Below, piece by piece: positions 1 through 64,000 of a DNA stretch of 64,000 nucleotides. Each line of letters starts with the position of its first letter. Positions within the stretch are counted from its first letter, which is position 1. Under the pieces are notes generated by a model that saw nothing but the letters and a program-made list of their open reading frames with translations, was not told where the DNA came from and did no database searches. Source of the stretch: Calothrix sp. PCC 7716 (GTDB taxonomy: Bacteria > Cyanobacteriota > Cyanobacteriia > Cyanobacteriales > Nostocaceae); assembly GCF_019977735.1 (NCBI RefSeq), contig NZ_AP025018.1:10606580-10670579 (forward strand), written 5' to 3'. A program made the translations under genes and the position numbers.

Positions 1-405
1 TTCTAGTAGCCAGGTAGATAGCATTTTATCGAGGACGATAAAAGGAGGTAACGCAGCATTTGAATTCATCATTGTCAGAGTGTGAGGGTAGGGGAACTGA
101 AATATAGCCGAAAAACACTCAGTCATTTGTGCGAAAAGCTGCAAATGACAAGGCAGTTTAAATCACAGCCATCAAATAAAGCACTAAGGAACATTCTACT
201 CGCGTAACGATAAAATATACTTTTTTTTCAGAATGATTATTCGGGATAGGCGTATACAGAGAAATTGAGTAGATACAAGTACTAACTTTTACCATTAGTA
301 ACTTTATCTACTCAACGCATGTGTAAACTAGAAGGAAAAATCTAAAACTTTTGATGCACTTTAAAATTAAGCTTTATGTAGTTAATATATGATTGGTTAC
401 GATAA
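1..405. other. Intergenic, no gene seen
   Basis: No coding region of convincing length is visible on either strand. The stretch lies downstream of the PEP-CTERM gene that ends at 406. It contains a purine-rich AAAGGAGGT near 41-49 that resembles a ribosome binding site, but only a 15-codon TTG reading frame follows it, so I do not call a gene. Confidence 0.5.
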
Positions 406-1173
406 TTAACCAATATTTACTTTTTTACGTTGACGTGCAGAGATTATACCAGCAATAGCCAAGGCGCCTAAGCTGATAACAGTGCCAGGTTCAGGAACAC
501 TTACACGCATTGATACACCATCGCCAGTTTTAGGAAATAATTTGCTGTCATGATTGCCAAGCTGAATTACAAACGAGCTAACATCGTGGATAGTGATTGT
601 CTGTCTGTTGCTATCGGCGCCAGCAACAGCGTTAATTGTAGTTGCCTTACCGTTAACTTCCAAAATGCTTGTACCTTTGTCTTCGACATCAAACAAATCA
701 AAGGTTACGGAACCAATATTTTTACCAAGAAAATCAAACTTGAATCTACCAACTTCTAATTGACCCTTTTCAAAAGTGCTTGTTAAACCAAGCATTGCTG
801 AGGGACGAATCCAGAGTTGATTTAGATTTGGGTTTGTGCCTGCATCTTGCTTATTAAAAATAATACCGAAACCGTAATCGTTTTTAGTGCTGCGGTCATC
901 AACAAATAAGCGGCTTTCAACAAATTTAGGACCTTTGTTATCAAAATCATATTTTAAGCTGGTTACTGTATAACCAAAAGGTAATCCATTCGTAGCAGCA
1001 GCAGTGGTATCAATACACTTAGTAGCATCGAGACAACCAAGATTTGTTGTTTGAATTTCACCTTCTCTATTAGGTACTAAGGAAGCTGCATTTGCTGTGG
1101 AAGCAAAAGTAAGAACACTTAAGCCAAGAGTTGTTGCGGCGAAGATTTTTGCGAGTAACATAGCTTTTTGCAT
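406..1173 (-). CDS. PEP-CTERM sorting-domain protein, LEVG-like
   Basis: This is a secreted protein of about 255 residues. It has a Sec-type signal peptide (hydrophobic run, then ANAA) and a C-terminal VPEPG motif followed by a hydrophobic helix and an RQRKK basic tail. That is the PEP-CTERM tripartite signal recognised by exosortase, so the mature protein is expected on the outer surface or in the sheath. The middle part contains L-E-V-G followed by a conserved-looking beta-rich segment, reminiscent of the LEVG family of PEP-CTERM proteins; its function is unknown. A longer TTG-initiated reading frame begins at 1233, but I prefer the ATG at 1173 because it puts the signal peptide at the N terminus. 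No exosortase gene lies in the window. Confidence 0.75.
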   Translation of the reverse strand: MQKAMLLAKIFAATTLGLSVLTFASTANAASLVPNREGEIQTTNLGCLDATKCIDTTAAATNGLPFGYTVTSLKYDFDNKGPKFVESRLFVDDRSTKNDYGFGIIFNKQDAGTNPNLNQLWIRPSAMLGLTSTFEKGQLEVGRFKFDFLGKNIGSVTFDLFDVEDKGTSILEVNGKATTINAVAGADSNRQTITIHDVSSFVIQLGNHDSKLFPKTGDGVSMRVSVPEPGTVISLGALAIAGIISARQRKKVNIG

Positions 1174-1590
1174 GGTTGTATGTACGTGTTTTCTCTGGTT
1201 GATATTTGCTATGTTATGGGTGCCTAAGTGCAATCGTCATCCTTTTTCTACAAGGTTTATATCAATTTGATACTAGTAATAATATTTGGAAAATTACTCA
1301 AATAACATGTGTTATTTGATAACAGTATATAAATATATAAGGTTACAAAAGTAAATACGCTAGTAAATATTTTTACTAGCGAAATAAAACTTTTTATACT
1401 ATATATTTAAAGTTTTTTAGAAGCAAGTTGCTCTGTTGATGAAGAGTAATTAATATTACTTCGTTGTTTTCAACATATCATTCTTGAAAAAGCTTGTAAA
1501 TGTGACACTTTTCAAAGTGGTTGAGTCGCGCACGAGTATTTACTGCTATGTATAGTATACGTGGGTAGTATTATTTTTTACTAAGAATAA

Positions 1591-1617
1591 AACAGGCAGG
1601 GATGCCTGTTCCACAAG
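1591..1617. repeat. Dispersed hairpin repeat (copy 1)
   Basis: AACAGGCAGGGATGCCTGTT followed by CCACAAG forms a short hairpin. It belongs to a family of GC-rich hairpins, often ending in CCACAAG or beginning with CTTGTGG, that recurs between genes near 3.9, 22.5, 35.1, 42.4, 43.2, 44.8 and 55.7 kb. The rest of the 1174-1680 gap is AT-rich. It holds a small inverted repeat at 1358-1381 (CGCTAGTAAA / TTTACTAGCG) and no recognisable gene. Confidence 0.7.
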
Positions 1618-1680
1618 ATAAAGAAGTGCATTAGTTGAAGGCGCCTAGAAATACCTATAGATAGTGGTTCAGTAAGGATT

Positions 1681-3882
1681 ATGTTGAAAATTCCGCAGTT
1701 AAAGTCAAAATACCAGCCTATTCGCCGTACTCCTACGTTGTTACAGATGGAAGCGGTAGAATGTGGCGCCGCTTCTTTGGGGATGATATTGGGATATTAT
1801 GGGCGAATTGTGCCGCTTGCTGAGTTGCGTACTGCTTGTGGGATATCTCGTGATGGTAGTAAGGCTTCTAATATTATTAATGCGGCAAAAAGTTATGATT
1901 TACAGGCGAAGGGTTTCAAAATTGATTTAGACTCTTTGAGACAGGTTGCTTGTCCTTATATAGTGTTTTGGAATTTTAATCACTTTTTAGTTGTCGAAGG
2001 TTTTAGTAAAAAGCAAGTTTTTCTCAATGACCCGGCAACTGGGCGCCGTGCTGTTTCAATAGAAGAGTTTAGCGCGGCTTTTACCGGGGTTGTATTGGTA
2101 TTTGAAAAAAGCCAGGTGTTTAAGAAGGGGGGTCATAAGCCAAGTTTATTTTTGGCGTTGTACTCACGGGTGCAGGGTAGTTTTGTACCATTGCTATATT
2201 GTGTGCTAGCTGGGTTTTTTCTGGTATTGCCCGGTTTGGCAATGCCGACTTTTTCACAGTTTTTTGTAGACCAAGTATTAATTAATAAACGCGAAGAATG
2301 GATACGTCCCTTAATATTCGGGATGCTGTTTACTGCTTTAATAAGTGGTTTATTGACAAGATTACAGTTACAGCTACTACGGCGCCTAAAGATTAAACTC
2401 GCAATGGGTATGTCGAGTAAGTTTATTTGGCATCTGCTGCATTTACCTGTAAGTTTTTATGACCAGCGGTTTGCTGGAGAAATTAGTAGCCGTATTCAAC
2501 TTAACGACCGTCTCGCGAGTTTACTTTCAGGAAAGCTGGCAACAACCGTAATTTCTGCTGTGATGGTGATTTTTTACGGTGTTGTAATGTGGCAATATGA
2601 CCGCGTGTTAACACTGATAGGCGTTGCATTTGTTGTTGTGAATCTTGTTGCTTTACAGTGGGTGTCAACATTAAGGGTCGATACAAATGTACGGTTGATG
2701 CAGGAACAAGGCAAAGTGAGTGGGGTAGCAATAGCAGGGTTACAAAGTATGGAAACCCTAAAAGCTTCGGGTTTAGAATCTGACTTTTTCAACCGTTGGG
2801 CTGGATATTATGCTAAATCTATCAACGTGCAGCAAGATATGGACAGTCTCAACCAAGGGTTAGGAACTTTACCCGCGTTTTTAACTGGTATTGCTTCAAT
2901 GTTACTGTTATGTGTGGGTGGTTTGCGCGTTATGAATGACGCCCTCAGTATTGGGCAACTTGTAGCATTTCAAGCATTGATGCAACAGTTTATGCAACCT
3001 GTTAACCAGTTGGTTAGTTTGGGGGGAGATTTACAAGAACTTGAAGGTAATTTAAATCGACTTGATGATGTTTTAGGAAATGCGATAGAGGACAAGAGGG
3101 AAAGGGGTAACGGAGAAAGAAAGTCACTTATTCTCGATAATCCTAAATTAGAAGGATATCTTGAACTCCGTAATATTACCTTTGGTTATAGCAAAACGGC
3201 GCCTGCTTTAATTGAAAATTTTAGTCTTTCACTCAAACCTGGGCAACGTGTAGCTTTGGTGGGTGGCAGCGGTTCTGGAAAATCTACAATTGCTAAACTT
3301 GTTGCTGGGTTATATCAACCTTGGTCAGGTGAAATTTATCTAGATGGTAAGCCAAAAAATAAGATACAGCCTCAAGTTTTGGCTAATTCGATTGCTACGA
3401 TTGAGCAAGAAATTATGTTATTCGGTGGTAGTGTACGCGATAACTTAACCTTGTGGGATAGTACCATTCCTGATAGTAATTTAGTACAAGCTTGTCGCGA
3501 CGCTGCGGTACACGATATTGTTCAGTCTTTACCAGGTGGGTATAATGCAGATTTACTAGAAGGTGCCACGAACCTTAGTGGAGGACAGCGGCAAAGATTA
3601 GAGATAGCTCGCGCACTAGTTAATAATCCATCTATATTATTAATGGATGAAGCCACAAGTGCGTTGGATACAGAAACCGAAAAGATTATTGACCAAAATT
3701 TACGTCTACGAGGTTGTACCTGTTTAATAGTCGCTCACCGTTTGAGTACAATTCGCGACTGTGATGAGATTATAGTATTACATCGAGGTAAAGTTGTGCA
3801 GCGAGGAACCCATGATGATTTGAGTAAAGTCGAAGGGTATTATCTAGAACTGATTAAAAGTGAAGGTGGAACATTAGAATAG
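1681..3882 (+). CDS. Bacteriocin/RiPP exporter: C39 peptidase-permease-ATPase (NHLM ABC1-like)
   Basis: This 733-residue inner-membrane protein would cleave double-glycine leader peptides and export the cores. The N-terminal C39 peptidase has Cys28 in EAVECGAAS, a histidine in the WNFNHFLV segment (around residue 101) and Asp in NDPATG. A transmembrane domain of roughly residues 160-450 follows. The ATPase has Walker A GGSGSGKST, signature LSGGQRQR, Walker B ILLMDEATSALD and an H-loop in VAHRLSTI. Order and length match the NHLM-type ABC1 subunit, whose usual partner is an ABC2 subunit; a candidate lies 28 kb away at 32012-35041. No precursor or HlyD gene is adjacent, so the substrate is unknown. 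All catalytic motifs look intact. Confidence 0.9.
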   Translation: MLKIPQLKSKYQPIRRTPTLLQMEAVECGAASLGMILGYYGRIVPLAELRTACGISRDGSKASNIINAAKSYDLQAKGFKIDLDSLRQVACPYIVFWNFNHFLVVEGFSKKQVFLNDPATGRRAVSIEEFSAAFTGVVLVFEKSQVFKKGGHKPSLFLALYSRVQGSFVPLLYCVLAGFFLVLPGLAMPTFSQFFVDQVLINKREEWIRPLIFGMLFTALISGLLTRLQLQLLRRLKIKLAMGMSSKFIWHLLHLPVSFYDQRFAGEISSRIQLNDRLASLLSGKLATTVISAVMVIFYGVVMWQYDRVLTLIGVAFVVVNLVALQWVSTLRVDTNVRLMQEQGKVSGVAIAGLQSMETLKASGLESDFFNRWAGYYAKSINVQQDMDSLNQGLGTLPAFLTGIASMLLLCVGGLRVMNDALSIGQLVAFQALMQQFMQPVNQLVSLGGDLQELEGNLNRLDDVLGNAIEDKRERGNGERKSLILDNPKLEGYLELRNITFGYSKTAPALIENFSLSLKPGQRVALVGGSGSGKSTIAKLVAGLYQPWSGEIYLDGKPKNKIQPQVLANSIATIEQEIMLFGGSVRDNLTLWDSTIPDSNLVQACRDAAVHDIVQSLPGGYNADLLEGATNLSGGQRQRLEIARALVNNPSILLMDEATSALDTETEKIIDQNLRLRGCTCLIVAHRLSTIRDCDEIIVLHRGKVVQRGTHDDLSKVEGYYLELIKSEGGTLE

Positions 3883-3933
3883 CACTAATATCTTTACACA
3901 ATAAGAGACTTTCAAAAATTTAATTATCCTGTA

Positions 3934-3984
3934 TTGTGGAATGGGCATCCTTGCCCGTTTAAATATCAGGGCGGGCAAGGATGC
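3934..3984. repeat. Dispersed hairpin repeat (copy 2)
   Basis: TTGTGGAATGGGCATCCTTGCCCG is followed 11 bases later by its inverted partner CGGGCAAGGATGC, forming a GC-rich hairpin just after the ABC exporter gene. It could act as a transcription terminator, but no T-run follows. It belongs to the same family as the copy at 1591. Confidence 0.7.
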
Positions 3985-4052
3985 TACCTGCGCGCGGTAA
4001 GAATCGATATAATGGTTGTAATATATTAAACATCTTATTAATTGCGTAACTT

Positions 4053-4532
4053 TTACAGCTTCTTGAAGTATCTGGCAATTGGTAACAGTCCGAAACCCAT
4101 TTTTTCATAAGTACAACGTGCTGGAGCATGACCAGAATCTCCTCCAGTCTCAACCATTGCAATGGACATGCCTTTTTCTTTCATCCAATCGAGAGCAAAT
4201 TGGGTGAGAGCGGCGCCAATCCCCCGACGCTGATAATCCGGGTCAACAGCAATCATATAAATCTCTCCCATACTGTCCTCTAAATGGAGTTTTACAGCTA
4301 TAAATCCCACAGTTGAATCAGATTCGAGGGCAACCCAAACATGATTATCCGCACTTGTACAAACTGACTCAACAGCAGATAACTGACTTACGCGCCAACC
4401 ATCAGGATAGAATAAGCGGTACACATCACTATCCATCGCTTTTTCAAGCGAATCAAAAACTGGCGCCCATGCAGAGACTGAAAGGCTTTTGATTGCATTG
4501 AGTCGGTTATGTTCGTATGGTTCAATTCGCAT
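4053..4532 (-). CDS. GNAT family N-acetyltransferase
   Basis: A 159-residue protein whose C-terminal half carries the GNAT acetyl-CoA binding motif A (VDPDYQRRGIGAAL) and a typical beta-strand/helix pattern (GEIYMIAVDP, then an Asn-free motif ending YEKMGF). These enzymes transfer an acetyl group from acetyl-CoA to an amine; the substrate cannot be read from the sequence. It is a single-gene unit, convergent with the upstream ABC exporter and divergent from the membrane-protein gene at 4767. Full length for a stand-alone GNAT. Confidence 0.85.
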   Translation of the reverse strand: MRIEPYEHNRLNAIKSLSVSAWAPVFDSLEKAMDSDVYRLFYPDGWRVSQLSAVESVCTSADNHVWVALESDSTVGFIAVKLHLEDSMGEIYMIAVDPDYQRRGIGAALTQFALDWMKEKGMSIAMVETGGDSGHAPARCTYEKMGFGLLPIARYFKKL

Positions 4533-4766
4533 AAATATATTCTGTAGTTAGCAAATGTTACATAAATACTATAATGAAGTTGTTCGGTATTTCGGCGCCC
4601 TGTGTGGGACATGATTTTGTCGAGGTTGTCAGAATACCATGCCCCAATTCCGTGAAGAGCGAACGTGTCTGCTTGACTTTCAGCAGCTACATATTTTTAT
4701 CAGTCAATCAAGTTTAGCCAAAATTATTACAAACTGTTGTCCTTACAGCATTCTGTAAAGGTATTT

Positions 4767-5225
4767 ATGAACATCATTACTACTCCAATTGCCAATAACA
4801 CTTTGACTATTGCATCGTTTCTGACAGGCGCCACACTTAGTAGCATCTTGATAGGTTGGTTGGTAAAAACCGGGAGTTTACCGCTTAAAACGATGATGGC
4901 GTACACCGAGGGACAATTACGCTTTATACGGGTTTGGGTGAAAATCGCTTTGATTATTGGGGTAATTGTTCCACTTATACTGTTAATAACTTCTTGGTCG
5001 AATTCTATCGCGCGTCAATTCCTCCTCAGCTATATTGTTGTGGTTATATTTCAATTAGCCTGTGAAGCTAGTTTTAGCCGTTGGCTTGTCAAAAGTGTTG
5101 TTGTTGTTATTGGAACTATTTACACAATTTTTCGCTTGTGGCAAGTTTGGGAAGGATTGCACTTAACTTCTTATAGTCAACAAATTCGGCTCTCCCGTGC
5201 TTTACGTGCTAAAATATTAAAATAA
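4767..5225 (+). CDS. Membrane protein, C terminus replaced by ISL3 insertion
   Basis: This predicted inner-membrane protein of about 152 residues has three or four hydrophobic segments and no family I recognise. I use the ATG at 4767, preceded by TAAAGG, rather than the TTG at 4737. The last 12 codons (from about 5187, residues RLSRALRAKILK) are encoded by the left terminal inverted repeat of the ISL3 element at 5188-6483, so the natural C terminus has been lost. If the IS is removed, the frame continues for 14 codons from 6484 to a stop at 6525-6527, which may be the original end. The effect on function is unknown. Confidence 0.6.
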   Translation: MNIITTPIANNTLTIASFLTGATLSSILIGWLVKTGSLPLKTMMAYTEGQLRFIRVWVKIALIIGVIVPLILLITSWSNSIARQFLLSYIVVVIFQLACEASFSRWLVKSVVVVIGTIYTIFRLWQVWEGLHLTSYSQQIRLSRALRAKILK

Positions 5226-6483
5226 TCATCTTTTGTTTCAGTAAAATCAGTTATGAAAAGGGTTTTGACCGAACTGTTAAATTTACCTGACATAGTAGTA
5301 GAATCCAGTCTACAAGAGGGTAACACCTTAATTTTATCAGTAACTAAAAAGACTAAAAGTGCAGTATGTCCACAGTGCGGAAAAAAGTCAGACCATCTGC
5401 ACCAAAATCAAAATTACTTAATTAAAGATTTACCGATGGGAGATAAGGAAGTAATACTGAATATAAATAGACGAAGATTTAAATGTAAAAAATGTTGTAA
5501 AACATTTAATGAAGACCTTGATTTTGTCGGAGCAAGAAGAAAGCATACGCATCGATATGCGGAAAATATTATTAAACAGCTTATTCATAGTGATGTAAGT
5601 AATGTAGCCAAAAATAATGGATTAAGCGAGGAAGAAGTTTATTCGATGCTTGAAGATATAGTTAAAAATATTTTACCAATAAATGTTAGTAATTTAGTAA
5701 GGTTAGGAATAGATGAAATAAGTTTAGTTAAAGGTCAAGGAAAATTTATTGTCGTGCTTGTAGATATAGATACAGGAAAATTAATAGGGTTGGTTAAAGA
5801 AAGAAAACAAATTGATATAGAGAATGTGATGATAAAGTGGGGGAAAGTAGTTTTAGAACAAATAGAAGAAGTAAGTATGGATATGACCGGAAATTATAAA
5901 AATTTAATCGAGAAGATTTGCCCAAACGCCGTTGTTACAGTGGATAGGTTCCATGTTACAAAAATAATACACGAAGAGTTGAACCAAGCTAGAATAGCAG
6001 AAAAAAAAGCAGCGTTGGAATTAAATGTTGAATCGAGAGAAAAAATATTTGATAGTTTAAAAGGTAACAAATATACAATTTTAAAAGCAGAAGAGAACCT
6101 AACAGATAAGCAAAAAATAAAGTTAGATACAATTAGAGAAGCATCTCCTTTATTAGCAATAATGCATTCATTGAAAGAAGAATTTCGTAATTTATTTGAT
6201 ACGACTGAAGACCCAGGAACAGGAATATTAGGGTTACTCGATTGGTTAAAAAAAGCTGAGCCTTATTATCAAAAAAGTGTTAATACAATTAAACGCTGGT
6301 TTGGAGAAGTAGCAGGATACTTTGATAGGAAAACTACCAATGCAGTTGTAGAAGGAATTAATAATAAATTGAAGCTAATAAAAAGAAGTGGATTTGGCTT
6401 TAAGAATTTCCGCAATTTTGAGATTAGAGCTTTACTTTCTTGGCATTATAATATTAATTTAGCAAGTTAAGTACGGAAGAGCC
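5188..6483 (+). mobile_element. ISL3-family insertion sequence
   Basis: Terminal inverted repeats of 26 bp bound the element. The left end at 5188-5213 begins GGCTCTCCCGTGCT and the right end at 6458-6483 reads, in complement, GGCTCTTCCGTACT; they agree at 22 of 26 positions. The right repeat overlaps the end of the transposase gene. No target duplication is visible: the flanking octamers ACAAATTC and GCAAAGAA differ. The element has no GGCGCC site, unlike the surrounding chromosome. It truncates the membrane-protein gene on its left. Confidence 0.85.
5253..6470 (+). CDS. ISL3-family transposase
   Basis: This 405-residue transposase is full length for the family. An N-terminal zinc-binding pair is visible (CPQCGKKS and CKKCCKTF), followed by a DNA-binding helical region and the DDE catalytic domain, with GIDEISLVKGQ, DRFHVTKIIH and the C-terminal VVEGINNKLK segment typical of ISL3. 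The reading frame is uninterrupted and the terminal repeats are well preserved, so the element may still be mobile. Confidence 0.93.
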   Translation: MKRVLTELLNLPDIVVESSLQEGNTLILSVTKKTKSAVCPQCGKKSDHLHQNQNYLIKDLPMGDKEVILNINRRRFKCKKCCKTFNEDLDFVGARRKHTHRYAENIIKQLIHSDVSNVAKNNGLSEEEVYSMLEDIVKNILPINVSNLVRLGIDEISLVKGQGKFIVVLVDIDTGKLIGLVKERKQIDIENVMIKWGKVVLEQIEEVSMDMTGNYKNLIEKICPNAVVTVDRFHVTKIIHEELNQARIAEKKAALELNVESREKIFDSLKGNKYTILKAEENLTDKQKIKLDTIREASPLLAIMHSLKEEFRNLFDTTEDPGTGILGLLDWLKKAEPYYQKSVNTIKRWFGEVAGYFDRKTTNAVVEGINNKLKLIKRSGFGFKNFRNFEIRALLSWHYNINLAS

Positions 6484-6572
6484 GCAAAGAACGGATTATA
6501 AACTTAGTACTATTCACAATGACTTAAAAGCTTAAAACTTTTATTTTTGTATTAAAAGTATTGAACGGCACC

Positions 6573-6686
6573 CAATACTGCTCGGTTAAGAAAATTCGAT
6601 AGAACCATAAACCTTGTAGAGACGCGATTAATCGCGTCTCTACGTGCCCGGAATCAACGCAAAAAATCCTTAACCGAGCAGTATTG
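6573..6686. mobile_element. 114-bp MITE with terminal inverted repeats and target duplication
   Basis: Perfect 18-bp terminal inverted repeats (CAATACTGCTCGGTTAAG at 6573-6590 and its complement at 6669-6686) enclose a non-coding interior. GAACGGCACC occurs immediately outside both ends (6563-6572 and 6687-6696), a 10-bp target-site duplication. The centre carries a perfect 28-bp palindrome at 6616-6643 that starts GTAGAGACGCG. No protein is encoded, so mobility would need a transposase in trans. The TIRs do not match the neighbouring ISL3 element. Confidence 0.85.
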
Positions 6687-6777
6687 GAACGGCACCGACA
6701 TTTATAAGTAAAACTACACCAAGACTGGAAACAGCGGCACCTATCGGTTTGATTGTTTATTGTTTAAGGCGCCGTAA
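6687..6777 (-). pseudogene. Remnant of a paralogue of the 8769-9281 membrane protein
   Basis: On the minus strand this stretch reads KPIGAAVSSLGVVLLINVGA, resembling PQRIVLGAAISSLGVAFTGG in the protein at 8769-9281. DNA similarity is also visible (CTACACCAAGACT near 6716 and near 9076). The frame has a stop just upstream, and the MITE at 6573 inserted into the other end. It is a dead fragment. Confidence 0.4.
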
Positions 6778-7893
6778 TTATACGCTTTCAGTTTTCTTGT
6801 TCAATATCCTTATCGCACAAAAAGACAATAAAGCAAGTAAACTAACCGTTAAAGATGGTTCGGGTACAGGAACAACTTTTCTATCGGTATAAATAATTCC
6901 AATTGGGCGTAAAAGTTTATCGTTGGTTGCTACAAACACCGAACCGCTATTACCTACTGACGGTAATGGTTTACCACTAACTGCATCATAACGGAGTATG
7001 GCGCCAAGGTTTCTACTATCCGCTGTATTATCAAATCCAACAGTGTAAAGGATATTATTATTATCTAATGTTAAGCTACCAATGAAGTTGCTCGAAGGAA
7101 CTGTACCTGTGTAGTTAGTGGATAAAGTATCAATCAAAGCTCCTGTTTGGGAGTCGTAACGTCTAATATCATTGGCAAAATCACTAACAAATAAATCACC
7201 ACTGTTCCCCGGCGCCAATCCTAGAAAACTAACAAAACCAAAACTGTCTGGTGATGGTGTTGGCTGGTCTATAAATACAGTAGACGTTTTACTCGCAACA
7301 TCGAAACGTAATACCTGAGAAGGTAAACCAAAGCTAAAATCTGGTTTCCCATCTACTGCAACGCTACCTTGAGTTGTAACGTATAGACTTCCATCAGAAC
7401 CAAATAATAAACCATTGGGACCATTCAAACCCCCAGTTTTACCATTACCCTGTGCAAACACATCAATAAAGGCGCCTGTTTTCCCGTCGTAGCGTAAAAT
7501 TTGGTCTGTCAAAAAACTGCTGACATAAAGATTACCGTCAGGACTAAATGCTGCACCATAAGGGCGAATCAACCCACCACCACTGGCAAAAGTATCAATG
7601 AATTTTCCAGTTGTTCCGTCGTATCGAAGAATCGCAGAATTCTCCTTAGTGTCTCCACTCGATACATAAAAATTACCATCGGAACCAAATAGTAAACTGT
7701 CTGGCGCCTTTAATCCTCCACTGCCCGGTGTAATAAACTCACCCAAGAAGTTACCGCTTTCTTCGTCGAACAATACTACATTGTCACCTCTTGTATTGCC
7801 GATTAGTAGAGCTGCATTTGCAGTTTCTAGTCCGATACCCAAAGCCAACGTAGTTAGAGTTAATGCAGTTTGGAGCAGAACTTTGCTATTCAT
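6778..7893 (-). CDS. PEP-CTERM protein with NHL/Vgb-like beta-propeller
   Basis: This 371-residue secreted protein has a signal peptide ending ANAA and at least five repeats of the type LRYDGTTGKFIDTF / GPNGLLFGSDGSLYVT. They form the blades of a six- or seven-bladed beta-propeller like NHL, SMP-30 or virginiamycin-lyase folds. The C terminus has VPEPS followed by a hydrophobic helix and a lysine-containing tail, so exosortase sorting is expected. Such proteins are usually structural or binding surface proteins; I see no catalytic signature that would assign an enzyme activity. It is transcribed alone. Confidence 0.82.
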   Translation of the reverse strand: MNSKVLLQTALTLTTLALGIGLETANAALLIGNTRGDNVVLFDEESGNFLGEFITPGSGGLKAPDSLLFGSDGNFYVSSGDTKENSAILRYDGTTGKFIDTFASGGGLIRPYGAAFSPDGNLYVSSFLTDQILRYDGKTGAFIDVFAQGNGKTGGLNGPNGLLFGSDGSLYVTTQGSVAVDGKPDFSFGLPSQVLRFDVASKTSTVFIDQPTPSPDSFGFVSFLGLAPGNSGDLFVSDFANDIRRYDSQTGALIDTLSTNYTGTVPSSNFIGSLTLDNNNILYTVGFDNTADSRNLGAILRYDAVSGKPLPSVGNSGSVFVATNDKLLRPIGIIYTDRKVVPVPEPSLTVSLLALLSFCAIRILNKKTESV

Positions 7894-7978
7894 TATAGAT
7901 ATTGTATAGGTGACGCATTAATTAAGTAGAAATACTATAATGACTTTTAAAGCCAAAGTCATTTAAATCCTGCTAAAT

Positions 7979-8470
7979 TCACTGAATCTTGATGTTACGT
8001 GCGGCGCCACTCAAATTGTTATTTGTTACATTTACATAATTAACTATTAAATAGCCATGAGCAAGGCGCCACAGCAAAGGGTAATTAGCCAAAATTCCCA
8101 TTAGCGCAGTTGCAACCGCAGAGGTAATGGTGGTGGTAACAAGAAGTTGATTGAATAAATCACCAGGTTGAGCAATAAATCTGAGAGCGCAAAGTGGGCG
8201 GTGTCGGCTTTCGTCCCGCCCAACTTTGCAAGAGAGAAGTCCGTTCACGTAGTATCTCGCTTGCTCCCATTTGTTCCTATTTTCGATTACCACTTTCCCT
8301 AAATTCATACGAGGCACCGTATCCTGTACTTTTACAAACAAAGTAGGCGCCTTATTTAACCGACGATGACATTGATATGGGGGGCAGTGGCTTGTCTTCA
8401 ATCTACATAACATAATAGAGGTGCCCATATATAGATACACTCCTATAGCTATGTACCTAAATACAGGCAC
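7979..8470 (-). other. Doubtful open frame in a gene-poor stretch
   Basis: A 163-codon frame is open here but its translation has no recognisable domain. The residue composition is odd (several Cys/His/Arg clusters) and no clear ribosome binding site is seen. The C-terminal third is hydrophobic. I doubt it is a gene. The whole 7894-8768 interval otherwise holds nothing I can name. It is rich in GGCGCC and in one-base variants of it (GGTGCC, GGCACC), which suggests decaying sequence. Confidence 0.2.
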
Positions 8471-8768
8471 CAGTAAATATTTGTTTAGAGTGATAAGCAG
8501 GGCGCTTAATTGAAAGCAGGTGCCTTAAATCACAACTATAGACATGGTGTACTAGAACGCTTTGCCTGCTCGGCGCCCACACTTTCGGCTCACCCCTGAT
8601 AAATAGCTTTGGTTTTGGCGATGGCGCCTTGACAGGCGCTGTCATAATACTTTTTATCGCTACACTTTTGTACGTTGGTTTCATGCAGTTAATATTTACC
8701 AACTACTTGGTGTTGGTATAATGTGGCTTGCTCTTACTGTAACTTTTGAAATTGTTTCAGGGCGCCGC

Positions 8769-9281
8769 TCAAAGCTTTTCAAATAGTTCTTTATTTAGAA
8801 TTTCACCTTGAAGGTCAATAATCAATGGAAACTTCCACCCCTCCAAACGAACTGACTTCCAAGGTGCATTCACAGATATAGAAGAGGGGCTTAAGTCAGT
8901 TAAATCAAACTTACCTTCATGCTCGTTACCACCAAGAATATCTGAGAATTTAATTACATGCTGCTGAGTCCCAAAAAATTCAACCGTATTTAAATAAACT
9001 TTCTCCGCGCGCTCATCAAAGTCAATGCTTGCTACATATAATTTTCCATATAGCCACATCCCGCCAGTAAAGGCTACACCAAGACTCGAAATAGCAGCGC
9101 CTAAAACTATTCGTTGTGGAAGCGGTCTTAACACTCCACCATCACTTTTCGCTAACCCAAAATTCCGAAATAAATATACTCCGGCTGTAGTAGTTCCAAT
9201 TAGAGCAGCCAGAGACAGCAGCATCAAAAAACGAACTTTTATTAATTGCCCACCCGCGCGAAACACAGGGATTGTACTCAT
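8769..9281 (-). CDS. Two-helix membrane protein of unknown function
   Basis: A 170-residue protein with two hydrophobic segments, roughly residues 17-40 and 57-80, and a soluble C-terminal domain of about 90 residues beginning YVASIDFDERAEKVYL. The layout resembles the TMEM70/TMEM223-like arrangement of two helices plus a mixed alpha/beta domain, but I cannot confirm homology. A fragment of a paralogue survives at 6687-6777. It lies alone and diverges from the DUF2934-like gene at 9338. Confidence 0.6.
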   Translation of the reverse strand: MSTIPVFRAGGQLIKVRFLMLLSLAALIGTTTAGVYLFRNFGLAKSDGGVLRPLPQRIVLGAAISSLGVAFTGGMWLYGKLYVASIDFDERAEKVYLNTVEFFGTQQHVIKFSDILGGNEHEGKFDLTDLSPSSISVNAPWKSVRLEGWKFPLIIDLQGEILNKELFEKL

Positions 9282-9337
9282 GTTAATCAGAAATTAGACA
9301 GTCTAAACTTATACAAATAGCTATTGGTAAAATACAT

Positions 9338-9613
9338 ATGCCTTATGATATCAGTATGTGCCCTGGACAAGATTGCCCATTAAAACAAGATTGTTACCGT
9401 TTTACAGCAGAAGTCCTTGGGCGCCAAGATTTTTTTGCACAAGCTCCATATAACTTTAATAATAATTGCTGCGAATTTTTCATGAGTAACCGCCCAACGG
9501 ACACTCAAATTCGTTTAAGAGCTTACAAAATTTGGGAAAAAGCAGGTTGTCCAGATGGTGAATCAGCAGAACATTGGCGCCAAGCTGAAATAGAGTTAAC
9601 AAGTAACAACTAG
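9338..9613 (+). CDS. Small cysteine-rich protein with DUF2934-like tail
   Basis: A 91-residue protein. The N-terminal half has regularly spaced cysteines (CPGQDCPLKQDC, then NNCCEFF), suggesting a metal site. The C-terminal half, IRLRAYKIWEKAGCPDGESA then HWRQAEIEL, matches the DUF2934 pattern found in small bacterial proteins of unknown role. The ATG at 9338 is the only sensible start. Confidence 0.7.
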   Translation: MPYDISMCPGQDCPLKQDCYRFTAEVLGRQDFFAQAPYNFNNNCCEFFMSNRPTDTQIRLRAYKIWEKAGCPDGESAEHWRQAEIELTSNN

Positions 9614-9734
9614 CTTATAGGTGCCTCACATTATGTTTTTTCAGTGAATTTTTGATACAACTCGCTTTCGTTATAATAAATTTAGCTGTAGACGTTTGAA
9701 GTTGTAATTAGAAGCTCATATTACAACCGAAACG

Positions 9735-10208
9735 ATGGAAAGACTACGTTCTTGCTTAATAAAGCTGTTTTTTGCGAGTTTTGTGATTTTCATTGCTCCT
9801 ATTATAATTTTTGCTTTTCTATCAAAACCTAGTTTATATCGCACAATTCCAAGTCCTGATGGTCGATTTAAACTAGAAATTTGGATAGAGCCAAGGTTTA
9901 TAGCGATGCCAGGGGATGGAGGCGCCAGTAATAAGTCCGGAACAGTGTACTTGTATGATAAAGCGGGTAATGAGTTGGCATCTACTCGGTTTGAAATGTT
10001 GATGAATCTAGATTTGAATTGGGGTTTGGATAAAATTAAGGTTGATAATGCCAATACTTGGACTTTACCCAAGACTAATAACCCTAATATACTTCTGTTC
10101 CATGCTGCTCAGAAAGGAAACTTTTCCGAGTTTGAGAGATTATTACCTTCGTCTAATTTAGAATTCCGTACATCTACGGGGCGAACACTTATTCACGGCG
10201 CCACTTAG
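9735..10208 (+). CDS. Membrane-anchored protein truncated in an ankyrin-like tail
   Basis: A 157-residue reading frame with one N-terminal hydrophobic helix (about residues 9-30) and an extracytoplasmic domain. It ends in an ankyrin-like segment (LLFHAAQKGNFSEFERLL then GRTLIHGAT). The stop at 10206-10208 looks like frame damage: in another frame the next codons read EVASVAGNLSEH, the expected continuation of an ankyrin repeat. The gene is therefore probably the 5' part of a longer broken gene (see 10209-10590). Confidence 0.5.
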   Translation: MERLRSCLIKLFFASFVIFIAPIIIFAFLSKPSLYRTIPSPDGRFKLEIWIEPRFIAMPGDGGASNKSGTVYLYDKAGNELASTRFEMLMNLDLNWGLDKIKVDNANTWTLPKTNNPNILLFHAAQKGNFSEFERLLPSSNLEFRTSTGRTLIHGAT

Positions 10209-10590
10209 AAGTTGCATCCGTTGCTGGTAATTTGTCAGAACATTATATTTTTAGCTAGCAACGAGTGTGGGAAGAAGACACTTTGTGCTTTTTCCCAATT
10301 ATTCACTTTGGTGCCAACGTTTACAAGAAGGTTAAAATGGACAACTTAATAAAACTACATGTTTATCTTAACAATGGAATAGCGAGATAGAAGTGGCGCC
10401 TCTAAACTCGTGGAGCTTGCTTTCGCCAAATTTGACGGAAGCAATAATTCTCTTAACAAAGGCACCGTGTGAAAACACAGTTATTAAATATACTGCCCAC
10501 GTGCTTGTTATGAACGTTAATCACAGAAAGCTAAGATTGGCGCCGATATTAACAGGCGCCAATTAGTATTATAATTTACAATGCAATTAG
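10209..10590 (+). pseudogene. Degenerate ankyrin-like remains
   Basis: Fragments such as EVASVAGNLSEH, FGANVYKKVKMD and GASKLVELAFAK appear in different frames, each like a piece of an ankyrin repeat. Stops separate them. This is most simply the decayed 3' part of the gene at 9735. The stretch ends with a 24-bp sequence (10566-10589) that recurs at 12807-12830. Confidence 0.4.
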
Positions 10591-10629
10591 CTGCGAATAG
10601 AGTGTTGCTTTGAACTAAATCGATAGTAG

Positions 10630-11142
10630 CTAGTTTTTAATTTTGTCGTCAATTAACCATTTTCCATTTGAATGAAGAATTAGTGTAATTCTGGATGAGT
10701 CATCTATTTTGCGACCATCTTTCATTGAATAACTTAATAATGCGTCCACAATAGCCGTATGATTATCCTTTTCGACTAACTGTATAGAATCAATTGTTAC
10801 TGAATTAACTTTATTCCACCATTCCTTGTAGTTGTTATAATTATTATCTGGTTTTAGATTCTTAAACCTACTACTTAAATATGTCCAAGCTTCTGAGTAC
10901 TGTCGCTGATTTATAAGTTGATAATAATCTTTAATAGCCTTATCCGGTTCAGCTTTCGATGCAGCTTTCGCATTTGGACATTCTCCTTTAACCGCACAAT
11001 CAAGACTTTCGCTGACCGCATATCCCACAACTGAACCAACAACTGCCTTTCCAACCTCCTTACCTGCTTGTTGACAAGAAGAAAGGGCAGGAACTAAGAC
11101 GGAAACAGCAAATAGTAATATTACTTTTCTTGTAATACTCAT
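10630..11142 (-). CDS. Lipoprotein with DUF4878/NTF2-like domain
   Basis: A 170-residue lipoprotein. The signal peptide ends in the lipobox LSSC, which would be lipidated at Cys23. It is followed by a Gly/Val-rich segment of Rick_17kDa type (GKEVGKAVVGSVVGYAVSES). The C-terminal domain of about 100 residues (KAIKDYYQLINQRQYSEAWT to NGKWLIDD) matches the pattern of DUF4878/NTF2-like periplasmic domains. Its role is unknown; it is likely anchored in the inner or outer membrane facing the periplasm. Confidence 0.75.
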   Translation of the reverse strand: MSITRKVILLFAVSVLVPALSSCQQAGKEVGKAVVGSVVGYAVSESLDCAVKGECPNAKAASKAEPDKAIKDYYQLINQRQYSEAWTYLSSRFKNLKPDNNYNNYKEWWNKVNSVTIDSIQLVEKDNHTAIVDALLSYSMKDGRKIDDSSRITLILHSNGKWLIDDKIKN

Positions 11143-11562
11143 ATTATCCTAATTATATTACTGTAATTTATATACAATCATATTTTAGATATTTACGTAT
11201 ATTTTTGTAGAAAATTTACTATTTCTTTAAAAAATGGATCATGATACTTGCTTGATAGGAAAATTTTGATTTTTTTATTACAATTAGGAAAATTTTAACG
11301 TAAACTTTCGTAGATTCATTTATGTTCCAATCGGTCAAAGTTTTAAGGCTAGTGATAGGTGCCCATATTCATAAGTTGTCGCCGAACCCGACAACCGAGA
11401 ACGCAGAGGAAGAGTGTTTGCTACAAGGAGATTCATACGGCGCCTATCCCAAGTGAAGTGCAACTAAACAAATTCCCTCTGCCGAGAAACTAGCAGCGAA
11501 CATTCGTTCATCTATTGGTTGCGGTGCAGTGAATGAAAGAATATAAAACTAAGGTTGTCGCT

Positions 11563-11875
11563 ATGGCAATTGCACAAACAAACAAAAAAGCTACTGAGAA
11601 GTTAACGTATCGGCTCAATTTTACCAAGCTGTAAGACAAAGCATTAAAGAGAATCATACGCAGGCGAACAATTTAGTTACTGAGTTCCGGGCTGAAAATT
11701 GCGCTCAAGCTAAAAATCAAGGTGTGGTAGTGAAGGCGCCTGTTGTTAAAGAGCAAGCTGGTAATTGTAAAGATTTACGCGCGCGAGAGATTAGTAACAT
11801 TAATGTGAAAGCTAATACGCAGGGGCAAGCAAGTTAGATAGAGATAACGATGGTATAGCTTGCGAAGCTAATTAA
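11563..11875 (+). pseudogene. Broken gene with an Excalibur calcium-binding motif
   Basis: Reading across frames gives FYQAVRQSIKENHTQANN, then NCKDLRAREISN, then LDRDNDGIACEAN at the end. The last matches the Excalibur motif DxDxDGxxCE. At least two frame changes are needed, one near 11610 and one near 11835, so the gene is dead as it stands. No gene is seen in the rest of 11143-12055. Confidence 0.55.
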
Positions 11876-12055
11876 AGCTGAATAGGGACATAAAAGTGGA
11901 GTGCGTTGGTGTGGGATCAAAGCCCACACCTGGCCGTTGTCCCTGTTAAGAGTTCCCTATTCCCTGTTGCCCGTTACGCTTAAAATAACATTATGCACAA
12001 TGAGATTTCTCCCCTTCTATATTTAAAATTTACAAAAAAATAACTGCAAATAGCT

Positions 12056-12483
12056 ATGCTTACATTTATCAAAGATTACTTAGTGCCAATTTTTACAATA
12101 GTCATTAATGGAATTTTAGCTTACTTTATTAACCAATTACCAAGTATTCGACCAGGCTCTGAAAAGGGAATTATTGGTCTTCCGGACACTTTAATATTTG
12201 TCTTCACAGCATTCTGTGTTGCTGCGCTTTGTGTTAATATGGACAACTTAAAAGAACAAATCTACGACGTTTCCAATCCTCTTGATTTAATGCTCGAAGA
12301 AAGAGTACGTGCGGCGTTTCTTGTGCAGCGGAGGAGAAATTTGGGGGAAATATCGGCGTCGGCTTAGACTGGGGCCCACTGATGGGTAAACTTTTAACCA
12401 ACTTAGCTTTACTTGGGCGCCTAACAACTTTACGCATCTCTCTCAACCGGGAAGCGCGCTTAAATATTGAAGCTTTGAATTAA
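12056..12483 (+). pseudogene. Membrane protein gene with a frameshift
   Basis: The frame starting at 12056 codes for two hydrophobic helices and LEERVRAAFL, then drifts into an arginine-rich tail and stops at 12365. A neighbouring frame from about 12325 continues convincingly with FGGNIGVGLDWGPLMG through LNIEALN to a stop at 12481-12483. A single indel near 12320-12330 therefore splits a gene of about 140 codons. The family is not recognised. A copy of its 3' part follows at 12620. Confidence 0.5.
12343..12429. repeat. Direct duplication, copy A (B at 12620-12707)
   Basis: The segment starting GGGGGAAATATCGGCGTCGG and ending CTAACAACT is repeated, diverged, at 12620-12707. Copy A is the 3' part of the broken membrane-protein gene. 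Copy B has a stop in the same frame (GLD then TGA), so it is a decayed partial duplicate. The 24-mer at 10566-10589 also recurs at 12807-12830, which suggests repeated local duplication in this zone. Confidence 0.7.
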
Positions 12484-12854
12484 ATTTTCTATAGATAAAA
12501 ATAAAGATTACTTCTACTACCGGAGCGTCGCTTAAAAATCTCTAAGAAAACTATACTCAATTACTCTAATGCTGAACAATGAGTACATGCGCTCTAGCGT
12601 AGCAGCAGTATTGGAAGTAGGGGGAAATATCGGCGTCGGCTTAGACTGAGGTTCACTGATGCCCAAATTATTAGCCGACTTACCTTTGCGAATGGTGCCT
12701 AACAACTAATAAGCTATGTCTATATAGGCGCCTGTCATTTTAATCCCCAAAACTCAATAAATACATATAGTTTTAACAGGCACCATATGGTCTTAATCAA
12801 TAATTTGTATTATAATTTACAATGCAATTATCAGTAACGTAACCAGACATGACA

Positions 12855-13298
12855 TTAAGCATTGCTTATTACTGGTGTCTTAGATGACCCAGAATTAAAT
12901 AAGATTTTGCCTTCGTCAGGATATAAAGTCTGGGTGAAAAAATGTTGAGCGCGATTGTGTTTATCAGCAATAATCACTTTTGCTTCGTGTCCAGTACGAA
13001 ATACCTCAGCGCGATCGCGTTCTTCATATGCAGCAATAATAACAAAATCTCCAGGCTCGCACAAATGAGCGGCTGCACCGTTAAGACAAATGACACCACT
13101 TCCAGGCTCTCCTGGTAACACGTAGGTTGATAAGCGGTTACCATTGCTAACATTCCAAATTTCTACTTCCTGCAAAGGCAGAATTCCCACTTTATCAATC
13201 AAGTCAGTGTCAATGGTAACGCTGCCTACATAATTGACATTTGCATTTGTTACACATACTCGATGTAACTTAGCGTGCATTAATCTAATTTTAGCCAT
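12855..13298 (-). CDS. panD: Aspartate 1-decarboxylase
   Basis: A 147-residue pyruvoyl enzyme that converts L-aspartate to beta-alanine. The self-cleavage site is visible as YVGSVTID (Gly25-Ser26, where Ser26 becomes the pyruvoyl group), and the family signature GSGVICLNGAAAHL is present. It is the last gene of a minus-strand operon, 17 bp after the A-PCP-GNAT gene at 13316. PanD normally feeds pantothenate synthesis. Here the neighbour is an enzyme predicted to activate beta-alanine, so this copy probably supplies that substrate. It carries a C-terminal extension of about 20 residues relative to short PanD proteins. Confidence 0.93.
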   Translation of the reverse strand: MAKIRLMHAKLHRVCVTNANVNYVGSVTIDTDLIDKVGILPLQEVEIWNVSNGNRLSTYVLPGEPGSGVICLNGAAAHLCEPGDFVIIAAYEERDRAEVFRTGHEAKVIIADKHNRAQHFFTQTLYPDEGKILFNSGSSKTPVISNA

Positions 13299-13315
13299 TA
13301 TTTTTTTCCTTTATA

Positions 13316-15778
13316 TCAATGGAATGATTGTTTTTCAAGCAATTTTTCAAACAGTACAGCTTCTTTATGAGGAGCAGGAACATTAGAAAAAACGTGCTTG
13401 TTCTCAAATTCAAAAGACTTGTACTGCACAGCGTATCTTTGTTGATATTCTAACTCTTGAGCAATATAGGCCGTAACCGAATGTGTACAAGTTGTCACAG
13501 CACGCTTGTAATTTAAGCTCATTGCTACTTCAAGTGTTTTCTTTTCCAAAGCTAAGAGAATAGCAGTACCGTCTACAGAGTCAGATGTACCTGACATCAA
13601 AATATGAATAATCTCCCCTATTTTTAGCTCTTTTATACTTTTGATATACATTTGATCTAGAGAATCCAATAGCGCAAAAATTGGATTCAAAAACTCAGGT
13701 ATCTCAAATTTTTCCCCTAGGGAGCTTGCAAAATCTTCACTCAAACAAAATCCAATCACATTTCCGGAAGACCGATTTAACGCAATGAATGATAAATTCT
13801 CAGAGAGGCAGCTTCTGCAAATTTTTGATGAAAATATATTGAACTCTTCTTTTTGAAGACCCAAGCTGATTCCCAAGGGTTCTCTTGAGGTAAAGGATTC
13901 GCTGACTAATGCCACAGTTTGTTCCAAATATTGCTCCTCGAACGGAATAATTTCAATATCGTCCAAGTGTAATTCAAGTGCTGTACAAGGCTTAATCTGT
14001 TTGTCAAAGTCGAAAAACTTTGCTAATGATGCGAGCTTTGGCTCATTTATAAAGTCGGAAAGGGGAATGCGTATTCCAAATTCCTGCTTCAGTTTTTCTA
14101 GGAAAGACACAACAGATAAAGATTCTCCACCTAAGTTAAAGAAATCATCGTCTCTGCCAATAGGAGAAACAAGAAACATCTGCTGCCAAATTTTTGCTAG
14201 TAATTTCTCTGTTTCGGTTTGAGGCAGATTTTGTGAATCGATGACTCTGAACCTCCACCCAATCATACCAGATAAAGCTTGGCGATCAACTTTACCGCTG
14301 GGAGTCAGGGGCAGTTTATCTATAGCAATAAATTTCACTGGAATCATGTAATTAGGCAGTTTAGAGAGGGCATACTGCTTCATCGCATCTATATTAATTG
14401 TAGAAGGAACAACAAATGCTACTAGCTGCTTTGTTTCCGGCGCCTCCTTGTTTTCTTGAACAATGACAGTGACATTCGAGATTTCTGGGTGGAACTGTGC
14501 CAATACTTTTTCAATTTCCTCCAGTTCTACTCTAAATCCGCGAATTTTAACCTGATTATCAGTTCGACCAATATAATACAGCACGCCATTGTTATTTCTT
14601 GTAACTAAATCTCCTGTTTTAAAGAGAAGACCTTTGCCAGAAAGCGGGTTGGGGACGAATTTCACCTTAGTTTCTTGAGGCTTTTTGTGGTATCCACGTG
14701 CTAGTACAACACCACCTATCCACAGTTCGCCTACCTCGCCTGGGCTAACTGGCTGCAAATTTTTATCCAAGATATGAATCTCGGCATTGGGAATGGGTTT
14801 ACCAATCGGCACGTCGGATTCTAGGTTTTCTACATTAGAAGCAAACTCCGCCCAAGTAACATCACCTGCTACTTCTGTACTTCCATAGAGATTTAACAAA
14901 ATTCCTTTCGGCACGCTTGCTCTGAATTTCTGCAACAAATTCTGCGTCAAGCGTTCTCCGCTTACCGTCCAAATTTTGAGGGCAGGGAGAGTTTTTCCCA
15001 AATTTGAGTCAGTGTTAAGCAGCGTAATCAGCAAGGATGGCACAAGGATAATGCGAGTAACTTCGGTTTCGTGAAGGAATCCAATTATTTCTTGAGGATT
15101 GACGTATTTAGAATGAGGAAGAATAACAACCTTTACTCCTTTAAGTAATGCCCCAAAAATCTCCCAAACCGAGTCTACAAAGTTGAGGGTGGTTTTTTGG
15201 CAGCACACCTCGTTTTCGCTAAAAGGGTACTGATTCCACATCCAAATGCAGCGATTCACAGTAGCTTTGTGAGTTCCACAAACGCCTTTGGGAGTGCCAG
15301 TGCTGCCAGAAGTATACAAAATATACATCAAGGCATCCGAGGTAATGGCAATATCTGGATTATGGCTTTCTTGCTTCGATAAAAAGTCTTCGTCCAGCAG
15401 GAGAATCTTTCCGTCAAAAGGGGGAAGGGTATTTAGAAGTGACTTTTGTGTGATCAAGACTCTACACCCAGAATCTTCAATAATGTATTGCTTTCTAGTT
15501 TCTGGGAAGTCTGGAGCTACAGGAACGTAAGCACCACCTGCTTTTAATATTCCCAGAATGCCAATCACTGCTTCTGGTGAGCGTTCTAAGTAGATAGCTA
15601 CTGGAGTTTCTAGCTCGACTCCAAGGGTTTGTAATGCGCTTGCAAGCTGGTTCGCTCGTGAGTTCACCGTCAAGTAAGTGAGCTTTGTGTTCTCCGTTAC
15701 AAGAGCGATTTTTTCTGGGGTTTTAAAAGCCTGTTCTTGGAAGAGATGGTGAATACACTGGTTTAATAAATCGTCCAT
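13316..15778 (-). CDS. Ebony-like A-PCP-GNAT enzyme, predicted beta-alanyl amine synthase
   Basis: An 820-residue single-module NRPS-like protein. Residues 1-500 are an adenylation domain (YTSGSTGTPKG at 154, NLYGSTE at 296, FKTGDL at 386, GRTDNQVKIRGFR at 404, PSGK with Lys496). Residues 515-590 are a carrier domain (NLGGES, phosphopantetheine on Ser553). Residues 605-820 resemble GNAT arylalkylamine acyltransferases (ESFTSREPL near 626). This is the order in insect Ebony, which loads beta-alanine and passes it to a biogenic amine. Aligning by eye to the PheA pocket gives V201 D202 W205 I244 T271 S273 L297 G305 D306 K496, close to the published beta-alanine code VDWVISLADK. No condensation or thioesterase domain is present. 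The operon is MATE exporter, this gene, panD. Confidence 0.85.
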   Translation of the reverse strand: MDDLLNQCIHHLFQEQAFKTPEKIALVTENTKLTYLTVNSRANQLASALQTLGVELETPVAIYLERSPEAVIGILGILKAGGAYVPVAPDFPETRKQYIIEDSGCRVLITQKSLLNTLPPFDGKILLLDEDFLSKQESHNPDIAITSDALMYILYTSGSTGTPKGVCGTHKATVNRCIWMWNQYPFSENEVCCQKTTLNFVDSVWEIFGALLKGVKVVILPHSKYVNPQEIIGFLHETEVTRIILVPSLLITLLNTDSNLGKTLPALKIWTVSGERLTQNLLQKFRASVPKGILLNLYGSTEVAGDVTWAEFASNVENLESDVPIGKPIPNAEIHILDKNLQPVSPGEVGELWIGGVVLARGYHKKPQETKVKFVPNPLSGKGLLFKTGDLVTRNNNGVLYYIGRTDNQVKIRGFRVELEEIEKVLAQFHPEISNVTVIVQENKEAPETKQLVAFVVPSTINIDAMKQYALSKLPNYMIPVKFIAIDKLPLTPSGKVDRQALSGMIGWRFRVIDSQNLPQTETEKLLAKIWQQMFLVSPIGRDDDFFNLGGESLSVVSFLEKLKQEFGIRIPLSDFINEPKLASLAKFFDFDKQIKPCTALELHLDDIEIIPFEEQYLEQTVALVSESFTSREPLGISLGLQKEEFNIFSSKICRSCLSENLSFIALNRSSGNVIGFCLSEDFASSLGEKFEIPEFLNPIFALLDSLDQMYIKSIKELKIGEIIHILMSGTSDSVDGTAILLALEKKTLEVAMSLNYKRAVTTCTHSVTAYIAQELEYQQRYAVQYKSFEFENKHVFSNVPAPHKEAVLFEKLLEKQSFH

Positions 15779-15827
15779 TTTTGCTAATCTAATGTCATTA
15801 ATTCTCTTAAATTAAATAGAGATTGCT

Positions 15828-17201
15828 CTAAACTTTCACAGTAGTTTTGCCATAAAAACGCCAGGTTAAGTTTATGGCAGCTGATGCAAGTCCTAGAACT
15901 AAGCCAAACCATAGACCAATGCTACCCCAATGTAAATAAATTCCCAAAAAATAACCACTTCCCAACCCGATTAACCAGTAGGAAAACAGGCTAATTAGTA
16001 GGGGAATGCGAGTATCTTTTAATCCCCGCAATGCTCCACCTGCAATAACTTGCATTCCGTCGCATATCTGGTAAACGGCGGTTAAACTCAATAATGTGAT
16101 AGCGAGTTGTACAACTTCTACGTTATCTGGATTCTTAGTATCTAAATAAATTCCTGCAATAAAGTCAGGAAATATCCAGAAAATCAAAGCTACGATATTT
16201 ACAAATATTACCCCTAATCCTATCCCCACGAACCCCGCTCGTCTCACCCCTTTTGGATCGTTCTCCCCCAACTTCTGTCCTACGCGCATCGTGGTTGCGT
16301 AGGAAATGCCCAAAGGAACCATGAAGACAATTCCTGCGGTCTGTATCGCAATTTGATGAGCGGCAAGTGGAACAGTACCTAAGTAACCCATAAGATAAGC
16401 TATAAAAGTATTTAGACTGATTTCCATAGCAAATACAAGAGCTGTGGGTAAACCAACTTTAATAATTTCACTAAAAGCTAGAAAATCAAAGTGATACCAA
16501 TTACTAAATAATTGATAAGTTCTAAGTTCTTTATCTAAGCTAACGAAACTCATTCCGGCTATGAATTGAGACCAAAGCGTCAGGGTACTTGCCCAACCTA
16601 TCCCTGCTAAACCAAGGGCGGGTAAACCCAACTTGCCAAACATTAGGATGTAGTTGGCAATGACATTAACAACTATCCCATTTACCATAATTATCATGAT
16701 TATTTGGGGACGGTTGAGGGCAGACACAAGGTTTTTTAGAACAGAAAAACCAATTAAAGCAGGAAAACCCCAGACAATTGCTTGTAGATAAGACTGAGTG
16801 AGGAATACAGTGCTTTCTTCTTGCCCCAAATGCAGCAAAATGGGAGCCATATTCCATAGCAGGAGCATGATGGGAATTGATAACAGAACAGTTAACCAAA
16901 GTCCTTGATTGGCTATATTACGGATGCGTTGGAGTTGACCTGCACCCAAAGCAATCGCGGTGAGAACACCAACTGCTGAAACCATACCTGAACTCGTCCA
17001 AAGGAGAGCGATATAGGTTGTAGAACCCAATGCTCCTGCTCCTAAAGTTTTACTCCCCAGTAAGCCCATCATCATCGTATCAGTGAAACTAGTGGCAATT
17101 TCAGATAACTGTGCGGCGGCTAAAGGAATTGCTAATTTTAAAAAGAATTGAGCTTCTAATAATACTTTGGATTTATCAAATGGCACCAATTTTATTTTCA
17201 T
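15828..17201 (-). CDS. MATE family efflux transporter
   Basis: A 457-residue protein with about 12 transmembrane segments and the MATE layout of two six-helix halves (early motif LAIPLAAAQLSE, mid motif GLPTALVFAMEISLNTF). MATE proteins export cationic or amphipathic small molecules using Na+ or H+ gradients. It is the first gene of the minus-strand operon with the Ebony-like enzyme (49 bp downstream) and panD, so it is the natural candidate to export the amine conjugate or the free amine. It is full length and intact. Confidence 0.92.
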   Translation of the reverse strand: MKIKLVPFDKSKVLLEAQFFLKLAIPLAAAQLSEIATSFTDTMMMGLLGSKTLGAGALGSTTYIALLWTSSGMVSAVGVLTAIALGAGQLQRIRNIANQGLWLTVLLSIPIMLLLWNMAPILLHLGQEESTVFLTQSYLQAIVWGFPALIGFSVLKNLVSALNRPQIIMIIMVNGIVVNVIANYILMFGKLGLPALGLAGIGWASTLTLWSQFIAGMSFVSLDKELRTYQLFSNWYHFDFLAFSEIIKVGLPTALVFAMEISLNTFIAYLMGYLGTVPLAAHQIAIQTAGIVFMVPLGISYATTMRVGQKLGENDPKGVRRAGFVGIGLGVIFVNIVALIFWIFPDFIAGIYLDTKNPDNVEVVQLAITLLSLTAVYQICDGMQVIAGGALRGLKDTRIPLLISLFSYWLIGLGSGYFLGIYLHWGSIGLWFGLVLGLASAAINLTWRFYGKTTVKV

Positions 17202-17799
17202 TTTAACAGTTTGCTGCTTTCCCTGCTGAAATTAATGTATTATTAAAGTTTTACTGGTGCCTAATGTACTCCAATCAAAACAAAAACTGATTGAATTGTC
17301 ATCTGCTGAGTAAATCCTAAAGTGGCAACAAAAAATTTGCGTTTTTAAAAGGCATAAAAGCACCTGATTGAATAAATTGCTATTTACAACAGTAAACTTT
17401 GCTCAAAGTTCATAACCTCAGAAAAACTGCGGATATTTAATTTACTAATATAAATTGAACCGTAAAAATACTGATAAATATAATTCACTACGCACAGGCT
17501 AATTATTTTTAATTATTTTGTACTAAAATAGTGTTCAGTAAATTATGTTTAAAAAGACAAAACACTTTAAGCCTAAACCATAGAATAAAGTAATATTACT
17601 TGAAAAAGTTGCTAGAAGTACTAATAATTACCATTCGTCTGCATACATTTGCTTTAACTGGCTTTATCATAACTGAATCAAAAAGTCACATTACTTGAAA
17701 AAGGCGCCAATATTACTAGGCTGTTAATTTAATAGTCGCCATCGAGTATGTGAACAACATAGAATGGTTAGTTAAATGTAGTAATAGTAAAAAATAATT
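17202..17799. promoter_or_regulatory. Divergent promoter region of the amine cluster
   Basis: This 598-bp AT-rich spacer separates the minus-strand MATE operon from the plus-strand decarboxylase, so both promoters must lie here. ATTACTTGAAAAAG occurs twice in the same orientation, at 17595-17608 and 17690-17703, and may be a binding site. No gene is seen. Confidence 0.4.
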
Positions 17800-19215
17800 A
17801 TGAAGACAGATGAATTTCGTAAGTATGGGCATGAACTTATCGATTGGCTTGCTGATTATCGTGAAACATTAGAAGACTATTCAGTAATGTCGGAAACACA
17901 ACCGGGCGACATTCGGAATATGCTTCCTTCTACTCCACCTAAGGATAGCGAAACTATGAATCAAGTAATAGTTGACCTAAAACGAATAATTATGCCAGGA
18001 GTTACTCATTGGAATCATCCATCTTTTTTTGCCTACTTTCCTTCTAATGCTGGATTAACTTCGGTGCTGGCAGATATAGTCAGTACAGGTTTGGGAGTTC
18101 AAGGGATGAATTGGCAAACTAGCCCTGCTGCTACTGAGTTGGAGGAGACAGTATTAGATTGGTTAAGGCAAATGGTAGGTTTACCTTCTAACTTTGTTGG
18201 CGCCCTGCAAGATACGGCTTCTACTGCTACCCTTGTGGCTTTGTTAAGTGCTAGAGAACGTTGCACTAACCACAGTCAAAATCGGGGTGGGTTACAAGCC
18301 GAAACTATGCCTCTAGTCGTTTATGCATCCCAGGAGAGTCATAGTTCGATTGAGAAAGCAGCACTACTTGCAGGCTTTGGTAGGGAAAATTTACGCTTGA
18401 TTGAAACAGATGAGAAACAAGCACTTTACCTTGATGCCCTCCAGCTTGCTATTGAAGCTGACTTAGCTGCTGGTAAGAAACCCTGTGCATTAGTTGCTGC
18501 TATCGGCACTACAAATACCACTGCTTGTGACCCGCTTCAAGGCATGGCTGAACTCGCTCAACAGTACGGACTTTGGTTGCATGTAGACGCAGCAATGGCT
18601 GGCAATGCCATGATTCTTCCGGAATGTCGTTGGATGTGGGCTGGCATAGAAGCCAGTGATTCATTACTCTTTAATCCTCACAAATGGTTGGGAGTAGCTT
18701 TCGATTGTACAGCTTATTATGTGCGGGACTCCCAACATTTAATTCGAGTCATGTCCACAAACCCAAGCTATCTTCAAACTGAAGTTGACGGTCAAATCAA
18801 GAATTTTCGAGATTGGGGAATCCAATTAGGGCGCCGATTCCGCGCTCTTAAGTTGTGGTTTTTAATTCGCGAGCAAGGAGTGTCAGGTCTGCAAAACCGT
18901 CTCCGACGAGATTTAGCTAATGCTAGGTGGTTGGCTCTTCAAATTGATGCAACACCAAATTGGGAGAGAGTAGCTCCTGTTGATTTACAAACGGTATGTG
19001 TACGACATATTCCAGATAAAAGCTGGAATCAAACTCAAATGAATGCCCATAACCTAGCTTGGATAGAAAAGATAAATAAATCAGGCAAAGCTTATTTAAC
19101 ACCATCGCTTTTGAAGGGAAAACGAATTGCACGCATATCAATAGGGGCTGAAACTACTGAGAGTGTCCATGTAGAGCTTCTTTGGAAATTAATGCAGCAA
19201 GTTACCGAAAGTTAA
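17800..19215 (+). CDS. PLP-dependent aromatic L-amino-acid decarboxylase
   Basis: A 471-residue group II decarboxylase, full length. The PLP lysine is Lys295 in FNPHKWLG, PLP-ring contacts are Asp263 in HVDAAMAG and His181 in QESHSSIEKA, and the N-terminal THWNHPSFFAYFPS segment is characteristic of aromatic amino-acid decarboxylases (DOPA/tyrosine/tryptophan type) rather than glutamate decarboxylases. It would produce an aromatic amine such as tyramine, dopamine, tryptamine or serotonin. It diverges from the MATE/Ebony-like/panD operon and converges with an aromatic amino-acid hydroxylase at 19525, so the five genes plausibly form one pathway. The exact substrate cannot be read from sequence. 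Confidence 0.9.
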   Translation: MKTDEFRKYGHELIDWLADYRETLEDYSVMSETQPGDIRNMLPSTPPKDSETMNQVIVDLKRIIMPGVTHWNHPSFFAYFPSNAGLTSVLADIVSTGLGVQGMNWQTSPAATELEETVLDWLRQMVGLPSNFVGALQDTASTATLVALLSARERCTNHSQNRGGLQAETMPLVVYASQESHSSIEKAALLAGFGRENLRLIETDEKQALYLDALQLAIEADLAAGKKPCALVAAIGTTNTTACDPLQGMAELAQQYGLWLHVDAAMAGNAMILPECRWMWAGIEASDSLLFNPHKWLGVAFDCTAYYVRDSQHLIRVMSTNPSYLQTEVDGQIKNFRDWGIQLGRRFRALKLWFLIREQGVSGLQNRLRRDLANARWLALQIDATPNWERVAPVDLQTVCVRHIPDKSWNQTQMNAHNLAWIEKINKSGKAYLTPSLLKGKRIARISIGAETTESVHVELLWKLMQQVTES

Positions 19216-19524
19216 GACGCGCGTAAGTCAGCGTCAAAACAATCTTATGTAACAAAGTGTAAAGCAAGTAAAGAACTTGTAAGTAATTAGTCTTAGGCTT
19301 TTTTACAAAAATAAACACACATTGATTTTAAGGCGCTGACTTACTCTACTTATATTTAGACTCGTCTAAACGTAAGTACCCTAAGATACTATCAATATGC
19401 TTAGTGGCGGTTGAGTTTGGATTTTTCATTGAGCGCGTATAAACTATAGTAAGAATCTTAAAGTGTCTACTTTGCTTTATGAACGAGCTAGTTTCTGCAT
19501 ATTTAGAGGATATGTAAAACTACA
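19216..19524. other. Convergent intergenic region
   Basis: A spacer between two converging genes. GTAAGTCAGCG (19223-19233) and its complement CGCTGACTTAC (19334-19344) could pair across about 100 bases. A T-run at about 19299-19304 may serve as a terminator. No gene is seen. Confidence 0.35.
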
Positions 19525-20250
19525 TTAAGCTACCATAAGCTTCGATTTATTCATCAGCCAATTTACTTGATTAATAATCTCAGATAGAAATTCAAAATTA
19601 GGAATGGCAAAAATCTCTTGCTGAAAAGTATGATCATCAATCTGCATCTGCATAATTTTTTCTATGTTAAATAAATATATTTTTGGTTTGCCACTTGTGA
19701 CGTAATTAATTTCATTGTAACTAGATAGTTGACTACTGCCATACACTCTTGGTTGGTTATTTTCATAACAAACTCCAGCCTCTACAGTATACCAGTAAAT
19801 ATTGGTAAGATATTGCTGTTCTATTTTCGTGGCTGACAGCATTTCTTTGCTTATTTGTTTTATATATTTAGAATACTGAGAATTCGTTAAAAATGGTAAA
19901 TGTCCAAAGCAGTCATGAAATATATCTGGCACTGTGTCAAAATTAAAATTTGTAGTCTGGCGTAGAGAGATATTAACTGGGAAATACCCTTCATATAAAT
20001 ATTTAAAGTATTCTTGAGTGTTTACAAAACCATTGATACTTATAATTCCCCAACCTGTTTCTGCTTTAAATTTTTTTGATAAAGCATTTAAGTCTGGAAT
20101 ATCTTGAAGTAAAGGTTTCAAAAAATCAAGCCCAAATAAAAATTCTTTACATGCTTTACCTTGAACCGAAACAACTTGCTGTTTAAACAATTTATTCCAA
20201 CTTAAATGCTCTGCTTCTGTATAAGCAGAATAATTTTGTAGAGTTCTCAT
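19525..20250 (-). CDS. Biopterin-dependent aromatic amino-acid hydroxylase
   Basis: A 241-residue catalytic domain of the phenylalanine/tyrosine/tryptophan hydroxylase family without an N-terminal regulatory domain, as usual in bacteria. The iron ligands are visible: His112 and His117 in PDIFHDCFGHLP and Glu157 in IYWYTVEAGV. It hydroxylates an aromatic amino-acid ring using O2, Fe(II) and a tetrahydropterin. The phenylalanine, tyrosine or tryptophan preference is not decidable here. Placed beside the aromatic decarboxylase, it would make the hydroxylated precursor (for example tyrosine, DOPA or 5-hydroxytryptophan). No GGCGCC site lies in the gene. Confidence 0.88.
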   Translation of the reverse strand: MRTLQNYSAYTEAEHLSWNKLFKQQVVSVQGKACKEFLFGLDFLKPLLQDIPDLNALSKKFKAETGWGIISINGFVNTQEYFKYLYEGYFPVNISLRQTTNFNFDTVPDIFHDCFGHLPFLTNSQYSKYIKQISKEMLSATKIEQQYLTNIYWYTVEAGVCYENNQPRVYGSSQLSSYNEINYVTSGKPKIYLFNIEKIMQMQIDDHTFQQEIFAIPNFEFLSEIINQVNWLMNKSKLMVA

Positions 20251-20438
20251 AGTTTATAACGGAATGTTGAATCATATTTATGCTTCCAAGTTATTCTTTT
20301 TAAAAAGAAAAAGCATATAGTGAAAATGCTTAAGTTTATGTAAAAATTAGACTTTTCGTTTGTATCAAGATAGTCGAGAAGCTAATTATTATATATCTTT
20401 TGTAAGTATGGCTGAAAAAAGCGATTTTAGCCTTGATG

Positions 20439-20733
20439 TTAGTCAATAAAAATCTGAAATACTAATGCTATGTTCAAATAGCTATCTTCCAGAATAATAA
20501 CCAACTGGCTATCTCCAAATAGCTTAATTTGCTTGCATCCAAGTTCATCAGCTTTTTTCAAACCACAAATGGCGCCACTATATTCGGCTACATCCCAAAG
20601 TTTAAACTCCGAGGTCAACAGTAACGATGATTGTTTCGCCTGTTGGTAAGTCAATAACTGCGGCACCAGCTGCGGGACTCGGATTTGATGGTTCTGCGGC
20701 GCCATCAAAATAAATGCAAGTCCAATCGGACAT
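20439..20733 (-). pseudogene. Frameshifted ribonuclease H-like gene
   Basis: From the ATG at 20733 the frame reads MSDWTCIYFDGAAEPSN, the start of an RNase HI-type fold with its first acidic residue. It runs to a stop near 20605. In the next frame the match resumes with LWDVAEYSGAICGLKKADEL and KLFGDSQLV, containing the conserved Glu and Asp. One indel near 20608-20612 separates the halves, and the C terminus after DSQLV is also abnormal. The gene is most likely inactive. Confidence 0.65.
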
Positions 20734-20932
20734 ACCTCTACACCATGTTTACTACAAATATTTTGTCAACTCACGGATATATACACCTAAATAAATACTA
20801 GTAACAACAACAACAACGTTTTCCCGGCAAGCTCGTTTGTTACGTTGTGTAGTAACCTTTAGTCGCACAGCAAGTATTATATATAACAAATGAATATGAA
20901 AATCATTCAAATTATCCTTGTAGAATTATTTT

Positions 20933-21730
20933 ATGGTTAAAGTTGTTACCATCAATATTTTGTTTGACATGGAGTGTTGGGAGAAGCGAAGTAAACTTCT
21001 CGTTGATGAGCTTAAAGTAATAAATGCAGATTTAATCGCATTACAAGAAATTAATATTCAAGAACAAACAGGCGATTGGTTAGCACAGCAACTAAATATG
21101 CCTTATATGTACTTAGTTCCTTTTCAAGCAGCACCATATAAAAATGGGCCTGAATATGGAATTGGTATACTGAGTCGCTATCCGTTTGTTTTGCAACAAC
21201 AGCTTGATTTAAAAAGTCAAGGGCGCCTAGCTCAATATGTACAAGTTAATATAAATAATCAACCATTGATATTTTGTAATGGACATTACTACTGGCAACC
21301 TGGTACTACTCCTGCACGAATGGAACAGTTTAAGTTACTGGTAGATTGGTTAAGTGAGTTACCTTTACTGCCTATAATTGCCGTCGGAGATTTTAATGCA
21401 ACACCCGACACACCAGAGATAGAATTTATACGTGAACACTTTATTTCAGCTTATGCAGCACATCACGGTAGTGAACCTGAATACACTTGTCCTACACCTT
21501 TGAGCAAACCGAGTAGAAGTTTAACTCGTAAAATCGGGCGCCGTGTAGTGAATATATTAGTACATCGTAAAATTGAACCGTGGCGCGGAACGCTAGACTA
21601 TATATTTATTAACCAGCGTTTACAAGTTCATAACTGTGAATTGATACTTACCAAGTCGGCGCCAGATAACGAGCAAATTTATCCATCTGACCATTTTGGC
21701 ATAGCTGCCGAACTTGAAGTTACTCTATAA
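20933..21730 (+). CDS. Endonuclease/exonuclease/phosphatase family protein
   Basis: A 265-residue EEP-superfamily metal-dependent phosphoesterase. Conserved segments are TINI near the N terminus, LIALQEIN (metal-binding Glu), GDFNATPDTPE (Asp/Asn), and SDHFGIAAEL (catalytic Asp-His) at the end. The family includes nucleases, sphingomyelinases and inositol phosphatases; substrate is unknown. No signal peptide is seen, so it is probably cytoplasmic. It is a single-gene unit and intact. Confidence 0.85.
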   Translation: MVKVVTINILFDMECWEKRSKLLVDELKVINADLIALQEINIQEQTGDWLAQQLNMPYMYLVPFQAAPYKNGPEYGIGILSRYPFVLQQQLDLKSQGRLAQYVQVNINNQPLIFCNGHYYWQPGTTPARMEQFKLLVDWLSELPLLPIIAVGDFNATPDTPEIEFIREHFISAYAAHHGSEPEYTCPTPLSKPSRSLTRKIGRRVVNILVHRKIEPWRGTLDYIFINQRLQVHNCELILTKSAPDNEQIYPSDHFGIAAELEVTL

Positions 21731-21782
21731 CTATAATAATTACTTAATAGCTATATAAATAGTAAAAACAACTAGAAACCTA

Positions 21783-21846
21783 GAAACCGGGTTTGTTCAT
21801 TAACATATTGTAATAAAACGATGATTTTGCATACAAACCCGGTTTC
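21783..21846. repeat. Inverted repeat with GAAACCGGGTTTGT arms
   Basis: GAAACCGGGTTTGT at 21783-21796 and its exact complement ACAAACCCGGTTTC at 21833-21846 flank a 36-base AT-rich loop between the EEP gene and the MIP gene. It may be a small non-autonomous element or a bidirectional terminator. Confidence 0.7.
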
Positions 21847-21873
21847 TCACTTGGATATTAAAAATATAGCAAC

Positions 21874-22467
21874 ATGAGAAACTCCACAGGCGCCTTATTA
21901 AAACCAAACGTTAAAGCTGCTTTTGCTGAATTCATAGGAACCTTTTTCCTAACACTAGCTGCACTTTTGGGTGGTACACCTTACGCAGCTGGTTTAACTC
22001 TTGCAGCATTTGTTTACGCAGTTGGAAGTATTTCAGGCGCCCATTTAAACCCAGCCGTCACTATTGGTCTACTTGTAAATCGAAGTATTACGGCTAGTAC
22101 AGGTACATTATATATTGCGGCGCAAATTCTTGGTGCATTGCTAGCAAGGTCGTTGGGTAACTTAGTCGGTGTTTTGGCGCCGTATTATTTTGCTGCAAAC
22201 AGCTTGGCAGAATTTGTTGGTTTTGGTATTTTGATGCTGACAGTTTTGGCAGTTTATGAAAAGAATGTTCCTTCTTCTGGTAGTGGTATAGCTATAGGTG
22301 CAGCCTTAACTGCTGGATTATTAATTAGTAAAGGAATATTAAATCCAGCAGTTGCAATTGCCATGAATCAAACGCTGTCACCAGCAACTTGGGCTACAGT
22401 ACTAAGTGCTATTGTGTTTACAGTACTATTCAGACTCTTTGTTCACAAACCACAAACAACAATATAA
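21874..22467 (+). CDS. MIP family channel (aquaporin/glycerol facilitator-like)
   Basis: A 197-residue six-helix membrane protein with two half-helix NPA motifs: HLNPAVT after helix 2 and ILNPAVA after helix 5. It is shorter than typical AqpZ proteins (about 230). It would conduct water or small neutral solutes across the inner membrane. Three GGCGCC sites lie in the gene, consistent with a native gene. The hairpin repeat at 22471 follows the stop codon. Confidence 0.87.
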   Translation: MRNSTGALLKPNVKAAFAEFIGTFFLTLAALLGGTPYAAGLTLAAFVYAVGSISGAHLNPAVTIGLLVNRSITASTGTLYIAAQILGALLARSLGNLVGVLAPYYFAANSLAEFVGFGILMLTVLAVYEKNVPSSGSGIAIGAALTAGLLISKGILNPAVAIAMNQTLSPATWATVLSAIVFTVLFRLFVHKPQTTI

Positions 22468-22470
22468 ACT

Positions 22471-22498
22471 CTTGTGGAACGGGCATCCTGCCCGTCCC
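22471..22498. repeat. Dispersed hairpin repeat (copy 3)
   Basis: CTTGTGGAACGGGCATCCTG then CCCGTCCC forms a hairpin around GGGCATCCTGCCC. It lies between the converging MIP and CAAD genes, where it could terminate both. Confidence 0.7.
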
Positions 22499-22518
22499 AA
22501 TCTTACAAAAATGGTAGT

Positions 22519-22911
22519 CTAGTTACTACCTAATACTTCCTTTTTAGTCGAGTCTATATTTTCTACCAGTTCCTTACGAGCAGAACTATTGAGTAAGTAG
22601 CGGTAAACAAACCACCCAGTGTAACCCATCCCTATTAACTCAAAAATTGGTTTTACTAAAGGAATGCTATTGATGGCGCCTATAACTGCCAAGCCGACAC
22701 GGAGTACTACAATGCCAACTACGAGCGCAACAAAGCTAAGGACAGGAAGTTTGTACTCTTGATAGAAGCGATTAACGTTGCTTGGTAGCTCTGCGATAAA
22801 ATTAGAAACTTGTTGAGTAATGCGTTGCACTTGGCTATCGAATTGAGAAGTTGCTTCGTTTTGAAGCTTAGTAGCATATTCTTGTTGTTGAGCTTGTTCT
22901 TGAGTTTCCAT
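22519..22911 (-). CDS. CAAD-domain membrane protein
   Basis: A 130-residue protein with a hydrophilic N-terminal coiled-coil-like region (QEQAQQQEYATKLQNE) and two closely spaced transmembrane helices near residues 55-105, separated by GAINSIPLVKPIFELIG. This is the CAAD (cyanobacterial aminoacyl-tRNA synthetase appended) domain, related to CURT1 thylakoid proteins. It is expected in the thylakoid membrane. This stand-alone form has no fused synthetase. Confidence 0.85.
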   Translation of the reverse strand: METQEQAQQQEYATKLQNEATSQFDSQVQRITQQVSNFIAELPSNVNRFYQEYKLPVLSFVALVVGIVVLRVGLAVIGAINSIPLVKPIFELIGMGYTGWFVYRYLLNSSARKELVENIDSTKKEVLGSN

Positions 22912-23700
22912 AGTTGACTCCTTTGTTCTAGTTTTTGTTCTAGTTTTTTTCTACTGTTGGTTATTCACCACCTTAGTCTTAGCACTAGCGACGGTAACTT
23001 TCATCTCTACAAATGAGACACCTTTAATGAAAGCGAGCGCGCGTGGGCAACCTTCCCAAACTGTGAAGAATTTGCAAAAGTTCCATCTTCACCAGTTCCT
23101 ACAGCCAAGTCACCCCTTCAGAATATTCGCTTCTAATTTTGAGCGTACCTGACTTGCTAAGTCGGTAGGTCAGTTATTTTAGTAGTTACATCAGTACAGC
23201 AGCACCAATAATTAAAAACAGCTAAAAAGAAACGGAACTACTTTTTTCATAGTAACTTCAATATTCAGTTATATTATCAATTTATTTAAATATATCCCCT
23301 CATATTTAAGCGAACTGATCATCAATCAATTGAATGAAACACTATCTCTCAAAAGTTAGAATACAATTTTGTGTAACATACATTGAATGCTAGAACTTAG
23401 TCACAATTATTAATATTCTTTCTTAGTACTTTAGTCCTATAAGGAGTTATCTATAATTGATATAGAATGCTAGAAACTAGTCACAATTTTATAGTTAATT
23501 ATTATAATAGTATCTAGAAAACGAGATTTTGATAAATTTCATGACCTTACATGCTCATATAAGCATAAAATTTAGCAAATATTAATAAATATTAAGGGTG
23601 TTTTATACCTGGAGATAAGGACGTTTCATTCTCTAGAAAGATGGCTCATGGGTTTTAGATATTTAATATTGTTAGTAAATAACCCTAGAGAAAATAACTA
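22912..23700. other. Long upstream region with an 80-bp-spaced direct repeat
   Basis: This 789-bp stretch has no gene. GAATGCTAGAACTTAGTCAC followed by AATT at 23385-23408 recurs at 23465-23488 with two mismatches, exactly 80 bp apart in the same orientation. It probably contains the promoter of the stress operon at 23701-25630. Confidence 0.45.
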
Positions 23701-24561
23701 ATGGCACTCCATAAAATTAGCGATTTCGACACAGACTACCATAACACTATTCAAGGTAAAGACATTAAAGGAATGGGTGTCTATAGCCGAAGCAGTGACG
23801 AGAAAATTGGCACAGTCAGTGATATCCTAGTCGATGACCAAGGACAGTTCCGTTATCTACTTGTTGATTTAGGCTTTTGGATTTTTGGTAAGAAAGTATT
23901 ACTTCCACTTGGTCGCGCTCAAGTTGATTCAATAGAAGAGCGTGTGTATACTGCGTTAACTAAAAAGCAAGCAGAAGATTTACCTGAGTTTAAAGAAGAT
24001 ACAGTATTAGACTACGACTACGAAGAACGAGTACGTGGAGTATATCGTACACCACTCGAAGCCTCGGCGCCTCTGGGTGGAGTTGGAAGTACAACCCCAA
24101 CTTACGACCGCAATACTTATAACTATAGCCAAGACGCTGATTTATACGATACCAGCGTACACGATGATACAACTATTAGACTTTATGAAGAGCGCTTAGT
24201 AGCTAACAAGCAGCGTCGTAAAGCTGGTGAAGTTGCAATTGGCAAGCATGTTGAAACAGAAACAGCACGTGTAGCAGTACCAATTGAGAAAGAGCGAGTA
24301 GTTATTGAGCGTGTCACCCCCGCAGATGTAGGTAGAGTAGTTACTGGTGATGCAACAGCATTCCGTGAAGGTGAAGTAGCACATGTAGAAATTTACGAAG
24401 AAGTTCCTGACATTCGTAAAGAAGCGGTAGTACGAGAAGAAGTTCGTGTCCGAAAAGTTGTAGACCATGAAACAGTCGAAGCAACTGAAACAATTCGTCG
24501 TGAAGAATTGGATATAGACACCGACGGTAGAACTGTCGTAAACAAAGAAGACCGCATTTAA
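23701..24561 (+). CDS. PRC-barrel and DUF2382 protein
   Basis: A 286-residue soluble protein. Residues 20-95 are a PRC-barrel (VYSRSSDEKIGTVSDILVDD then FRYLLVDLGFWIFGKKVLLP). Residues 155-280 are DUF2382 (RLYEERLVANKQRRKAGEVA, then charged repeats IEKERVVIERV). Proteins of this kind are common in desiccation- or stress-tolerant bacteria; the molecular role is unknown. It is the first of three plus-strand genes spaced 42 and 73 bp apart, probably an operon. Confidence 0.87.
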   Translation: MALHKISDFDTDYHNTIQGKDIKGMGVYSRSSDEKIGTVSDILVDDQGQFRYLLVDLGFWIFGKKVLLPLGRAQVDSIEERVYTALTKKQAEDLPEFKEDTVLDYDYEERVRGVYRTPLEASAPLGGVGSTTPTYDRNTYNYSQDADLYDTSVHDDTTIRLYEERLVANKQRRKAGEVAIGKHVETETARVAVPIEKERVVIERVTPADVGRVVTGDATAFREGEVAHVEIYEEVPDIRKEAVVREEVRVRKVVDHETVEATETIRREELDIDTDGRTVVNKEDRI

Positions 24562-24603
24562 TCAAAAAAGTTAAAAACTCTTTACATATCAAGGAGGTAA
24601 AGC

Positions 24604-25041
24604 GTGAAAATAGTTCAAAATTTCCGTCGTATTTTAGTAGCGTTCGCATTAGTGCTAGTACTAATAACTACTAGTGCATGTAGCTCAGTACAAGCAAAAG
24701 AGCCAACATCACAGCTACCAGGTGCAACATATAGCAATAATTACTCACAGCTAGAACTGGGTAATACTGCACAAGGTCAAGACTTTGGTAACTGGGTAGT
24801 ATCAACAGCAAAAGGAATCGTCTCTGATGCTTTTGTGCGTGATAACAACAAATTAGGTGTTGTAATTACACCTCAAGTTCGTCCGGCAGAAGTAAGACCA
24901 TTAGCAAAATCTTTAGTACAAGGTTTCCACAAGAACTTTCCAAATCAGGACTTGACGGTTTTAGTATACGCACCTGATAAAAAGTTGATTTTGACAGCTA
25001 AGTACGATACTCAGTCAAATCAAATCGCGTACAACTCATAA
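24604..25041 (+). CDS. Small lipoprotein of the stress operon
   Basis: A 145-residue protein starting with GTG behind a perfect AGGAGG box at 24592-24597. The signal peptide ends in a lipobox-like TSAC at about residue 26, so lipidation is predicted. The rest (VRPAEVRPLAKSLVQGFHKN, VLVYAPDKKLI) is soluble and faces the periplasm. Family not recognised. It lies between the DUF2382 gene and the gene at 25115. Confidence 0.7.
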   Translation: MKIVQNFRRILVAFALVLVLITTSACSSVQAKEPTSQLPGATYSNNYSQLELGNTAQGQDFGNWVVSTAKGIVSDAFVRDNNKLGVVITPQVRPAEVRPLAKSLVQGFHKNFPNQDLTVLVYAPDKKLILTAKYDTQSNQIAYNS

Positions 25042-25114
25042 AACGATTTTGATTGACTTCAAGCAAAACAAGAAGCTAGTTGACGAAATTTTATTTGAAT
25101 GAAGGGAGAAACAA

Positions 25115-25630
25115 ATGTCTAGCAGCGACCAATACAAACGTCAAATCATGAATGATTTGGCACAAGGAAATACAGAATCTCTTGATGATGCTCCTTCTGA
25201 CCCTTCAAGAGAGTATCAAAACTTTGACGACTTTGCACAACGTTCAACACACCAAGAACGGCGCCAGTTGTTTGGTCGCATCGACCACAACCAAGTTCCT
25301 CCAAGCCAAATGGAGCCAGAACTTAAAAAAGCAATTGAAAAGATTCAACCAAACGAAAGAGACGATGTAGCGCGTTCGTTCTTCAAGCACCTCAAAGAAA
25401 GAGGACTTGACGACCGTCATCTAGAAAAGCAATTGGGTCTTTCTACTCATAACCCCAATCGAATGACTGCTGATGATGTATCTAAACTTGCTTCGTTTAC
25501 ATACCACAATCACCCCGACATCTTCCGTGATGTAATGGCAGAACAACCTGCAATCTTCAAATTTCTTAGCAACCCTGTAGTAGGCGCCGCACTAGGAGCA
25601 ATTGCTTCTAAATGGTTTGGCAAACACTAA
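25115..25630 (+). CDS. Conserved-looking hydrophilic protein of the stress operon
   Basis: A 171-residue protein, strongly charged and polar over residues 1-135, ending in a short glycine/alanine-rich hydrophobic segment (NPVVGAALGAIASKWFGKH). I do not recognise the family. A good ribosome site (GAAGGGAG) precedes the ATG. Operon position with DUF2382 and lipoprotein genes suggests a stress or envelope role, which is inference only. Confidence 0.65.
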   Translation: MSSSDQYKRQIMNDLAQGNTESLDDAPSDPSREYQNFDDFAQRSTHQERRQLFGRIDHNQVPPSQMEPELKKAIEKIQPNERDDVARSFFKHLKERGLDDRHLEKQLGLSTHNPNRMTADDVSKLASFTYHNHPDIFRDVMAEQPAIFKFLSNPVVGAALGAIASKWFGKH

Positions 25631-25641
25631 TACTAATATAA

Positions 25642-25752
25642 AATCCCCCTAAATCCCCCTTAATAAGGGGGACTTTAATAGTTTCTTAGCCTCCTTAATA
25701 AGGTACTTTAACCCCCTCTCTTAGCCCCCCTTACTAAGGGGGGTTGGGGGGA
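25642..25752. repeat. Cluster of C/G-run hairpins
   Basis: AATCCCCCTTAATAAGGGGG and CCCCCCTTACTAAGGGGGG are hairpin-forming repeats placed back to back after the stress operon, with C-rich direct repeats between them. They probably double as a strong terminator. Confidence 0.65.
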
Positions 25753-25952
25753 TCAAATTTACAATCTACGCTTTGATTGAAAATGAATTAAATAACGAAT
25801 GTGAACCACGGTTCACAAATACACTTACCTGCATATCTAACATAATAATTAATCCAAATTCTTCCTTGTGAGTGAGAAGCAACCGTTGTAATACCCCTTA
25901 AACTAAAAAGGGAATGCCGTAATGCTAATTACTTTTTGGAAGTTTAAAATTT

Positions 25953-26105
25953 ATGCAGCAAACAGAAACAGTAGTCGCGAAGGTAAGTGACTTGCAAGAT
26001 GGAGAAAAGCGGCAAGTTTCTGTAGGTGAAACAGATGTATTGCTAGTGCGAGTAAAGGACAACTTTTATGCAATAGGCGCCTATTGTACGCATTATTAAG
26101 CACCA
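25953..26105 (+). pseudogene. 5' part of Rieske domain cut off by an in-frame TAA
   Basis: From ATG 25953 the frame reads MQQTETVVAKVSDLQDGEKR and reaches YCTHY, the first Rieske ligand box (CxH), then TAA at 26097-26099. The same frame then continues APLVDG into the oxidoreductase at 26106. A single substitution (for example GAA to TAA) would explain it. The full original gene is therefore 25953-27560. Confidence 0.75.
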
Positions 26106-27560
26106 TTGGTAGATGGTGTACTAAGTAGAAATCACATTATTTGTCCTTGGCACAACGCTTATTTTCAAATAGACACAGGCGACCAACAAGAACCACCTGG
26201 GCTAGATTCTTTACCTTGTTATTCTGTCCGTGTAGAAGGCGAAAATATTATTGTTAGTGTACCTCAATCATGCTCGCAAACTAGAACCAGAGCAATGGCT
26301 GAGTATAATTCTGAAATAGATAAACGTACATTTATAATATTAGGAGCAGGAGCAGCAGGCGCTCATGCAGCAGAAACTTTGAGAATAGAAGGTTTTCAAG
26401 GGCGTGTTATAATGGTAACGCAAGAAGACCGAATACCTTATGACCGTACTTGGTTAAGTAAAGATTATTTTACTGGTAAAGTTAATAAAGAGCAATTGCC
26501 TTTAAGGGCGCCTGAGTTTTATCAACAACATAATATTGAAGTTTTATTAAATAAACAAGTAGTAAATGTCGATGCAAAAGCTAAAACTGTAACATTTGCA
26601 GATGGAGAAAATCTTAATTATGATGCTTTACTTGTAGCTACTGGTGGTAAACCGCGTCAGTTAGATGTAGAAGGCGCCAATTTAAAAAATATATTTACTT
26701 TACGTAGCGCTACCGACACAGAAAGTATATTAACAGCAGCATCAAGAGCGAGTCATGCAGTTGTAATTGGTTCAAGCTTTATTGGAATGGAAGCAGCTTC
26801 GAGCTTAACGCAGCGTGGTGTAAAAGTAACAGTGATATCACCCGACTCTATACCGTTTAAGAAAATCTTAGGTGAAGAAATAGGACAAATATTCAAGCAA
26901 GTACATGAAGAGAACGGTGTAATTTTCAAAGCTGGCAGAAAAGTAACTCGTGTTGAAGGTAATGATACAGTCGAAGCAGTAATATTAGATAACCAAGAGC
27001 GGATACCTGCAGATATGGTAGTTGTGGGAATTGGTGTACAACCAGCAACAGACTTTCTCGAAGGTATAGATTTAAATCAAGATAAAAGCGTACCTGTTAA
27101 TGAACATCTCTTATGTACTGCTGAAGGTATTGAAGATTTGTATGCAGCAGGAGATATCGCACGGTTCCCAGATTGGCGTACAGGTAAAGATACGCGCGTT
27201 GAACACTGGAGAATTGCCGCACAGCAAGGAAAAATTGCCGCACACAACATGTTAGGTAAATCAGTAAAATTTCAAACTGTCCCCGTATTTTGGACAATGC
27301 AGTTTAATTTCCCTTTGCGCTACGTAGGACACGCCAAAGAATGGGACGAAATAATTGTTGACGGAGATTTAGAAAAGCGTGAATTTATTGTTTTCTATCT
27401 AAAAGACAATCAGGTGTTAGCAGCAGCTAGTAGCAAGCGTGACACCGAAACCGCAGCTATTACCGAATTAATGCGCTTAAATAAAATGCCGCACCCCGAC
27501 ACTTTACGTCAAGGCAATTTTAATGTAGCACGGGCGTCTCGCCTGTGCAGTGACATATAA
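26106..27560 (+). CDS. FAD/NAD(P)-dependent ferredoxin reductase-like protein with residual Rieske half
   Basis: This 484-codon frame keeps the second Rieske box (CPWH) but lost the first because of the stop at 26097. The bulk is an AIFM3/rubredoxin-reductase-like flavoprotein: FAD-binding ILGAGAAGAHAAET, NAD-binding VVIGSSFIGMEAASSL, and the second FAD motif LYAAGDIARF. It would move electrons between NAD(P)H and a small redox protein or cluster. Translation might restart at the TTG at 26106 or at ATG 26295 (MAEYNSEIDK), which would give an intact flavoprotein without the iron-sulfur centre. Whether the product is made is unknown. Confidence 0.75.
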   Translation: MVDGVLSRNHIICPWHNAYFQIDTGDQQEPPGLDSLPCYSVRVEGENIIVSVPQSCSQTRTRAMAEYNSEIDKRTFIILGAGAAGAHAAETLRIEGFQGRVIMVTQEDRIPYDRTWLSKDYFTGKVNKEQLPLRAPEFYQQHNIEVLLNKQVVNVDAKAKTVTFADGENLNYDALLVATGGKPRQLDVEGANLKNIFTLRSATDTESILTAASRASHAVVIGSSFIGMEAASSLTQRGVKVTVISPDSIPFKKILGEEIGQIFKQVHEENGVIFKAGRKVTRVEGNDTVEAVILDNQERIPADMVVVGIGVQPATDFLEGIDLNQDKSVPVNEHLLCTAEGIEDLYAAGDIARFPDWRTGKDTRVEHWRIAAQQGKIAAHNMLGKSVKFQTVPVFWTMQFNFPLRYVGHAKEWDEIIVDGDLEKREFIVFYLKDNQVLAAASSKRDTETAAITELMRLNKMPHPDTLRQGNFNVARASRLCSDI

Positions 27561-27687
27561 CTTTATTTACCACAGAGATACAGAGGACACTGAGAAGAGA
27601 GAAAGAGATTTTTATATAGCAATAATAATCATTTATCTTTCTATTCGCCAGGAGACTGACTAGGAATGTAAGTAGAACTCATTTATA

Positions 27688-28065
27688 TTATTTTTGGTTA
27701 TAAGCGCGCGCTTTAAGTAAAATCATTAGATGTCCTAGTTGCTCATAAACATCTAACTCTGCTAATTCTACAGGAGAAATTACTCCTTCACGGTTTTTTT
27801 GTAACAGTAATGATAACCGCGTTTGGTTTTCAGGAGAAACTTTAAATGCACAAATTTCTTCTGGTGTTGGGCGCCTAATTAAAAAATCGAGGATTTCTTG
27901 ATAAACGTTAGGGACATTAGCTAGTTCAACTTGGGTTTCTGATGAAACCACAGTTGGTACGTCATTCATGTCTACAAGTTGCCAAAGCAATTCTGGCAAT
28001 CGACTTTGTAAAGGTTCTAGGCGTACAGCTAACTCGTCAGGTATTTGAATCGTTAATTGTACCAT
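27688..28065 (-). CDS. Small cyanobacterial hypothetical protein, possibly antitoxin-like
   Basis: A 125-residue protein starting MVQLTIQIPDELAVRLEPLQ, a ribbon-helix-helix-like N terminus. The rest is helical and contains FLIRRPTPEEICAFKVSPEN. The family seems to be a cyanobacterial one often seen near toxin genes, but no toxin is adjacent here. Function unknown. Confidence 0.6.
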   Translation of the reverse strand: MVQLTIQIPDELAVRLEPLQSRLPELLWQLVDMNDVPTVVSSETQVELANVPNVYQEILDFLIRRPTPEEICAFKVSPENQTRLSLLLQKNREGVISPVELAELDVYEQLGHLMILLKARAYNQK

Positions 28066-28354
28066 TATTGCTCACTTTTTAGATTTTACATCAAGTTTAG
28101 CATTGAAATACCTAGATTTCTGACTATAGAAGAATTGTAACGCCATCTGATAGTGCCGCCTAATCGCTACAGTCAAAGATAGCTTCTGCAAGTAGGATAA
28201 ATAGTAATTTCGCGTTTACTGGCGCCGATCAGTTGTAAAGAAGATATGAAGATAATGTGACTACTTATGAATTGTTAGATAAATTAACACTTAATACAGC
28301 GCTACTGAGTAAAAATACGTATGATATAAAATTCTAATTTAATCATCACGTATA

Positions 28355-31180
28355 ATGGTTGGGAAAAATAATTATATCCAAGCACTTGTATTTTCTAGCT
28401 TTTCAGTACTCTCCGGCGCCTCAGTTAATGCCGAAATTATTCCTGATGCCACACTAAGCGAACCAAGTGTTGTAAGACAAATTACAAACACCAGAATTGA
28501 TGGTGGTACTATCAGAGGAAGTAATCTTTTCCATAGCTTTAGCCAGTTTGATGTCAGCGAAGGACAGCAAGTGTATTTTGCAAATCCTGCTGGAGTCATA
28601 AATATATTGACTCGTGTAACGGGTGGACAAGCATCAAAAATTTTAGGAATCTTGGGTGTAGATGGTGCAGCGAATCTATTTTTAATCAATCCGAATGGGA
28701 TTTTATTTGGGAAAAATGCCACATTACATGTAAGTGGGTCATTTGTTGCAACAACTGCAAATGCCATTCAATTTGGTAATCAAGGTAATTTCAGCACGAC
28801 AAATCCTTCTAACCCACCTTTATTAACAGTCCAACCTTCGGCATTACTGTTTACTCAACTTAACAATGCAGCTATAACCAATCAAGCTTCTCCCTACTTA
28901 CCTACTAGATTTGGTGGGTTGACTGTACCTACTGGTAAATCATTACTACTTGTAGGTGGTAATATCATTCTCGATAATGGTGGTGTATTCGCGCCGAGTG
29001 GACGTATTGAGATAGGAGGTTTACAAGGTACAGGGAGTGTAAACATAACACCTAATTTTCAATTGAGTTTCCCAACCAACGTAGTTTTAGCAGATGTGAG
29101 CATCAAAAATGAATCGCGCGTGGATGGTGGTGAAGGTGGGAGTATTAATATTACAGGTCAAAATATTACCGTTGGCAATGGAGGTATAATCTTTGTTACC
29201 ACTAAAGATACACTAGCTGGAAATATTAATCTATTTGCCCAAAATTTAATTGATTTTGAAAACAATTCTAATAGTAATTTTCGAGCTATTGACTCGCAAA
29301 CAGTAGGTTTACTCGATGGGGGAGACATCAAAATTCAAGCACGTTCGTTTGTAGTGCGTGATGGTGCATCAATGCGAAGTCTTATGCTTGGTAAAGGTCG
29401 AGGTAGTAATATATTTATTAATGCAACTGATAGTGTTGAAGTTTTTGGCGCCATTCAAGGTGGACAACCAGGTTTTGGGTCGGCAACTCAATCGGAAGGG
29501 CGCGCAGGTGATGTGATAATTAATACAAATCGCCTTTCTATACGAGATGGAGGAGTAATTTCAACTTCGGCATTAGGTGGTACTGGGCGTGCTGGAGATT
29601 TGACGGTTAATGCAGATACAGTGGAAGTTACTGGTACTAAATTAACAGATAGACCTTATTTAAGTATTTTAAGAACAGAAACTTTTGCTTCGGGTGACGC
29701 AGGTAACATGAGTATTAACGCGCGTCGTATCAGCGTTAGCAATAGTGGTTTAATATCAAGTCGTGCATTTAGAAATAGTAGTGGTAAAGGAGGTAATTTA
29801 AATATAAATGCCTCTGAATTTGTAGAAGTTGTGGGAGTGTCAGCAAATAGTATTTTTGCACCCAGCTTATTGACAGCGCGCGCCGAAAGTTCAGGAGATG
29901 CAGGTAATCTTAATATAAACACACCACGTTTGAGTATTCGTGATGGTGGAATTGTATCAACAGAAGTCGTGCAAAGTTCAGGGAGAGGTGGCGCCTTAAC
30001 AGTAAATGCATCGCAAGCAGTCGAGGTAATTGGCACATCTATATATAATATTAACAGTAGTCAGCTATCAACTCGCACTACTGGTACTGGGACTGCTGGA
30101 AATTTATTTGTCACTACACCACAATTACAAGTTTTAGATAACGCACAAATAACAGCTTCGACTGACTCACAAGCAAACGGTGGTGATATTGCGTTAAATA
30201 TACAAACACTTTTACTAAATAATAATGGCTTGATTACCGCACGTGCAACACAACCCAATGGAACAGCAGGGAATTTAGGTGTTAACGCGACCATAGTAAA
30301 TTTGAGAGGGCAAAGTGAATTATCAGTAGAAGCAACAAATAGAGGCAATGCAGGTAATTTAGTAATGACGACAAGAACCTTGAACGTTACCGAAGATTCT
30401 CGTGTCAGCGTCAGTAGTCCTGAAGGCAGAGCAGGTACACTAGATATTAATGCTAACTTTATTAGACTTAATAGAGGTAGATTAACAGCAGAAACAGGAT
30501 TAGAGAATCAGCAAACAGGCGCCGAAATTAACTTACGTGACTTAGATATATTATTGCTGCGTAACAATAGCCAAATTAATGCTAGTGCGAATAACCGTGC
30601 CCAAGGAGGTAATATTAGAATAAATACAAATGCAATTGTAGCTGTTGCTAAAGAAGACAGTGATATTCGTGCCAATGCATTTGAAGGACGAGGTGGAAAT
30701 ATAGATATTAGAACTCAAGGATTATTTGGCATCAAACCAGCTATTTTTCCAATATCGCAAAGTGACATCACAGCAAGTTCCCTACTAGGAGTACAAGGAC
30801 AAATTAATATTGCTCAACCAGATATAGACGCAACACAAGCAATTATTGAACTACCCGAAGAAGTAGTTGACGCAACAAGACGGGTCGCTCAAATTTGCCC
30901 TAGAAACCCGAGTGACAAACCTTTAGGTGAATTTACAGTTACTGGACGTGGTAGCTTACCACCAAGTCCTCTCGAACTAATGCCAGGTACAACTAAGCTT
31001 AGTTCTCTTGCTACATTAGACGAAAAAAATACAGCTAAGGTATCAAATTTACGATTATCACAACCTCCTATATTAGAAGCACAAGGTTGGATTAAAAGTA
31101 TAGATGGCAGTATAGAACTTGTTACAATGGCGCCTAACTTTACACCTTCCAGACATCTAGTAACTTCTACATGTCCGTAG
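28355..31180 (+). CDS. Two-partner secretion exoprotein with filamentous-haemagglutinin N domain
   Basis: A 941-residue secreted protein. A signal peptide (ending VNA) is followed by the TPS domain (residues 30-170) with its hallmarks NLFHSFSQF, VTGG and NPNGILFG. A long right-handed beta-helix of degenerate repeats follows (RDGGVISTSALGGTGRAGDL and similar). The C-terminal 110 residues contain two cysteines. TpsA proteins cross the outer membrane through a TpsB pore; none is encoded here. A surface adhesion or shielding role is likely. The gene is intact. Confidence 0.9.
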   Translation: MVGKNNYIQALVFSSFSVLSGASVNAEIIPDATLSEPSVVRQITNTRIDGGTIRGSNLFHSFSQFDVSEGQQVYFANPAGVINILTRVTGGQASKILGILGVDGAANLFLINPNGILFGKNATLHVSGSFVATTANAIQFGNQGNFSTTNPSNPPLLTVQPSALLFTQLNNAAITNQASPYLPTRFGGLTVPTGKSLLLVGGNIILDNGGVFAPSGRIEIGGLQGTGSVNITPNFQLSFPTNVVLADVSIKNESRVDGGEGGSINITGQNITVGNGGIIFVTTKDTLAGNINLFAQNLIDFENNSNSNFRAIDSQTVGLLDGGDIKIQARSFVVRDGASMRSLMLGKGRGSNIFINATDSVEVFGAIQGGQPGFGSATQSEGRAGDVIINTNRLSIRDGGVISTSALGGTGRAGDLTVNADTVEVTGTKLTDRPYLSILRTETFASGDAGNMSINARRISVSNSGLISSRAFRNSSGKGGNLNINASEFVEVVGVSANSIFAPSLLTARAESSGDAGNLNINTPRLSIRDGGIVSTEVVQSSGRGGALTVNASQAVEVIGTSIYNINSSQLSTRTTGTGTAGNLFVTTPQLQVLDNAQITASTDSQANGGDIALNIQTLLLNNNGLITARATQPNGTAGNLGVNATIVNLRGQSELSVEATNRGNAGNLVMTTRTLNVTEDSRVSVSSPEGRAGTLDINANFIRLNRGRLTAETGLENQQTGAEINLRDLDILLLRNNSQINASANNRAQGGNIRINTNAIVAVAKEDSDIRANAFEGRGGNIDIRTQGLFGIKPAIFPISQSDITASSLLGVQGQINIAQPDIDATQAIIELPEEVVDATRRVAQICPRNPSDKPLGEFTVTGRGSLPPSPLELMPGTTKLSSLATLDEKNTAKVSNLRLSQPPILEAQGWIKSIDGSIELVTMAPNFTPSRHLVTSTCP

Positions 31181-31283
31181 GTTAGCATTTATCTTTCTAT
31201 TTGCCAGGAACCTTTACCAAGAAGTCCATAAGCAAATAAACATGAGGATATTTCAGATTTACTAGCAAATTTGGAATAATTTA

Positions 31284-31514
31284 TTATTTGGATGAATGGT
31301 CATAAAAGTCTTCCAAGTGGGTTTCATCTTCCGACACGATGATTAAGGTTCCAATTGCACTACCGGGCTGGCGAGGCTTGCGGGGTAGTTGGAGTTCGGA
31401 AATCAGTCTGGCGGTGCGGTCACCAGAAAAAATCTGCACTTCTTCACCGAGTTGCAAACTTTCAATCAGTTCGGGTAAACGAAATTGGGCTTCTGTAAAT
31501 GGAATCCGTGTCAT
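31284..31514 (-). CDS. Orphan Phd/YefM-like antitoxin
   Basis: A 76-residue protein with the Phd pattern FTEAQFRLPELIESLQLGEE then RTARLISE. The C-terminal LEDFYDH is the usual toxin-contact tail. In such families the PIN toxin gene overlaps or follows directly, but none follows on the minus strand here. It is a candidate orphan or a leftover of a lost pair. Confidence 0.65.
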   Translation of the reverse strand: MTRIPFTEAQFRLPELIESLQLGEEVQIFSGDRTARLISELQLPRKPRQPGSAIGTLIIVSEDETHLEDFYDHSSK

Positions 31515-31592
31515 TGTTTTATGCTTCTACCCGCTCACTTCTGTTTAATTTTATAGCTTCCGGTTCGCAAGCAGCAATATTGGCTAAAACCT

Positions 31593-31808
31593 TTAGTAAA
31601 CAATTAATTTACCTTCTGGGTAATCTTCATCCCAACCGCAAGTCCAATGTCCTAACCGATACCATTCCATTAGGTTAGTAAAAAAAGTATCAGAACTACC
31701 CGTCATAATTTCTACAGCAGCAGCAGCTACATCATATGCTACGGCATCAGCGACACTTATTCCTTCTTCAAGCTCGCGACAGTAAATTGATTTGGATACA
31801 GCTTGCAA
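31593..31808 (-). CDS. Small hypothetical protein
   Basis: A 71-residue acidic protein (VADAVAYDVAAAAVEIMTGS, then LMEWYRLGHWTCGWDEDYPE) of no family I recognise. It lies in the same orientation upstream of the antitoxin gene. The hairpin GGTGGGCACTGCCCACC at 31834-31850 lies just upstream. Confidence that it is expressed is moderate. Confidence 0.45.
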   Translation of the reverse strand: MQAVSKSIYCRELEEGISVADAVAYDVAAAAVEIMTGSSDTFFTNLMEWYRLGHWTCGWDEDYPEGKLIVY

Positions 31809-32011
31809 TGCTTGTAGCCTTGTTTCTGCGTATGGTGGGCACTGCCCACCTTACCCTCTTATATTAAAGGTTTTTATAGGCAAACGGGTTATGCATATGT
31901 TGTTGCTCGCCAGAAATAGTAGTAAACAGCAACGGTTCAGTGCGTTCTGCTGACATAAAAGCAGCAAGGAGCGGTTGAGCGCGCGCTACTATTGGAAAGG
32001 AGATGATAGGA

Positions 32012-35000
32012 ATGTTGGCAGAACATAAACATAATATAGATATAAATGATTATGGTGAAGTTTATTCCTTTAAAAGCAATGAGCCGTTGTTACTTGACAA
32101 CCCTAACGCCGTTTGGTTGGTAAAGTCCGGCGCCTTAGCATTGTTTGCCATTAGTGTAGAACATGGTACACCCAAAGGTCGGCGCCGTTATTTGTCTACA
32201 GTCAAAGTTGGTGAGGCAATGTTTTCGGCGACATGTTCATTAGATGGACAGCACCAAATTTTGGCTGTGAGTTTAGAAGAGAGTGAGCTTGTACGAATTT
32301 CTAAATCAGAGTTTTGCGATTTAATTAAACGAGATATTAATATCATTAATCGTAACATTAATCAAAATACTAATATAAATCTTTATATAAATAAACAAAT
32401 TCCAGCAATTCAATTAATCGAAAGATGGGTAAATATTCTAGGAACGTCAGTATCGACGATTACATCATCTAAATTGCCAACACCATCACAGGCGCCGGGA
32501 TGTGCCGTATTCGGAGACAGTGAAGTATTTCAACCACCGTATGAAAAAGTAATTTGGGTAAAAGTATTACAAGGACAAGCTAATTTATTAGGATTAGATA
32601 ATTTAGAAATTACTCCATATACAGGAAGAATTCCTTTAGAGAAAAATTTATGGTTACAAGCACGCGAGTCTATAGTAGAAATAGACTCAGCTTGTATAAC
32701 AGAAAACGAAGGGGGGTTATATTTAGATTCACAATTTCTACTCAACGGTTTACATGAGCTACAAAGTTTTGTACTGCAAGCAATAAGTCAAGTCGAACAT
32801 CAAGAAACACTCTTTGAGCTAGCGCGCGCTAAAGAACGCGAAAGGTTAAATAATCAAGCTATAGCTAGCACTTTATCAGAATTTGCTAGTATATTTGAAC
32901 CTGAAAAAGCAAAAGTCATACCTGCTGCACCTATAAGTACCGAAGATGCAGAGAAGTTATATGTAAAATCTTTGCTGTTTTCTGCTGGTATAGTTGGCAG
33001 AGTGTTGGGTATTACTATCAACCCTCCAGCTTCATCTGAAGATTTACAAAGAGTTCGCGACCCACTCGACGCTATTGCGCGCGCTTCGCATATCCGCGTT
33101 CGTCGCATTACACTACAAGGTGAGTGGTGGAAGCAAGACAGTGGGCCGCTGGTTGCATATAAATTAGAAGATAATCGTCCTATTGCTTTATTACCCGTTT
33201 CTGAAAGTCGTTATGAAATAATTGACCCCGTTCTACAAAAACGGTTGCCATGTAATCAAAAAATTGCAGCGACGTTATCACCTGTTGCTTACACTTTCTA
33301 TCGTCCGTTACCAGAAACGCAAAATTTTCTGTCTTTGATGAAATTTGCTTTGTATGGACGTTCTAAGGAGATGCTGACAATTTTGCTTGGTGGTATTGCA
33401 ACTACTTTACTCGGTATGGTGACGCCACAAGCAACAGCACTTATTATTGACCAAGCTATACCTAGTGGGGGTGGTGATAAATCACTATTATTTCAGCTTG
33501 CTTTAGGCTTAGTTGCAACTACAATAGGCGCCACATTATTTCAACTTACACAGGGTTTTGCATTAATGCGGTTGGAAACTTATGCCGATACTACCACCCA
33601 AGCAGCAGTATGGGATAGATTATTAAAACTCAAACCATCGTTTTTTCGTGCATTCTCAATTGGTGATTTAAGCGCGCGGGTTTCTGTAATCACTCAAATT
33701 CGTCAAAAACTTAGCAATACTTTACTCAAAAGCTTTTTTTCGAGTGTATTCTCTCTACTCAACCTCGGATTACTATTTTACTACAGCATTCCACTAGCAC
33801 TCGTTGCCACACTTGTAGCTTTAGTCAACGTCGTAGTTACCATTATTTCTGGTGTTCTTACCATTAAAAAAGTCCGTCCATTATTAAACCAACAAGGTAA
33901 ACTATTTGGGATGATGGTACAAATTATTGGTGGTGTATCAAAATTTCGCACGGCTGGAGCAGAAGCTAGAGCATTTGCTTACTGGGGTAGTCAATATCGC
34001 CATCAATTACAATTAACAATGGCATCGCAAAGTATCGAAGATAACTTAGTAGTAGTCAACAATATACTTTCTGCCTTAACTCCTGCTGTTATGTTTGGAT
34101 GTGCAACCAGCTTACTCGCTTCATCACAAGCTAATGGTAGTTTCTCTACAGGTACTTTTTTAGCATTTAACGCTGCATTTGGAACATTTATTAGCGGCGC
34201 CACGAGTTTAAGTACCACCGTTGTCGATATATTAGAAACACTACCATTATGGGAACGCGCGCAACCAATACTCAAAGCAACCCCTGAAGTAGACACCACA
34301 AAAGCAGACCCAGGTAGGTTATCAGGAAAAATAGACATTAAAAACATTGTATTTCGCTACCGTAACGATGGACCCTTAACGCTTGATGATGTCTCTATAA
34401 AAGCGGATCCAGGAGAGTTTATTGCATTAGTCGGTCCAAGTGGCAGCGGTAAATCAACATTATTTAGATTATTATTAGGGTTCGATGCTCCAGAATCAGG
34501 AAGTTTGTACTTAGATGGACAAGACCTAGCTGGTTTAGATATTAATGCAGTACGGCGCCAGTTAGGGGTAGTATTACAAAACAGTCGCTTAATGTCAGCA
34601 TCTATATTTGAGAACATTTCGAGTAACGCTGTTTTATCAATGGAAGAAGCATGGGAAGCAGCACACATGGCAGGTTTAGCTGACGATATTAACTCAATGC
34701 CAATGAAAATGCACACCGTAGTCAGTGAAGGAGGAACAAACCTATCAGGTGGACAACGACAAAGACTACTTATCGCGCGCGCATTAGCATTACGTCCACG
34801 CATATTATTATTCGACGAAGCAACCAGCGCACTCGATAACAGAACCCAAGCAATAGTCAGCGAAAGCTTAGAAAAACTCAACGTCACCCGTATAGTAGTA
34901 GCACACCGTCTCAGCACAATACGCAACGCCGATAAAATATATGTCCTTCAAAACGGTAAACTAGTCCAACAAGGTAACTTTGACCAGCTAGCACAGCAAC

Positions 35001-35041
35001 CAGGCTTATTTAGTCAATTAATTAGGCGCCAGAAATTGTAA
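32012..35041 (+). CDS. NHLM-type bacteriocin exporter ABC2 subunit
   Basis: A protein of about 1009 residues. I place the start at ATG 32012, which sits nine bases after AAAGGAG; the ATG at 32003 touches that box. The N-terminal 300 residues include a cNMP-binding/cupin-like region, with no C39 peptidase. The transmembrane region spans roughly residues 440-720. The ATPase carries GPSGSGKST, LSGGQRQRLL and ILLFDEATSALD. This is the architecture of NHLM_micro_ABC2 proteins, which pair with a C39-containing ABC1 (candidate at 1681). A double-glycine peptide gene lies 640 bp downstream, and pieces of this gene's 3' end are repeated at 35197 and 35951. It is intact. Confidence 0.9.
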   Translation: MLAEHKHNIDINDYGEVYSFKSNEPLLLDNPNAVWLVKSGALALFAISVEHGTPKGRRRYLSTVKVGEAMFSATCSLDGQHQILAVSLEESELVRISKSEFCDLIKRDINIINRNINQNTNINLYINKQIPAIQLIERWVNILGTSVSTITSSKLPTPSQAPGCAVFGDSEVFQPPYEKVIWVKVLQGQANLLGLDNLEITPYTGRIPLEKNLWLQARESIVEIDSACITENEGGLYLDSQFLLNGLHELQSFVLQAISQVEHQETLFELARAKERERLNNQAIASTLSEFASIFEPEKAKVIPAAPISTEDAEKLYVKSLLFSAGIVGRVLGITINPPASSEDLQRVRDPLDAIARASHIRVRRITLQGEWWKQDSGPLVAYKLEDNRPIALLPVSESRYEIIDPVLQKRLPCNQKIAATLSPVAYTFYRPLPETQNFLSLMKFALYGRSKEMLTILLGGIATTLLGMVTPQATALIIDQAIPSGGGDKSLLFQLALGLVATTIGATLFQLTQGFALMRLETYADTTTQAAVWDRLLKLKPSFFRAFSIGDLSARVSVITQIRQKLSNTLLKSFFSSVFSLLNLGLLFYYSIPLALVATLVALVNVVVTIISGVLTIKKVRPLLNQQGKLFGMMVQIIGGVSKFRTAGAEARAFAYWGSQYRHQLQLTMASQSIEDNLVVVNNILSALTPAVMFGCATSLLASSQANGSFSTGTFLAFNAAFGTFISGATSLSTTVVDILETLPLWERAQPILKATPEVDTTKADPGRLSGKIDIKNIVFRYRNDGPLTLDDVSIKADPGEFIALVGPSGSGKSTLFRLLLGFDAPESGSLYLDGQDLAGLDINAVRRQLGVVLQNSRLMSASIFENISSNAVLSMEEAWEAAHMAGLADDINSMPMKMHTVVSEGGTNLSGGQRQRLLIARALALRPRILLFDEATSALDNRTQAIVSESLEKLNVTRIVVAHRLSTIRNADKIYVLQNGKLVQQGNFDQLAQQPGLFSQLIRRQKL

Positions 35042-35057
35042 AGTTAGATTATTTAAT

Positions 35058-35084
35058 CTTGTGGAGCGGGCATCCCTGCCCGCC
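35058..35084. repeat. Dispersed hairpin repeat (copy 4)
   Basis: CTTGTGGAGCGGGCATCCCT then GCCCGCC, a hairpin directly after the ABC2 stop codon. Confidence 0.7.
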
Positions 35085-35196
35085 ATTCATTAAATATAAA
35101 ATATTTATTACTGCTTACTTCTATATTCAAATCCACAACCCAAGGTTTAATTATTTTTACCTTATTAGACACAGAGTACACAGAGGAGAAGTTTAT

Positions 35197-35249
35197 TTAT
35201 TTAGTCAGTTGACTCGCGGCGCCAGAGAATATAATATTAAATTATTTAA
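35197..35249 (+). pseudogene. Second copy of the ABC2 3' end (short)
   Basis: TTATTTAGTCAGTTGACTCG followed by CGGCGCCAGA matches the last codons of the ABC2 gene (TTATTTAGTCAATTAATTAG, then GCGCCAGA at 35008-35036). Only about 35-50 bp are kept. With the longer copy at 35951 it shows repeated duplication of the ABC2 tail. Confidence 0.6.
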
Positions 35250-35263
35250 TCACTATTAGAGCA

Positions 35264-35340
35264 AAATTTGATTACCATCACAGAAAATAGACTATTTGAC
35301 TATTATTTATATTATATTATATAGGACAAACACATATGTC
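35264..35340. repeat. Direct repeat, copy A (copy B at 36996-37064)
   Basis: CAAAATTTGATTACCATCAC through ATAGGACAAACAC matches CAAAACTTGATTAACATTAC through ATAGGACAAACAC at 36996-37064. Differences are mostly synonymous in the frame used at copy B, and copy A has extra bases that break that frame. Copy A is therefore likely a decayed coding fragment. Confidence 0.65.
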
Positions 35341-35472
35341 TTTTCCGTAATAGGAACGCTTGCGAGCAACAAGAGTGCCTTCCTGAGAAATAATAACCTC
35401 TTCTCCCGATAATAGCAGCCCACGCGGTTAATTTTGTTAACCATTGGTTATCAAATCTTACGCTCGTTACTA

Positions 35473-35501
35473 AATTTTGACAACGAGTCGTTGTCAAAAT
35501 T
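35473..35501. repeat. Perfect 14-bp-arm palindrome
   Basis: AATTTTGACAACGA, one G, then its exact complement. It lies in the gap before the peptide gene at 35679 and could be an operator or a decayed IS end. Nearby, minus-strand codons reading GEEVIISQEGTLVA look like an antitoxin fragment. Confidence 0.55.
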
Positions 35502-35678
35502 CTGATTTGCATTTTTCCCTAAAAGACTGAGACTTTGCGCGACTAATGGAACTGCACTAAGGAAAATTAATAATGTCACCACTTTGTCACTATGTTTTGT
35601 TTAAACTACAAAATATAGTTCAGTCTCACCAGCATGAATCATGTTGATTGAGCTTAAAATAATTAGGAGGAAAGTGAA

Positions 35679-35879
35679 ATGAAATTTAACCCTAAAGAAA
35701 AAGATTTGATCCCCACAGCAAAAACAGAGATCACTCTAAATGATCTAGAACTGGAATGTGAAGAACTGAGTGATGAAGAAGCCACCAGTATCAATGGTGG
35801 TGGTGTGTTTGTCCCTAGCGGAACGTCCAGATTTTCATTAAGTGAATTCTATAAGTTGGCTGGTTCTTGGGGTGGTTGA
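35679..35879 (+). CDS. Double-glycine leader peptide (bacteriocin/RiPP precursor)
   Basis: A 66-residue peptide behind a strong AGGAGGAAAG ribosome site. The leader is acidic and ends in LSDEEATSINGGG, the classical double-glycine signal cleaved by C39 peptidases (Gly40-Gly41, or one residue later). The predicted core of about 25 residues is Ser/Gly/Phe-rich (VFVPSGTSRF, ending LAGSWGG) and has no cysteine, so lanthionine chemistry is unlikely. No modifying enzyme is adjacent. The nearest transporter is the NHLM ABC2 gene upstream, which lacks a peptidase, so cleavage would need the C39 exporters at 1681 or 47615. Confidence 0.8.
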   Translation: MKFNPKEKDLIPTAKTEITLNDLELECEELSDEEATSINGGGVFVPSGTSRFSLSEFYKLAGSWGG

Positions 35880-35950
35880 AGTTCAGGGCTTGTGATGGCG
35901 CCTACCACCATCACATCAGACCATTCACTTACCTGATAAAGGCTAATTAT

Positions 35951-36222
35951 CGTGTGCGTTAGTATTACATCCGAGCATATTAGCCTTTGACGAAGCAATC
36001 AGCGCACTAGATAACAGAACCCAAGCAATACGAGTGCGAAAGTTTAGAAAACTTAATGTTACCTGCATCTCCTGTAGCATACCGTCTCAGCACAATACGC
36101 AACGCTGATAAAATTTATGTTTTACAAAACGGTAGATTAATCCAACAAGGTAACTTTGACCAACTAGCACAGCAACCAGGTTTGTTTAGTCAGTTGATTC
36201 GCGGCACCAAAAATTATAAAAT
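35951..36222 (+). pseudogene. Duplicated 3' fragment of the ABC2 gene
   Basis: About 270 bp match the ABC2 gene at 34775-35045, from the end of the signature motif through the Walker B (FDEAISALDN) and H-loop (AYRLSTIRNADKIYVLQNG) to the C terminus. Indels break the frame near 36030-36070. It follows the double-glycine peptide gene, so the peptide is bracketed by ABC2 tails. Confidence 0.85.
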
Positions 36223-36297
36223 TAAATATATCCATCTGATTTGTCACATGGTTTATATTTAGAATATAATTACAAATACAAAGCCAAGCAAAAATAT

Positions 36298-36672
36298 ATG
36301 GTTAGTTTTAGTATTTCAAAAAATTCTTCTGCTGAATCTTCTAAGCTAACTTACGGCGTGCTAATTGATCAAGAACAAGATGGTCAATTTAGTGCAGTCG
36401 TACCAGGATTGTCAGACTATAAAAGTCTAGGTGTAACTGAAGATGAAGCAGTATCGAAATTGCAGCAAATTTTGCAAGAACGTTTAAAAAATTCAAAAAT
36501 AGTTACTTTGGAAGTAGAATCAACATCAAATGAAGACCCTTGGGAGAATATATTTGGCATGTACAAGGATAACCCACTTTTTGATGAGGTACTAGCTGAA
36601 ATAGAAGCAGAACGCGCAAAACTAGACGCAAAAATGGAAGAGTATTACAAACAACTCGATGAGCAAGGATGA
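36298..36672 (+). CDS. HicB-like antitoxin
   Basis: A protein of about 124 residues, starting at ATG 36298. The N-terminal half is a HicB/DUF1902-like fold (YGVLIDQEQDGQFSAVVPGL, then GVTEDEAVSKLQQILQERL). The C-terminal half is a charged helix (IFGMYKDNPLFDEVLAEIEA). It is followed after six bases by a PIN-type toxin frame, as in cyanobacterial HicB-like/VapC pairs. It would neutralise the toxin and autorepress the operon. Confidence 0.75.
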   Translation: MVSFSISKNSSAESSKLTYGVLIDQEQDGQFSAVVPGLSDYKSLGVTEDEAVSKLQQILQERLKNSKIVTLEVESTSNEDPWENIFGMYKDNPLFDEVLAEIEAERAKLDAKMEEYYKQLDEQG

Positions 36673-36678
36673 GTCAAA

Positions 36679-36906
36679 GTGGATATTATATGGGTGCTAG
36701 ATACAGATCATTTATCACTTATACAACGAGGCTATCCAAATGTAAAACAACGTTCTGATGAAATAGGCTCTGGAAAGGCGATAACAGTTGTAACATTGGA
36801 AGAGCAAATGAAGGGATGGCTTAATCTTATTAACAGGTATAACGATCAACCTTCTCAATCTGAAAAATTAATATTAGCTTACAATTGTTTAACTTTACTC
36901 GGTTAA
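36679..36906 (+). pseudogene. Truncated VapC-type PIN toxin
   Basis: The frame begins with GTG and reads IIWVLDTDHLSLIQRGYP, the PIN start with its first catalytic Asp. It continues VVTLEEQMKGWLNLI (second acidic residue). It stops after 75 codons, about half the usual 130-140, before the C-terminal acidic residues. The toxin is therefore probably inactive, leaving the HicB-like antitoxin without its partner. Confidence 0.65.
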
Positions 36907-37109
36907 TCACTTCCACAGAATTTGATGGATTTGAAAACCAAAATTATGATGATGGAATATCAGAAAGAACTCAAAAACTGTCTCAAGTATTACAGCAAAA
37001 CTTGATTAACATTACAGAAAATAGATTTTTTGACTACTATTTATACTATATAGGACAAACACGCTGGGGCGACTGGGCTGGTGTTTGGACACAACAACCT
37101 TGGCATTAA
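36885..37109 (+). other. Possible small protein ending RWGDWAGVWTQQPWH
   Basis: A 74-codon frame overlapping the end of the broken toxin. Its second half is homologous to the repeat at 35264-35340, with mostly synonymous changes in this frame, which suggests it was once coding. The aromatic-rich C terminus is unusual. I do not recognise a family and the start is uncertain. Confidence 0.35.
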
Positions 37110-37149
37110 ACAGTGAGTGCTTGTTTTTTTATTATCCCAAAAGCTCTAC

Positions 37150-37572
37150 TTAATTCATTACCAACCAATTTTCTATTGTTAGGTTTTGAAAATCTGAATA
37201 ATCAGCAACGTTATTTGTGACTAAAATCAGGTTATTTACTTTAGCTATTGCACCAATTTGTCCATCAGCATATGCTGGAGTTTTACCAATTGTTGTCAGT
37301 CTTGCTCGTTCCACAGCAAACCACTCAGCAGCTGCGGTATCATAGGGAAGGAGAGGTATTTTGTGTTTCACTTCTGCATATAAATATGCTTCAATAATCG
37401 GGCGCTTTTTAGACTCTACTGGTAAACGATAACAGCCAAATAGAAGCTCATGAAACACCACAGTTGCAGTACCAATTTCGCCTGAATATTGCTGTAGCAT
37501 CCTGACTACGTTTGGATTTGGGCGGGGGCGTAACGGTTCTGAGAGAATATTAGTATCTAAAAGAAAGCGCAT
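37150..37572 (-). CDS. vapC: PIN-domain toxin VapC
   Basis: A 140-residue PIN ribonuclease. Visible features are MRFLLDTNILSEPLRP (first Asp), the ATATVVFHELLFG-like second acidic region, and PAYADGQIGAIAKVNN followed by LVTNNVADY (late acidic residues). It is full length and follows its antitoxin gene by four bases on the minus strand. VapC toxins usually cut tRNA or rRNA; the target is unknown. Confidence 0.88.
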   Translation of the reverse strand: MRFLLDTNILSEPLRPRPNPNVVRMLQQYSGEIGTATVVFHELLFGCYRLPVESKKRPIIEAYLYAEVKHKIPLLPYDTAAAEWFAVERARLTTIGKTPAYADGQIGAIAKVNNLILVTNNVADYSDFQNLTIENWLVMN

Positions 37573-37576
37573 AAAA

Positions 37577-37852
37577 TTAAAATATTACCTCACGCCCAGA
37601 TGATTTATCTCTTACCGAAGCAAAAACTTCATCTGGATTTATATCTGCTGCTTCTATATCATACTCCTTTCTAAATCTTTCTATAGATTCCCAAAAGTTT
37701 GGTGTTTTGTTAAGTAATTTTTCATATTCTGCATGAGAAAGTATAACAGCAATCTGTTTGCCCTGCTGAGTAATTTGAACTGCTTCGCCTTGTTCAGCTT
37801 CCTGAAGAATTTTGTCTAAATTGGGAGGAATTTGTTCGATTGAATATTGCAT
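37577..37852 (-). CDS. Phd/YefM family antitoxin
   Basis: A 91-residue protein with the Phd DNA-binding fold (QIPPNLDKILQEAEQGEAVQ, then GKQIAVILSHAEYEKLL) and a C-terminal tail that binds the toxin. It lies four bases upstream of the VapC gene, an intact toxin-antitoxin pair. Confidence 0.85.
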   Translation of the reverse strand: MQYSIEQIPPNLDKILQEAEQGEAVQITQQGKQIAVILSHAEYEKLLNKTPNFWESIERFRKEYDIEAADINPDEVFASVRDKSSGREVIF

Positions 37853-38008
37853 AAATAGAATTATTTACTTAAATCGATTTTTACCTATTGATATATTAGC
37901 ATTCATATTCGACATTATCAATAACCCAGCACATAAATGGATGGGCATTAATCAACATCGTTATTCGTTTTAATCTGTTGGGCCTTTGAAAACTATTTAA
38001 AACATCAT

Positions 38009-38616
38009 CAGGGTAAGCGCATCTCAAATGCTATTGACAAGCGGATTTAGAAGTATCATCATCAGATAAACAGGCAGCAAGAATAGTCAGCATATAGTTA
38101 TTGTCCATAGCGGCTCGTTTTGATTTTTGACGATTACTACGTTTGAACGATTGCTCCAAATTTAATGCATTGATTGCAAGTCGTCGTAGTAATGATAAGT
38201 TTTGTGGAGCATGACCAGTACGGACGCGACAAGCATCTTCATTAAATGTAACATCTAGGCTCCAATGTAAACTATTCTCAATACCCCAATGCAAACGAAT
38301 AGCTTGCCCTAATTTATTCGCATCACAGTCTAAGCTAGTTAGATAAAACTGAACTTCGCGTGTTGTTTTATTCCATAAGTGCCGTACACGTACAACCATG
38401 ACCACACATTTAAGTCCTACCCAATCAGAATGATTGTGTAAAGATGGTAGTTGAGAAATAGGAACACACCAAACTTGCCGCTTTTCGGTACGATGATGAC
38501 CTCTTTCTATCCTTTCTGAGTAACTATTAATAACGCCTTCAAATCTAGGGTGTTGACTTTGGGCGCCTCGTGATGATATTTCTTCATACAGGATATATGT
38601 CGTTTTATACCCAGGC
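38009..38616 (-). mobile_element. ISAs1-family transposase remnant
   Basis: The minus-strand frame 38031-38616 codes for the C-terminal half of an ISAs1 transposase: RGHHRTEKRQVWC, LHWGIENSLHWSLDVTFNED, and RRLAINALNLEQS are characteristic. An apparent IS end (CAGGGTAAGCGCATCTCAAA) begins at 38009. The N-terminal half is missing where the element abuts the plus-strand transposase at 38635. The first 70 codons of the open frame (up to 38831) are antisense to that gene and not part of the protein. Confidence 0.8.
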
Positions 38617-38634
38617 TTGGGGAGCTGGTTTGTG

Positions 38635-38865
38635 ATGAATGAGTTTAAAAGTCCAGTAAGTCGCTTGGCGCGTTTGTTTAGGCTAAGTAGAGACAATTGG
38701 AAAGAAAAAGCTCTAGATAAGCAAGAAAGGCTTAGAGCGCTTGAGATAAAGGTTAGAGATTTGTCACTTTCAAGGGAAAATTGGAAAAAGCGTGCAATGG
38801 AGGCTGAAAACCAATTACGTTCAAAAGCCACCCAATCAGTTGATGGGCAAAAAAAGGGGATGTGA
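38635..38865 (+). CDS. Coiled-coil protein of a transposon
   Basis: A 76-residue, highly charged helical protein (LRALEIKVRDLSLSRENWKK) starting at ATG 38635. It overlaps the next frame at 38862, so the two are probably translated together. It looks like the short N-terminal partner of a two-gene insertion element. The segment 38635-40194 has no GGCGCC site. Confidence 0.5.
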   Translation: MNEFKSPVSRLARLFRLSRDNWKEKALDKQERLRALEIKVRDLSLSRENWKKRAMEAENQLRSKATQSVDGQKKGM

Positions 38866-39248
38866 ACTTTGAATCGGACATAATTTCAAGTCCTCAAACA
38901 GAAACAGTCAGAGCAAGTGGTCATCATTACTGCGTTCAAACTGTGCAACTTGCGGTGAAAGAAATAATTAACTGTGGAAGTAGTTTACGAGGAGTTGGAA
39001 AAATCTTCGGGTTATATGAAGAATTCACGTCTCTGGAGGCACCAAGTTTTAGCATTATTAGAAAATGGCTAGGTCGCATTGGTTTATATGAGTTGAATAG
39101 AGAAAAAGAATATCGAACTGATTGGATTTTTATTATTGACTTAACAGTAGAACTAGGGACACAAAAATGCTTAGTGGTGTTAGGAGTTACTCAAGAATAT
39201 TTTGAACAAAGTGTTTTACCTTCAAAACGAGGTTTATCGCCTGACTGA
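38862..39248 (+). pseudogene. Transposase, N-terminal part (frameshifted)
   Basis: A 128-codon frame with IIRKWLGRIGLYELN (DNA-binding-like) and WIFIIDLTVELGTQKC, where the Asp is the probable first residue of a DDE triad. The frame ends at 39248, while the rest of the protein continues in the +1 frame from about 39202. A single indel in the overlap, or a programmed shift, separates them. Confidence 0.6.
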
Positions 39249-40194
39249 TGTTCAACTTTTAGCGATTGAAATTATGTACTCGACCAAAGGGGAGCTAATT
39301 GAGCAAAAATTGACTGAATTGAGTAATAAGGTTGGTTATCCATTACAAATAGTATCTGACCACGGCAGCGACCTTGAAAGAGGAATCAGACTTTATAAGG
39401 AAAAATATCCTGATGTTGTTTATACTTACGATGTAACTCATGCAATGGCTTTATTTATTAAATATGAGTTAGAGAGGTCGGATAAATATCAATCCTTTCG
39501 GGTTGAGTGTAATCAGTGCCGTCGAAAACTTCAACAGACAGAATTAGCATTTCTATCTCCTCCATCTCAACGTTCTCTGTGTCGTTATTTTAATATTGAA
39601 AGTTTGATTAATTGGGCACAAATGGTCTTAAATGCTCCAATTGAAATAATAATTGGATTGGCACCAAATATTGAGCCAGATATCTTAAACGAAAAATTGA
39701 AAGAAAAGTTTGCATGGTTAAATAACTATCAAAATGAAATTTTGATTTGGAGCCAAATGGTTACAACTACAAGGAACTTAGAAACTCAGTTAAAAACTTG
39801 TGGAATTAACCAACAATCTGTAGATATTTTTGAGCTAGACGAAGTTTTGTTAAATACAAATTTAAGCTCGAATTTTAGACAAAATATTCTTGAATTTATT
39901 ACCAGCGAAAGTAGTCAGATTCCTGAAGGACAGACTTTTTTGGGAACTTCTGATGTGCTTGAGTCAATTTTTGGTAAATACAAGCAGTTTTCTTCTAAAT
40001 CTCCAATAAAACAGATGGGTCAAATGATTTTGAATATTTCTTTATGCACTATGAATCTAACTACTTCAGTGGTAAAACAAGCATTAGAAACAGTTCGATA
40101 TGCTGACCTAGAAATTTGGTTAACTAAAGTTTTTGGACAATCAATGCTTTCAAAGAGAAGAATTGTATTTTCTAGTTATAATGACAATATATAA
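39202..40194 (+). pseudogene. Transposase, C-terminal part (frameshifted)
   Basis: This continues the DDE domain: LQIVSDHGSDLERGIRLYKE holds the second Asp and TSDVLESIFGKYKQF the probable Glu. The IS family is not one I can name, and terminal inverted repeats were not found. With the 38862 frame it would give a protein of about 440 residues. Confidence 0.6.
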
Positions 40195-41141
40195 TCGTAA
40201 ATACTTACGTATTAAAAGCTGTTTACAAAACTTAAAACTTTAGAGTGTAAATAAGATGAAATACCCACAATCCAATCACTTTTTCATGTATTAACTTCTG
40301 TGCGTATTTTAGAATATTATATTTATTCGCTTGATTATAGGCGCCGTGGCGTGGTTACAAGCTGAAGCTTATAACCTCCGCGCTCTTGTGAATATAGTTT
40401 TTGTTAGTATTATATTTTAAGTTCATATTTGGTATATAACGACCTGTTTATTTTTACTAACCTGTTTTTTACTGACTAGTGACCGATAGGGCACTCAAGT
40501 CAGTAAAAAACAGGTACCGGGTTGGGGTTTGGGGAAGGCACTCCTTCCCCAACACGTTTGGGCTTTATGATAATTGTGAAAAACTCTTTATTTCTTAATA
40601 AACCTATTTACTGATAACAAAGTTATGCGGAAACGTTTGCGGTGTCGGTTTCCATCCTGCCTAAGTTTCCAAGACAAGCGTTTTTATTAGAACACAGCAT
40701 GGCTATTGTATATATTTTAAATTGTATTGGATTTGTGGAGCATCTATTGGTCGCTATAGTTTTTGACTCATTTTAAGACCAGATGAGTTTCAGCAAGGCA
40801 AGTAAAAAGACCAAACGTTTAATTCAATTAATAATTTATTATTTAAAGCAGAGTTATGTGGCGCAGCGGCGCAAGGCGCCCGCATGGCTTAAGTGATTTG
40901 TAAGAATAATAAATTTATTCAAAAACACCACATAACAACTACTTACCCCAACATATTGAGCCGATACTATTAATGCACTGATTTTTTTGATTTTTTAACC
41001 GGGAGTGATTTTTTATTTTTAGAATCGGAGCGTGCTTTGTAAAGAAAGAGTTGGTCGAAAACCTCGCATGTTGAGTCCGAGTTACGACGACACAAAAATA
41101 GCATGAAGTTTTTTCGGCTAATTTCCCACAAAGTCAACAGC
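40195..41141. other. Gene-free stretch with two inverted repeats
   Basis: No gene is seen in this 947-bp gap. A 17-bp inverted repeat (CCTGTTTTTTACTGACT at 40461-40477, partner at 40498-40514) is followed by a GC-rich hairpin at 40529-40552 (TTGGGGAAGG / CCTTCCCCAA). They may be IS ends or small repeats. The left part adjoins the transposase remnant. Confidence 0.5.
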
Positions 41142-41459
41142 CTACCATGCTACAATAACCAAAGAGGCACGTCTTGTTGCTAACTGAATATAGTAGTTAT
41201 TTTTTGGGCCTACAGGGTCAGCAACTTTACGAAGCTCACAAGGTTTAGTCGCGCGGTAAGCAAACAGGTTAACTACTTTAAGAGAACCATAACCCAAAGA
41301 TTGAGCAAAATTAATGCATTTACGGAGTGTGGGGTCATCTTGGTTTGCATCTGCGGTACTTGGGTTGAGCATTACAAAGGTAATTTTCGGTTTACTTGCG
41401 TCCCACTTACGGCTGAGTAAGTAACGATAATCCCCTACAATTAGTGCAGATTTTTTCAA
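41142..41459 (-). pseudogene. Truncated DUF1643 protein
   Basis: A 105-codon frame matching the N-terminal two thirds of DUF1643 proteins (YLLSRKWDASKPKITFVMLN, PSTADANQDDPTLRKCINFA, VVNLFAYRATKP). It ends at LVIVAW, where the family normally continues with a Gly-rich segment. Full-length members are about 160-170 residues, so this copy is probably a 3'-truncated remnant. Confidence 0.6.
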
Positions 41460-41701
41460 GGCAATGTTTTGATTTACGTTTAGTTAATTCGGCGCCAAGG
41501 CTATGCTATGTGCGATTGGGTATATAGCATAGCAAACTATAAAATATAGTTGTGACACGATTCGGTGTTTGAGTCGAATATGGTCAACTTTATCAGTGTT
41601 GGCGCCTAAGTAAGTACATAAAAATGTACTAATGGGTGGTGTCTGTAATGCGCGCATGTTAGTGTATAAATTAAGGTAGATATTTATGGACTAAATTTTT
41701 T

Positions 41702-42385
41702 ATGAAGTGGAAAAACCTAAGCTTTTTGACTTGTGGATTTGTATTATCAACTACAATATCTTTTATTTTTACATCGGTAGCAAATGCAAATAGCAGCACA
41801 AATCTAAATCCAAGTTTAGTCCCAGAGTCAGGAAAAACTGCTCAAGATTTTGTACCATCAGGTTGGAAGCTTCAGGATAAGGTAGATGGAGATATTAACA
41901 ACGACCGTCAACTAGATACAGTATTAACATTAATCCAAGCAGGGACACAAAATGATGAGCGTGCGCGTGGATTAGTAGTTTTAGTCAAGCAATCGAATGG
42001 GCAGTTACGGCGCCTAGCTGTTGCAAATAAACTTCTACTATGTTCGTCTTGTGGAGGTTTACTAGCTGGACCAGATGGGGCAGGTTCAAATATAGAGATT
42101 AAAAAAGGTGTTATCACAATATCTCAACTAAGTGGTTCACGATTTGCTCGTGAAACCAAACATCGTTTCTGGATAGATAAATCATCTGGGCGCCTTGTGT
42201 TAATTGGTAAAGATATCTTTGATTTTGACCGTGGTAATGGCGATTCAACTTTGGTTAGTAGTAACTATTTAACTGGGCAACAAATTGTAGAAAAGTCCCA
42301 GCGTCAAAAAGTAGTTTCTACTAAAAAGTCTACTATTCCCAAGACCAAGCAGTTCATTGAAACTGTTAATATTGAAACTAATTAA
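41702..42385 (+). CDS. Secreted protein of unknown function
   Basis: A 227-residue protein with a signal peptide (VANA at about residue 29). The segment KVDGDINNDRQLDTVLTLIQ resembles a dockerin/EF-hand-like calcium loop, as in FG-GAP-type proteins, and LLLCSSCGGLLAG holds a close cysteine pair. The rest is beta-rich and the C-terminal 40 residues are basic and polar. Expected in the periplasm or outside; function unknown. Confidence 0.65.
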   Translation: MKWKNLSFLTCGFVLSTTISFIFTSVANANSSTNLNPSLVPESGKTAQDFVPSGWKLQDKVDGDINNDRQLDTVLTLIQAGTQNDERARGLVVLVKQSNGQLRRLAVANKLLLCSSCGGLLAGPDGAGSNIEIKKGVITISQLSGSRFARETKHRFWIDKSSGRLVLIGKDIFDFDRGNGDSTLVSSNYLTGQQIVEKSQRQKVVSTKKSTIPKTKQFIETVNIETN

Positions 42386-42429
42386 TTTTGCCCAATAAGG
42401 AACTTTCAAAAATTTAATTCTCCCGGAAT

Positions 42430-42493
42430 GTGGAGTGGGCATCTGAAGCTTACACCTCCTTTGAATGAACGGGCGGGATGCCCATTCCACAAG
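42430..42493. repeat. Dispersed hairpin repeat (copy 5, split)
   Basis: TGTGGAGTGGGCATC at 42430-42444 pairs with GATGCCCATTCCACA at 42477-42491, separated by 32 bases. This copy has an insertion in its loop relative to copy 3. Confidence 0.65.
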
Positions 42494-42635
42494 AAAATAT
42501 TAAAGTTAGTGATTGGGCTGGTGTTTGGGGATTTAGACCGGAACGCTCTGCATTGGTAACATTTTGTTTTATGCCATTTCAAATTTACCTCAAAATCGAT
42601 AGAATATTTGGAATAATGAGACAAAGGTTATATAT

Positions 42636-42863
42636 ATGCCTGAAATTGAAGATTACGGGATTACAGTAGAAGAGTATTTAGAGGGGCTAGAAAAAGGTGT
42701 TGATGTTTTGGAATTAAGGCGCTTAGAAGAATGGGGAGTTCCTACAGATTTAGCTTTGGAACTTATGACTCTTATACCCAAAGTAGCTAATCGTACAGCG
42801 ACACCTGAAGAAATTGTTAGAAGTTTAATGATTATGTCACCACCTCTTAGACAAATTAAATAA
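42636..42863 (+). CDS. Small paralogue 1 (TVEEYLEGLEKGVD family)
   Basis: A 75-residue acidic, helical protein (YGITVEEYLEGLEKGVDVLE, then LRRLEEWGVPTDLALELM). Family unknown. The gene at 42923 is about 80 percent identical and shares the bases before the ATG (GTTATAT), so the pair arose by tandem duplication. It has no double glycine and no cysteine, so I see no reason to call it a RiPP precursor. Confidence 0.6.
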   Translation: MPEIEDYGITVEEYLEGLEKGVDVLELRRLEEWGVPTDLALELMTLIPKVANRTATPEEIVRSLMIMSPPLRQIK

Positions 42864-42922
42864 GGTTTTACCGCGAAAGTTGATCAAATATTAGGTAGCA
42901 TAGCAAAATAAGGGTTATATCT

Positions 42923-43156
42923 ATGTCGGAGATAAAAGACTACGGCGTTACTGTGGAAGAATACTTAGAGGGATTAGAAAAAGGTGTTGATATTTTAGAA
43001 CTGAGGCGCTTAGAAGAATGGGGAATACCTACAGATTTGGCGTTAGAACTTATGCAAATTACGCCTAAAGTAGCTAATGGCACAGCGACCCCTGAAGAAG
43101 TTGTTAGAGGTTTACTGATTATGTCACCACCCCTAAGACAAACTAAGAAAAACTAA
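42923..43156 (+). CDS. Small paralogue 2 (TVEEYLEGLEKGVD family)
   Basis: A 77-residue tandem paralogue of the preceding gene, 59 bp after its stop. Changes between the two are mostly conservative (V/I, D/E, T/Q), suggesting both have been under selection. Function unknown. Confidence 0.6.
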   Translation: MSEIKDYGVTVEEYLEGLEKGVDILELRRLEEWGIPTDLALELMQITPKVANGTATPEEVVRGLLIMSPPLRQTKKN

Positions 43157-43193
43157 ATAGTGTTTTTTAGAGATTTAGTTAATACTATGAGAT

Positions 43194-43222
43194 TGGGACA
43201 GGCAGGGATGCCTGTTCCACAA
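43194..43222. repeat. Dispersed hairpin repeat (copy 6)
   Basis: GGGACAGGCAGGGATGCCTG then TTCCACAAG, nearly identical to copy 1 at 1591-1617. Confidence 0.7.
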
Positions 43223-43369
43223 GATGTATATTTATGATAATTTTAAATATTATATTCAGTAGCTTCACTGAGTTAGTTAAAATACATTTGTATTAAAACA
43301 CGCAAAATTACGGAATACTTAATGAGGTCATAGTTGTATTGTGGAAACATACGCAACTCAGTACTACCT

Positions 43370-44782
43370 ATGACAATTCAGTTTCCCTTAGTGACTAATG
43401 GTTCGCAGATAGTGGATTCAGATGGGCAAGTTATTTTACTGCGTGGAGTTAATTGGTCTGGGTTTGAAACAGATAATCATGCACCGCACGGACTGTGGAC
43501 AAGAGATTGTACAGACATGCTGGTTCAGATTAAGAAGCTAGGTTATAATGTTATCCGTTTACCTTTTTCTGTAGAATGTTTGAGTTCTAATTGGGTAACG
43601 GGGATTGATTTTAAGAATGGTAAAAACCGAGTTCTAAAGGATAAGAAACCTTTGGAAGTGATGGATTTTGTTATTCAAGAAGCTGGGCGCCAAGGTTTGA
43701 TGATTCTTTTAGATTGTCATCGACTTAATGACTTTTACACTCCGCAGTTATGGTATGGAGATGGTTTTTCTGAAGAAGATTGGATTGATGCATGGACATT
43801 ACTAGCGAAACGGTACAAAAACCAAGCAAATGTGATTGGTGCAGACTTAAAGAATAATCCGCATGGCGCCGCAACTTGGGGTAGTGGAGATATTGCGACA
43901 GATTGGAGACTAGCGGCAGAACGTTGTGGAAATGCCATTTCCAGTGTAAATCCTAATTGGTTAATTGTAGTCGAGGGAATTTCTGGTTCTGTTGCAGGGC
44001 AAAAACTTTCAAAACATTGGTGGGGTGGTAATTTAGAAGGTGTTCGCAATAATCCTGTTCGGTTATCAATTGCGAATAAGCTGGTATATTCTGTACATGA
44101 GTACGGCGCCGGAGTTTTAGCGCGAGAATGGTTTCAAAAACCAACATCAGAAATATTAGACCTTCTCAAATACCGTTGGGAAATGGGTTTTAAGTATATT
44201 GCTTCTGAAAATATTGCTCCAGTTCTAATTGGAGAATTTGGCGGCGAGAGTGTAAATAAAGATACAGTAGAAGGGTTATGGCAGAAAGCGTTGGTTGAGT
44301 ATATTCAAGAAAATCAACTTCATTACACTTACTGGTCTTGGAATCCTAATAACGGTCATACGAGCGGAATATTACAAAACGACTGGATAAATATTAATCA
44401 GGAGAAACAAGATTTACTCGCAACAACTTTATTTGAGGCGCCTGTATCGACGGTAACAAAAGTAGCTTCAACTAATATGTTGGACATCGAGATAATTATT
44501 GAATCAAATTGGGATAAGAGACTATGTGTACTTTTTCGAGTCACCAATAATAGCGAAACTTTTGCACCGAAGTGGAAATTATCATTTATTCCCGGTCAAG
44601 TACAAATTAATCAAATTTGGAATGGTAAATTTTACTTACAACCACCAACCGTAACTGTCATACCAGAAGATTCTGGTATAAGTTTAGCACCAAACCAAGT
44701 TGTTGAGATTGGATATTGTGCCGAAAAATTCGGCAGCAATTATCAACCCAGTGATGTCAAATTAATACTTACTAGTCATTAA
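43370..44782 (+). CDS. GH5 endoglucanase-like protein with CBM2-like tail; acid/base Glu replaced
   Basis: A protein of about 470 residues, starting at ATG 43370. Residues 1-360 are a GH5 (beta/alpha)8 domain close in pattern to Acidothermus E1 cellulase (LLRGVNWSGFE, DWRLAAERCGNAISSVNPN, WWGGNLEGV, YTYWSWNPNNGHTSGILQ-type segments). The nucleophile Glu is present in PVLIGEFGGE, but the acid/base position, normally N-E-P, reads DLKNNPHG: Asn163 (codon AAT at 43856) replaces Glu. The C-terminal 100 residues resemble a cellulose-binding CBM2. No signal peptide is evident from this start. It may be a non-hydrolytic cellulose binder or very slow enzyme. Confidence 0.85.
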   Translation: MTIQFPLVTNGSQIVDSDGQVILLRGVNWSGFETDNHAPHGLWTRDCTDMLVQIKKLGYNVIRLPFSVECLSSNWVTGIDFKNGKNRVLKDKKPLEVMDFVIQEAGRQGLMILLDCHRLNDFYTPQLWYGDGFSEEDWIDAWTLLAKRYKNQANVIGADLKNNPHGAATWGSGDIATDWRLAAERCGNAISSVNPNWLIVVEGISGSVAGQKLSKHWWGGNLEGVRNNPVRLSIANKLVYSVHEYGAGVLAREWFQKPTSEILDLLKYRWEMGFKYIASENIAPVLIGEFGGESVNKDTVEGLWQKALVEYIQENQLHYTYWSWNPNNGHTSGILQNDWININQEKQDLLATTLFEAPVSTVTKVASTNMLDIEIIIESNWDKRLCVLFRVTNNSETFAPKWKLSFIPGQVQINQIWNGKFYLQPPTVTVIPEDSGISLAPNQVVEIGYCAEKFGSNYQPSDVKLILTSH

Positions 44783-44787
44783 ACATT

Positions 44788-44849
44788 CTTGTGGGACAGG
44801 CAAGGATGCCCATCCCAATATAGGCGGGCGGGGACGCCCGCTCCACAAG
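44788..44849. repeat. Dispersed hairpin repeats (copies 7 and 8, adjacent)
   Basis: CTTGTGGGACAGGCAAGGAT then GCCCATCCCA, and a second hairpin GGCGGGCGGGGACGCCCGCT then CCACAAG, lie side by side. They sit between the converging GH5 and glycosyltransferase genes. Confidence 0.7.
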
Positions 44850-44885
44850 AGTATTCTATAAGAGTATTCTATAAGAGTATTCTAT
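44847..44885. repeat. Tandem 13-mer, three copies
   Basis: AAGAGTATTCTAT occurs three times head to tail with no mismatch, directly after the hairpin repeat. It is a short tandem repeat likely to vary in copy number. Confidence 0.9.
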
Positions 44886-44904
44886 AATAATAGCCTACAA
44901 GTTA

Positions 44905-46560
44905 CTATATACCATATGCGCGCGGGTAGGGTTTTAGTAGTGTTTTTGCTTGATATACGTGAATATTGTTTACAACTACACCACCTCGTTTAATTGGGAC
45001 TTTTGCAATTTCGTTGAAGCTGTTGAAGTGAGATTTGTAGCTTGTCATTAAATCTTTTCTGGTGATGAATGCTTCGGTGGTAATATATAAAGCGTCTTTG
45101 CCTAACCATTCATCTGGTTTTGACCAAAATGCAAACCCGCGTATATCATAACCAATATCAAAACAGGTAATTGGTATGTTAGAGATGGGGTGAAGTGCCA
45201 TTGCGATGAGTCCACCATAATAATAGCGGTTGGTAAATATAAAGTTAGATGTTTTTAAAGCTTCGCGTAATACCTCAGACTCAGCAAAACCGCTTCGTAC
45301 TTGTTGAATGTCTATTAATTCTGTAGAAGATGGGTCATTTTGCGGCGCCACAAAGCCTCCAAATATTGCAAAGTTACCAGGTTTTTGCAATGTACCTGTT
45401 GTAATATGCAGTAAAAGAAATAGTAAAATTGTTGAAACTACTACTCCTGTACTTACTAACCATCGCCACACCGAACGTTTAGAACGATTATACCAAATTA
45501 CAGCTTGCTGTCCTAGTAGTAAAGTTGCTCCCCAAAATCCTGGCATTGACCAAGCTGGTAATATCTGACGGTATCCTCCTATTAAGTTAAATCCTAAAAT
45601 TAAGGGTAAAGATAACCACAATATAAATATGTTTTTTTGGTCTTTAAATTCTTTGAACTCTTTACAATCTGCATCTATAGACTTTTTAGAAAATACTTGA
45701 CTAATTTGATTGAGTGTGGTTTTTAATGTAATGCGCCACAATGGAAACCCTATGGTGGGAAATAAATAACCAATACCAACTAAACATACTAGTAAAACAT
45801 TTAGAAAATTATAGCCGGCTCTAGGCACCGCGCGCTCTGACTGAAAAAGAAACGAAACCCAGTCATGTTGAATATTCCAATATAAAATCGGTGATATAGT
45901 TAGCAAAAATAATCCAACACCTAACCATGTCCAAACAGAACTAAAAACTCTACGATGCTGCTGACTTGTTAAGCAAAAACCAACTAGTCCAAATCCTAAA
46001 ATAAAACCGTGATATTTACTTAAACAAGCTAAACCTACTAAAACCGAAAGAATAGTCAAACGGTAACTAGGAACATATTTACTCGGTGGAAAATCAAAAT
46101 CTTCCTTAAAAAACTCGCAAACTGCACAATATAAACTTGCCGACCAAAAAAACATTAACGGATTATCGGGTAAAGCAAATGTACCAAATGCAAGCTGATA
46201 TATTGGTGTTACTGTAGCAATTGCCAATGTTAATGTCGCTGCTTTAACTGAAAATAATCTAGCACTTGTTAAATACAATAGTACTAAACTACCTGTATGT
46301 AAAATCAAGGCGCCTAAGCGAATAGTAAATTGGGATACATTACCAGTTAACCAGGGTCCCAAACCAGTAGAAAAAGCTACAAGAAGTGGATGGTCAAAGT
46401 AACTCCAGTCTAGGTGCAGGCTGTACATGTAATAATATGCTTCATCAAAGCTAGGATAAAGCCAGTAAGCAATAAAGCTTCTAAACAGCAGTCCCCCAAG
46501 CAGCAAATTAACCGCTAGCTTGTTAGTTTTCTTAGCCATCCTTTTCTGGGCTACTTGCAT
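44905..46560 (-). CDS. GT39/ArnT-like membrane glycosyltransferase
   Basis: A 551-residue protein with about 11-12 transmembrane helices. The first periplasmic loop has the GT-C signature with acidic residues (PSFDEAYYYMYS, then LDWSYFDHPLLVA). This matches the PMT/ArnT group that transfers sugars from polyprenyl-phosphate to lipids or proteins outside the inner membrane. Acceptor unknown. The start is the ATG at 46560; ATG 46539 is an alternative. Confidence 0.85.
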   Translation of the reverse strand: MQVAQKRMAKKTNKLAVNLLLGGLLFRSFIAYWLYPSFDEAYYYMYSLHLDWSYFDHPLLVAFSTGLGPWLTGNVSQFTIRLGALILHTGSLVLLYLTSARLFSVKAATLTLAIATVTPIYQLAFGTFALPDNPLMFFWSASLYCAVCEFFKEDFDFPPSKYVPSYRLTILSVLVGLACLSKYHGFILGFGLVGFCLTSQQHRRVFSSVWTWLGVGLFLLTISPILYWNIQHDWVSFLFQSERAVPRAGYNFLNVLLVCLVGIGYLFPTIGFPLWRITLKTTLNQISQVFSKKSIDADCKEFKEFKDQKNIFILWLSLPLILGFNLIGGYRQILPAWSMPGFWGATLLLGQQAVIWYNRSKRSVWRWLVSTGVVVSTILLFLLLHITTGTLQKPGNFAIFGGFVAPQNDPSSTELIDIQQVRSGFAESEVLREALKTSNFIFTNRYYYGGLIAMALHPISNIPITCFDIGYDIRGFAFWSKPDEWLGKDALYITTEAFITRKDLMTSYKSHFNSFNEIAKVPIKRGGVVVNNIHVYQAKTLLKPYPRAYGI

Positions 46561-46995
46561 TCTTATCTCTATATATATATTTCCAACTTGAATAACCTAA
46601 CGTAAAAAGGCGCCCTTGTGTAACAAAATATTCGAGTGTGTATTTCATTTTAACCAATGGTTTAAATTGCATCCTCAAATCATACAAACCATAGGACGAC
46701 GTTTTTCTTCACTAGTTTCATATTAAATAAATATTTAGCAGTATAATTTTTTACTTACATACTCGATTATACATAGTTAATTCTGGAAGAAGCTATTAAA
46801 TTCATGTGTAGCATGTGGGAATGTAAGGGTAATTACCGATTATTTTCCGGAAGGTGCTTAATGTTGCCGTAGAAGAATAAAGCTAATATGAGCTTAAAAT
46901 GAAGCTTGTAGAAATAACTCGTGCTAAGTTAATTACCCATATATAGTATGTCGGGTGTGTTTCAAGAATTGTAAAAAAGCTCTAGTTTTAAAGAC

Positions 46996-47634
46996 ATGTC
47001 ACGTCACGAAGATAAAATTGATACTGGCAATCAGCAAGTAGATAATGGAAAATTTTTAACACCATTCCAGCGCAAGCTATTACAAAAAAGTCTGCAAACT
47101 GATTTAACTGAGTCATACCGTCAACGTATCCACATTATGTTGCTGGCAGATGAAGGAAAAACTCAAGCTCTTATTTGCCGTAATTTGGGATGTTGTCCAG
47201 CAACGGCACGTCATTGGATGCATATAGCTCGTTCAGGTATGGCTCATCAATGGCAAGATTGTCCAATTGGGCGCCGTAAAAGCATTAATGACCAGTACTT
47301 AGAGCGTTTGAAAGAATTAGTCACTAGTAGTCCTTGTGATTTTGGTTATTCTTTTCGGCAATGGTCTGCTACATGGTTAAGTAGGCATTTGGCGAAAGAG
47401 TTTGATATTGAGGTGACACCCCAGCACATAAGCAGACTACTTAAACAAGTAGGTTTGTCAACGCGCCCAAAACCGGAAAGAACTCAAGTTCATGTTTTGG
47501 ATGGCGCCAGTGGGTCGCAAATTATGATTCATGACTTAAAGTCGGCGCCATTATCTGATAGTGCTGAATTTTTACCAATTAATTTTCCTACATCTCTTAG
47601 TAATTCTAACGTTCATGAAACAAAATTTATTTGA
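46996..47634 (+). CDS. HTH regulator of the peptide-export operon
   Basis: A 212-residue protein with two helix-turn-helix parts resembling IS630-type N termini (RIHIMLLADEGKTQALICRN, then QWSATWLSRHLAKEFDIEVT and SRLLKQVGL). It has no DDE domain, so it is a domesticated DNA-binding protein and not a transposase. Its last 20 bases overlap the start of the exporter gene at 47615, which implies coupled translation. In cyanobacteria such genes often precede cNMP/C39 ABC exporters. It may sense or set expression of the operon; that is inference. Confidence 0.75.
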   Translation: MSRHEDKIDTGNQQVDNGKFLTPFQRKLLQKSLQTDLTESYRQRIHIMLLADEGKTQALICRNLGCCPATARHWMHIARSGMAHQWQDCPIGRRKSINDQYLERLKELVTSSPCDFGYSFRQWSATWLSRHLAKEFDIEVTPQHISRLLKQVGLSTRPKPERTQVHVLDGASGSQIMIHDLKSAPLSDSAEFLPINFPTSLSNSNVHETKFI

Positions 47635-50320
47635 ACATATTTCTTTGGAGCAACAGTTAAACAAAATTTTAGGTTGTTCTCTTGCACCAAAGGAACTTCA
47701 AAGCTGTCTATCTCAAACAAAATTAATAACGCCAAAAGTTGGAAAGTTTTGGCAAGGAAATGATGCGGAACCAGGCATTTATATAGTATTGGTCGGCAAA
47801 ATACGATTACTTAATCATGAAGATGAGTTAATTACTACTTTAGAGCCAGGAGGTTTTTTTGGAGAATTTACTTTGTTTCCAGGCGCCGACATTAAACGTT
47901 ATGATGCAAGAGCAAGTGTAAATGTACAACTATGCTTAATTTCGGGTGAGGTTTTATTACCATTGATGGGTAAATATCCACAAATTAAAGAACACTTGTG
48001 GAATGAAGCAAAAAAGTATAATCATAATCAAAATGTAGAAAGTTCTAATAATCTCCCTCCACCTCGGTTTGAGCAAGAACTCAAGAAAGAACCAAAGCTT
48101 CAGAAAAAAATTAGCCAAGCTTACTTTCCTAACCCTAGTCAGCGAGTTCAACACTTATGGCAACGCTTTATTCGACGCTATCCGTTTTTTGCCCAGCAGA
48201 GTGCATCAGATTGTGGCGCCGCTTGTTTGGTAATGGTGTCTCGCTATTGGGGGAAACGGTTTAGTATTAATCGCTTGCGAGATATTGCTAACGTTGACCG
48301 TAATGGTGCATCTTTACGTGGGTTAACAACCGCAGCAGAAAGTATTGGTTTTAGTACGCGACCTGTAAAAGCAAGTCTTGACCAGTTGGCAAAGCAGAAG
48401 CTACCAGCTATTGTGCATTGGGAAGGTAAACATTATATTGTTGTTTATGAAGTGGCGCCTAAATATGTAATTGTTGCAGACCCAGCGATTGGTCAACGCA
48501 CTCTTACCCACTCTCAATTTAAAAAAGATTGGACTGGTTATGCGTTACTGTTGCAACCTACAGTCTTTTTAAAAGATGTCAAAGAGACGAGTACACCTTT
48601 CTGGCAGTTCTTTGAGTTAATGAAACCTCACTCGTTGGTGATGTTTGAGGTTTTCGTTGCTTCCATTTTTATTCAGATATTTGGTCTAATTACACCTTTA
48701 TTCACTCAGTTAATTTTAGATCGGGTTGTAGTACAGCGTTCTGAACTGACTTTAAATGCAGTTGGGTTAGGGTTGCTAATGTTTAGCATCTTCCGCGTTG
48801 CGATGATGGGGTTACGGCAATATTTGCTAGACCATACGGCAAACAGAGTAGATGTAGCGTTAATTGTTGGGTTTATTCGTCACACTCTACGACTACCTCT
48901 AAGTTTCTTTGAGTCTCGTTATGTAGGCGATATTATCTCTCGTTTGCAAGAAAACCGTAAAATTCAACGTTTTCTATCAGGAGAAGCATTATCTATCTTA
49001 CTAGATTTACTTACAGTTTTTATCTATGTAGGATTAATGTTTTGGTATAGTTGGAAAATGGCTTTACTGGCATTGGTAATTATACCCCCATTTGCGTTAT
49101 TAGCATTGATTGCTACGCCTTTTTTACAAAAGATTTCACGGGAAATATTTAATGCTGTTGCTAGTGAAAGTAGTTATTTAATTGAAGCTTTAACTGGGGT
49201 ACGAACGGTAAAAGCAACAGCAGTAGAGCAAACAGTACGATGGCATTGGGAAGAATTGTTAGATAAAGAAATAAAAACTAACTTTTCTGGACAGGTTATC
49301 GGTAATAGACTGCAAATTTTTAGCAACACGATTCAAGCGTTGATAACTACTGGTTTACTATGGTTCGGCGCCCATCAAGTCATTAACAATGAGTTAACTA
49401 TCGGTCAGTTAGTCGCATTTAATATGTTGCTAGGAAACATTATTACACCATTTCAACGATTAACTGTACTATGGAATCAAGTACAAGAAGTAGTAATCGC
49501 TGTAGAACGAATTAACGATGTTTTAGATACGGCGCCTGAAGAAGATTTACAATATCAACCAAGACAAAACTTACCACCAATTCAAGGGCATATTCGTTTC
49601 GACAATGTAACATTTCGTTATCATGCAGAAAGTGATACTAATGTTTTAGAAAATCTCAGCTTTGAAGTCAAACCAGGACAAATGGTAGCACTGGTAGGAC
49701 GTAGTGGTTCTGGAAAGACAACTATTTCCAAGTTAGTTTTAGGGTTATATCCCCCAACTGACGGCAAAGTATTGATAGATGGACACGATATTACTAGTGT
49801 TTCTTTACGTTCTTTACGTTCGAGAGTTGGTGTAGTTGACCAAGATACCTTTTTATTCGGCGCCACAATTCGACAAAATATTAGTTTAGGACATCCAGGT
49901 GCAAGTTTAGAAGAAGTGATTGAAGCAGCAAAACTTGCAGGCGCCAATGATTTTATTAAAAAGTTACCTATGGGTTACGAAACTCAAATAGGTGAAGGTG
50001 GGGGGTTACTATCTGGTGGACAAAGACAGCGTATTGCCATTGCTAGAGCATTGTTAGGTAATCCTAAATTACTAATAATGGATGAAGCAACATCTCATTT
50101 AGACACCGAGTCAGAAAGAATAATTCAACGCAATTTAAATACTATCCTCAAAGGACGAACTACATTAGTTATTGCCCACCGTCTTTCTACAGTTAGAAAT
50201 GCGGATTTGATACTAGTGTTAGATAGAGGTTTGTTAATAGAAAGCGGAACTCACGAAGAACTAATGGCAGCGCGCGGACATTATTTCTATCTCAACCAGC
50301 AACAATTAGATGCAGCCTAA
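47615..50320 (+). CDS. Peptidase-containing ABC exporter with cNMP-binding domain
   Basis: A protein of about 901 residues, starting at ATG 47615. The N-terminal 150 residues form a cNMP-binding-like beta barrel (LEPGGFFGEFTLFPGA). A C39 peptidase follows (SASDCGAACLVM with catalytic Cys, WEGKHYIVVYEV with His, ADPAIGQRT with Asp), then a transmembrane domain, then an ATPase (GRSGSGKTT, LSGGQRQRIAIARAL, LLIMDEATSHLD). It should remove double-glycine leaders and export the core with the HlyD protein encoded next. The organisation is like HetC/SunT-type exporters. Nearby candidate substrates lie at 52775, 53008 and 55070. Confidence 0.92.
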   Translation: MKQNLFEHISLEQQLNKILGCSLAPKELQSCLSQTKLITPKVGKFWQGNDAEPGIYIVLVGKIRLLNHEDELITTLEPGGFFGEFTLFPGADIKRYDARASVNVQLCLISGEVLLPLMGKYPQIKEHLWNEAKKYNHNQNVESSNNLPPPRFEQELKKEPKLQKKISQAYFPNPSQRVQHLWQRFIRRYPFFAQQSASDCGAACLVMVSRYWGKRFSINRLRDIANVDRNGASLRGLTTAAESIGFSTRPVKASLDQLAKQKLPAIVHWEGKHYIVVYEVAPKYVIVADPAIGQRTLTHSQFKKDWTGYALLLQPTVFLKDVKETSTPFWQFFELMKPHSLVMFEVFVASIFIQIFGLITPLFTQLILDRVVVQRSELTLNAVGLGLLMFSIFRVAMMGLRQYLLDHTANRVDVALIVGFIRHTLRLPLSFFESRYVGDIISRLQENRKIQRFLSGEALSILLDLLTVFIYVGLMFWYSWKMALLALVIIPPFALLALIATPFLQKISREIFNAVASESSYLIEALTGVRTVKATAVEQTVRWHWEELLDKEIKTNFSGQVIGNRLQIFSNTIQALITTGLLWFGAHQVINNELTIGQLVAFNMLLGNIITPFQRLTVLWNQVQEVVIAVERINDVLDTAPEEDLQYQPRQNLPPIQGHIRFDNVTFRYHAESDTNVLENLSFEVKPGQMVALVGRSGSGKTTISKLVLGLYPPTDGKVLIDGHDITSVSLRSLRSRVGVVDQDTFLFGATIRQNISLGHPGASLEEVIEAAKLAGANDFIKKLPMGYETQIGEGGGLLSGGQRQRIAIARALLGNPKLLIMDEATSHLDTESERIIQRNLNTILKGRTTLVIAHRLSTVRNADLILVLDRGLLIESGTHEELMAARGHYFYLNQQQLDAA

Positions 50321-50345
50321 AAAATAAGACTTCTAAAACTAAAAT

Positions 50346-51863
50346 ATGACAAATACATCTAATGGACGGGTAAAAAACTATCTACCAGAAAACTCAGCAG
50401 TAGTAGATAGTACTATTGAATCAAATAACTTAACTGATGATTGGTCAGATGTAACTAAAGACTTAGTAGATACCTTACCCCAGGTTTGGACAAGAGGATT
50501 ATTGTATTTTTTATTCAGCTTTGTTTCTATTGCTTTACCTTGGGCAATGCTATATAAAGTTGATGAAACAGGTACAGCTAGAGGAAAACTCGAACCAAAA
50601 GGTAAAACAGTCAAACTAGATAGTGCCGTTGCTGGAACCGTTGCTGCTATTCCCATCAAAGAAGGTGATACAGTTAAAGCCGGAGAACCAGTACTAATAT
50701 TAGATACAGAGTTAGTACAATCAGAACTACGTCAAGGTAAAGATAAATTAGAAGGGCAATTAAATAGACTATCTCAACTCAAGATTTTGAAAAACCAGTT
50801 AATTGTAGCCATAGCAACTCAGCAACAGCAAAATCAAGCCCAAGAGTTAGAAAAACAGGCACAAATCGAACAAGCACAACAAAATTTTACAGCCTTAAAA
50901 AATTCGTATGCAATTCAAAACGAAGAAAAATTAACGCAAGTAAATCAAGCAAAACAATCTATTGAAGATGCTCAAACAACCAGCAAATTAGTTCAAGGCA
51001 GTTTAGCAAGTGCCCAACGAGAAGTACAAAGATACCGTCAGCTACAACAAGTAGGCGCCGTACCCGAAATAAACGTAGTTGACAAACAAGATATTGCCCA
51101 AGAAAGACAAAAACTATACGAAAAAACCCAATCAGATATTAAACAAGCAAATTTACGACTAGTCGAACAAAAAAGTAGCTACGAGCGAACCATTCGTAAA
51201 GCCAAAGATGAAATAGAGCAAGCATACTTACGAGTCAAAGAGCAGCAGAGAAGCTATAAAACCTTAACTCACTCTGGTAAGCTAGCAATTTTTAAAAGCG
51301 AAGAGCAACTCAAAAATTTAGAAACAGAAATGACAGGATTAAATACAGAAATAGCTCAAAGCCGAAGCCAAATAAAAAGCCAGCAATTCCAACTACAGCA
51401 AAGACGAATAAAATCACCTATTGCGGGTAAAGTTTATCAGCTACCAATTCAACGTCCAGGTTCAGTAGTGCAATCTGGAACAATGGTAGCAGAAATTGCA
51501 CCCGAAGGTTCACCGTTAATTCTTCGAGCGACAATGGCAACAACAGAAAGTGGTTCATTAAAGAAAGGATTACCAGTTAAATTAAAATTTGATGCTTATC
51601 CATTTCAGGAATACGGTGTTATCGAAGGAGAACTATTAGAAATTTCTCCTACCACTATAGATATAGATACACCAAATGGAAAAGTACCAGCTTATAATTT
51701 AGAAATTGTCCTGAAACAAGACTGTATTGTTAGTAACAATAAATGTACACAATTGCGTCCAGGTACTACAGCAACAGCAGAAGTCATAGTACGTCGGCGC
51801 CGGATTATAGATTTTTTACTAGACCCATTCAAGCAATTAGAAAAAGGAGGTCTAAAGTTGTAA
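50346..51863 (+). CDS. HlyD family periplasmic adaptor
   Basis: A 505-residue membrane-fusion protein. One transmembrane helix lies near residues 50-72, followed by a biotinyl-lipoyl half-motif (AGTVAAIPIKEGDTVKAGEP), a coiled-coil hairpin (residues 130-340, rich in Gln and Lys) and the second lipoyl half (IKSPIAGKVYQLPIQRPGS). It bridges the ABC exporter to an outer-membrane channel of TolC type, none of which is encoded here. It starts 25 bp after the exporter gene and is part of the same operon. Confidence 0.92.
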   Translation: MTNTSNGRVKNYLPENSAVVDSTIESNNLTDDWSDVTKDLVDTLPQVWTRGLLYFLFSFVSIALPWAMLYKVDETGTARGKLEPKGKTVKLDSAVAGTVAAIPIKEGDTVKAGEPVLILDTELVQSELRQGKDKLEGQLNRLSQLKILKNQLIVAIATQQQQNQAQELEKQAQIEQAQQNFTALKNSYAIQNEEKLTQVNQAKQSIEDAQTTSKLVQGSLASAQREVQRYRQLQQVGAVPEINVVDKQDIAQERQKLYEKTQSDIKQANLRLVEQKSSYERTIRKAKDEIEQAYLRVKEQQRSYKTLTHSGKLAIFKSEEQLKNLETEMTGLNTEIAQSRSQIKSQQFQLQQRRIKSPIAGKVYQLPIQRPGSVVQSGTMVAEIAPEGSPLILRATMATTESGSLKKGLPVKLKFDAYPFQEYGVIEGELLEISPTTIDIDTPNGKVPAYNLEIVLKQDCIVSNNKCTQLRPGTTATAEVIVRRRRIIDFLLDPFKQLEKGGLKL

Positions 51864-51946
51864 TACTTATATTACCTATCATAAATAATAGTTCAAAAAC
51901 GACAAATTTCACATCCAAATTCATTGAAGCTATTTAGGAGCAACCC

Positions 51947-52684
51947 ATGTTACAAGCTATAACTGTTACCAGCGAAGATATTTTGCATCAAATTAAGTTG
52001 AATTATAAAGTTCCTGAAATAATTGAGCAAATAGTTACACGTAAAATTATTGAAAGTGCTGCTAATCAAGAAGGAATAAAAATAGAAGTAGAAGAGCTTC
52101 AAAAAACAGCAGATCAAATACGAGGAATGAATAAATTATTAAGTGCTGATGATACTTGGAATTGGTTGAAAAAGCATAGTCTTTCTTTAGAAGATTATGA
52201 AGAAATTGTGCATAATACCCTTCTCTTTAGCAAATTAGCAGCCCATTTATTTACAGATAAAGTTAAGCCCTACTTTTTTGACCATCAACTAGATTATACT
52301 GGTGCAGCAATTTATGAAATAATATTAGATGATCAAGATGTTGCTTGGGAACTATACTATGCTATTAAAGAAGAAGAAATGAGTTTTTATGATGCAGCGC
52401 ATCAATATACTCAGGATAAAGAATTACGACGTAAAGGAGGATACCGAGGAATAGTTTATCGTAAAGATTTAAAACCAGAGATTTCTGCTGCTGTTTTTGC
52501 AGCCAAACCATCACAAATGATAAAGCCAATAGTTACTTCTAAAGGAATACATTTAATTTTTGTTGAAGAATTTGTTCAAGCAAAACTAGATAAAATTTTA
52601 CTTTCAGAAATCATAACATTATTGTTTTCACAATGGTTGAAACAGCAGATAGAGCAAGTAGAATTTACAGTAAACCTTGATTAA
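51947..52684 (+). CDS. PpiC-type peptidylprolyl isomerase
   Basis: A 245-residue protein: an N-terminal SurA-like helical region (residues 1-110), then a parvulin domain (LRRKGGYRGIVYRKDLKPEI, then GIHLIFVEEF). It lacks a signal peptide and transmembrane helix, so it acts in the cytoplasm or travels with the exporter. Cyanobacterial peptide-export operons often end with such a protein, which may help fold or deliver substrates. A GGAG box precedes the ATG at 51947. Confidence 0.88.
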   Translation: MLQAITVTSEDILHQIKLNYKVPEIIEQIVTRKIIESAANQEGIKIEVEELQKTADQIRGMNKLLSADDTWNWLKKHSLSLEDYEEIVHNTLLFSKLAAHLFTDKVKPYFFDHQLDYTGAAIYEIILDDQDVAWELYYAIKEEEMSFYDAAHQYTQDKELRRKGGYRGIVYRKDLKPEISAAVFAAKPSQMIKPIVTSKGIHLIFVEEFVQAKLDKILLSEIITLLFSQWLKQQIEQVEFTVNLD

Positions 52685-52774
52685 AATTAACTATTTATCA
52701 AGTAGCTTATAAATTGTGAAGACCAAATTAGTTTGGTCTCCACTTTTGGATTTAAGCGCTTGCTTGTGTACTAC

Positions 52775-52954
52775 TTAGTTCCAAAGTTTTCTGATGGCAC
52801 AGCCAACGTCTTTACCGACTTCGTATACAAATTTCACTGCCTCAACAGCTGCATCAAACAAATCGCCACCGTGAATATCTTGAAGTTCTTTTTCTTCAGA
52901 GATTTCAACTAGATATGTTGCCTCAATGTCCATTATTTGAATGCTTGTTTTCAT
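52775..52954 (-). CDS. Double-glycine leader peptide 1
   Basis: A 59-residue peptide. The leader ends in ISEEKELQDIHGG, a double-glycine site at Gly29-Gly30, matching C39 substrates. The predicted 29-residue core begins DLFDAAVEAV and ends GCAIRKLWN. It is amphipathic with one cysteine and a basic-aromatic end, like a class II bacteriocin or microcin. It lies just after, and convergent with, the exporter/HlyD/PpiC operon, and 53 bp after a second peptide gene on the same strand. A weak ribosome site (TAGGT) lies upstream. Confidence 0.75.
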   Translation of the reverse strand: MKTSIQIMDIEATYLVEISEEKELQDIHGGDLFDAAVEAVKFVYEVGKDVGCAIRKLWN

Positions 52955-53007
52955 GTTTTAACTACCTATGATTTCAAAAGTTTACTTGATGAAATTTCTA
53001 AAATTAC

Positions 53008-53178
53008 CTAACAACTACAATCTTCTCCCGATAGTCCTACTGCAACACCAATTAGAAAAATTGCTGCAACTACTACAACAGCAGGGTGAATACCACCTTG
53101 TATAGCATTAATTTGTTCTTCAGATAAATCTGTAATAATGCTATCTTGGTTTAAGTCAGATATGATAATACTAGACAT
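53008..53178 (-). CDS. Double-glycine leader peptide 2 (C-terminal CSC)
   Basis: A 56-residue peptide with an AGGAG site 11 bases upstream. The leader ends DLSEEQINAIQGG (Gly28-Gly29), a textbook double-glycine sequence. The 27-residue core starts IHPAVVVVAAIF, is very hydrophobic, and ends GEDCSC. A membrane-active peptide is likely; the paired cysteines could form a disulfide or be modified. It is probably co-transcribed with peptide 1 and exported by the adjacent C39 exporter. Confidence 0.78.
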   Translation of the reverse strand: MSSIIISDLNQDSIITDLSEEQINAIQGGIHPAVVVVAAIFLIGVAVGLSGEDCSC

Positions 53179-53548
53179 TTGCGAGTTAACTCCTAAAAAG
53201 TGTGTTGATGTTTAAGGCTTGAAATATTAACTGCCTTACTCTATTTAATATTATCTGCCATCCAATTAAATATTTCAATGTTTAATACCATAATTAAAAA
53301 ATATAAAATATGTATTTATATTCAATAAATCCTTGTAGAGACGTTACATGTAACGTCTCTACATACGTTAACCGAGATATTACATTTATAAATCAAAACA
53401 TTATTAAAATATTTATGTTGTATTAAATTAGAATTAAAAATAAATTTAAGTTGAAAATAAAAAACAATCCAAAAATTATTTGGATTGAAAAAATAATATA
53501 TATTAAGAGGGATAGGAGTTGAGAAATGATATTTACGTAGAGACCGAA
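53179..53548. other. Intergenic with a 28-bp palindrome
   Basis: This AT-rich gap should contain the promoter of the two peptide genes. At 53335-53362 lies a perfect palindrome, GTAGAGACGTTACA and its complement, sharing GTAGAGACG / CGTCTCTAC ends with the palindrome inside the MITE at 6616-6643. Confidence 0.6.
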
Positions 53549-53707
53549 TTAATAGGGTTTAGGAGAGAGCGCGTCTTTCTCAATTTGGTCTAAAGCCTTC
53601 TTCGCTTTAAAAAGAACTTTTAAATGAGCAAGCTGGCTATTCCAAGCAAAACGAGGTAAAAGAGGTGCTTGAGAATTGTGAATAGAATTAGTAGAAGTAT
53701 TATCCAT
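53549..53707 (-). CDS. Small accessory protein of the radical SAM operon (splicease partner candidate)
   Basis: A 52-residue protein that starts 19 bp after the radical SAM gene on the same strand. It reads MDNTSTNSIHNSQAPLLPRF and continues with a helix, LAHLKVLFKAKKALDQIEKD. No family is recognised with certainty. Size and position match the small accessory proteins (PlpY/PcpY type) needed by Nif11-linked radical SAM spliceases, but I cannot confirm homology by eye. Confidence 0.6.
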   Translation of the reverse strand: MDNTSTNSIHNSQAPLLPRFAWNSQLAHLKVLFKAKKALDQIEKDALSPKPY

Positions 53708-53726
53708 ATAAATCTTATGCTTGCTT

Positions 53727-54989
53727 TTAATTACTGGAACCGACCAAAGGCGCCATTAATGGTTCAGAGTGCCAACTTTCTGACCATTGAATTTTGTCAG
53801 CACTAAAGCGGAGTGGGTCGTTTTCGGGTAAAGGCGCCTGAATAGCTTCTTCAATTAAACTAAACTCGCCATTATCAAAGGGTTTACCATCTGCACGACG
53901 TTTAATAACTACTCGCTCTCGAATATTATTTTTAGCTTGTGTAAGCGCACGGTGATGGCAGTAAGGATTATTACCTCGTTTATCAAAGAAGACATGAGCC
54001 GTCCAACTACAACCACCACGACAAAGTTCAGCAAATTCACAAGTTTTGCAAAAACCCCACAAATGCTCAGTTCCTTTCGGAGTTCCAGCCCCTAAATTAA
54101 ATCGTAATTCTTCTGTCTCTTCAATAATTGTACGAAGGTCGTAGTCACGAATATTACCTCCTGTATAAGGTGTGGTAGGAAGCGAAGGACAACCTTTAAT
54201 GGCGCCATCAGCTTCAATACCTAAAGCAGAAAGTCCAGCACTACATCCTTGCCAGAAAGAAAAAGCTTCACCTCCCCGTAACATTCGTTCTTCTGGACCA
54301 TAGTAGCCAATATTATTTCCTGGTTGTACGTGTACACCTTCTCGTTTCGCTCTATGGGCAACACGAGCAATCATGGGATAAACGTCTAATAATTCGTGTG
54401 GTTGAAGTAAAATATCACTGTTATCTGCTGCATTACCCATTGGTACAGTAAGCTGAATTTGCCAAGCTTTCGCTCCTGCATCACGAATACGTTCGTAAAT
54501 ACAAGGAAATTCTGGCGCCGAAAGTCGATTAATTTGTGTATTGCAACCAACGAAAATACCAGCTTTTTGAAGATTGCCTATCGTTTTAAATGCCCATTGC
54601 CAGGAATTTTGTCTACCCCGCAGACGGTCGTGAGTTGCTTCCAAACCATCAACAGAGACAGAAACAACCTTAATTCCTGCTTCTTTCATTCGATGAGCAG
54701 TATCTAAGTTAATGCCAAAACCTCCTGTAGTCATTCCGCAAAGCATCCCAGCAGAAGTAATAGCTTTTGCAATTTCCAACCAGTCAGCACGTAAAAAAGC
54801 TTCACCTCCAATTAGAGTCACTTCTTTAATTCCGACATCTGCTAACTGTTTAACTAAATCAAGAGCTTCTTCGGTTGAAAGTTCTTTTGCTCTTGTATTT
54901 CCCGCGCGCGAACCGCAATGTTGACAAGCTAAATTGCATTTGAGAGTAATTTCCCAAACTGCATAAGTAATTCGATGATAAGTCATCAC
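53727..54989 (-). CDS. Radical SAM/SPASM maturase of a Nif11 peptide, splicease candidate
   Basis: A 420-residue radical SAM enzyme. The cluster motif is C18-x3-C22-x2-C25 in LKCNLACQHCGS, with the GGE-type SAM-binding motif in TLIGGEAFLR. The C-terminal SPASM region has many cysteines (CSAGLSALGIEADG, FCKTCEFAELCRGGC, PYCHHRA) for auxiliary iron-sulfur clusters. It lies 80 bp after a Nif11 precursor whose core has an L-Y-G motif and just before a 52-residue protein. The Pleurocapsa splicease PlpX acts on Nif11 precursors at X-Y-G, excising a tyramine unit to leave an alpha-keto beta-amino residue. This enzyme is a good candidate for the same chemistry. It may instead be another Nif11-linked modification. 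Confidence 0.85.
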   Translation of the reverse strand: MMTYHRITYAVWEITLKCNLACQHCGSRAGNTRAKELSTEEALDLVKQLADVGIKEVTLIGGEAFLRADWLEIAKAITSAGMLCGMTTGGFGINLDTAHRMKEAGIKVVSVSVDGLEATHDRLRGRQNSWQWAFKTIGNLQKAGIFVGCNTQINRLSAPEFPCIYERIRDAGAKAWQIQLTVPMGNAADNSDILLQPHELLDVYPMIARVAHRAKREGVHVQPGNNIGYYGPEERMLRGGEAFSFWQGCSAGLSALGIEADGAIKGCPSLPTTPYTGGNIRDYDLRTIIEETEELRFNLGAGTPKGTEHLWGFCKTCEFAELCRGGCSWTAHVFFDKRGNNPYCHHRALTQAKNNIRERVVIKRRADGKPFDNGEFSLIEEAIQAPLPENDPLRFSADKIQWSESWHSEPLMAPLVGSSN

Positions 54990-55069
54990 AATACCTGATA
55001 TTTAATGATTTGAGTCAGGACAGATATACTTTTTATTTTTCCGTCCTGAAAAAACTAATTTATGGTTCC

Positions 55070-55381
55070 TCACTCAATAGTGAAAAAATCAATTATTGAG
55101 CCGTATAGCAGTACAGGGAATGGGAAATTTATTAATTTTATGGCGCCACCAAAAACAGCTTCGAGTTCTTTTTCGTTTAAATCCCTAAGATTCGCGTCAT
55201 CTTTTGTTGACTCCAATAAATTTGCAGTAACTTCTTCAAATTCTTCTTGGGTAAACTCATAACCATTATCACTAAGAATTGTATTAGATTCATCCTTACT
55301 CTTCGCTGACTGCATTTGAGTACGGAAAACTTCATCATTTGCAAGCCTTTCATAAAAAGCGTTAACATTTTCTATTGACAT
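55070..55381 (-). CDS. Nif11-type RiPP precursor with XYG core motif
   Basis: A 103-residue peptide behind a strong AGGAG site. Residues 1-79 are a Nif11 leader (FYERLANDEVFRTQMQSA, then EEFEEVTANL), ending LNEKELEAVFGG with cleavage expected after Gly79. The 24-residue core starts AIKLINFPFP and contains L92-Y93-G94, the X-Y-G motif recognised by Nif11-linked spliceases. There is no Cys, and Ser/Thr are scarce, so lanthipeptide chemistry is unlikely. It is the first gene of a minus-strand unit with the radical SAM enzyme and the small protein at 53549. Confidence 0.88.
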   Translation of the reverse strand: MSIENVNAFYERLANDEVFRTQMQSAKSKDESNTILSDNGYEFTQEEFEEVTANLLESTKDDANLRDLNEKELEAVFGGAIKLINFPFPVLLYGSIIDFFTIE

Positions 55382-55710
55382 AATTTTCTCCTAAGATTAG
55401 TGAAATAAAGAAACCTGATTTTTTTTTCAGGTATAAATTAAGCTAAACTCTACAGCAAGCTTCTGCCTTTTATATCTTAGATAATAGCTAGCTAATTAAG
55501 TTGAAGCGTAAGATTATTAATTAAGCACAACTAAAACTTTTATGTTCTAATTTTTCTATTGACTCAGTTGGCAATCTTTATAAACGTAACAATCAGAAAT
55601 CTTGCTTTAGAAATAACTAAAACATTTATGTGTTGAAAATTAGCACGCTCGTGATGGTTATTTTTGTAGCGTGTTGGTAGGACAGGCGGGATGCCTATCC
55701 TACGGGATGT
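55382..55710. promoter_or_regulatory. Upstream region of the Nif11 operon with hairpin repeat (copy 9)
   Basis: The promoter of the precursor operon should lie in this 329-bp AT-rich stretch. At 55678-55703 lies TAGGACAGGCGGGATGCCTA then TCCTAC, a variant of the dispersed hairpin. No gene is seen. Confidence 0.45.
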
Positions 55711-56139
55711 CTATGCTGCAGGTTCTGGATGTTTTTGTTGGTAGGTGTTATCGCAGTATAATGCCCATGCGGCGCCAAACATTGCTGAGACAGAACCAGC
55801 TACAGCGGCAGTAACTCCCCAACCTAACGGACCAGTCCAGTTAACAATTTCTTTTAATACTGCTGTTGACGCTTTACTAACTATGTACCCGGTTCCGGCG
55901 CCAACTGCACAAACTAAACCTAATTCTGTTAATATGTCTAAGATGCCTTTGCTCGATAAATCTTCTTCAAAATAAGTTTTCCATATACGGGAATACATTA
56001 AAACATCCGAAGCAGTCAGAAGAAACTGCTTGGGAAGTTCTACACCAGGTGTGGGCGCCACAGAAACACTGGCATTACCGAGCGCACAAGTTACAATTAC
56101 CGAAGTTGCTTCTAATCTTTTTTTGCCTAACTTACTCAC
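55711..56139 (-). CDS. Membrane protein of unknown function
   Basis: A 142-residue protein. The N-terminal half is mixed (ASVIVTCALGNASVSVAPTP-like, then QFLLTASDVLMYSRIWKTYF). The C-terminal half has two Gly/Ala-rich hydrophobic segments (LGLVCAVGAGTGYIVSKAST and GPLGWGVTAAVAGSVSAMFG) and a polar tail. I do not recognise the family. It sits upstream of the Nif11 operon in the same direction, with a 329-bp gap, so a link is possible but unproven. An immunity role is one idea. Confidence 0.6.
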   Translation of the reverse strand: MSKLGKKRLEATSVIVTCALGNASVSVAPTPGVELPKQFLLTASDVLMYSRIWKTYFEEDLSSKGILDILTELGLVCAVGAGTGYIVSKASTAVLKEIVNWTGPLGWGVTAAVAGSVSAMFGAAWALYCDNTYQQKHPEPAA

Positions 56140-56260
56140 CGTCTAATCTCCTATTAGTTTGAGAGACAATATAAATGCCTTGGCTTAAATACATATTAAC
56201 TGCCAGTTACAAAGTAACCCAAACTAACACAAGGGTAGGCACCACCTACCCTCAAAATCT

Positions 56261-56473
56261 TTACTCTTCCTCTATATCTTCACCTGGACGCTGAGTAGCA
56301 GGTGGAAAATCTACGTATTCTTGGGTGCGAGTTGTGTTTGTCGTTATACCTTCAGGCAAAACGTCTTTGGGGTCTACTGACTTATCCGCAGCTGAGTTCA
56401 TATTCAGTTGACCGTTAGCATTAACGTTTGGTTTATCTGAAGTTCCTTTGTGATTTGCGCGACCTGCTGGCAT
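56261..56473 (-). CDS. Small disordered protein
   Basis: A 70-residue polar, probably disordered protein (HKGTSDKPNVNANGQLNMNS, then TTRTQEYVDFPPATQRPGED) with no recognised family. It is followed by a hairpin (GGGTAGG / CCTACCC at 56233-56251), which may terminate transcription. Confidence that it is real is moderate. Confidence 0.5.
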   Translation of the reverse strand: MPAGRANHKGTSDKPNVNANGQLNMNSAADKSVDPKDVLPEGITTNTTRTQEYVDFPPATQRPGEDIEEE

Positions 56474-56816
56474 AATAGTATTCCTCTCATAAAGACAACA
56501 TGTACATACTTAGCCTAAGCTCGTCGTAGTTTGCTACACACTATCACAAGACGCAAATCAAAGTCAGCACAAAGGTATAAGTGTATTTAGTTAGCAACAA
56601 AGAGCCATACTTACCAAAAAAGTTGTTATTTATACACATTATCTTTTTACGGTATTTGTACTCTAATGTTTGAAATATGACAGTTTGTTTCAAGTTGTTT
56701 CGAGTTATTTCAATTTAAAAAATCGCTTGTGTTTTTAAAAAAAATATTATACAAAAACTAACTATGTGCATTTACTTGTAGCATTTACCAACTCCACAAG
56801 GACTTAGTTTACTCAA
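56474..56816. promoter_or_regulatory. Divergent promoter region
   Basis: This 343-bp AT-rich gap lies between the small minus-strand gene and the plus-strand S8 peptidase operon, so both promoters should lie here. No strong motif was recognised. Confidence 0.35.
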
Positions 56817-58112
56817 ATGAAGTCGCATATAAGGCTGAAATTAAAGGAACATGCCTGTTTTGCTAATGCACCCCATTGGCAGCAATTGTTACAAAATAAA
56901 GCACAAGCTGTTACAAATCTTCATCCTGAGATTGATACGTTTTTTACTAAATATAGGTTGCCAGTTTGGGTGACACAAGAGTATAAGCCTAGCGGGAAAG
57001 ATTGGAACCAAGAAGAAATCGCTAGTGGGCTTAATCGTGTTTACCGAATTATTCTTCAGCAAGATGTAACAGTGCCAGATAGCCTTATCCAGGAAATGCG
57101 GAAGTGCAAGATTGTCGAGTCGGTGCAAGTTGGTGCAGTGGGAGAAGCACATTTACCAACAATGCAATCTGCTGCAATGAGTATGACAACTGATATGCGT
57201 TCTCGCCAAGCAATTTATTTACCTGAAGCGCATCAGTTTACTCAAGGTACACCAGAGATAACTGTTGCGGTATTGGATACAGGTGTGTCACTGCATCACC
57301 CAGAATTTGCTCACGCACTACTGCCGGGACACGATTTCGTTGACATTATTGATGGAACTGGAAAATTTCTGGGTGACTATTTAGGCGCCGACGAAATACC
57401 AGAGGATGAAGTTGGACATGGAACTCATGTGGCAGGTATTATTGCGGCTCAAGGTGAATCAATGCCTAAAGGAGTTGTGCCCAATTGTAAAATCCTACCT
57501 GTGCGGGTGTTAGGGGCAATGCAGCGAGGTAATAAACGAGTTGGCGCCGGTTTGGTAGACAACATCAATGCGGGTATCAAGTGGGCTATAGATAAAGGTG
57601 CTGATGTCATTAATATGAGTTTGGGTATTCAACATGCAGGTGGAGGATTGCCACACCAAGAGGTTGTAGACTATGCCCAACGCAAAGGAGTGACTATTAT
57701 TGCAGCATCTGGTAATGATGGTACTGAGCAACTCTACTATCCTGGGTCGCTACCTTATGTTATTGCTGTTGGCGCCACTGATGAAATGGGAAATATTGCG
57801 CCGTTTTCTACTTATGGCAAGCTTGACTTTGTGGCGCCAGGTACTAATATCTACAGTACTTACTTAAACAAAGAATATGCCTTCTCTACAGGAACTTCTC
57901 ACGCTTCTCCTTTTGTAGCGGGTGCAGTTGCTTTACTAAAATCTTACGCTCTGAAAAAGAAAGGTATTCGTCTGCAAGATAGACAGGTAAAACACCTGAT
58001 TCAACATACAGCAGACAAAATTGATAGTCGCTTTAAGCATCGAAAAGCAGGGTTTGGCAAGCTAAACCTAATCGACGCATTAAAACTTCTTGATTATAAA
58101 CTTAATTATTGA
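56817..58112 (+). CDS. S8 family subtilisin-like serine peptidase
   Basis: A 431-residue protease. The catalytic triad is Asp154 (VAVLDTGVS), His201 (VGHGTHVAGI) and Ser in STGTSHASPFVAGA. The first 130 residues form an N-terminal prodomain-like region. No signal peptide is seen, so activity may be cytoplasmic, or export may follow another route. It is the first gene of an operon-like run, with only 10 bp to the next start. It may process one of the neighbouring proteins, which is inference. Confidence 0.9.
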   Translation: MKSHIRLKLKEHACFANAPHWQQLLQNKAQAVTNLHPEIDTFFTKYRLPVWVTQEYKPSGKDWNQEEIASGLNRVYRIILQQDVTVPDSLIQEMRKCKIVESVQVGAVGEAHLPTMQSAAMSMTTDMRSRQAIYLPEAHQFTQGTPEITVAVLDTGVSLHHPEFAHALLPGHDFVDIIDGTGKFLGDYLGADEIPEDEVGHGTHVAGIIAAQGESMPKGVVPNCKILPVRVLGAMQRGNKRVGAGLVDNINAGIKWAIDKGADVINMSLGIQHAGGGLPHQEVVDYAQRKGVTIIAASGNDGTEQLYYPGSLPYVIAVGATDEMGNIAPFSTYGKLDFVAPGTNIYSTYLNKEYAFSTGTSHASPFVAGAVALLKSYALKKKGIRLQDRQVKHLIQHTADKIDSRFKHRKAGFGKLNLIDALKLLDYKLNY

Positions 58113-58122
58113 GAGGGTAAAT

Positions 58123-59631
58123 ATGGAATCACTGAAATTAAACTCAAAAGGTCTACTTGTAAAAATACTACAATCCTATTTAAAGGTTTTGCAACCTAAT
58201 GTCATTAGAAATATCACTGATACTTTTGATGGAGCCACTAAAACAGCAGTTGAAAACTTTCAGAGAAGTGCAGGACTTAAAGTAGATGGTGAGGTAGGTG
58301 ATAAAACTTGGGAAGCGTTAATTAAACGATTTGAGCCAATATGGAATCAAACAGATAGCGAATTTCAAGAAATACTTAAACAAATCAACACGGCTAAAGA
58401 TGATGCCAACACTGCGATTAGTGATGTAAATAAAGCGATAACTGGCGCCAATGAAAATTTAGAAAAAATTAATAACGCTATCAAAAGTATTGATGACGCT
58501 AAAAATACCTCAGTCAAAACTATCAATGATGTAAAAGATAGTGCTATTGAATTGATTAATGCTGCTAAAAATAGAGTTTTTGAAGAGGTCGATGGCAGGC
58601 AAGATAAAGCCATTGAAAAAATTAATGAAACAAAAGACGATGTAATAAAAAATATTAATATTGCTAGAGATAGCGGGATCAAAGGTGTTAATGGAGCAAG
58701 AGATAGTGCAGTTAAAGAAGTCAATGTTGTCAAAGATAGTAATATAAAAGAGATTAATGTAGCGAAAAATGAAGCAACTAGAGATGTTAATAAGGCTAAA
58801 GATAGTGTTGTTGCAGAAGTTAAAAAAGAAGTTGAGCCAGTATTAAATCGAATAGTTGAAGTACAAACCACTGTTTTGGAGGCACGAAAAGCAGCACAAA
58901 TACAAGCTTATAGAGCCGACGCTTCTGCTTCCCTAGTCAAAGCCAAAGAATCTGCAAGAGGCGCCTCTACTAAGTTGGCAGAAGCAACAAATATATACAA
59001 TCAAATTAAGACATTAAGGAGTGGTGTCGCAAGTTTAGTTAAACAAGCTAGAGAGGCTGCTGCCGAGGCATTAAGTAAACTTTCAGCAGAAAAAGCAAAA
59101 GCATCTGATGAAGCTGCTAATCAAGCAATAAAACAGGATGATATTGCTCAAAAAGAATTGGAAAAAGCTGAAACAATTTTTACAATGATTGTAAATGAAG
59201 CTAAAAACGCTGAAACAGCAGTTCAAGATGTAGAAAATCAGGAGGAAGAAAGCCATAAATTTACCGAATTAGATATATTAAAAATTTCAGTAGACAATAT
59301 TTCGGAAAAAGAAGAAGAAGCAAAAGCTGCGTATGGTAGAATTAGCAAGCCATTAGAAGAACTTAAATTAGTTCCAGAAAAGATTGAGAAAATAAAACAA
59401 GAGGTTGACAAGCTGGCTAAAGCTGCTGAAAGTGGTTTAGATGTACCCAAAAGCCCAACTCCATTAGAAGGTCCTAACTTTAAAAATATCTGGGAATTGT
59501 TTGAGAACAATACTGATAATACCAGCACAAACAAAAGCAAGAAAAAAGAATTGCCGCCAGACGAAACAAATTGGGATGATTTTGAGGAGTTTTTTGATCT
59601 AAAGATAAAGCAAATCAAAGGCTCTGCTTAG
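58123..59631 (+). CDS. Peptidoglycan-binding domain plus long coiled coil
   Basis: A protein of about 502 residues, starting at ATG 58123 after a GAGAGGG box. Residues 1-75 are a PG_binding_1 domain (NSKGLLVKILQSYL, FDGATKTAVENFQRSAGLKV, DGEVGDKTWEALI). Residues 85-400 consist of alanine/lysine-rich coiled coil with short repeats of the type INVAKDSxIKxIN (11-residue periodicity). The C terminus is acidic. It has no enzymatic domain. It looks like a filament or spacer anchored to the cell wall or to another structure. It is the second gene of the run. Confidence 0.75.
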   Translation: MESLKLNSKGLLVKILQSYLKVLQPNVIRNITDTFDGATKTAVENFQRSAGLKVDGEVGDKTWEALIKRFEPIWNQTDSEFQEILKQINTAKDDANTAISDVNKAITGANENLEKINNAIKSIDDAKNTSVKTINDVKDSAIELINAAKNRVFEEVDGRQDKAIEKINETKDDVIKNINIARDSGIKGVNGARDSAVKEVNVVKDSNIKEINVAKNEATRDVNKAKDSVVAEVKKEVEPVLNRIVEVQTTVLEARKAAQIQAYRADASASLVKAKESARGASTKLAEATNIYNQIKTLRSGVASLVKQAREAAAEALSKLSAEKAKASDEAANQAIKQDDIAQKELEKAETIFTMIVNEAKNAETAVQDVENQEEESHKFTELDILKISVDNISEKEEEAKAAYGRISKPLEELKLVPEKIEKIKQEVDKLAKAAESGLDVPKSPTPLEGPNFKNIWELFENNTDNTSTNKSKKKELPPDETNWDDFEEFFDLKIKQIKGSA

Positions 59632-59691
59632 TTAAGAAGTACTGAAACCTTATTTCCTATTGTATTAAACCCTAATTAAAAGTATTACATT

Positions 59692-61464
59692 ATGGCAACA
59701 CCCAGCACTGAAACAAGCAACAATTCTAATGGCGTTTCTCAAAGCTATGCTGTCGATAGAGCGCTGACTTTTAGGGCGCCAACCAGTATTGACTCCTATG
59801 CCGCATCTGCTTTGAAGGAAACCGAAGAGTGGATAAGAACGGCTAAGTGGGAGGAGTATAAAGGGGAATATATAAAGGAAAACCCAGGAAGCACATTAGA
59901 GGCAACCGCAAAAGATACCCTAGCAAAAAAATTATCAATTGATAAAATTGACCAGCTAACCAAGAAACTCGATACAAACGGACTGGGAGATATACCGAGG
60001 TTACTGCTATCTAGTTCTAGCATTTATGCTTTTGTACTATTGCAGGCAGTTGATTCTGTTAAGTCAGATGATATTGTCGGTTTAGCAAATGCTGTTGTGC
60101 TACGAATTGATAATGTTCCTAAGCAATACTTCTTTGCAAGGATACTTGCGAATGTTACCGATGACCTAAACGTTCAAGTTGTACCGAACGACCCTAATAA
60201 AAACTGGCCTCGACTTGTTGAACTCACTCGCAAGCAAGGTATTGATATCCGTGCGGGTCAAGTTCGCTCTGCGGTTGTTGCGCTCTTAAATATTGTCTAC
60301 AAAGAAGGGAAAGTTCCCTACTATGTTGAACTATATGCCAGAAGCGGCGCCGTTGAAGAAAGTTCGTTTACTCCAGCTATTAAGCAATCAATGATTGATT
60401 ACCTGCTTAAGTTAGGGGTAAAGTTTACATCGGATGATGACTTTAAAAATAATGATGAATATCTTGCCCTAGCATACAACGAAGCTCAAAAAATGAGTGC
60501 CGTTGCCGATGACCCAATTGATACCGCACGCATTAAAGGTGGTCAAGTCACTTGGAATTTTGTAGTAGACAACTTTGATGCTGTAGACCGTCAAGGTATA
60601 ATTCCAGAAAATATTAAGGCAGCAGGAGCATTAGACTACATATACTTCATTGGTGAAGGAATGCGAGTATTTGACGTAGCAAATGCTTTAGTGCTGCGTT
60701 GGGCAAGTGGGATGCTTGATGTTCCAGAAGGAAAAACAGCAAGTATGCTCTACCGCTTCCATAAATTACGCAATGAACGAAGCACCTCAGCAGAAAGGGC
60801 AATGCTTTACAAACGAGTATTAAACAGAGGCAACGGTAAATTACTTTCTAGTATGGTGGCAAATACCGCTTTTGCAGGACTTTGGCATCAATTGATGGCA
60901 GAAGTAGTGGAATATATTCGCAAATCAGAACGTAGTAAAGACGTTTGGGTATCACGGGCGCCTTTATATCAAGCAACCAAAAATTTGCAATATAATTTAA
61001 CCGAGCATATGACTGGTATGTCACATGTTCAAGTGACAGAAGATTATGCTCATTTGCAAGAAGCACTTGATATTATTCGGTCAGAAGATATTATTAATCA
61101 CTTCGGTGGGAGACGTAAAACTCTTTGGAGCGTAATTGAGCGGGTAGCAAAAGAAGACTTAGGTACTACAGTACCAACCGCTCCTCTCAGAACTATTGCA
61201 GTTGAAGGAAACAAGATTTTTCAATGGATTGCCAGCTTTGAATCTGAAGGTGGAGTGCGGGAAGTTGATTTCGACATGCTTTTAAGCGCCGCAGAATCTT
61301 GGATTATTTCCCAAGCATCAATGGAGTCGGCTCGTAATAACAGTGAGTTTCATGATAATAAAAACAGCAACAACGGCAGAAGTCATAAAAATTCTCATCG
61401 GTTAGCGGCAGCAAAACCAAAAAAACGGTCTAGCAATGATGATTTTGATGATTGGGATGTTTAA
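59692..61464 (+). CDS. Large unknown protein of the S8 operon
   Basis: A 590-residue soluble protein with no signal peptide and no domain I recognise. It is mostly alpha-helical in pattern, with a polar low-complexity C terminus (NKNSNNGRSHKNSHRLAAAK, then NDDFDDWDV). The closing acidic-aromatic DDFDDWDV resembles the end of the preceding protein (ETNWDDFEEFF), which may be a shared interaction tag. It lies 60 bp after the coiled-coil gene. Confidence 0.6.
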   Translation: MATPSTETSNNSNGVSQSYAVDRALTFRAPTSIDSYAASALKETEEWIRTAKWEEYKGEYIKENPGSTLEATAKDTLAKKLSIDKIDQLTKKLDTNGLGDIPRLLLSSSSIYAFVLLQAVDSVKSDDIVGLANAVVLRIDNVPKQYFFARILANVTDDLNVQVVPNDPNKNWPRLVELTRKQGIDIRAGQVRSAVVALLNIVYKEGKVPYYVELYARSGAVEESSFTPAIKQSMIDYLLKLGVKFTSDDDFKNNDEYLALAYNEAQKMSAVADDPIDTARIKGGQVTWNFVVDNFDAVDRQGIIPENIKAAGALDYIYFIGEGMRVFDVANALVLRWASGMLDVPEGKTASMLYRFHKLRNERSTSAERAMLYKRVLNRGNGKLLSSMVANTAFAGLWHQLMAEVVEYIRKSERSKDVWVSRAPLYQATKNLQYNLTEHMTGMSHVQVTEDYAHLQEALDIIRSEDIINHFGGRRKTLWSVIERVAKEDLGTTVPTAPLRTIAVEGNKIFQWIASFESEGGVREVDFDMLLSAAESWIISQASMESARNNSEFHDNKNSNNGRSHKNSHRLAAAKPKKRSSNDDFDDWDV

Positions 61465-61515
61465 ATTCCGTCATTTATCAACTTTGTAGAACTAATTTTG
61501 TAGGAAGTTATTACC

Positions 61516-62598
61516 ATGCCCAATCATCAAGAACTAAAAGAACAAGCTCGCGCCAAAACCCGCTCTCTTCTTGCACACTCGCAATCTTTCCGCGCGATGG
61601 ATAGAGAAGAACAAATGTCCTTATACAAAGAACTAGTTGATGCCAACTATAACGACTTAGCCGAAGAACAAGGGCTAGCAACTGAAATGGCTGCTGGTGA
61701 TATGATTGACGCAAACCGACATATAAATCGTCGTATTGGGGATGCAAATCAAGATGCTGCGGAAACCTTGGGCAAACTCGTTAATAAAGTCAATTTCCCT
61801 GGTTTTGTACGGGATTTACTAGTGGGTGTTTTCGATGCGAACCAAGACGCCAACGAGCGGCAGATGCGGGTATTTATGGATTTAATGAAGCAAGCTACCA
61901 AGTCACTTGCTGAATATGTCCGACAAGTTGGAGATGAAGAAGCTTTACTACGTTTGGTAGAAAGTAATAATCAGTATCGTTTATCAATGAGTAAAGCAGG
62001 TGGTGGCAGGCGCCGAGCAGGAGGACGACGAAACGCAAATGAACCAGCCCAAGGCGCCGAACCACCAAAACCCGTTTTGATCGACCAGGCAACGGGTAAA
62101 GAAGCCAATATGAATGATGCTGCCATTCAAGCTAAAATCTTGGATGCGAGATTAGCGTTGGCAAAAGAGCGGCGAACATTACTACGAGAAACCTTACTCA
62201 TGGGTGTTTCTCGCATGGTAGTCGAAAAAGGTGTAATCCGCGCCAATGTAAAGTTTAATATTGATGCCTACGAAGATACCGTCAACGATGATAGAGCGCA
62301 AGAAAGTAGAAACGAAGGGTCTTCCTTCAACAGCGGATTTTTTGGTTTTGGTGGAGGTTTCTCACGACAAAAATCACAAGTTAGCATTGCCACATCAAAC
62401 ACTGAGATGGGTTCAGAACTTTCAGCACAAATGGAAGGTTTTGTAGAAATTCAGTTTAAATCAGATTATTTCAAATTGGATAACTTCAGAGAAATTTTTG
62501 ATTTAGGTCAAGGACAAATTCCCGCACCACAGTCTCAAGTTCCACCAACAACACCCCCCCAACAACTACCACCCGCACCTCCACCAACAACCCCTTAA
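61516..62598 (+). CDS. Unknown helical protein with Pro-rich tail
   Basis: A 360-residue protein. Residues 1-150 are strongly helical (repeats of DANRHINRRIGDANQDAAET, FDANQDANERQMRVF). A basic GGGRRRAGGRRNAN linker at about residue 165 follows, then a helical/beta region and a Gly/Phe-rich loop (FFGFGGGFSRQ). The last 30 residues are Pro-rich. Family not recognised. It has the size and layout of a structural or membrane-associated protein, but this is a guess. It starts 51 bp after the previous gene. Confidence 0.55.
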   Translation: MPNHQELKEQARAKTRSLLAHSQSFRAMDREEQMSLYKELVDANYNDLAEEQGLATEMAAGDMIDANRHINRRIGDANQDAAETLGKLVNKVNFPGFVRDLLVGVFDANQDANERQMRVFMDLMKQATKSLAEYVRQVGDEEALLRLVESNNQYRLSMSKAGGGRRRAGGRRNANEPAQGAEPPKPVLIDQATGKEANMNDAAIQAKILDARLALAKERRTLLRETLLMGVSRMVVEKGVIRANVKFNIDAYEDTVNDDRAQESRNEGSSFNSGFFGFGGGFSRQKSQVSIATSNTEMGSELSAQMEGFVEIQFKSDYFKLDNFREIFDLGQGQIPAPQSQVPPTTPPQQLPPAPPPTTP

Positions 62599-62610
62599 TA
62601 ACCAGAAGCT

Positions 62611-64000
62611 ATGGCACTGGCAATTCTGCGATTTTTAGAAAGTGACGGCGCCAAAAGCCGATTTCAAATTGATTTAGGCACAAATCGGTTTTATCAATAT
62701 CAAATTGGTGGCTTAGAGGTGCATGATGTCAATGGCTTAAAAATGCTACAAAGCCCTATTTATACCTCAGAGCTACTTAGCTTATCACCTGAAAACCTAG
62801 GAAGAACAATTTTTGAAGTTCCCAACAACAAATTTGATACAAAACACCGTGCCATCCAAATTACTAGCTTTCGCGACCGTCAACGGGTTGGACCAGCCAT
62901 CTCAGAAATTGTTACGGTCGCGATTGGAACTACACCTGTAACTTCGTTTAGCTTAACAACAGCAATGGAAACGGCTATGGATAAAGCTCCAATCGAAACA
63001 CTACCCTTTCAATATCGAGAAGTTCAACCCGTCAGCGAGGCGATGTTTTTGGGTGGAATACTAAATGCAGTCAAAAGTGTTGCGGCGCCTATTCTTGGTG
63101 CAGTTACAGGAGCAGCGACTGGTGGAGCATCTGGCTCCGGAATTACTGGTATACTTGGTTCAATACTGCCGCAATTAGCAGGTGTTATCGGGGGAGTGTT
63201 ACCCCAACTTTTGGGTGGAGCTACAGCTACTGCTGATGGAAGCACCCCGACCGCAACAGGACAACCTCCAGATGCTAGCCAGTTAACCAGTATTTTAACC
63301 GGGTTGCTTCAACAAGTCGGTAGTGCTGTCGCGGCGCCAGGACAAACAGCACCAGCACCAGTTGCCCCAACCGTCGCTAATGCAGTTAACGCACTAGTAC
63401 CGCAACCTGGAGTGACTGCAACACCCCGACCTCAGCCGATTATGAATCGTGCGCCTGTTGCTCAAAGACGTGGAGTAGCTAGAGCGCAGTCTTTAGCATT
63501 ATCTGTACAAAATTATTATTCAAGTCGAGCGTTTGATGAAGATGAAGATGAGGATGAGGCAGATACCTATGGTCTTTCTCTATCTTCAAATTATGCAGAT
63601 GCAATGTCAGATGAATACGCGGAGTCAATGTTTATCAGCGCAATTCTGCCTGCTCTTGGTGGCATATTGTCTAGCGTTGCACCTAAGTTATTGTCTGCAG
63701 TGCCAAATTTACTTTCGGCATTTGGCCCCCAACTGATGAATATGTTTACGTCGTTACTCAATCCTCAAGCAGCAAAATCTGGGCAAATGAGTACGATGCT
63801 AGGCATTGATGGAGAAGATGCAGAGGATGAGGCAGTATTAATTGCTTTGAGCTTGGCAATGGCAGCATCTGCTACGCCAGACTTAATATATCAACGAGTA
63901 GGCGCCGTCACCCTAGCGTTTAGCGATGTTAAGCCTGTAATGATGCATGGGCGTTCACGCTTTTTGTATCGTCACGACCAGGATATTGCATTCCCGCTTC
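62611..64000 (+). CDS. Unknown protein with hydrophobic Gly-rich segments (incomplete)
   Basis: This frame opens at ATG 62611 (12 bp after the previous stop) and runs off the window, at least 463 codons. The first 110 residues look like a beta-rich domain (FYQYQIGGLEVHDVNGLKML). Four hydrophobic Gly/Leu/Ala-rich segments follow (ILGSILPQLAGVIGGVLPQL, LPALGGILSSVAPKLLSAVP). A highly acidic stretch near residue 310 has D/E runs. Family unknown. It is the fifth gene of the run; the hydrophobic segments suggest membrane insertion or a hydrophobic assembly core. Confidence 0.55.
   Translation, partial: MALAILRFLESDGAKSRFQIDLGTNRFYQYQIGGLEVHDVNGLKMLQSPIYTSELLSLSPENLGRTIFEVPNNKFDTKHRAIQITSFRDRQRVGPAISEIVTVAIGTTPVTSFSLTTAMETAMDKAPIETLPFQYREVQPVSEAMFLGGILNAVKSVAAPILGAVTGAATGGASGSGITGILGSILPQLAGVIGGVLPQLLGGATATADGSTPTATGQPPDASQLTSILTGLLQQVGSAVAAPGQTAPAPVAPTVANAVNALVPQPGVTATPRPQPIMNRAPVAQRRGVARAQSLALSVQNYYSSRAFDEDEDEDEADTYGLSLSSNYADAMSDEYAESMFISAILPALGGILSSVAPKLLSAVPNLLSAFGPQLMNMFTSLLNPQAAKSGQMSTMLGIDGEDAEDEAVLIALSLAMAASATPDLIYQRVGAVTLAFSDVKPVMMHGRSRFLYRHDQDIAFPL

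Follow-up and report, generated by a model that had tools for sequence, protein, structure and literature searches.

Our analysis indicates that one locus in the 64,000-nucleotide stretch of Calothrix sp. PCC 7716 DNA analyzed here (the window) probably serves to join beta-alanine to a hydroxylated aromatic amine and to export the conjugate, with N-beta-alanyl-dopamine as our leading guess for the product. Ebony-type beta-alanylation is most familiar from the pigmentation and nerve signalling of insects, and Ebony itself is known from animals. For the Calothrix locus, we infer the substrates, the order of the steps, the identity of the amine, the direction of export and the product as follows: a pterin hydroxylase would turn tyrosine into DOPA (or phenylalanine into tyrosine), a PLP decarboxylase would strip CO2 to give dopamine (or tyramine) and a dedicated PanD would turn aspartate into beta-alanine; the adenylation (A) domain of an Ebony-like enzyme would adenylate beta-alanine and load it onto the carrier domain (PCP), from which the Ebony-like GNAT domain would transfer it onto the amine nitrogen, and a MATE protein would pump the product out.

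The locus consists of an operon and two neighbouring genes

The genes, their domains, the A-domain code, the separate panD and the recurrence of the cluster are evident from sequence. Re-reading the open reading frames recovered all five genes, and the family assignments of the original prediction held for each of them (PanD, AMP-binding/PP-binding, MatE, Pyridoxal_deC and Biopterin_H). Three genes lie on the (-) strand: a predicted MATE exporter gene (15828..17201; PF01554, TIGR00797), which is the first of the operon, the gene of an 820-aa Ebony-like, NRPS-like enzyme (13316..15778) and a panD paralogue encoding an aspartate 1-decarboxylase (12855..13298; PF02261/TIGR00223). The gaps of 49 bp between MATE and enzyme and of 17 bp between enzyme and panD reproduce the tight operon that had been proposed, as does its divergent neighbour, a predicted PLP-dependent aromatic L-amino acid (DOPA-type) decarboxylase gene (17800..19215, + strand; PF00282, PDB 7xin). 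The 598 bp between MATE and decarboxylase (17202..17799) hold a 37-nt direct repeat (copies at 17587 and 17682; 78%) that is a possible operator. A predicted pterin-dependent aromatic amino acid hydroxylase gene (19525..20250, - strand; PF00351) is convergent with the decarboxylase gene, 309 bp away. These last two genes lie outside the operon and differ from the genes found in relatives, which counts against our best reading.

The enzyme has a predicted beta-alanine-type A domain

A Pfam search with the whole enzyme detected AMP-binding from residue 13 and PP-binding at 527-588, otherwise AMP-binding_C only, and no N-terminal condensation domain. The adenylation domain spans residues ~13-502 and the carrier ~527-588, with LGGES from 549, followed by a GNAT-like condensing domain at ~600-820. 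The A-PCP-GNAT architecture in Ebony order that had been predicted is borne out by Pfam for A and PCP and by profile search for the Ebony-like C-terminus.

Read at motif-anchored positions, the A-domain code is VDWITSLGDK, identical at loci L012, L013 and L052; it differs at 3 of 10 positions from VDWVISLADK, which we take to be the beta-alanine reference code (a literature search for beta-alanine code strings found no paper). All 27 further loci from a search for relatives of the A-domain enzyme (L014-L040) read VDW..S..(D/N)K. Among the 21 other A domains of the window genome with a readable code, one, at L142, is VDW-type (VDWIISLANK), and no other domain in that set is more similar to the A domain of the enzyme (47%). 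In a comparison with cyanobacterial A domains, the window A domain was close to those of cyanobacterial NRPS VDW-type modules, one of them in the window's genome, which are 46-50% identical with almost the same code; these modules mostly sit in long open frames, unlike the window enzyme. One 828-aa open frame (L016) was considered as a second Ebony-like enzyme and rejected, since by eye it reads as a condensation-A-PCP module before a ketosynthase. Loading of another amino acid would have contradicted the original prediction; the code points instead to an A domain of the beta-alanine type.

The cluster contains its own panD

The window PanD scores 136.4 bits against a TIGR00223 cut-off of 106, with its Gly-Ser processing pair in YVGSVTID. 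The window genome carries two panD copies: the cluster copy is 43% identical to the other one and 80-87% identical to other cluster-type panDs, and cluster-type and housekeeping-type panDs form separate clades (support 100/100). Since this second, housekeeping-type panD exists in the genome, we rejected a role of the cluster copy in CoA synthesis. G278, one of the genomes with a related cluster, likewise has a housekeeping-type panD besides its cluster copy; G353 and G380, of the same genus, yielded no full-length enzyme, and each has a single panD. In G373 both panDs found are cluster-type, with no housekeeping copy shown there, which counts against our reading, and in G361 a cluster-type panD adjoins an AADC.

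Ebony is the favoured kin of the C-terminal domain

In the whole-protein search, Pfam gave no family at E<=0.001 for the C-terminal 225 aa (13316..13993, - strand), which were characterized by phmmer, profile searches and trees. Among PDB chains this region matched chlorovirus A654L, Ebony and insect aaNAT2. With phmmer, Ebony (6dym) matched at E 2e-5; with a profile, it was the best PDB match (E 2.5e-6). Scored against this part of the enzyme, the Ebony domain reached 26.1 bits, whereas none of its 300 shuffled versions exceeded 1.6. A654L outscored Ebony with a single sequence and came close behind it with the profile. Two of three standalone relatives tested (L098 and L100) passed the Pfam GNAT cut-off, while L102 gave no family. 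The GNAT-like C-terminus of the original prediction is therefore supported at the sequence level, and the comparison with Ebony and arylalkylamine N-acetyltransferases that it had called for returned both 6dym and insect aaNAT2. AlphaFold, given a two-sequence input, modelled the domain with low confidence (pLDDT 35).

The domain is 19-22% identical to that of Ebony, and its raw identity is 28% to L098 versus 19% to Ebony. Trees in which the animal sequences were PDB chains only recovered an Ebony + fused-domain split in 7 of 7 cases (bootstrap 87-96; one tree numerically equals the first), with a very long Ebony branch, and AU tests did not reject three alternatives to this grouping (p 0.098-0.103). 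Closest kinship with Ebony is thus favoured, not proven; a separate origin, in which a local standalone GNAT was joined to A-PCP, is less likely in that the trees lean against it, with alternatives keeping p ~0.10. The window enzyme reads REPL where insect aaNATs have DEPL, whose Glu is presumably catalytic, and Ebony has KADL.

An alignment search of viral contigs with this domain found no relative, the one hit among plasmids was a distant free-standing GNAT (Sarcina) not fused to A-PCP, and the single PHROGs match (E 0.088) was disregarded. Across the phylum, at least 5 of 386 genomes had a match (the window genome, G278 and three with standalone domains), a lower bound because this listing omits G373, G178 and G091, whose GNATs show in other searches.

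The cluster recurs with non-orthologous hydroxylase and decarboxylase genes

A search of 388 genomes of the order found full-length relatives, 77-78% identical to the enzyme, in G278 and G373/UBA11344, which makes three genomes with that of the window; one more lies in a MAG (UBA9251), which came from a genome-contig scan with two short peptide patterns that reaches close relatives only. All of them have a cluster-type panD directly next to the enzyme gene. The gene order is LmbB2/SfmD-like – PLP decarboxylase – MATE – enzyme – panD in G278 and LmbB2/SfmD-like – decarboxylase – MFS-like – enzyme – panD in UBA9251; the G278 MATE is 79% identical to that of the window and in the same place, whereas UBA9251 has in its stead a transporter that is MFS-like judging from its sequence. 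Homologous clusters devoid of panD and decarboxylase would have spoken against the original prediction; panD was present in 3 of 3 genomes and the decarboxylase at both loci with sufficient flank, the third genome having it on another contig. Predicted hydroxylase and decarboxylase functions both accompany the enzyme in G278 and UBA9251, in genes that are not orthologous to the pterin hydroxylase and DOPA-decarboxylase-like genes of the window. That two unrelated hydroxylase-decarboxylase pairs accompany one enzyme argues for a hydroxylated aromatic amine.

The hydroxylase-type genes in the G278 and UBA9251 clusters are relatives of the LmbB2/SfmD heme tyrosine hydroxylases, in which a His and an HxxxC serve as heme residues; in the G278 protein, DHDYLI and GHKSIC align to SfmD (6vdp) with both present. 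PMC3851162 describes LmbB2 as making DOPA from tyrosine. The UBA9251 gene carries an in-frame stop, a point against our reading. No LmbB2/SfmD-like gene was found in the window genome, where the pterin hydroxylase stands instead. Across the order, 7 of 388 genomes have such a gene at most 2 kb away from an AADC. A standalone GNAT relative comes after an LmbB2/SfmD-like and decarboxylase pair in G091, on a second contig of G373 and in G178 (where it holds an in-frame stop, again a point against our reading), and in G094 an AADC-like gene adjoins one, suggesting an association of this GNAT superfamily with genes for aromatic amines. The standalone GNATs L098-L100, which follow such pairs, are free-standing without A-PCP, and panD was seen beside one of these three loci (L098). 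Together with L102 and insect-type arylalkylamine N-acyltransferases (4fd5), they are homologous to the acyltransferase domain of the enzyme and presumably acyl-CoA dependent.

The decarboxylase and hydroxylase of the window

In the PDB, the nearest solved relative of the window decarboxylase is the DOPA decarboxylase 7xin (E 1.9e-197, query residues 4-469), followed by the tyrosine decarboxylase 6eei (E 1.4e-118), a difference of 260 bits; we know of no link of 7xin to beta-alanylation. For the hydroxylase, bacterial Phe-4-hydroxylases score best, above tyrosine hydroxylases, so it may only make tyrosine. Pterin hydroxylases bind Fe through HxxxxH and a Glu, and FHDCFGH and WYTVEAG align with C. 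violaceum PAH at these motifs. IDDHTFQ aligns to YQDQTYQ of human TH, Asp against Asp (Val in PAH 5den), in a 71-aa piece matching at E ~0.5 within a clear whole-length homology. We take this position to be rat TH 425, in numbering and role; a literature search on the role of Asp425 found no paper. It is Ile in C. violaceum PAH and in 4 of 8 other copies of the order, and Asp in one (G285), which has none of the other cluster genes within the 17.5 kb examined and so counts against our reading. Of the 388 genomes of the order, 8 carry the family, the window genome with one copy. An Asp at the tyrosine hydroxylase position points to DOPA, and the window's PAH-family enzyme possibly has tyrosine 3-hydroxylase activity. 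The pterin gene PTPS is present in the window genome, which alone is no proof of tetrahydrobiopterin.

Alternative explanations

The same pathway may act on a non-catechol amine, with a Phe-4-hydroxylase leading to beta-alanyl-tyramine, or with decarboxylation of Trp or 5-hydroxy-Trp leading to beta-alanyl-tryptamine or -serotonin. We regard this as quite possible rather than probable: aromatic decarboxylases are often broad in substrate, the nearest solved hydroxylases are Phe-4-hydroxylases and flatworm Ebony-like enzymes are described, in PMC11214079, as using tryptamine, but the Asp, the 260-bit lead of the DOPA decarboxylase over the tyrosine decarboxylase and the LmbB2/SfmD-like genes of the relatives, given DOPA formation by LmbB2, all weigh the other way.

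A module of enzyme and panD that beta-alanylates another amine, such as histamine or a polyamine, with hydroxylase and decarboxylase as chance neighbours, is improbable. The separate transcription units of the window would fit this, as would the single-sequence lead and profile near-tie of A654L, a chlorovirus acetyltransferase that presumably acts on polyamines; but in both relatives with full context the enzyme gene stands in a row with those of an aromatic-type hydroxylase and a PLP decarboxylase, the pterin hydroxylase, rare as it is in the order, lies only 309 bp from the decarboxylase, and the G361 panD adjoins an AADC. Less credible still, and very unlikely, is a cryptic enzyme activating an amino acid unrelated to beta-alanine beside a spare panD for CoA synthesis: the three deviating code positions would agree with it, but not the housekeeping-type panDs of the window genome and G278 or the constant adjacency of enzyme and panD.

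Discussion

Our preferred reading, beta-alanylation of a hydroxylated aromatic amine, invites comparison with animals. Ebony, in its presumed layout, and the flatworm NRPS of Schmidtea and Schistosoma combine A-PCP with a GNAT-like C-terminus replacing the condensation domain; like the window enzyme as predicted here, they have a beta-alanine-type A domain and work with an aromatic decarboxylase. Unlike Ebony, the window enzyme is bacterial and shares an operon with a PanD of its own and an exporter. Tentatively, and with more doubt than confidence, we suggest that the Ebony-type pathway of cyanobacteria is a genuine one, its condensing domain being of common descent with that of animal Ebony; catecholamine beta-alanylation would then be ancient or horizontally shared. 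Secreted beta-alanyl-dopamine could contribute to tanning or cross-linking of the sheath, as it does for the cuticle of insects, or have a signalling role.

A bacterial enzyme of Ebony layout, encoded together with genes for beta-alanine supply and export, makes that chemistry tractable and could provide an outgroup for Ebony, and the exchange of both hydroxylase and decarboxylase for unrelated counterparts from one cluster to another is a natural functional control. The LmbB2/SfmD-like–AADC neighbourhoods of the order hint at a wider, little-studied cyanobacterial catecholamine chemistry.

A five-gene cluster around an Ebony-like enzyme

All five genes of the original prediction were found in place in this 12.4-Mb genome: panD (12855-13298), the gene of the 820-residue A-PCP-GNAT enzyme (13316-15778, minus strand), a MATE transporter gene (15828-17201), a PLP decarboxylase gene (17800-19215) and a pterin hydroxylase gene (19525-20250). 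Family searches upheld the predicted domains, and the MATE, enzyme and panD genes do form a tight operon, in which 49 bp separate MATE from the enzyme gene and 17 bp the enzyme gene from panD. The MATE and decarboxylase genes diverge, and the region separating them contains a 37-nt direct repeat (17587-17718, 78%, spacing 95), a possible regulator site. To the right (20933-25630), genes for an endonuclease/phosphatase-family protein, a MIP channel, a CAAD protein and a PRC-barrel/DUF2382 protein have no obvious link to the cluster.

Full-length relatives of the enzyme were found in three of 388 genomes of the order, the window's included, among the matches listed (at most two candidates scored per genome, the top three being ahead by 900 bits). 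Scanning GTDB genome contigs gave two loci, in the Microcoleaceae MAGs UBA11344 and UBA9251; these relatives and the CAAD protein of the right flank suggest that the window is cyanobacterial. The UBA11344 enzyme is that of contig C324 of genome G373, and the enzymes of the two MAGs are identical, so that three lineages are represented, not four. Few genomes have the cluster, and among the relatives two are MAGs.

Genome G278 has the order LmbB2/SfmD-like gene, PLP decarboxylase, MATE, enzyme, panD, and UBA9251 the order LmbB2/SfmD-like gene (with an in-frame stop), decarboxylase of the G278 type, MFS-like gene, enzyme, panD. In G373, the contig with the enzyme reads MFS-like, enzyme, panD, MFS-like, and another (locus L098) carries an LmbB2/SfmD-like gene, a decarboxylase, a free-standing GNAT, a GNAT fragment, a 25-residue remnant matching the end of the window enzyme with 96% identity, and panD (2221-3652 from the GNAT on); this second arrangement could represent a genuine additional locus, a recombination scar, a strain variant or mixture, or an assembly artefact.

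Two unrelated hydroxylase-decarboxylase pairs accompany the enzyme

The pterin hydroxylase family occurs in 8 of the 388 genomes; the window genome has a single copy, whose nearest solved relatives in the PDB are Phe-4-hydroxylases. It has an Asp aligned to the Asp of QDQTYQ in human tyrosine hydroxylase, where the PAH structure 5den has Val, and this Asp (425 in rat TH) presumably governs DOPA formation. In the eight other copies of the order, the position is Asp once (G285), Ile four times, and Tyr, Thr or His in the rest.

The LmbB2/SfmD-like gene of G278 had one PDB match, SfmD (E 8.2e-9), and aligned to it has a His and an HxxxC, probable heme residues, plus a W-x3-H. PMC3851162 describes an RWxxxH motif for LmbB2, the conversion of tyrosine to DOPA by this enzyme, and the presence of its family in cyanobacteria; the W-x3-H is part of this motif, the Arg not being kept. 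Used as a query, the G278 gene matched 40 of the 388 genomes, with no match in the window genome.

The decarboxylases differ as well. That of the window matched the DOPA decarboxylase 7xin best, at 659 bits, and a tyrosine decarboxylase came second with 399. Decarboxylases of the window's type are present in 23 of the 388 genomes (E<=1e-60). That of the relatives aligned only partially with the window's, at about 25% identity, and was most like 6ebn (E 1.7e-31), a non-canonical aromatic amino acid decarboxylase. At locus L101 (8844-12881), a decarboxylase 66% identical to the window's adjoins a MATE gene and has, 33 bp after it, a Haem_oxygenas_2 (iron redox enzyme) gene, possibly a further oxygenase type paired with this decarboxylase.

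The adenylation domain and panD point to beta-alanine

The enzyme has an adenylation domain at residues 13-502 (Pfam-type domain search) and a carrier domain with LGGES at 527-588. Ten specificity positions, in GrsA numbering, were located by motif anchors and read VDWITSLGDK, as in loci L012, L013 and L052. They look sound, since the same extraction returns familiar codes for other A domains, such as DFWNIGMVHK, obtained three times. The beta-alanine code is VDWVISLADK, identical to the window's at 7 of 10 positions. VDW recurred in all 27 further loci from the full-length search (L014-L040; 21 ending in ADK, six in ANK), where some sharing is expected because they were selected by likeness to the window protein. 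The code start was readable in 21 of 31 other AMP-binding places of the window genome: one, L142 (C1:3318562-3321620, in a 1383-residue open frame), reads VDWIISLANK, is 47% identical to the window A domain and is a further VDW-type domain, probably for beta-alanine; the remaining 20 are non-VDW and 23-42% identical. At locus L127 of G265 (6253-11016), an AADC-like gene lies 96 bp downstream of the gene for an NRPS protein, one A domain of which reads DVWHISLIDK.

Both the window genome and G278 have one housekeeping-type and one cluster-type panD. The same-genus genomes G353 and G380 have one housekeeping-type copy each, and no full-length enzyme was found in either by the search of the order. 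Cluster-type copies are 80-87% identical to the window panD, the other copy of its own genome 43%, and the types form separate clades with support 100/100 (tree of 10 rows, 7 different). Both copies found in G373 are of the cluster type; its housekeeping panD may be absent from the assembly, as this is 74% complete. These patterns suggest that the window panD would be a dedicated beta-alanine supply for the cluster. In G361 (locus L117, 9622-11568), a decarboxylase gene and a panD of the cluster type (80%) converge, and no A-PCP-GNAT was found on this 36.8-kb contig.

The C-terminal domain and Ebony

Sequence searches support the GNAT-like C-terminal region of the original prediction: a profile of three fused domains had Ebony as its best PDB match (E 2.5e-6), before A654L (4.8e-5), insect aaNAT2 (9.1e-5) and a dopamine N-acetyltransferase-like protein (0.073). 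The window domain used singly gave A654L (1.1e-5), Ebony (2e-5) and aaNAT2 (1.6e-4), and the Ebony domain scored 26.1 bits, against 1.6 for the best of 300 shuffles. Judged by sequence, the domain is thus homologous to that of Ebony. Six free-standing cyanobacterial relatives are 22-28% identical to it; of three tested, those of L098 and L100 passed the Pfam GNAT cut-off and that of L102 had no family. Judged by eye, the fused enzymes and Ebony have residues in common that are absent from the free-standing proteins, such as a GT after the HxxM strand and a TT.T...T near the end.

Ebony and the fused enzymes fell on one side of a split in all seven trees (bootstrap 87-96), one of which, made from pre-aligned sequences, has the same numbers as the first and carries no independent weight. 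Grouping the cyanobacterial domains together (p 0.101), these with the Sarcina protein (p 0.103), or Ebony with insect aaNAT (p 0.098) was not rejected. Since these three alternatives stand and the Ebony branch is very long, Ebony as closest kin of the fused domains is only favoured.

Aromatic-amine loci without the enzyme and a proposed pathway

An LmbB2/SfmD-like and decarboxylase pair is followed by a free-standing GNAT of the same superfamily in G178 (GNAT with an in-frame stop), in G091 (terpene synthase in between) and on one G373 contig. Among such loci, L099 (1209-5470, sequence likeness) carries the pair, the GNAT and an adjoining divergent sulfotransferase; L100 (7237-12741, Pfam) has the same genes with a terpene synthase before the GNAT. 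In 7 of the 388 genomes, no more than 2 kb separates an LmbB2/SfmD-like gene from an aromatic decarboxylase (loci L103, L123, L124, L125, L112, L126 and L104; genomes G032, G074, G108, G152, G055, G104 and G121; the G055 gene matched only weakly, at 27%, and contains a stop). No Ebony-like enzyme was seen near these seven, which are likely DOPA/dopamine loci.

PMC10531068 places Ebony among the animal NRPSs and treats their transfer from bacteria as possible but unclear; PMC11214079 has planarian AADC and an Ebony-like NRPS making beta-alanyl-tryptamine, and PMC9151784 mentions Ebony only in passing. Among the best matches in open-licence literature, no report of a bacterial cluster of this kind was found, which is weak evidence of novelty because the search was limited to such papers.

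We propose that tyrosine (or phenylalanine) would be hydroxylated and then decarboxylated, that the GNAT domain would join the resulting amine to PCP-bound beta-alanine, and that MATE or MFS would export the product. In insects, aaNAT and Ebony both use dopamine, and the precedence of the LmbB2/SfmD-like and decarboxylase pair over a same-superfamily GNAT in G178, G091 and G373 is a second argument for this pathway. The strongest is that the same enzyme and panD occur with either of two hydroxylase-decarboxylase pairs that are unrelated to each other, and with transporters of two types.
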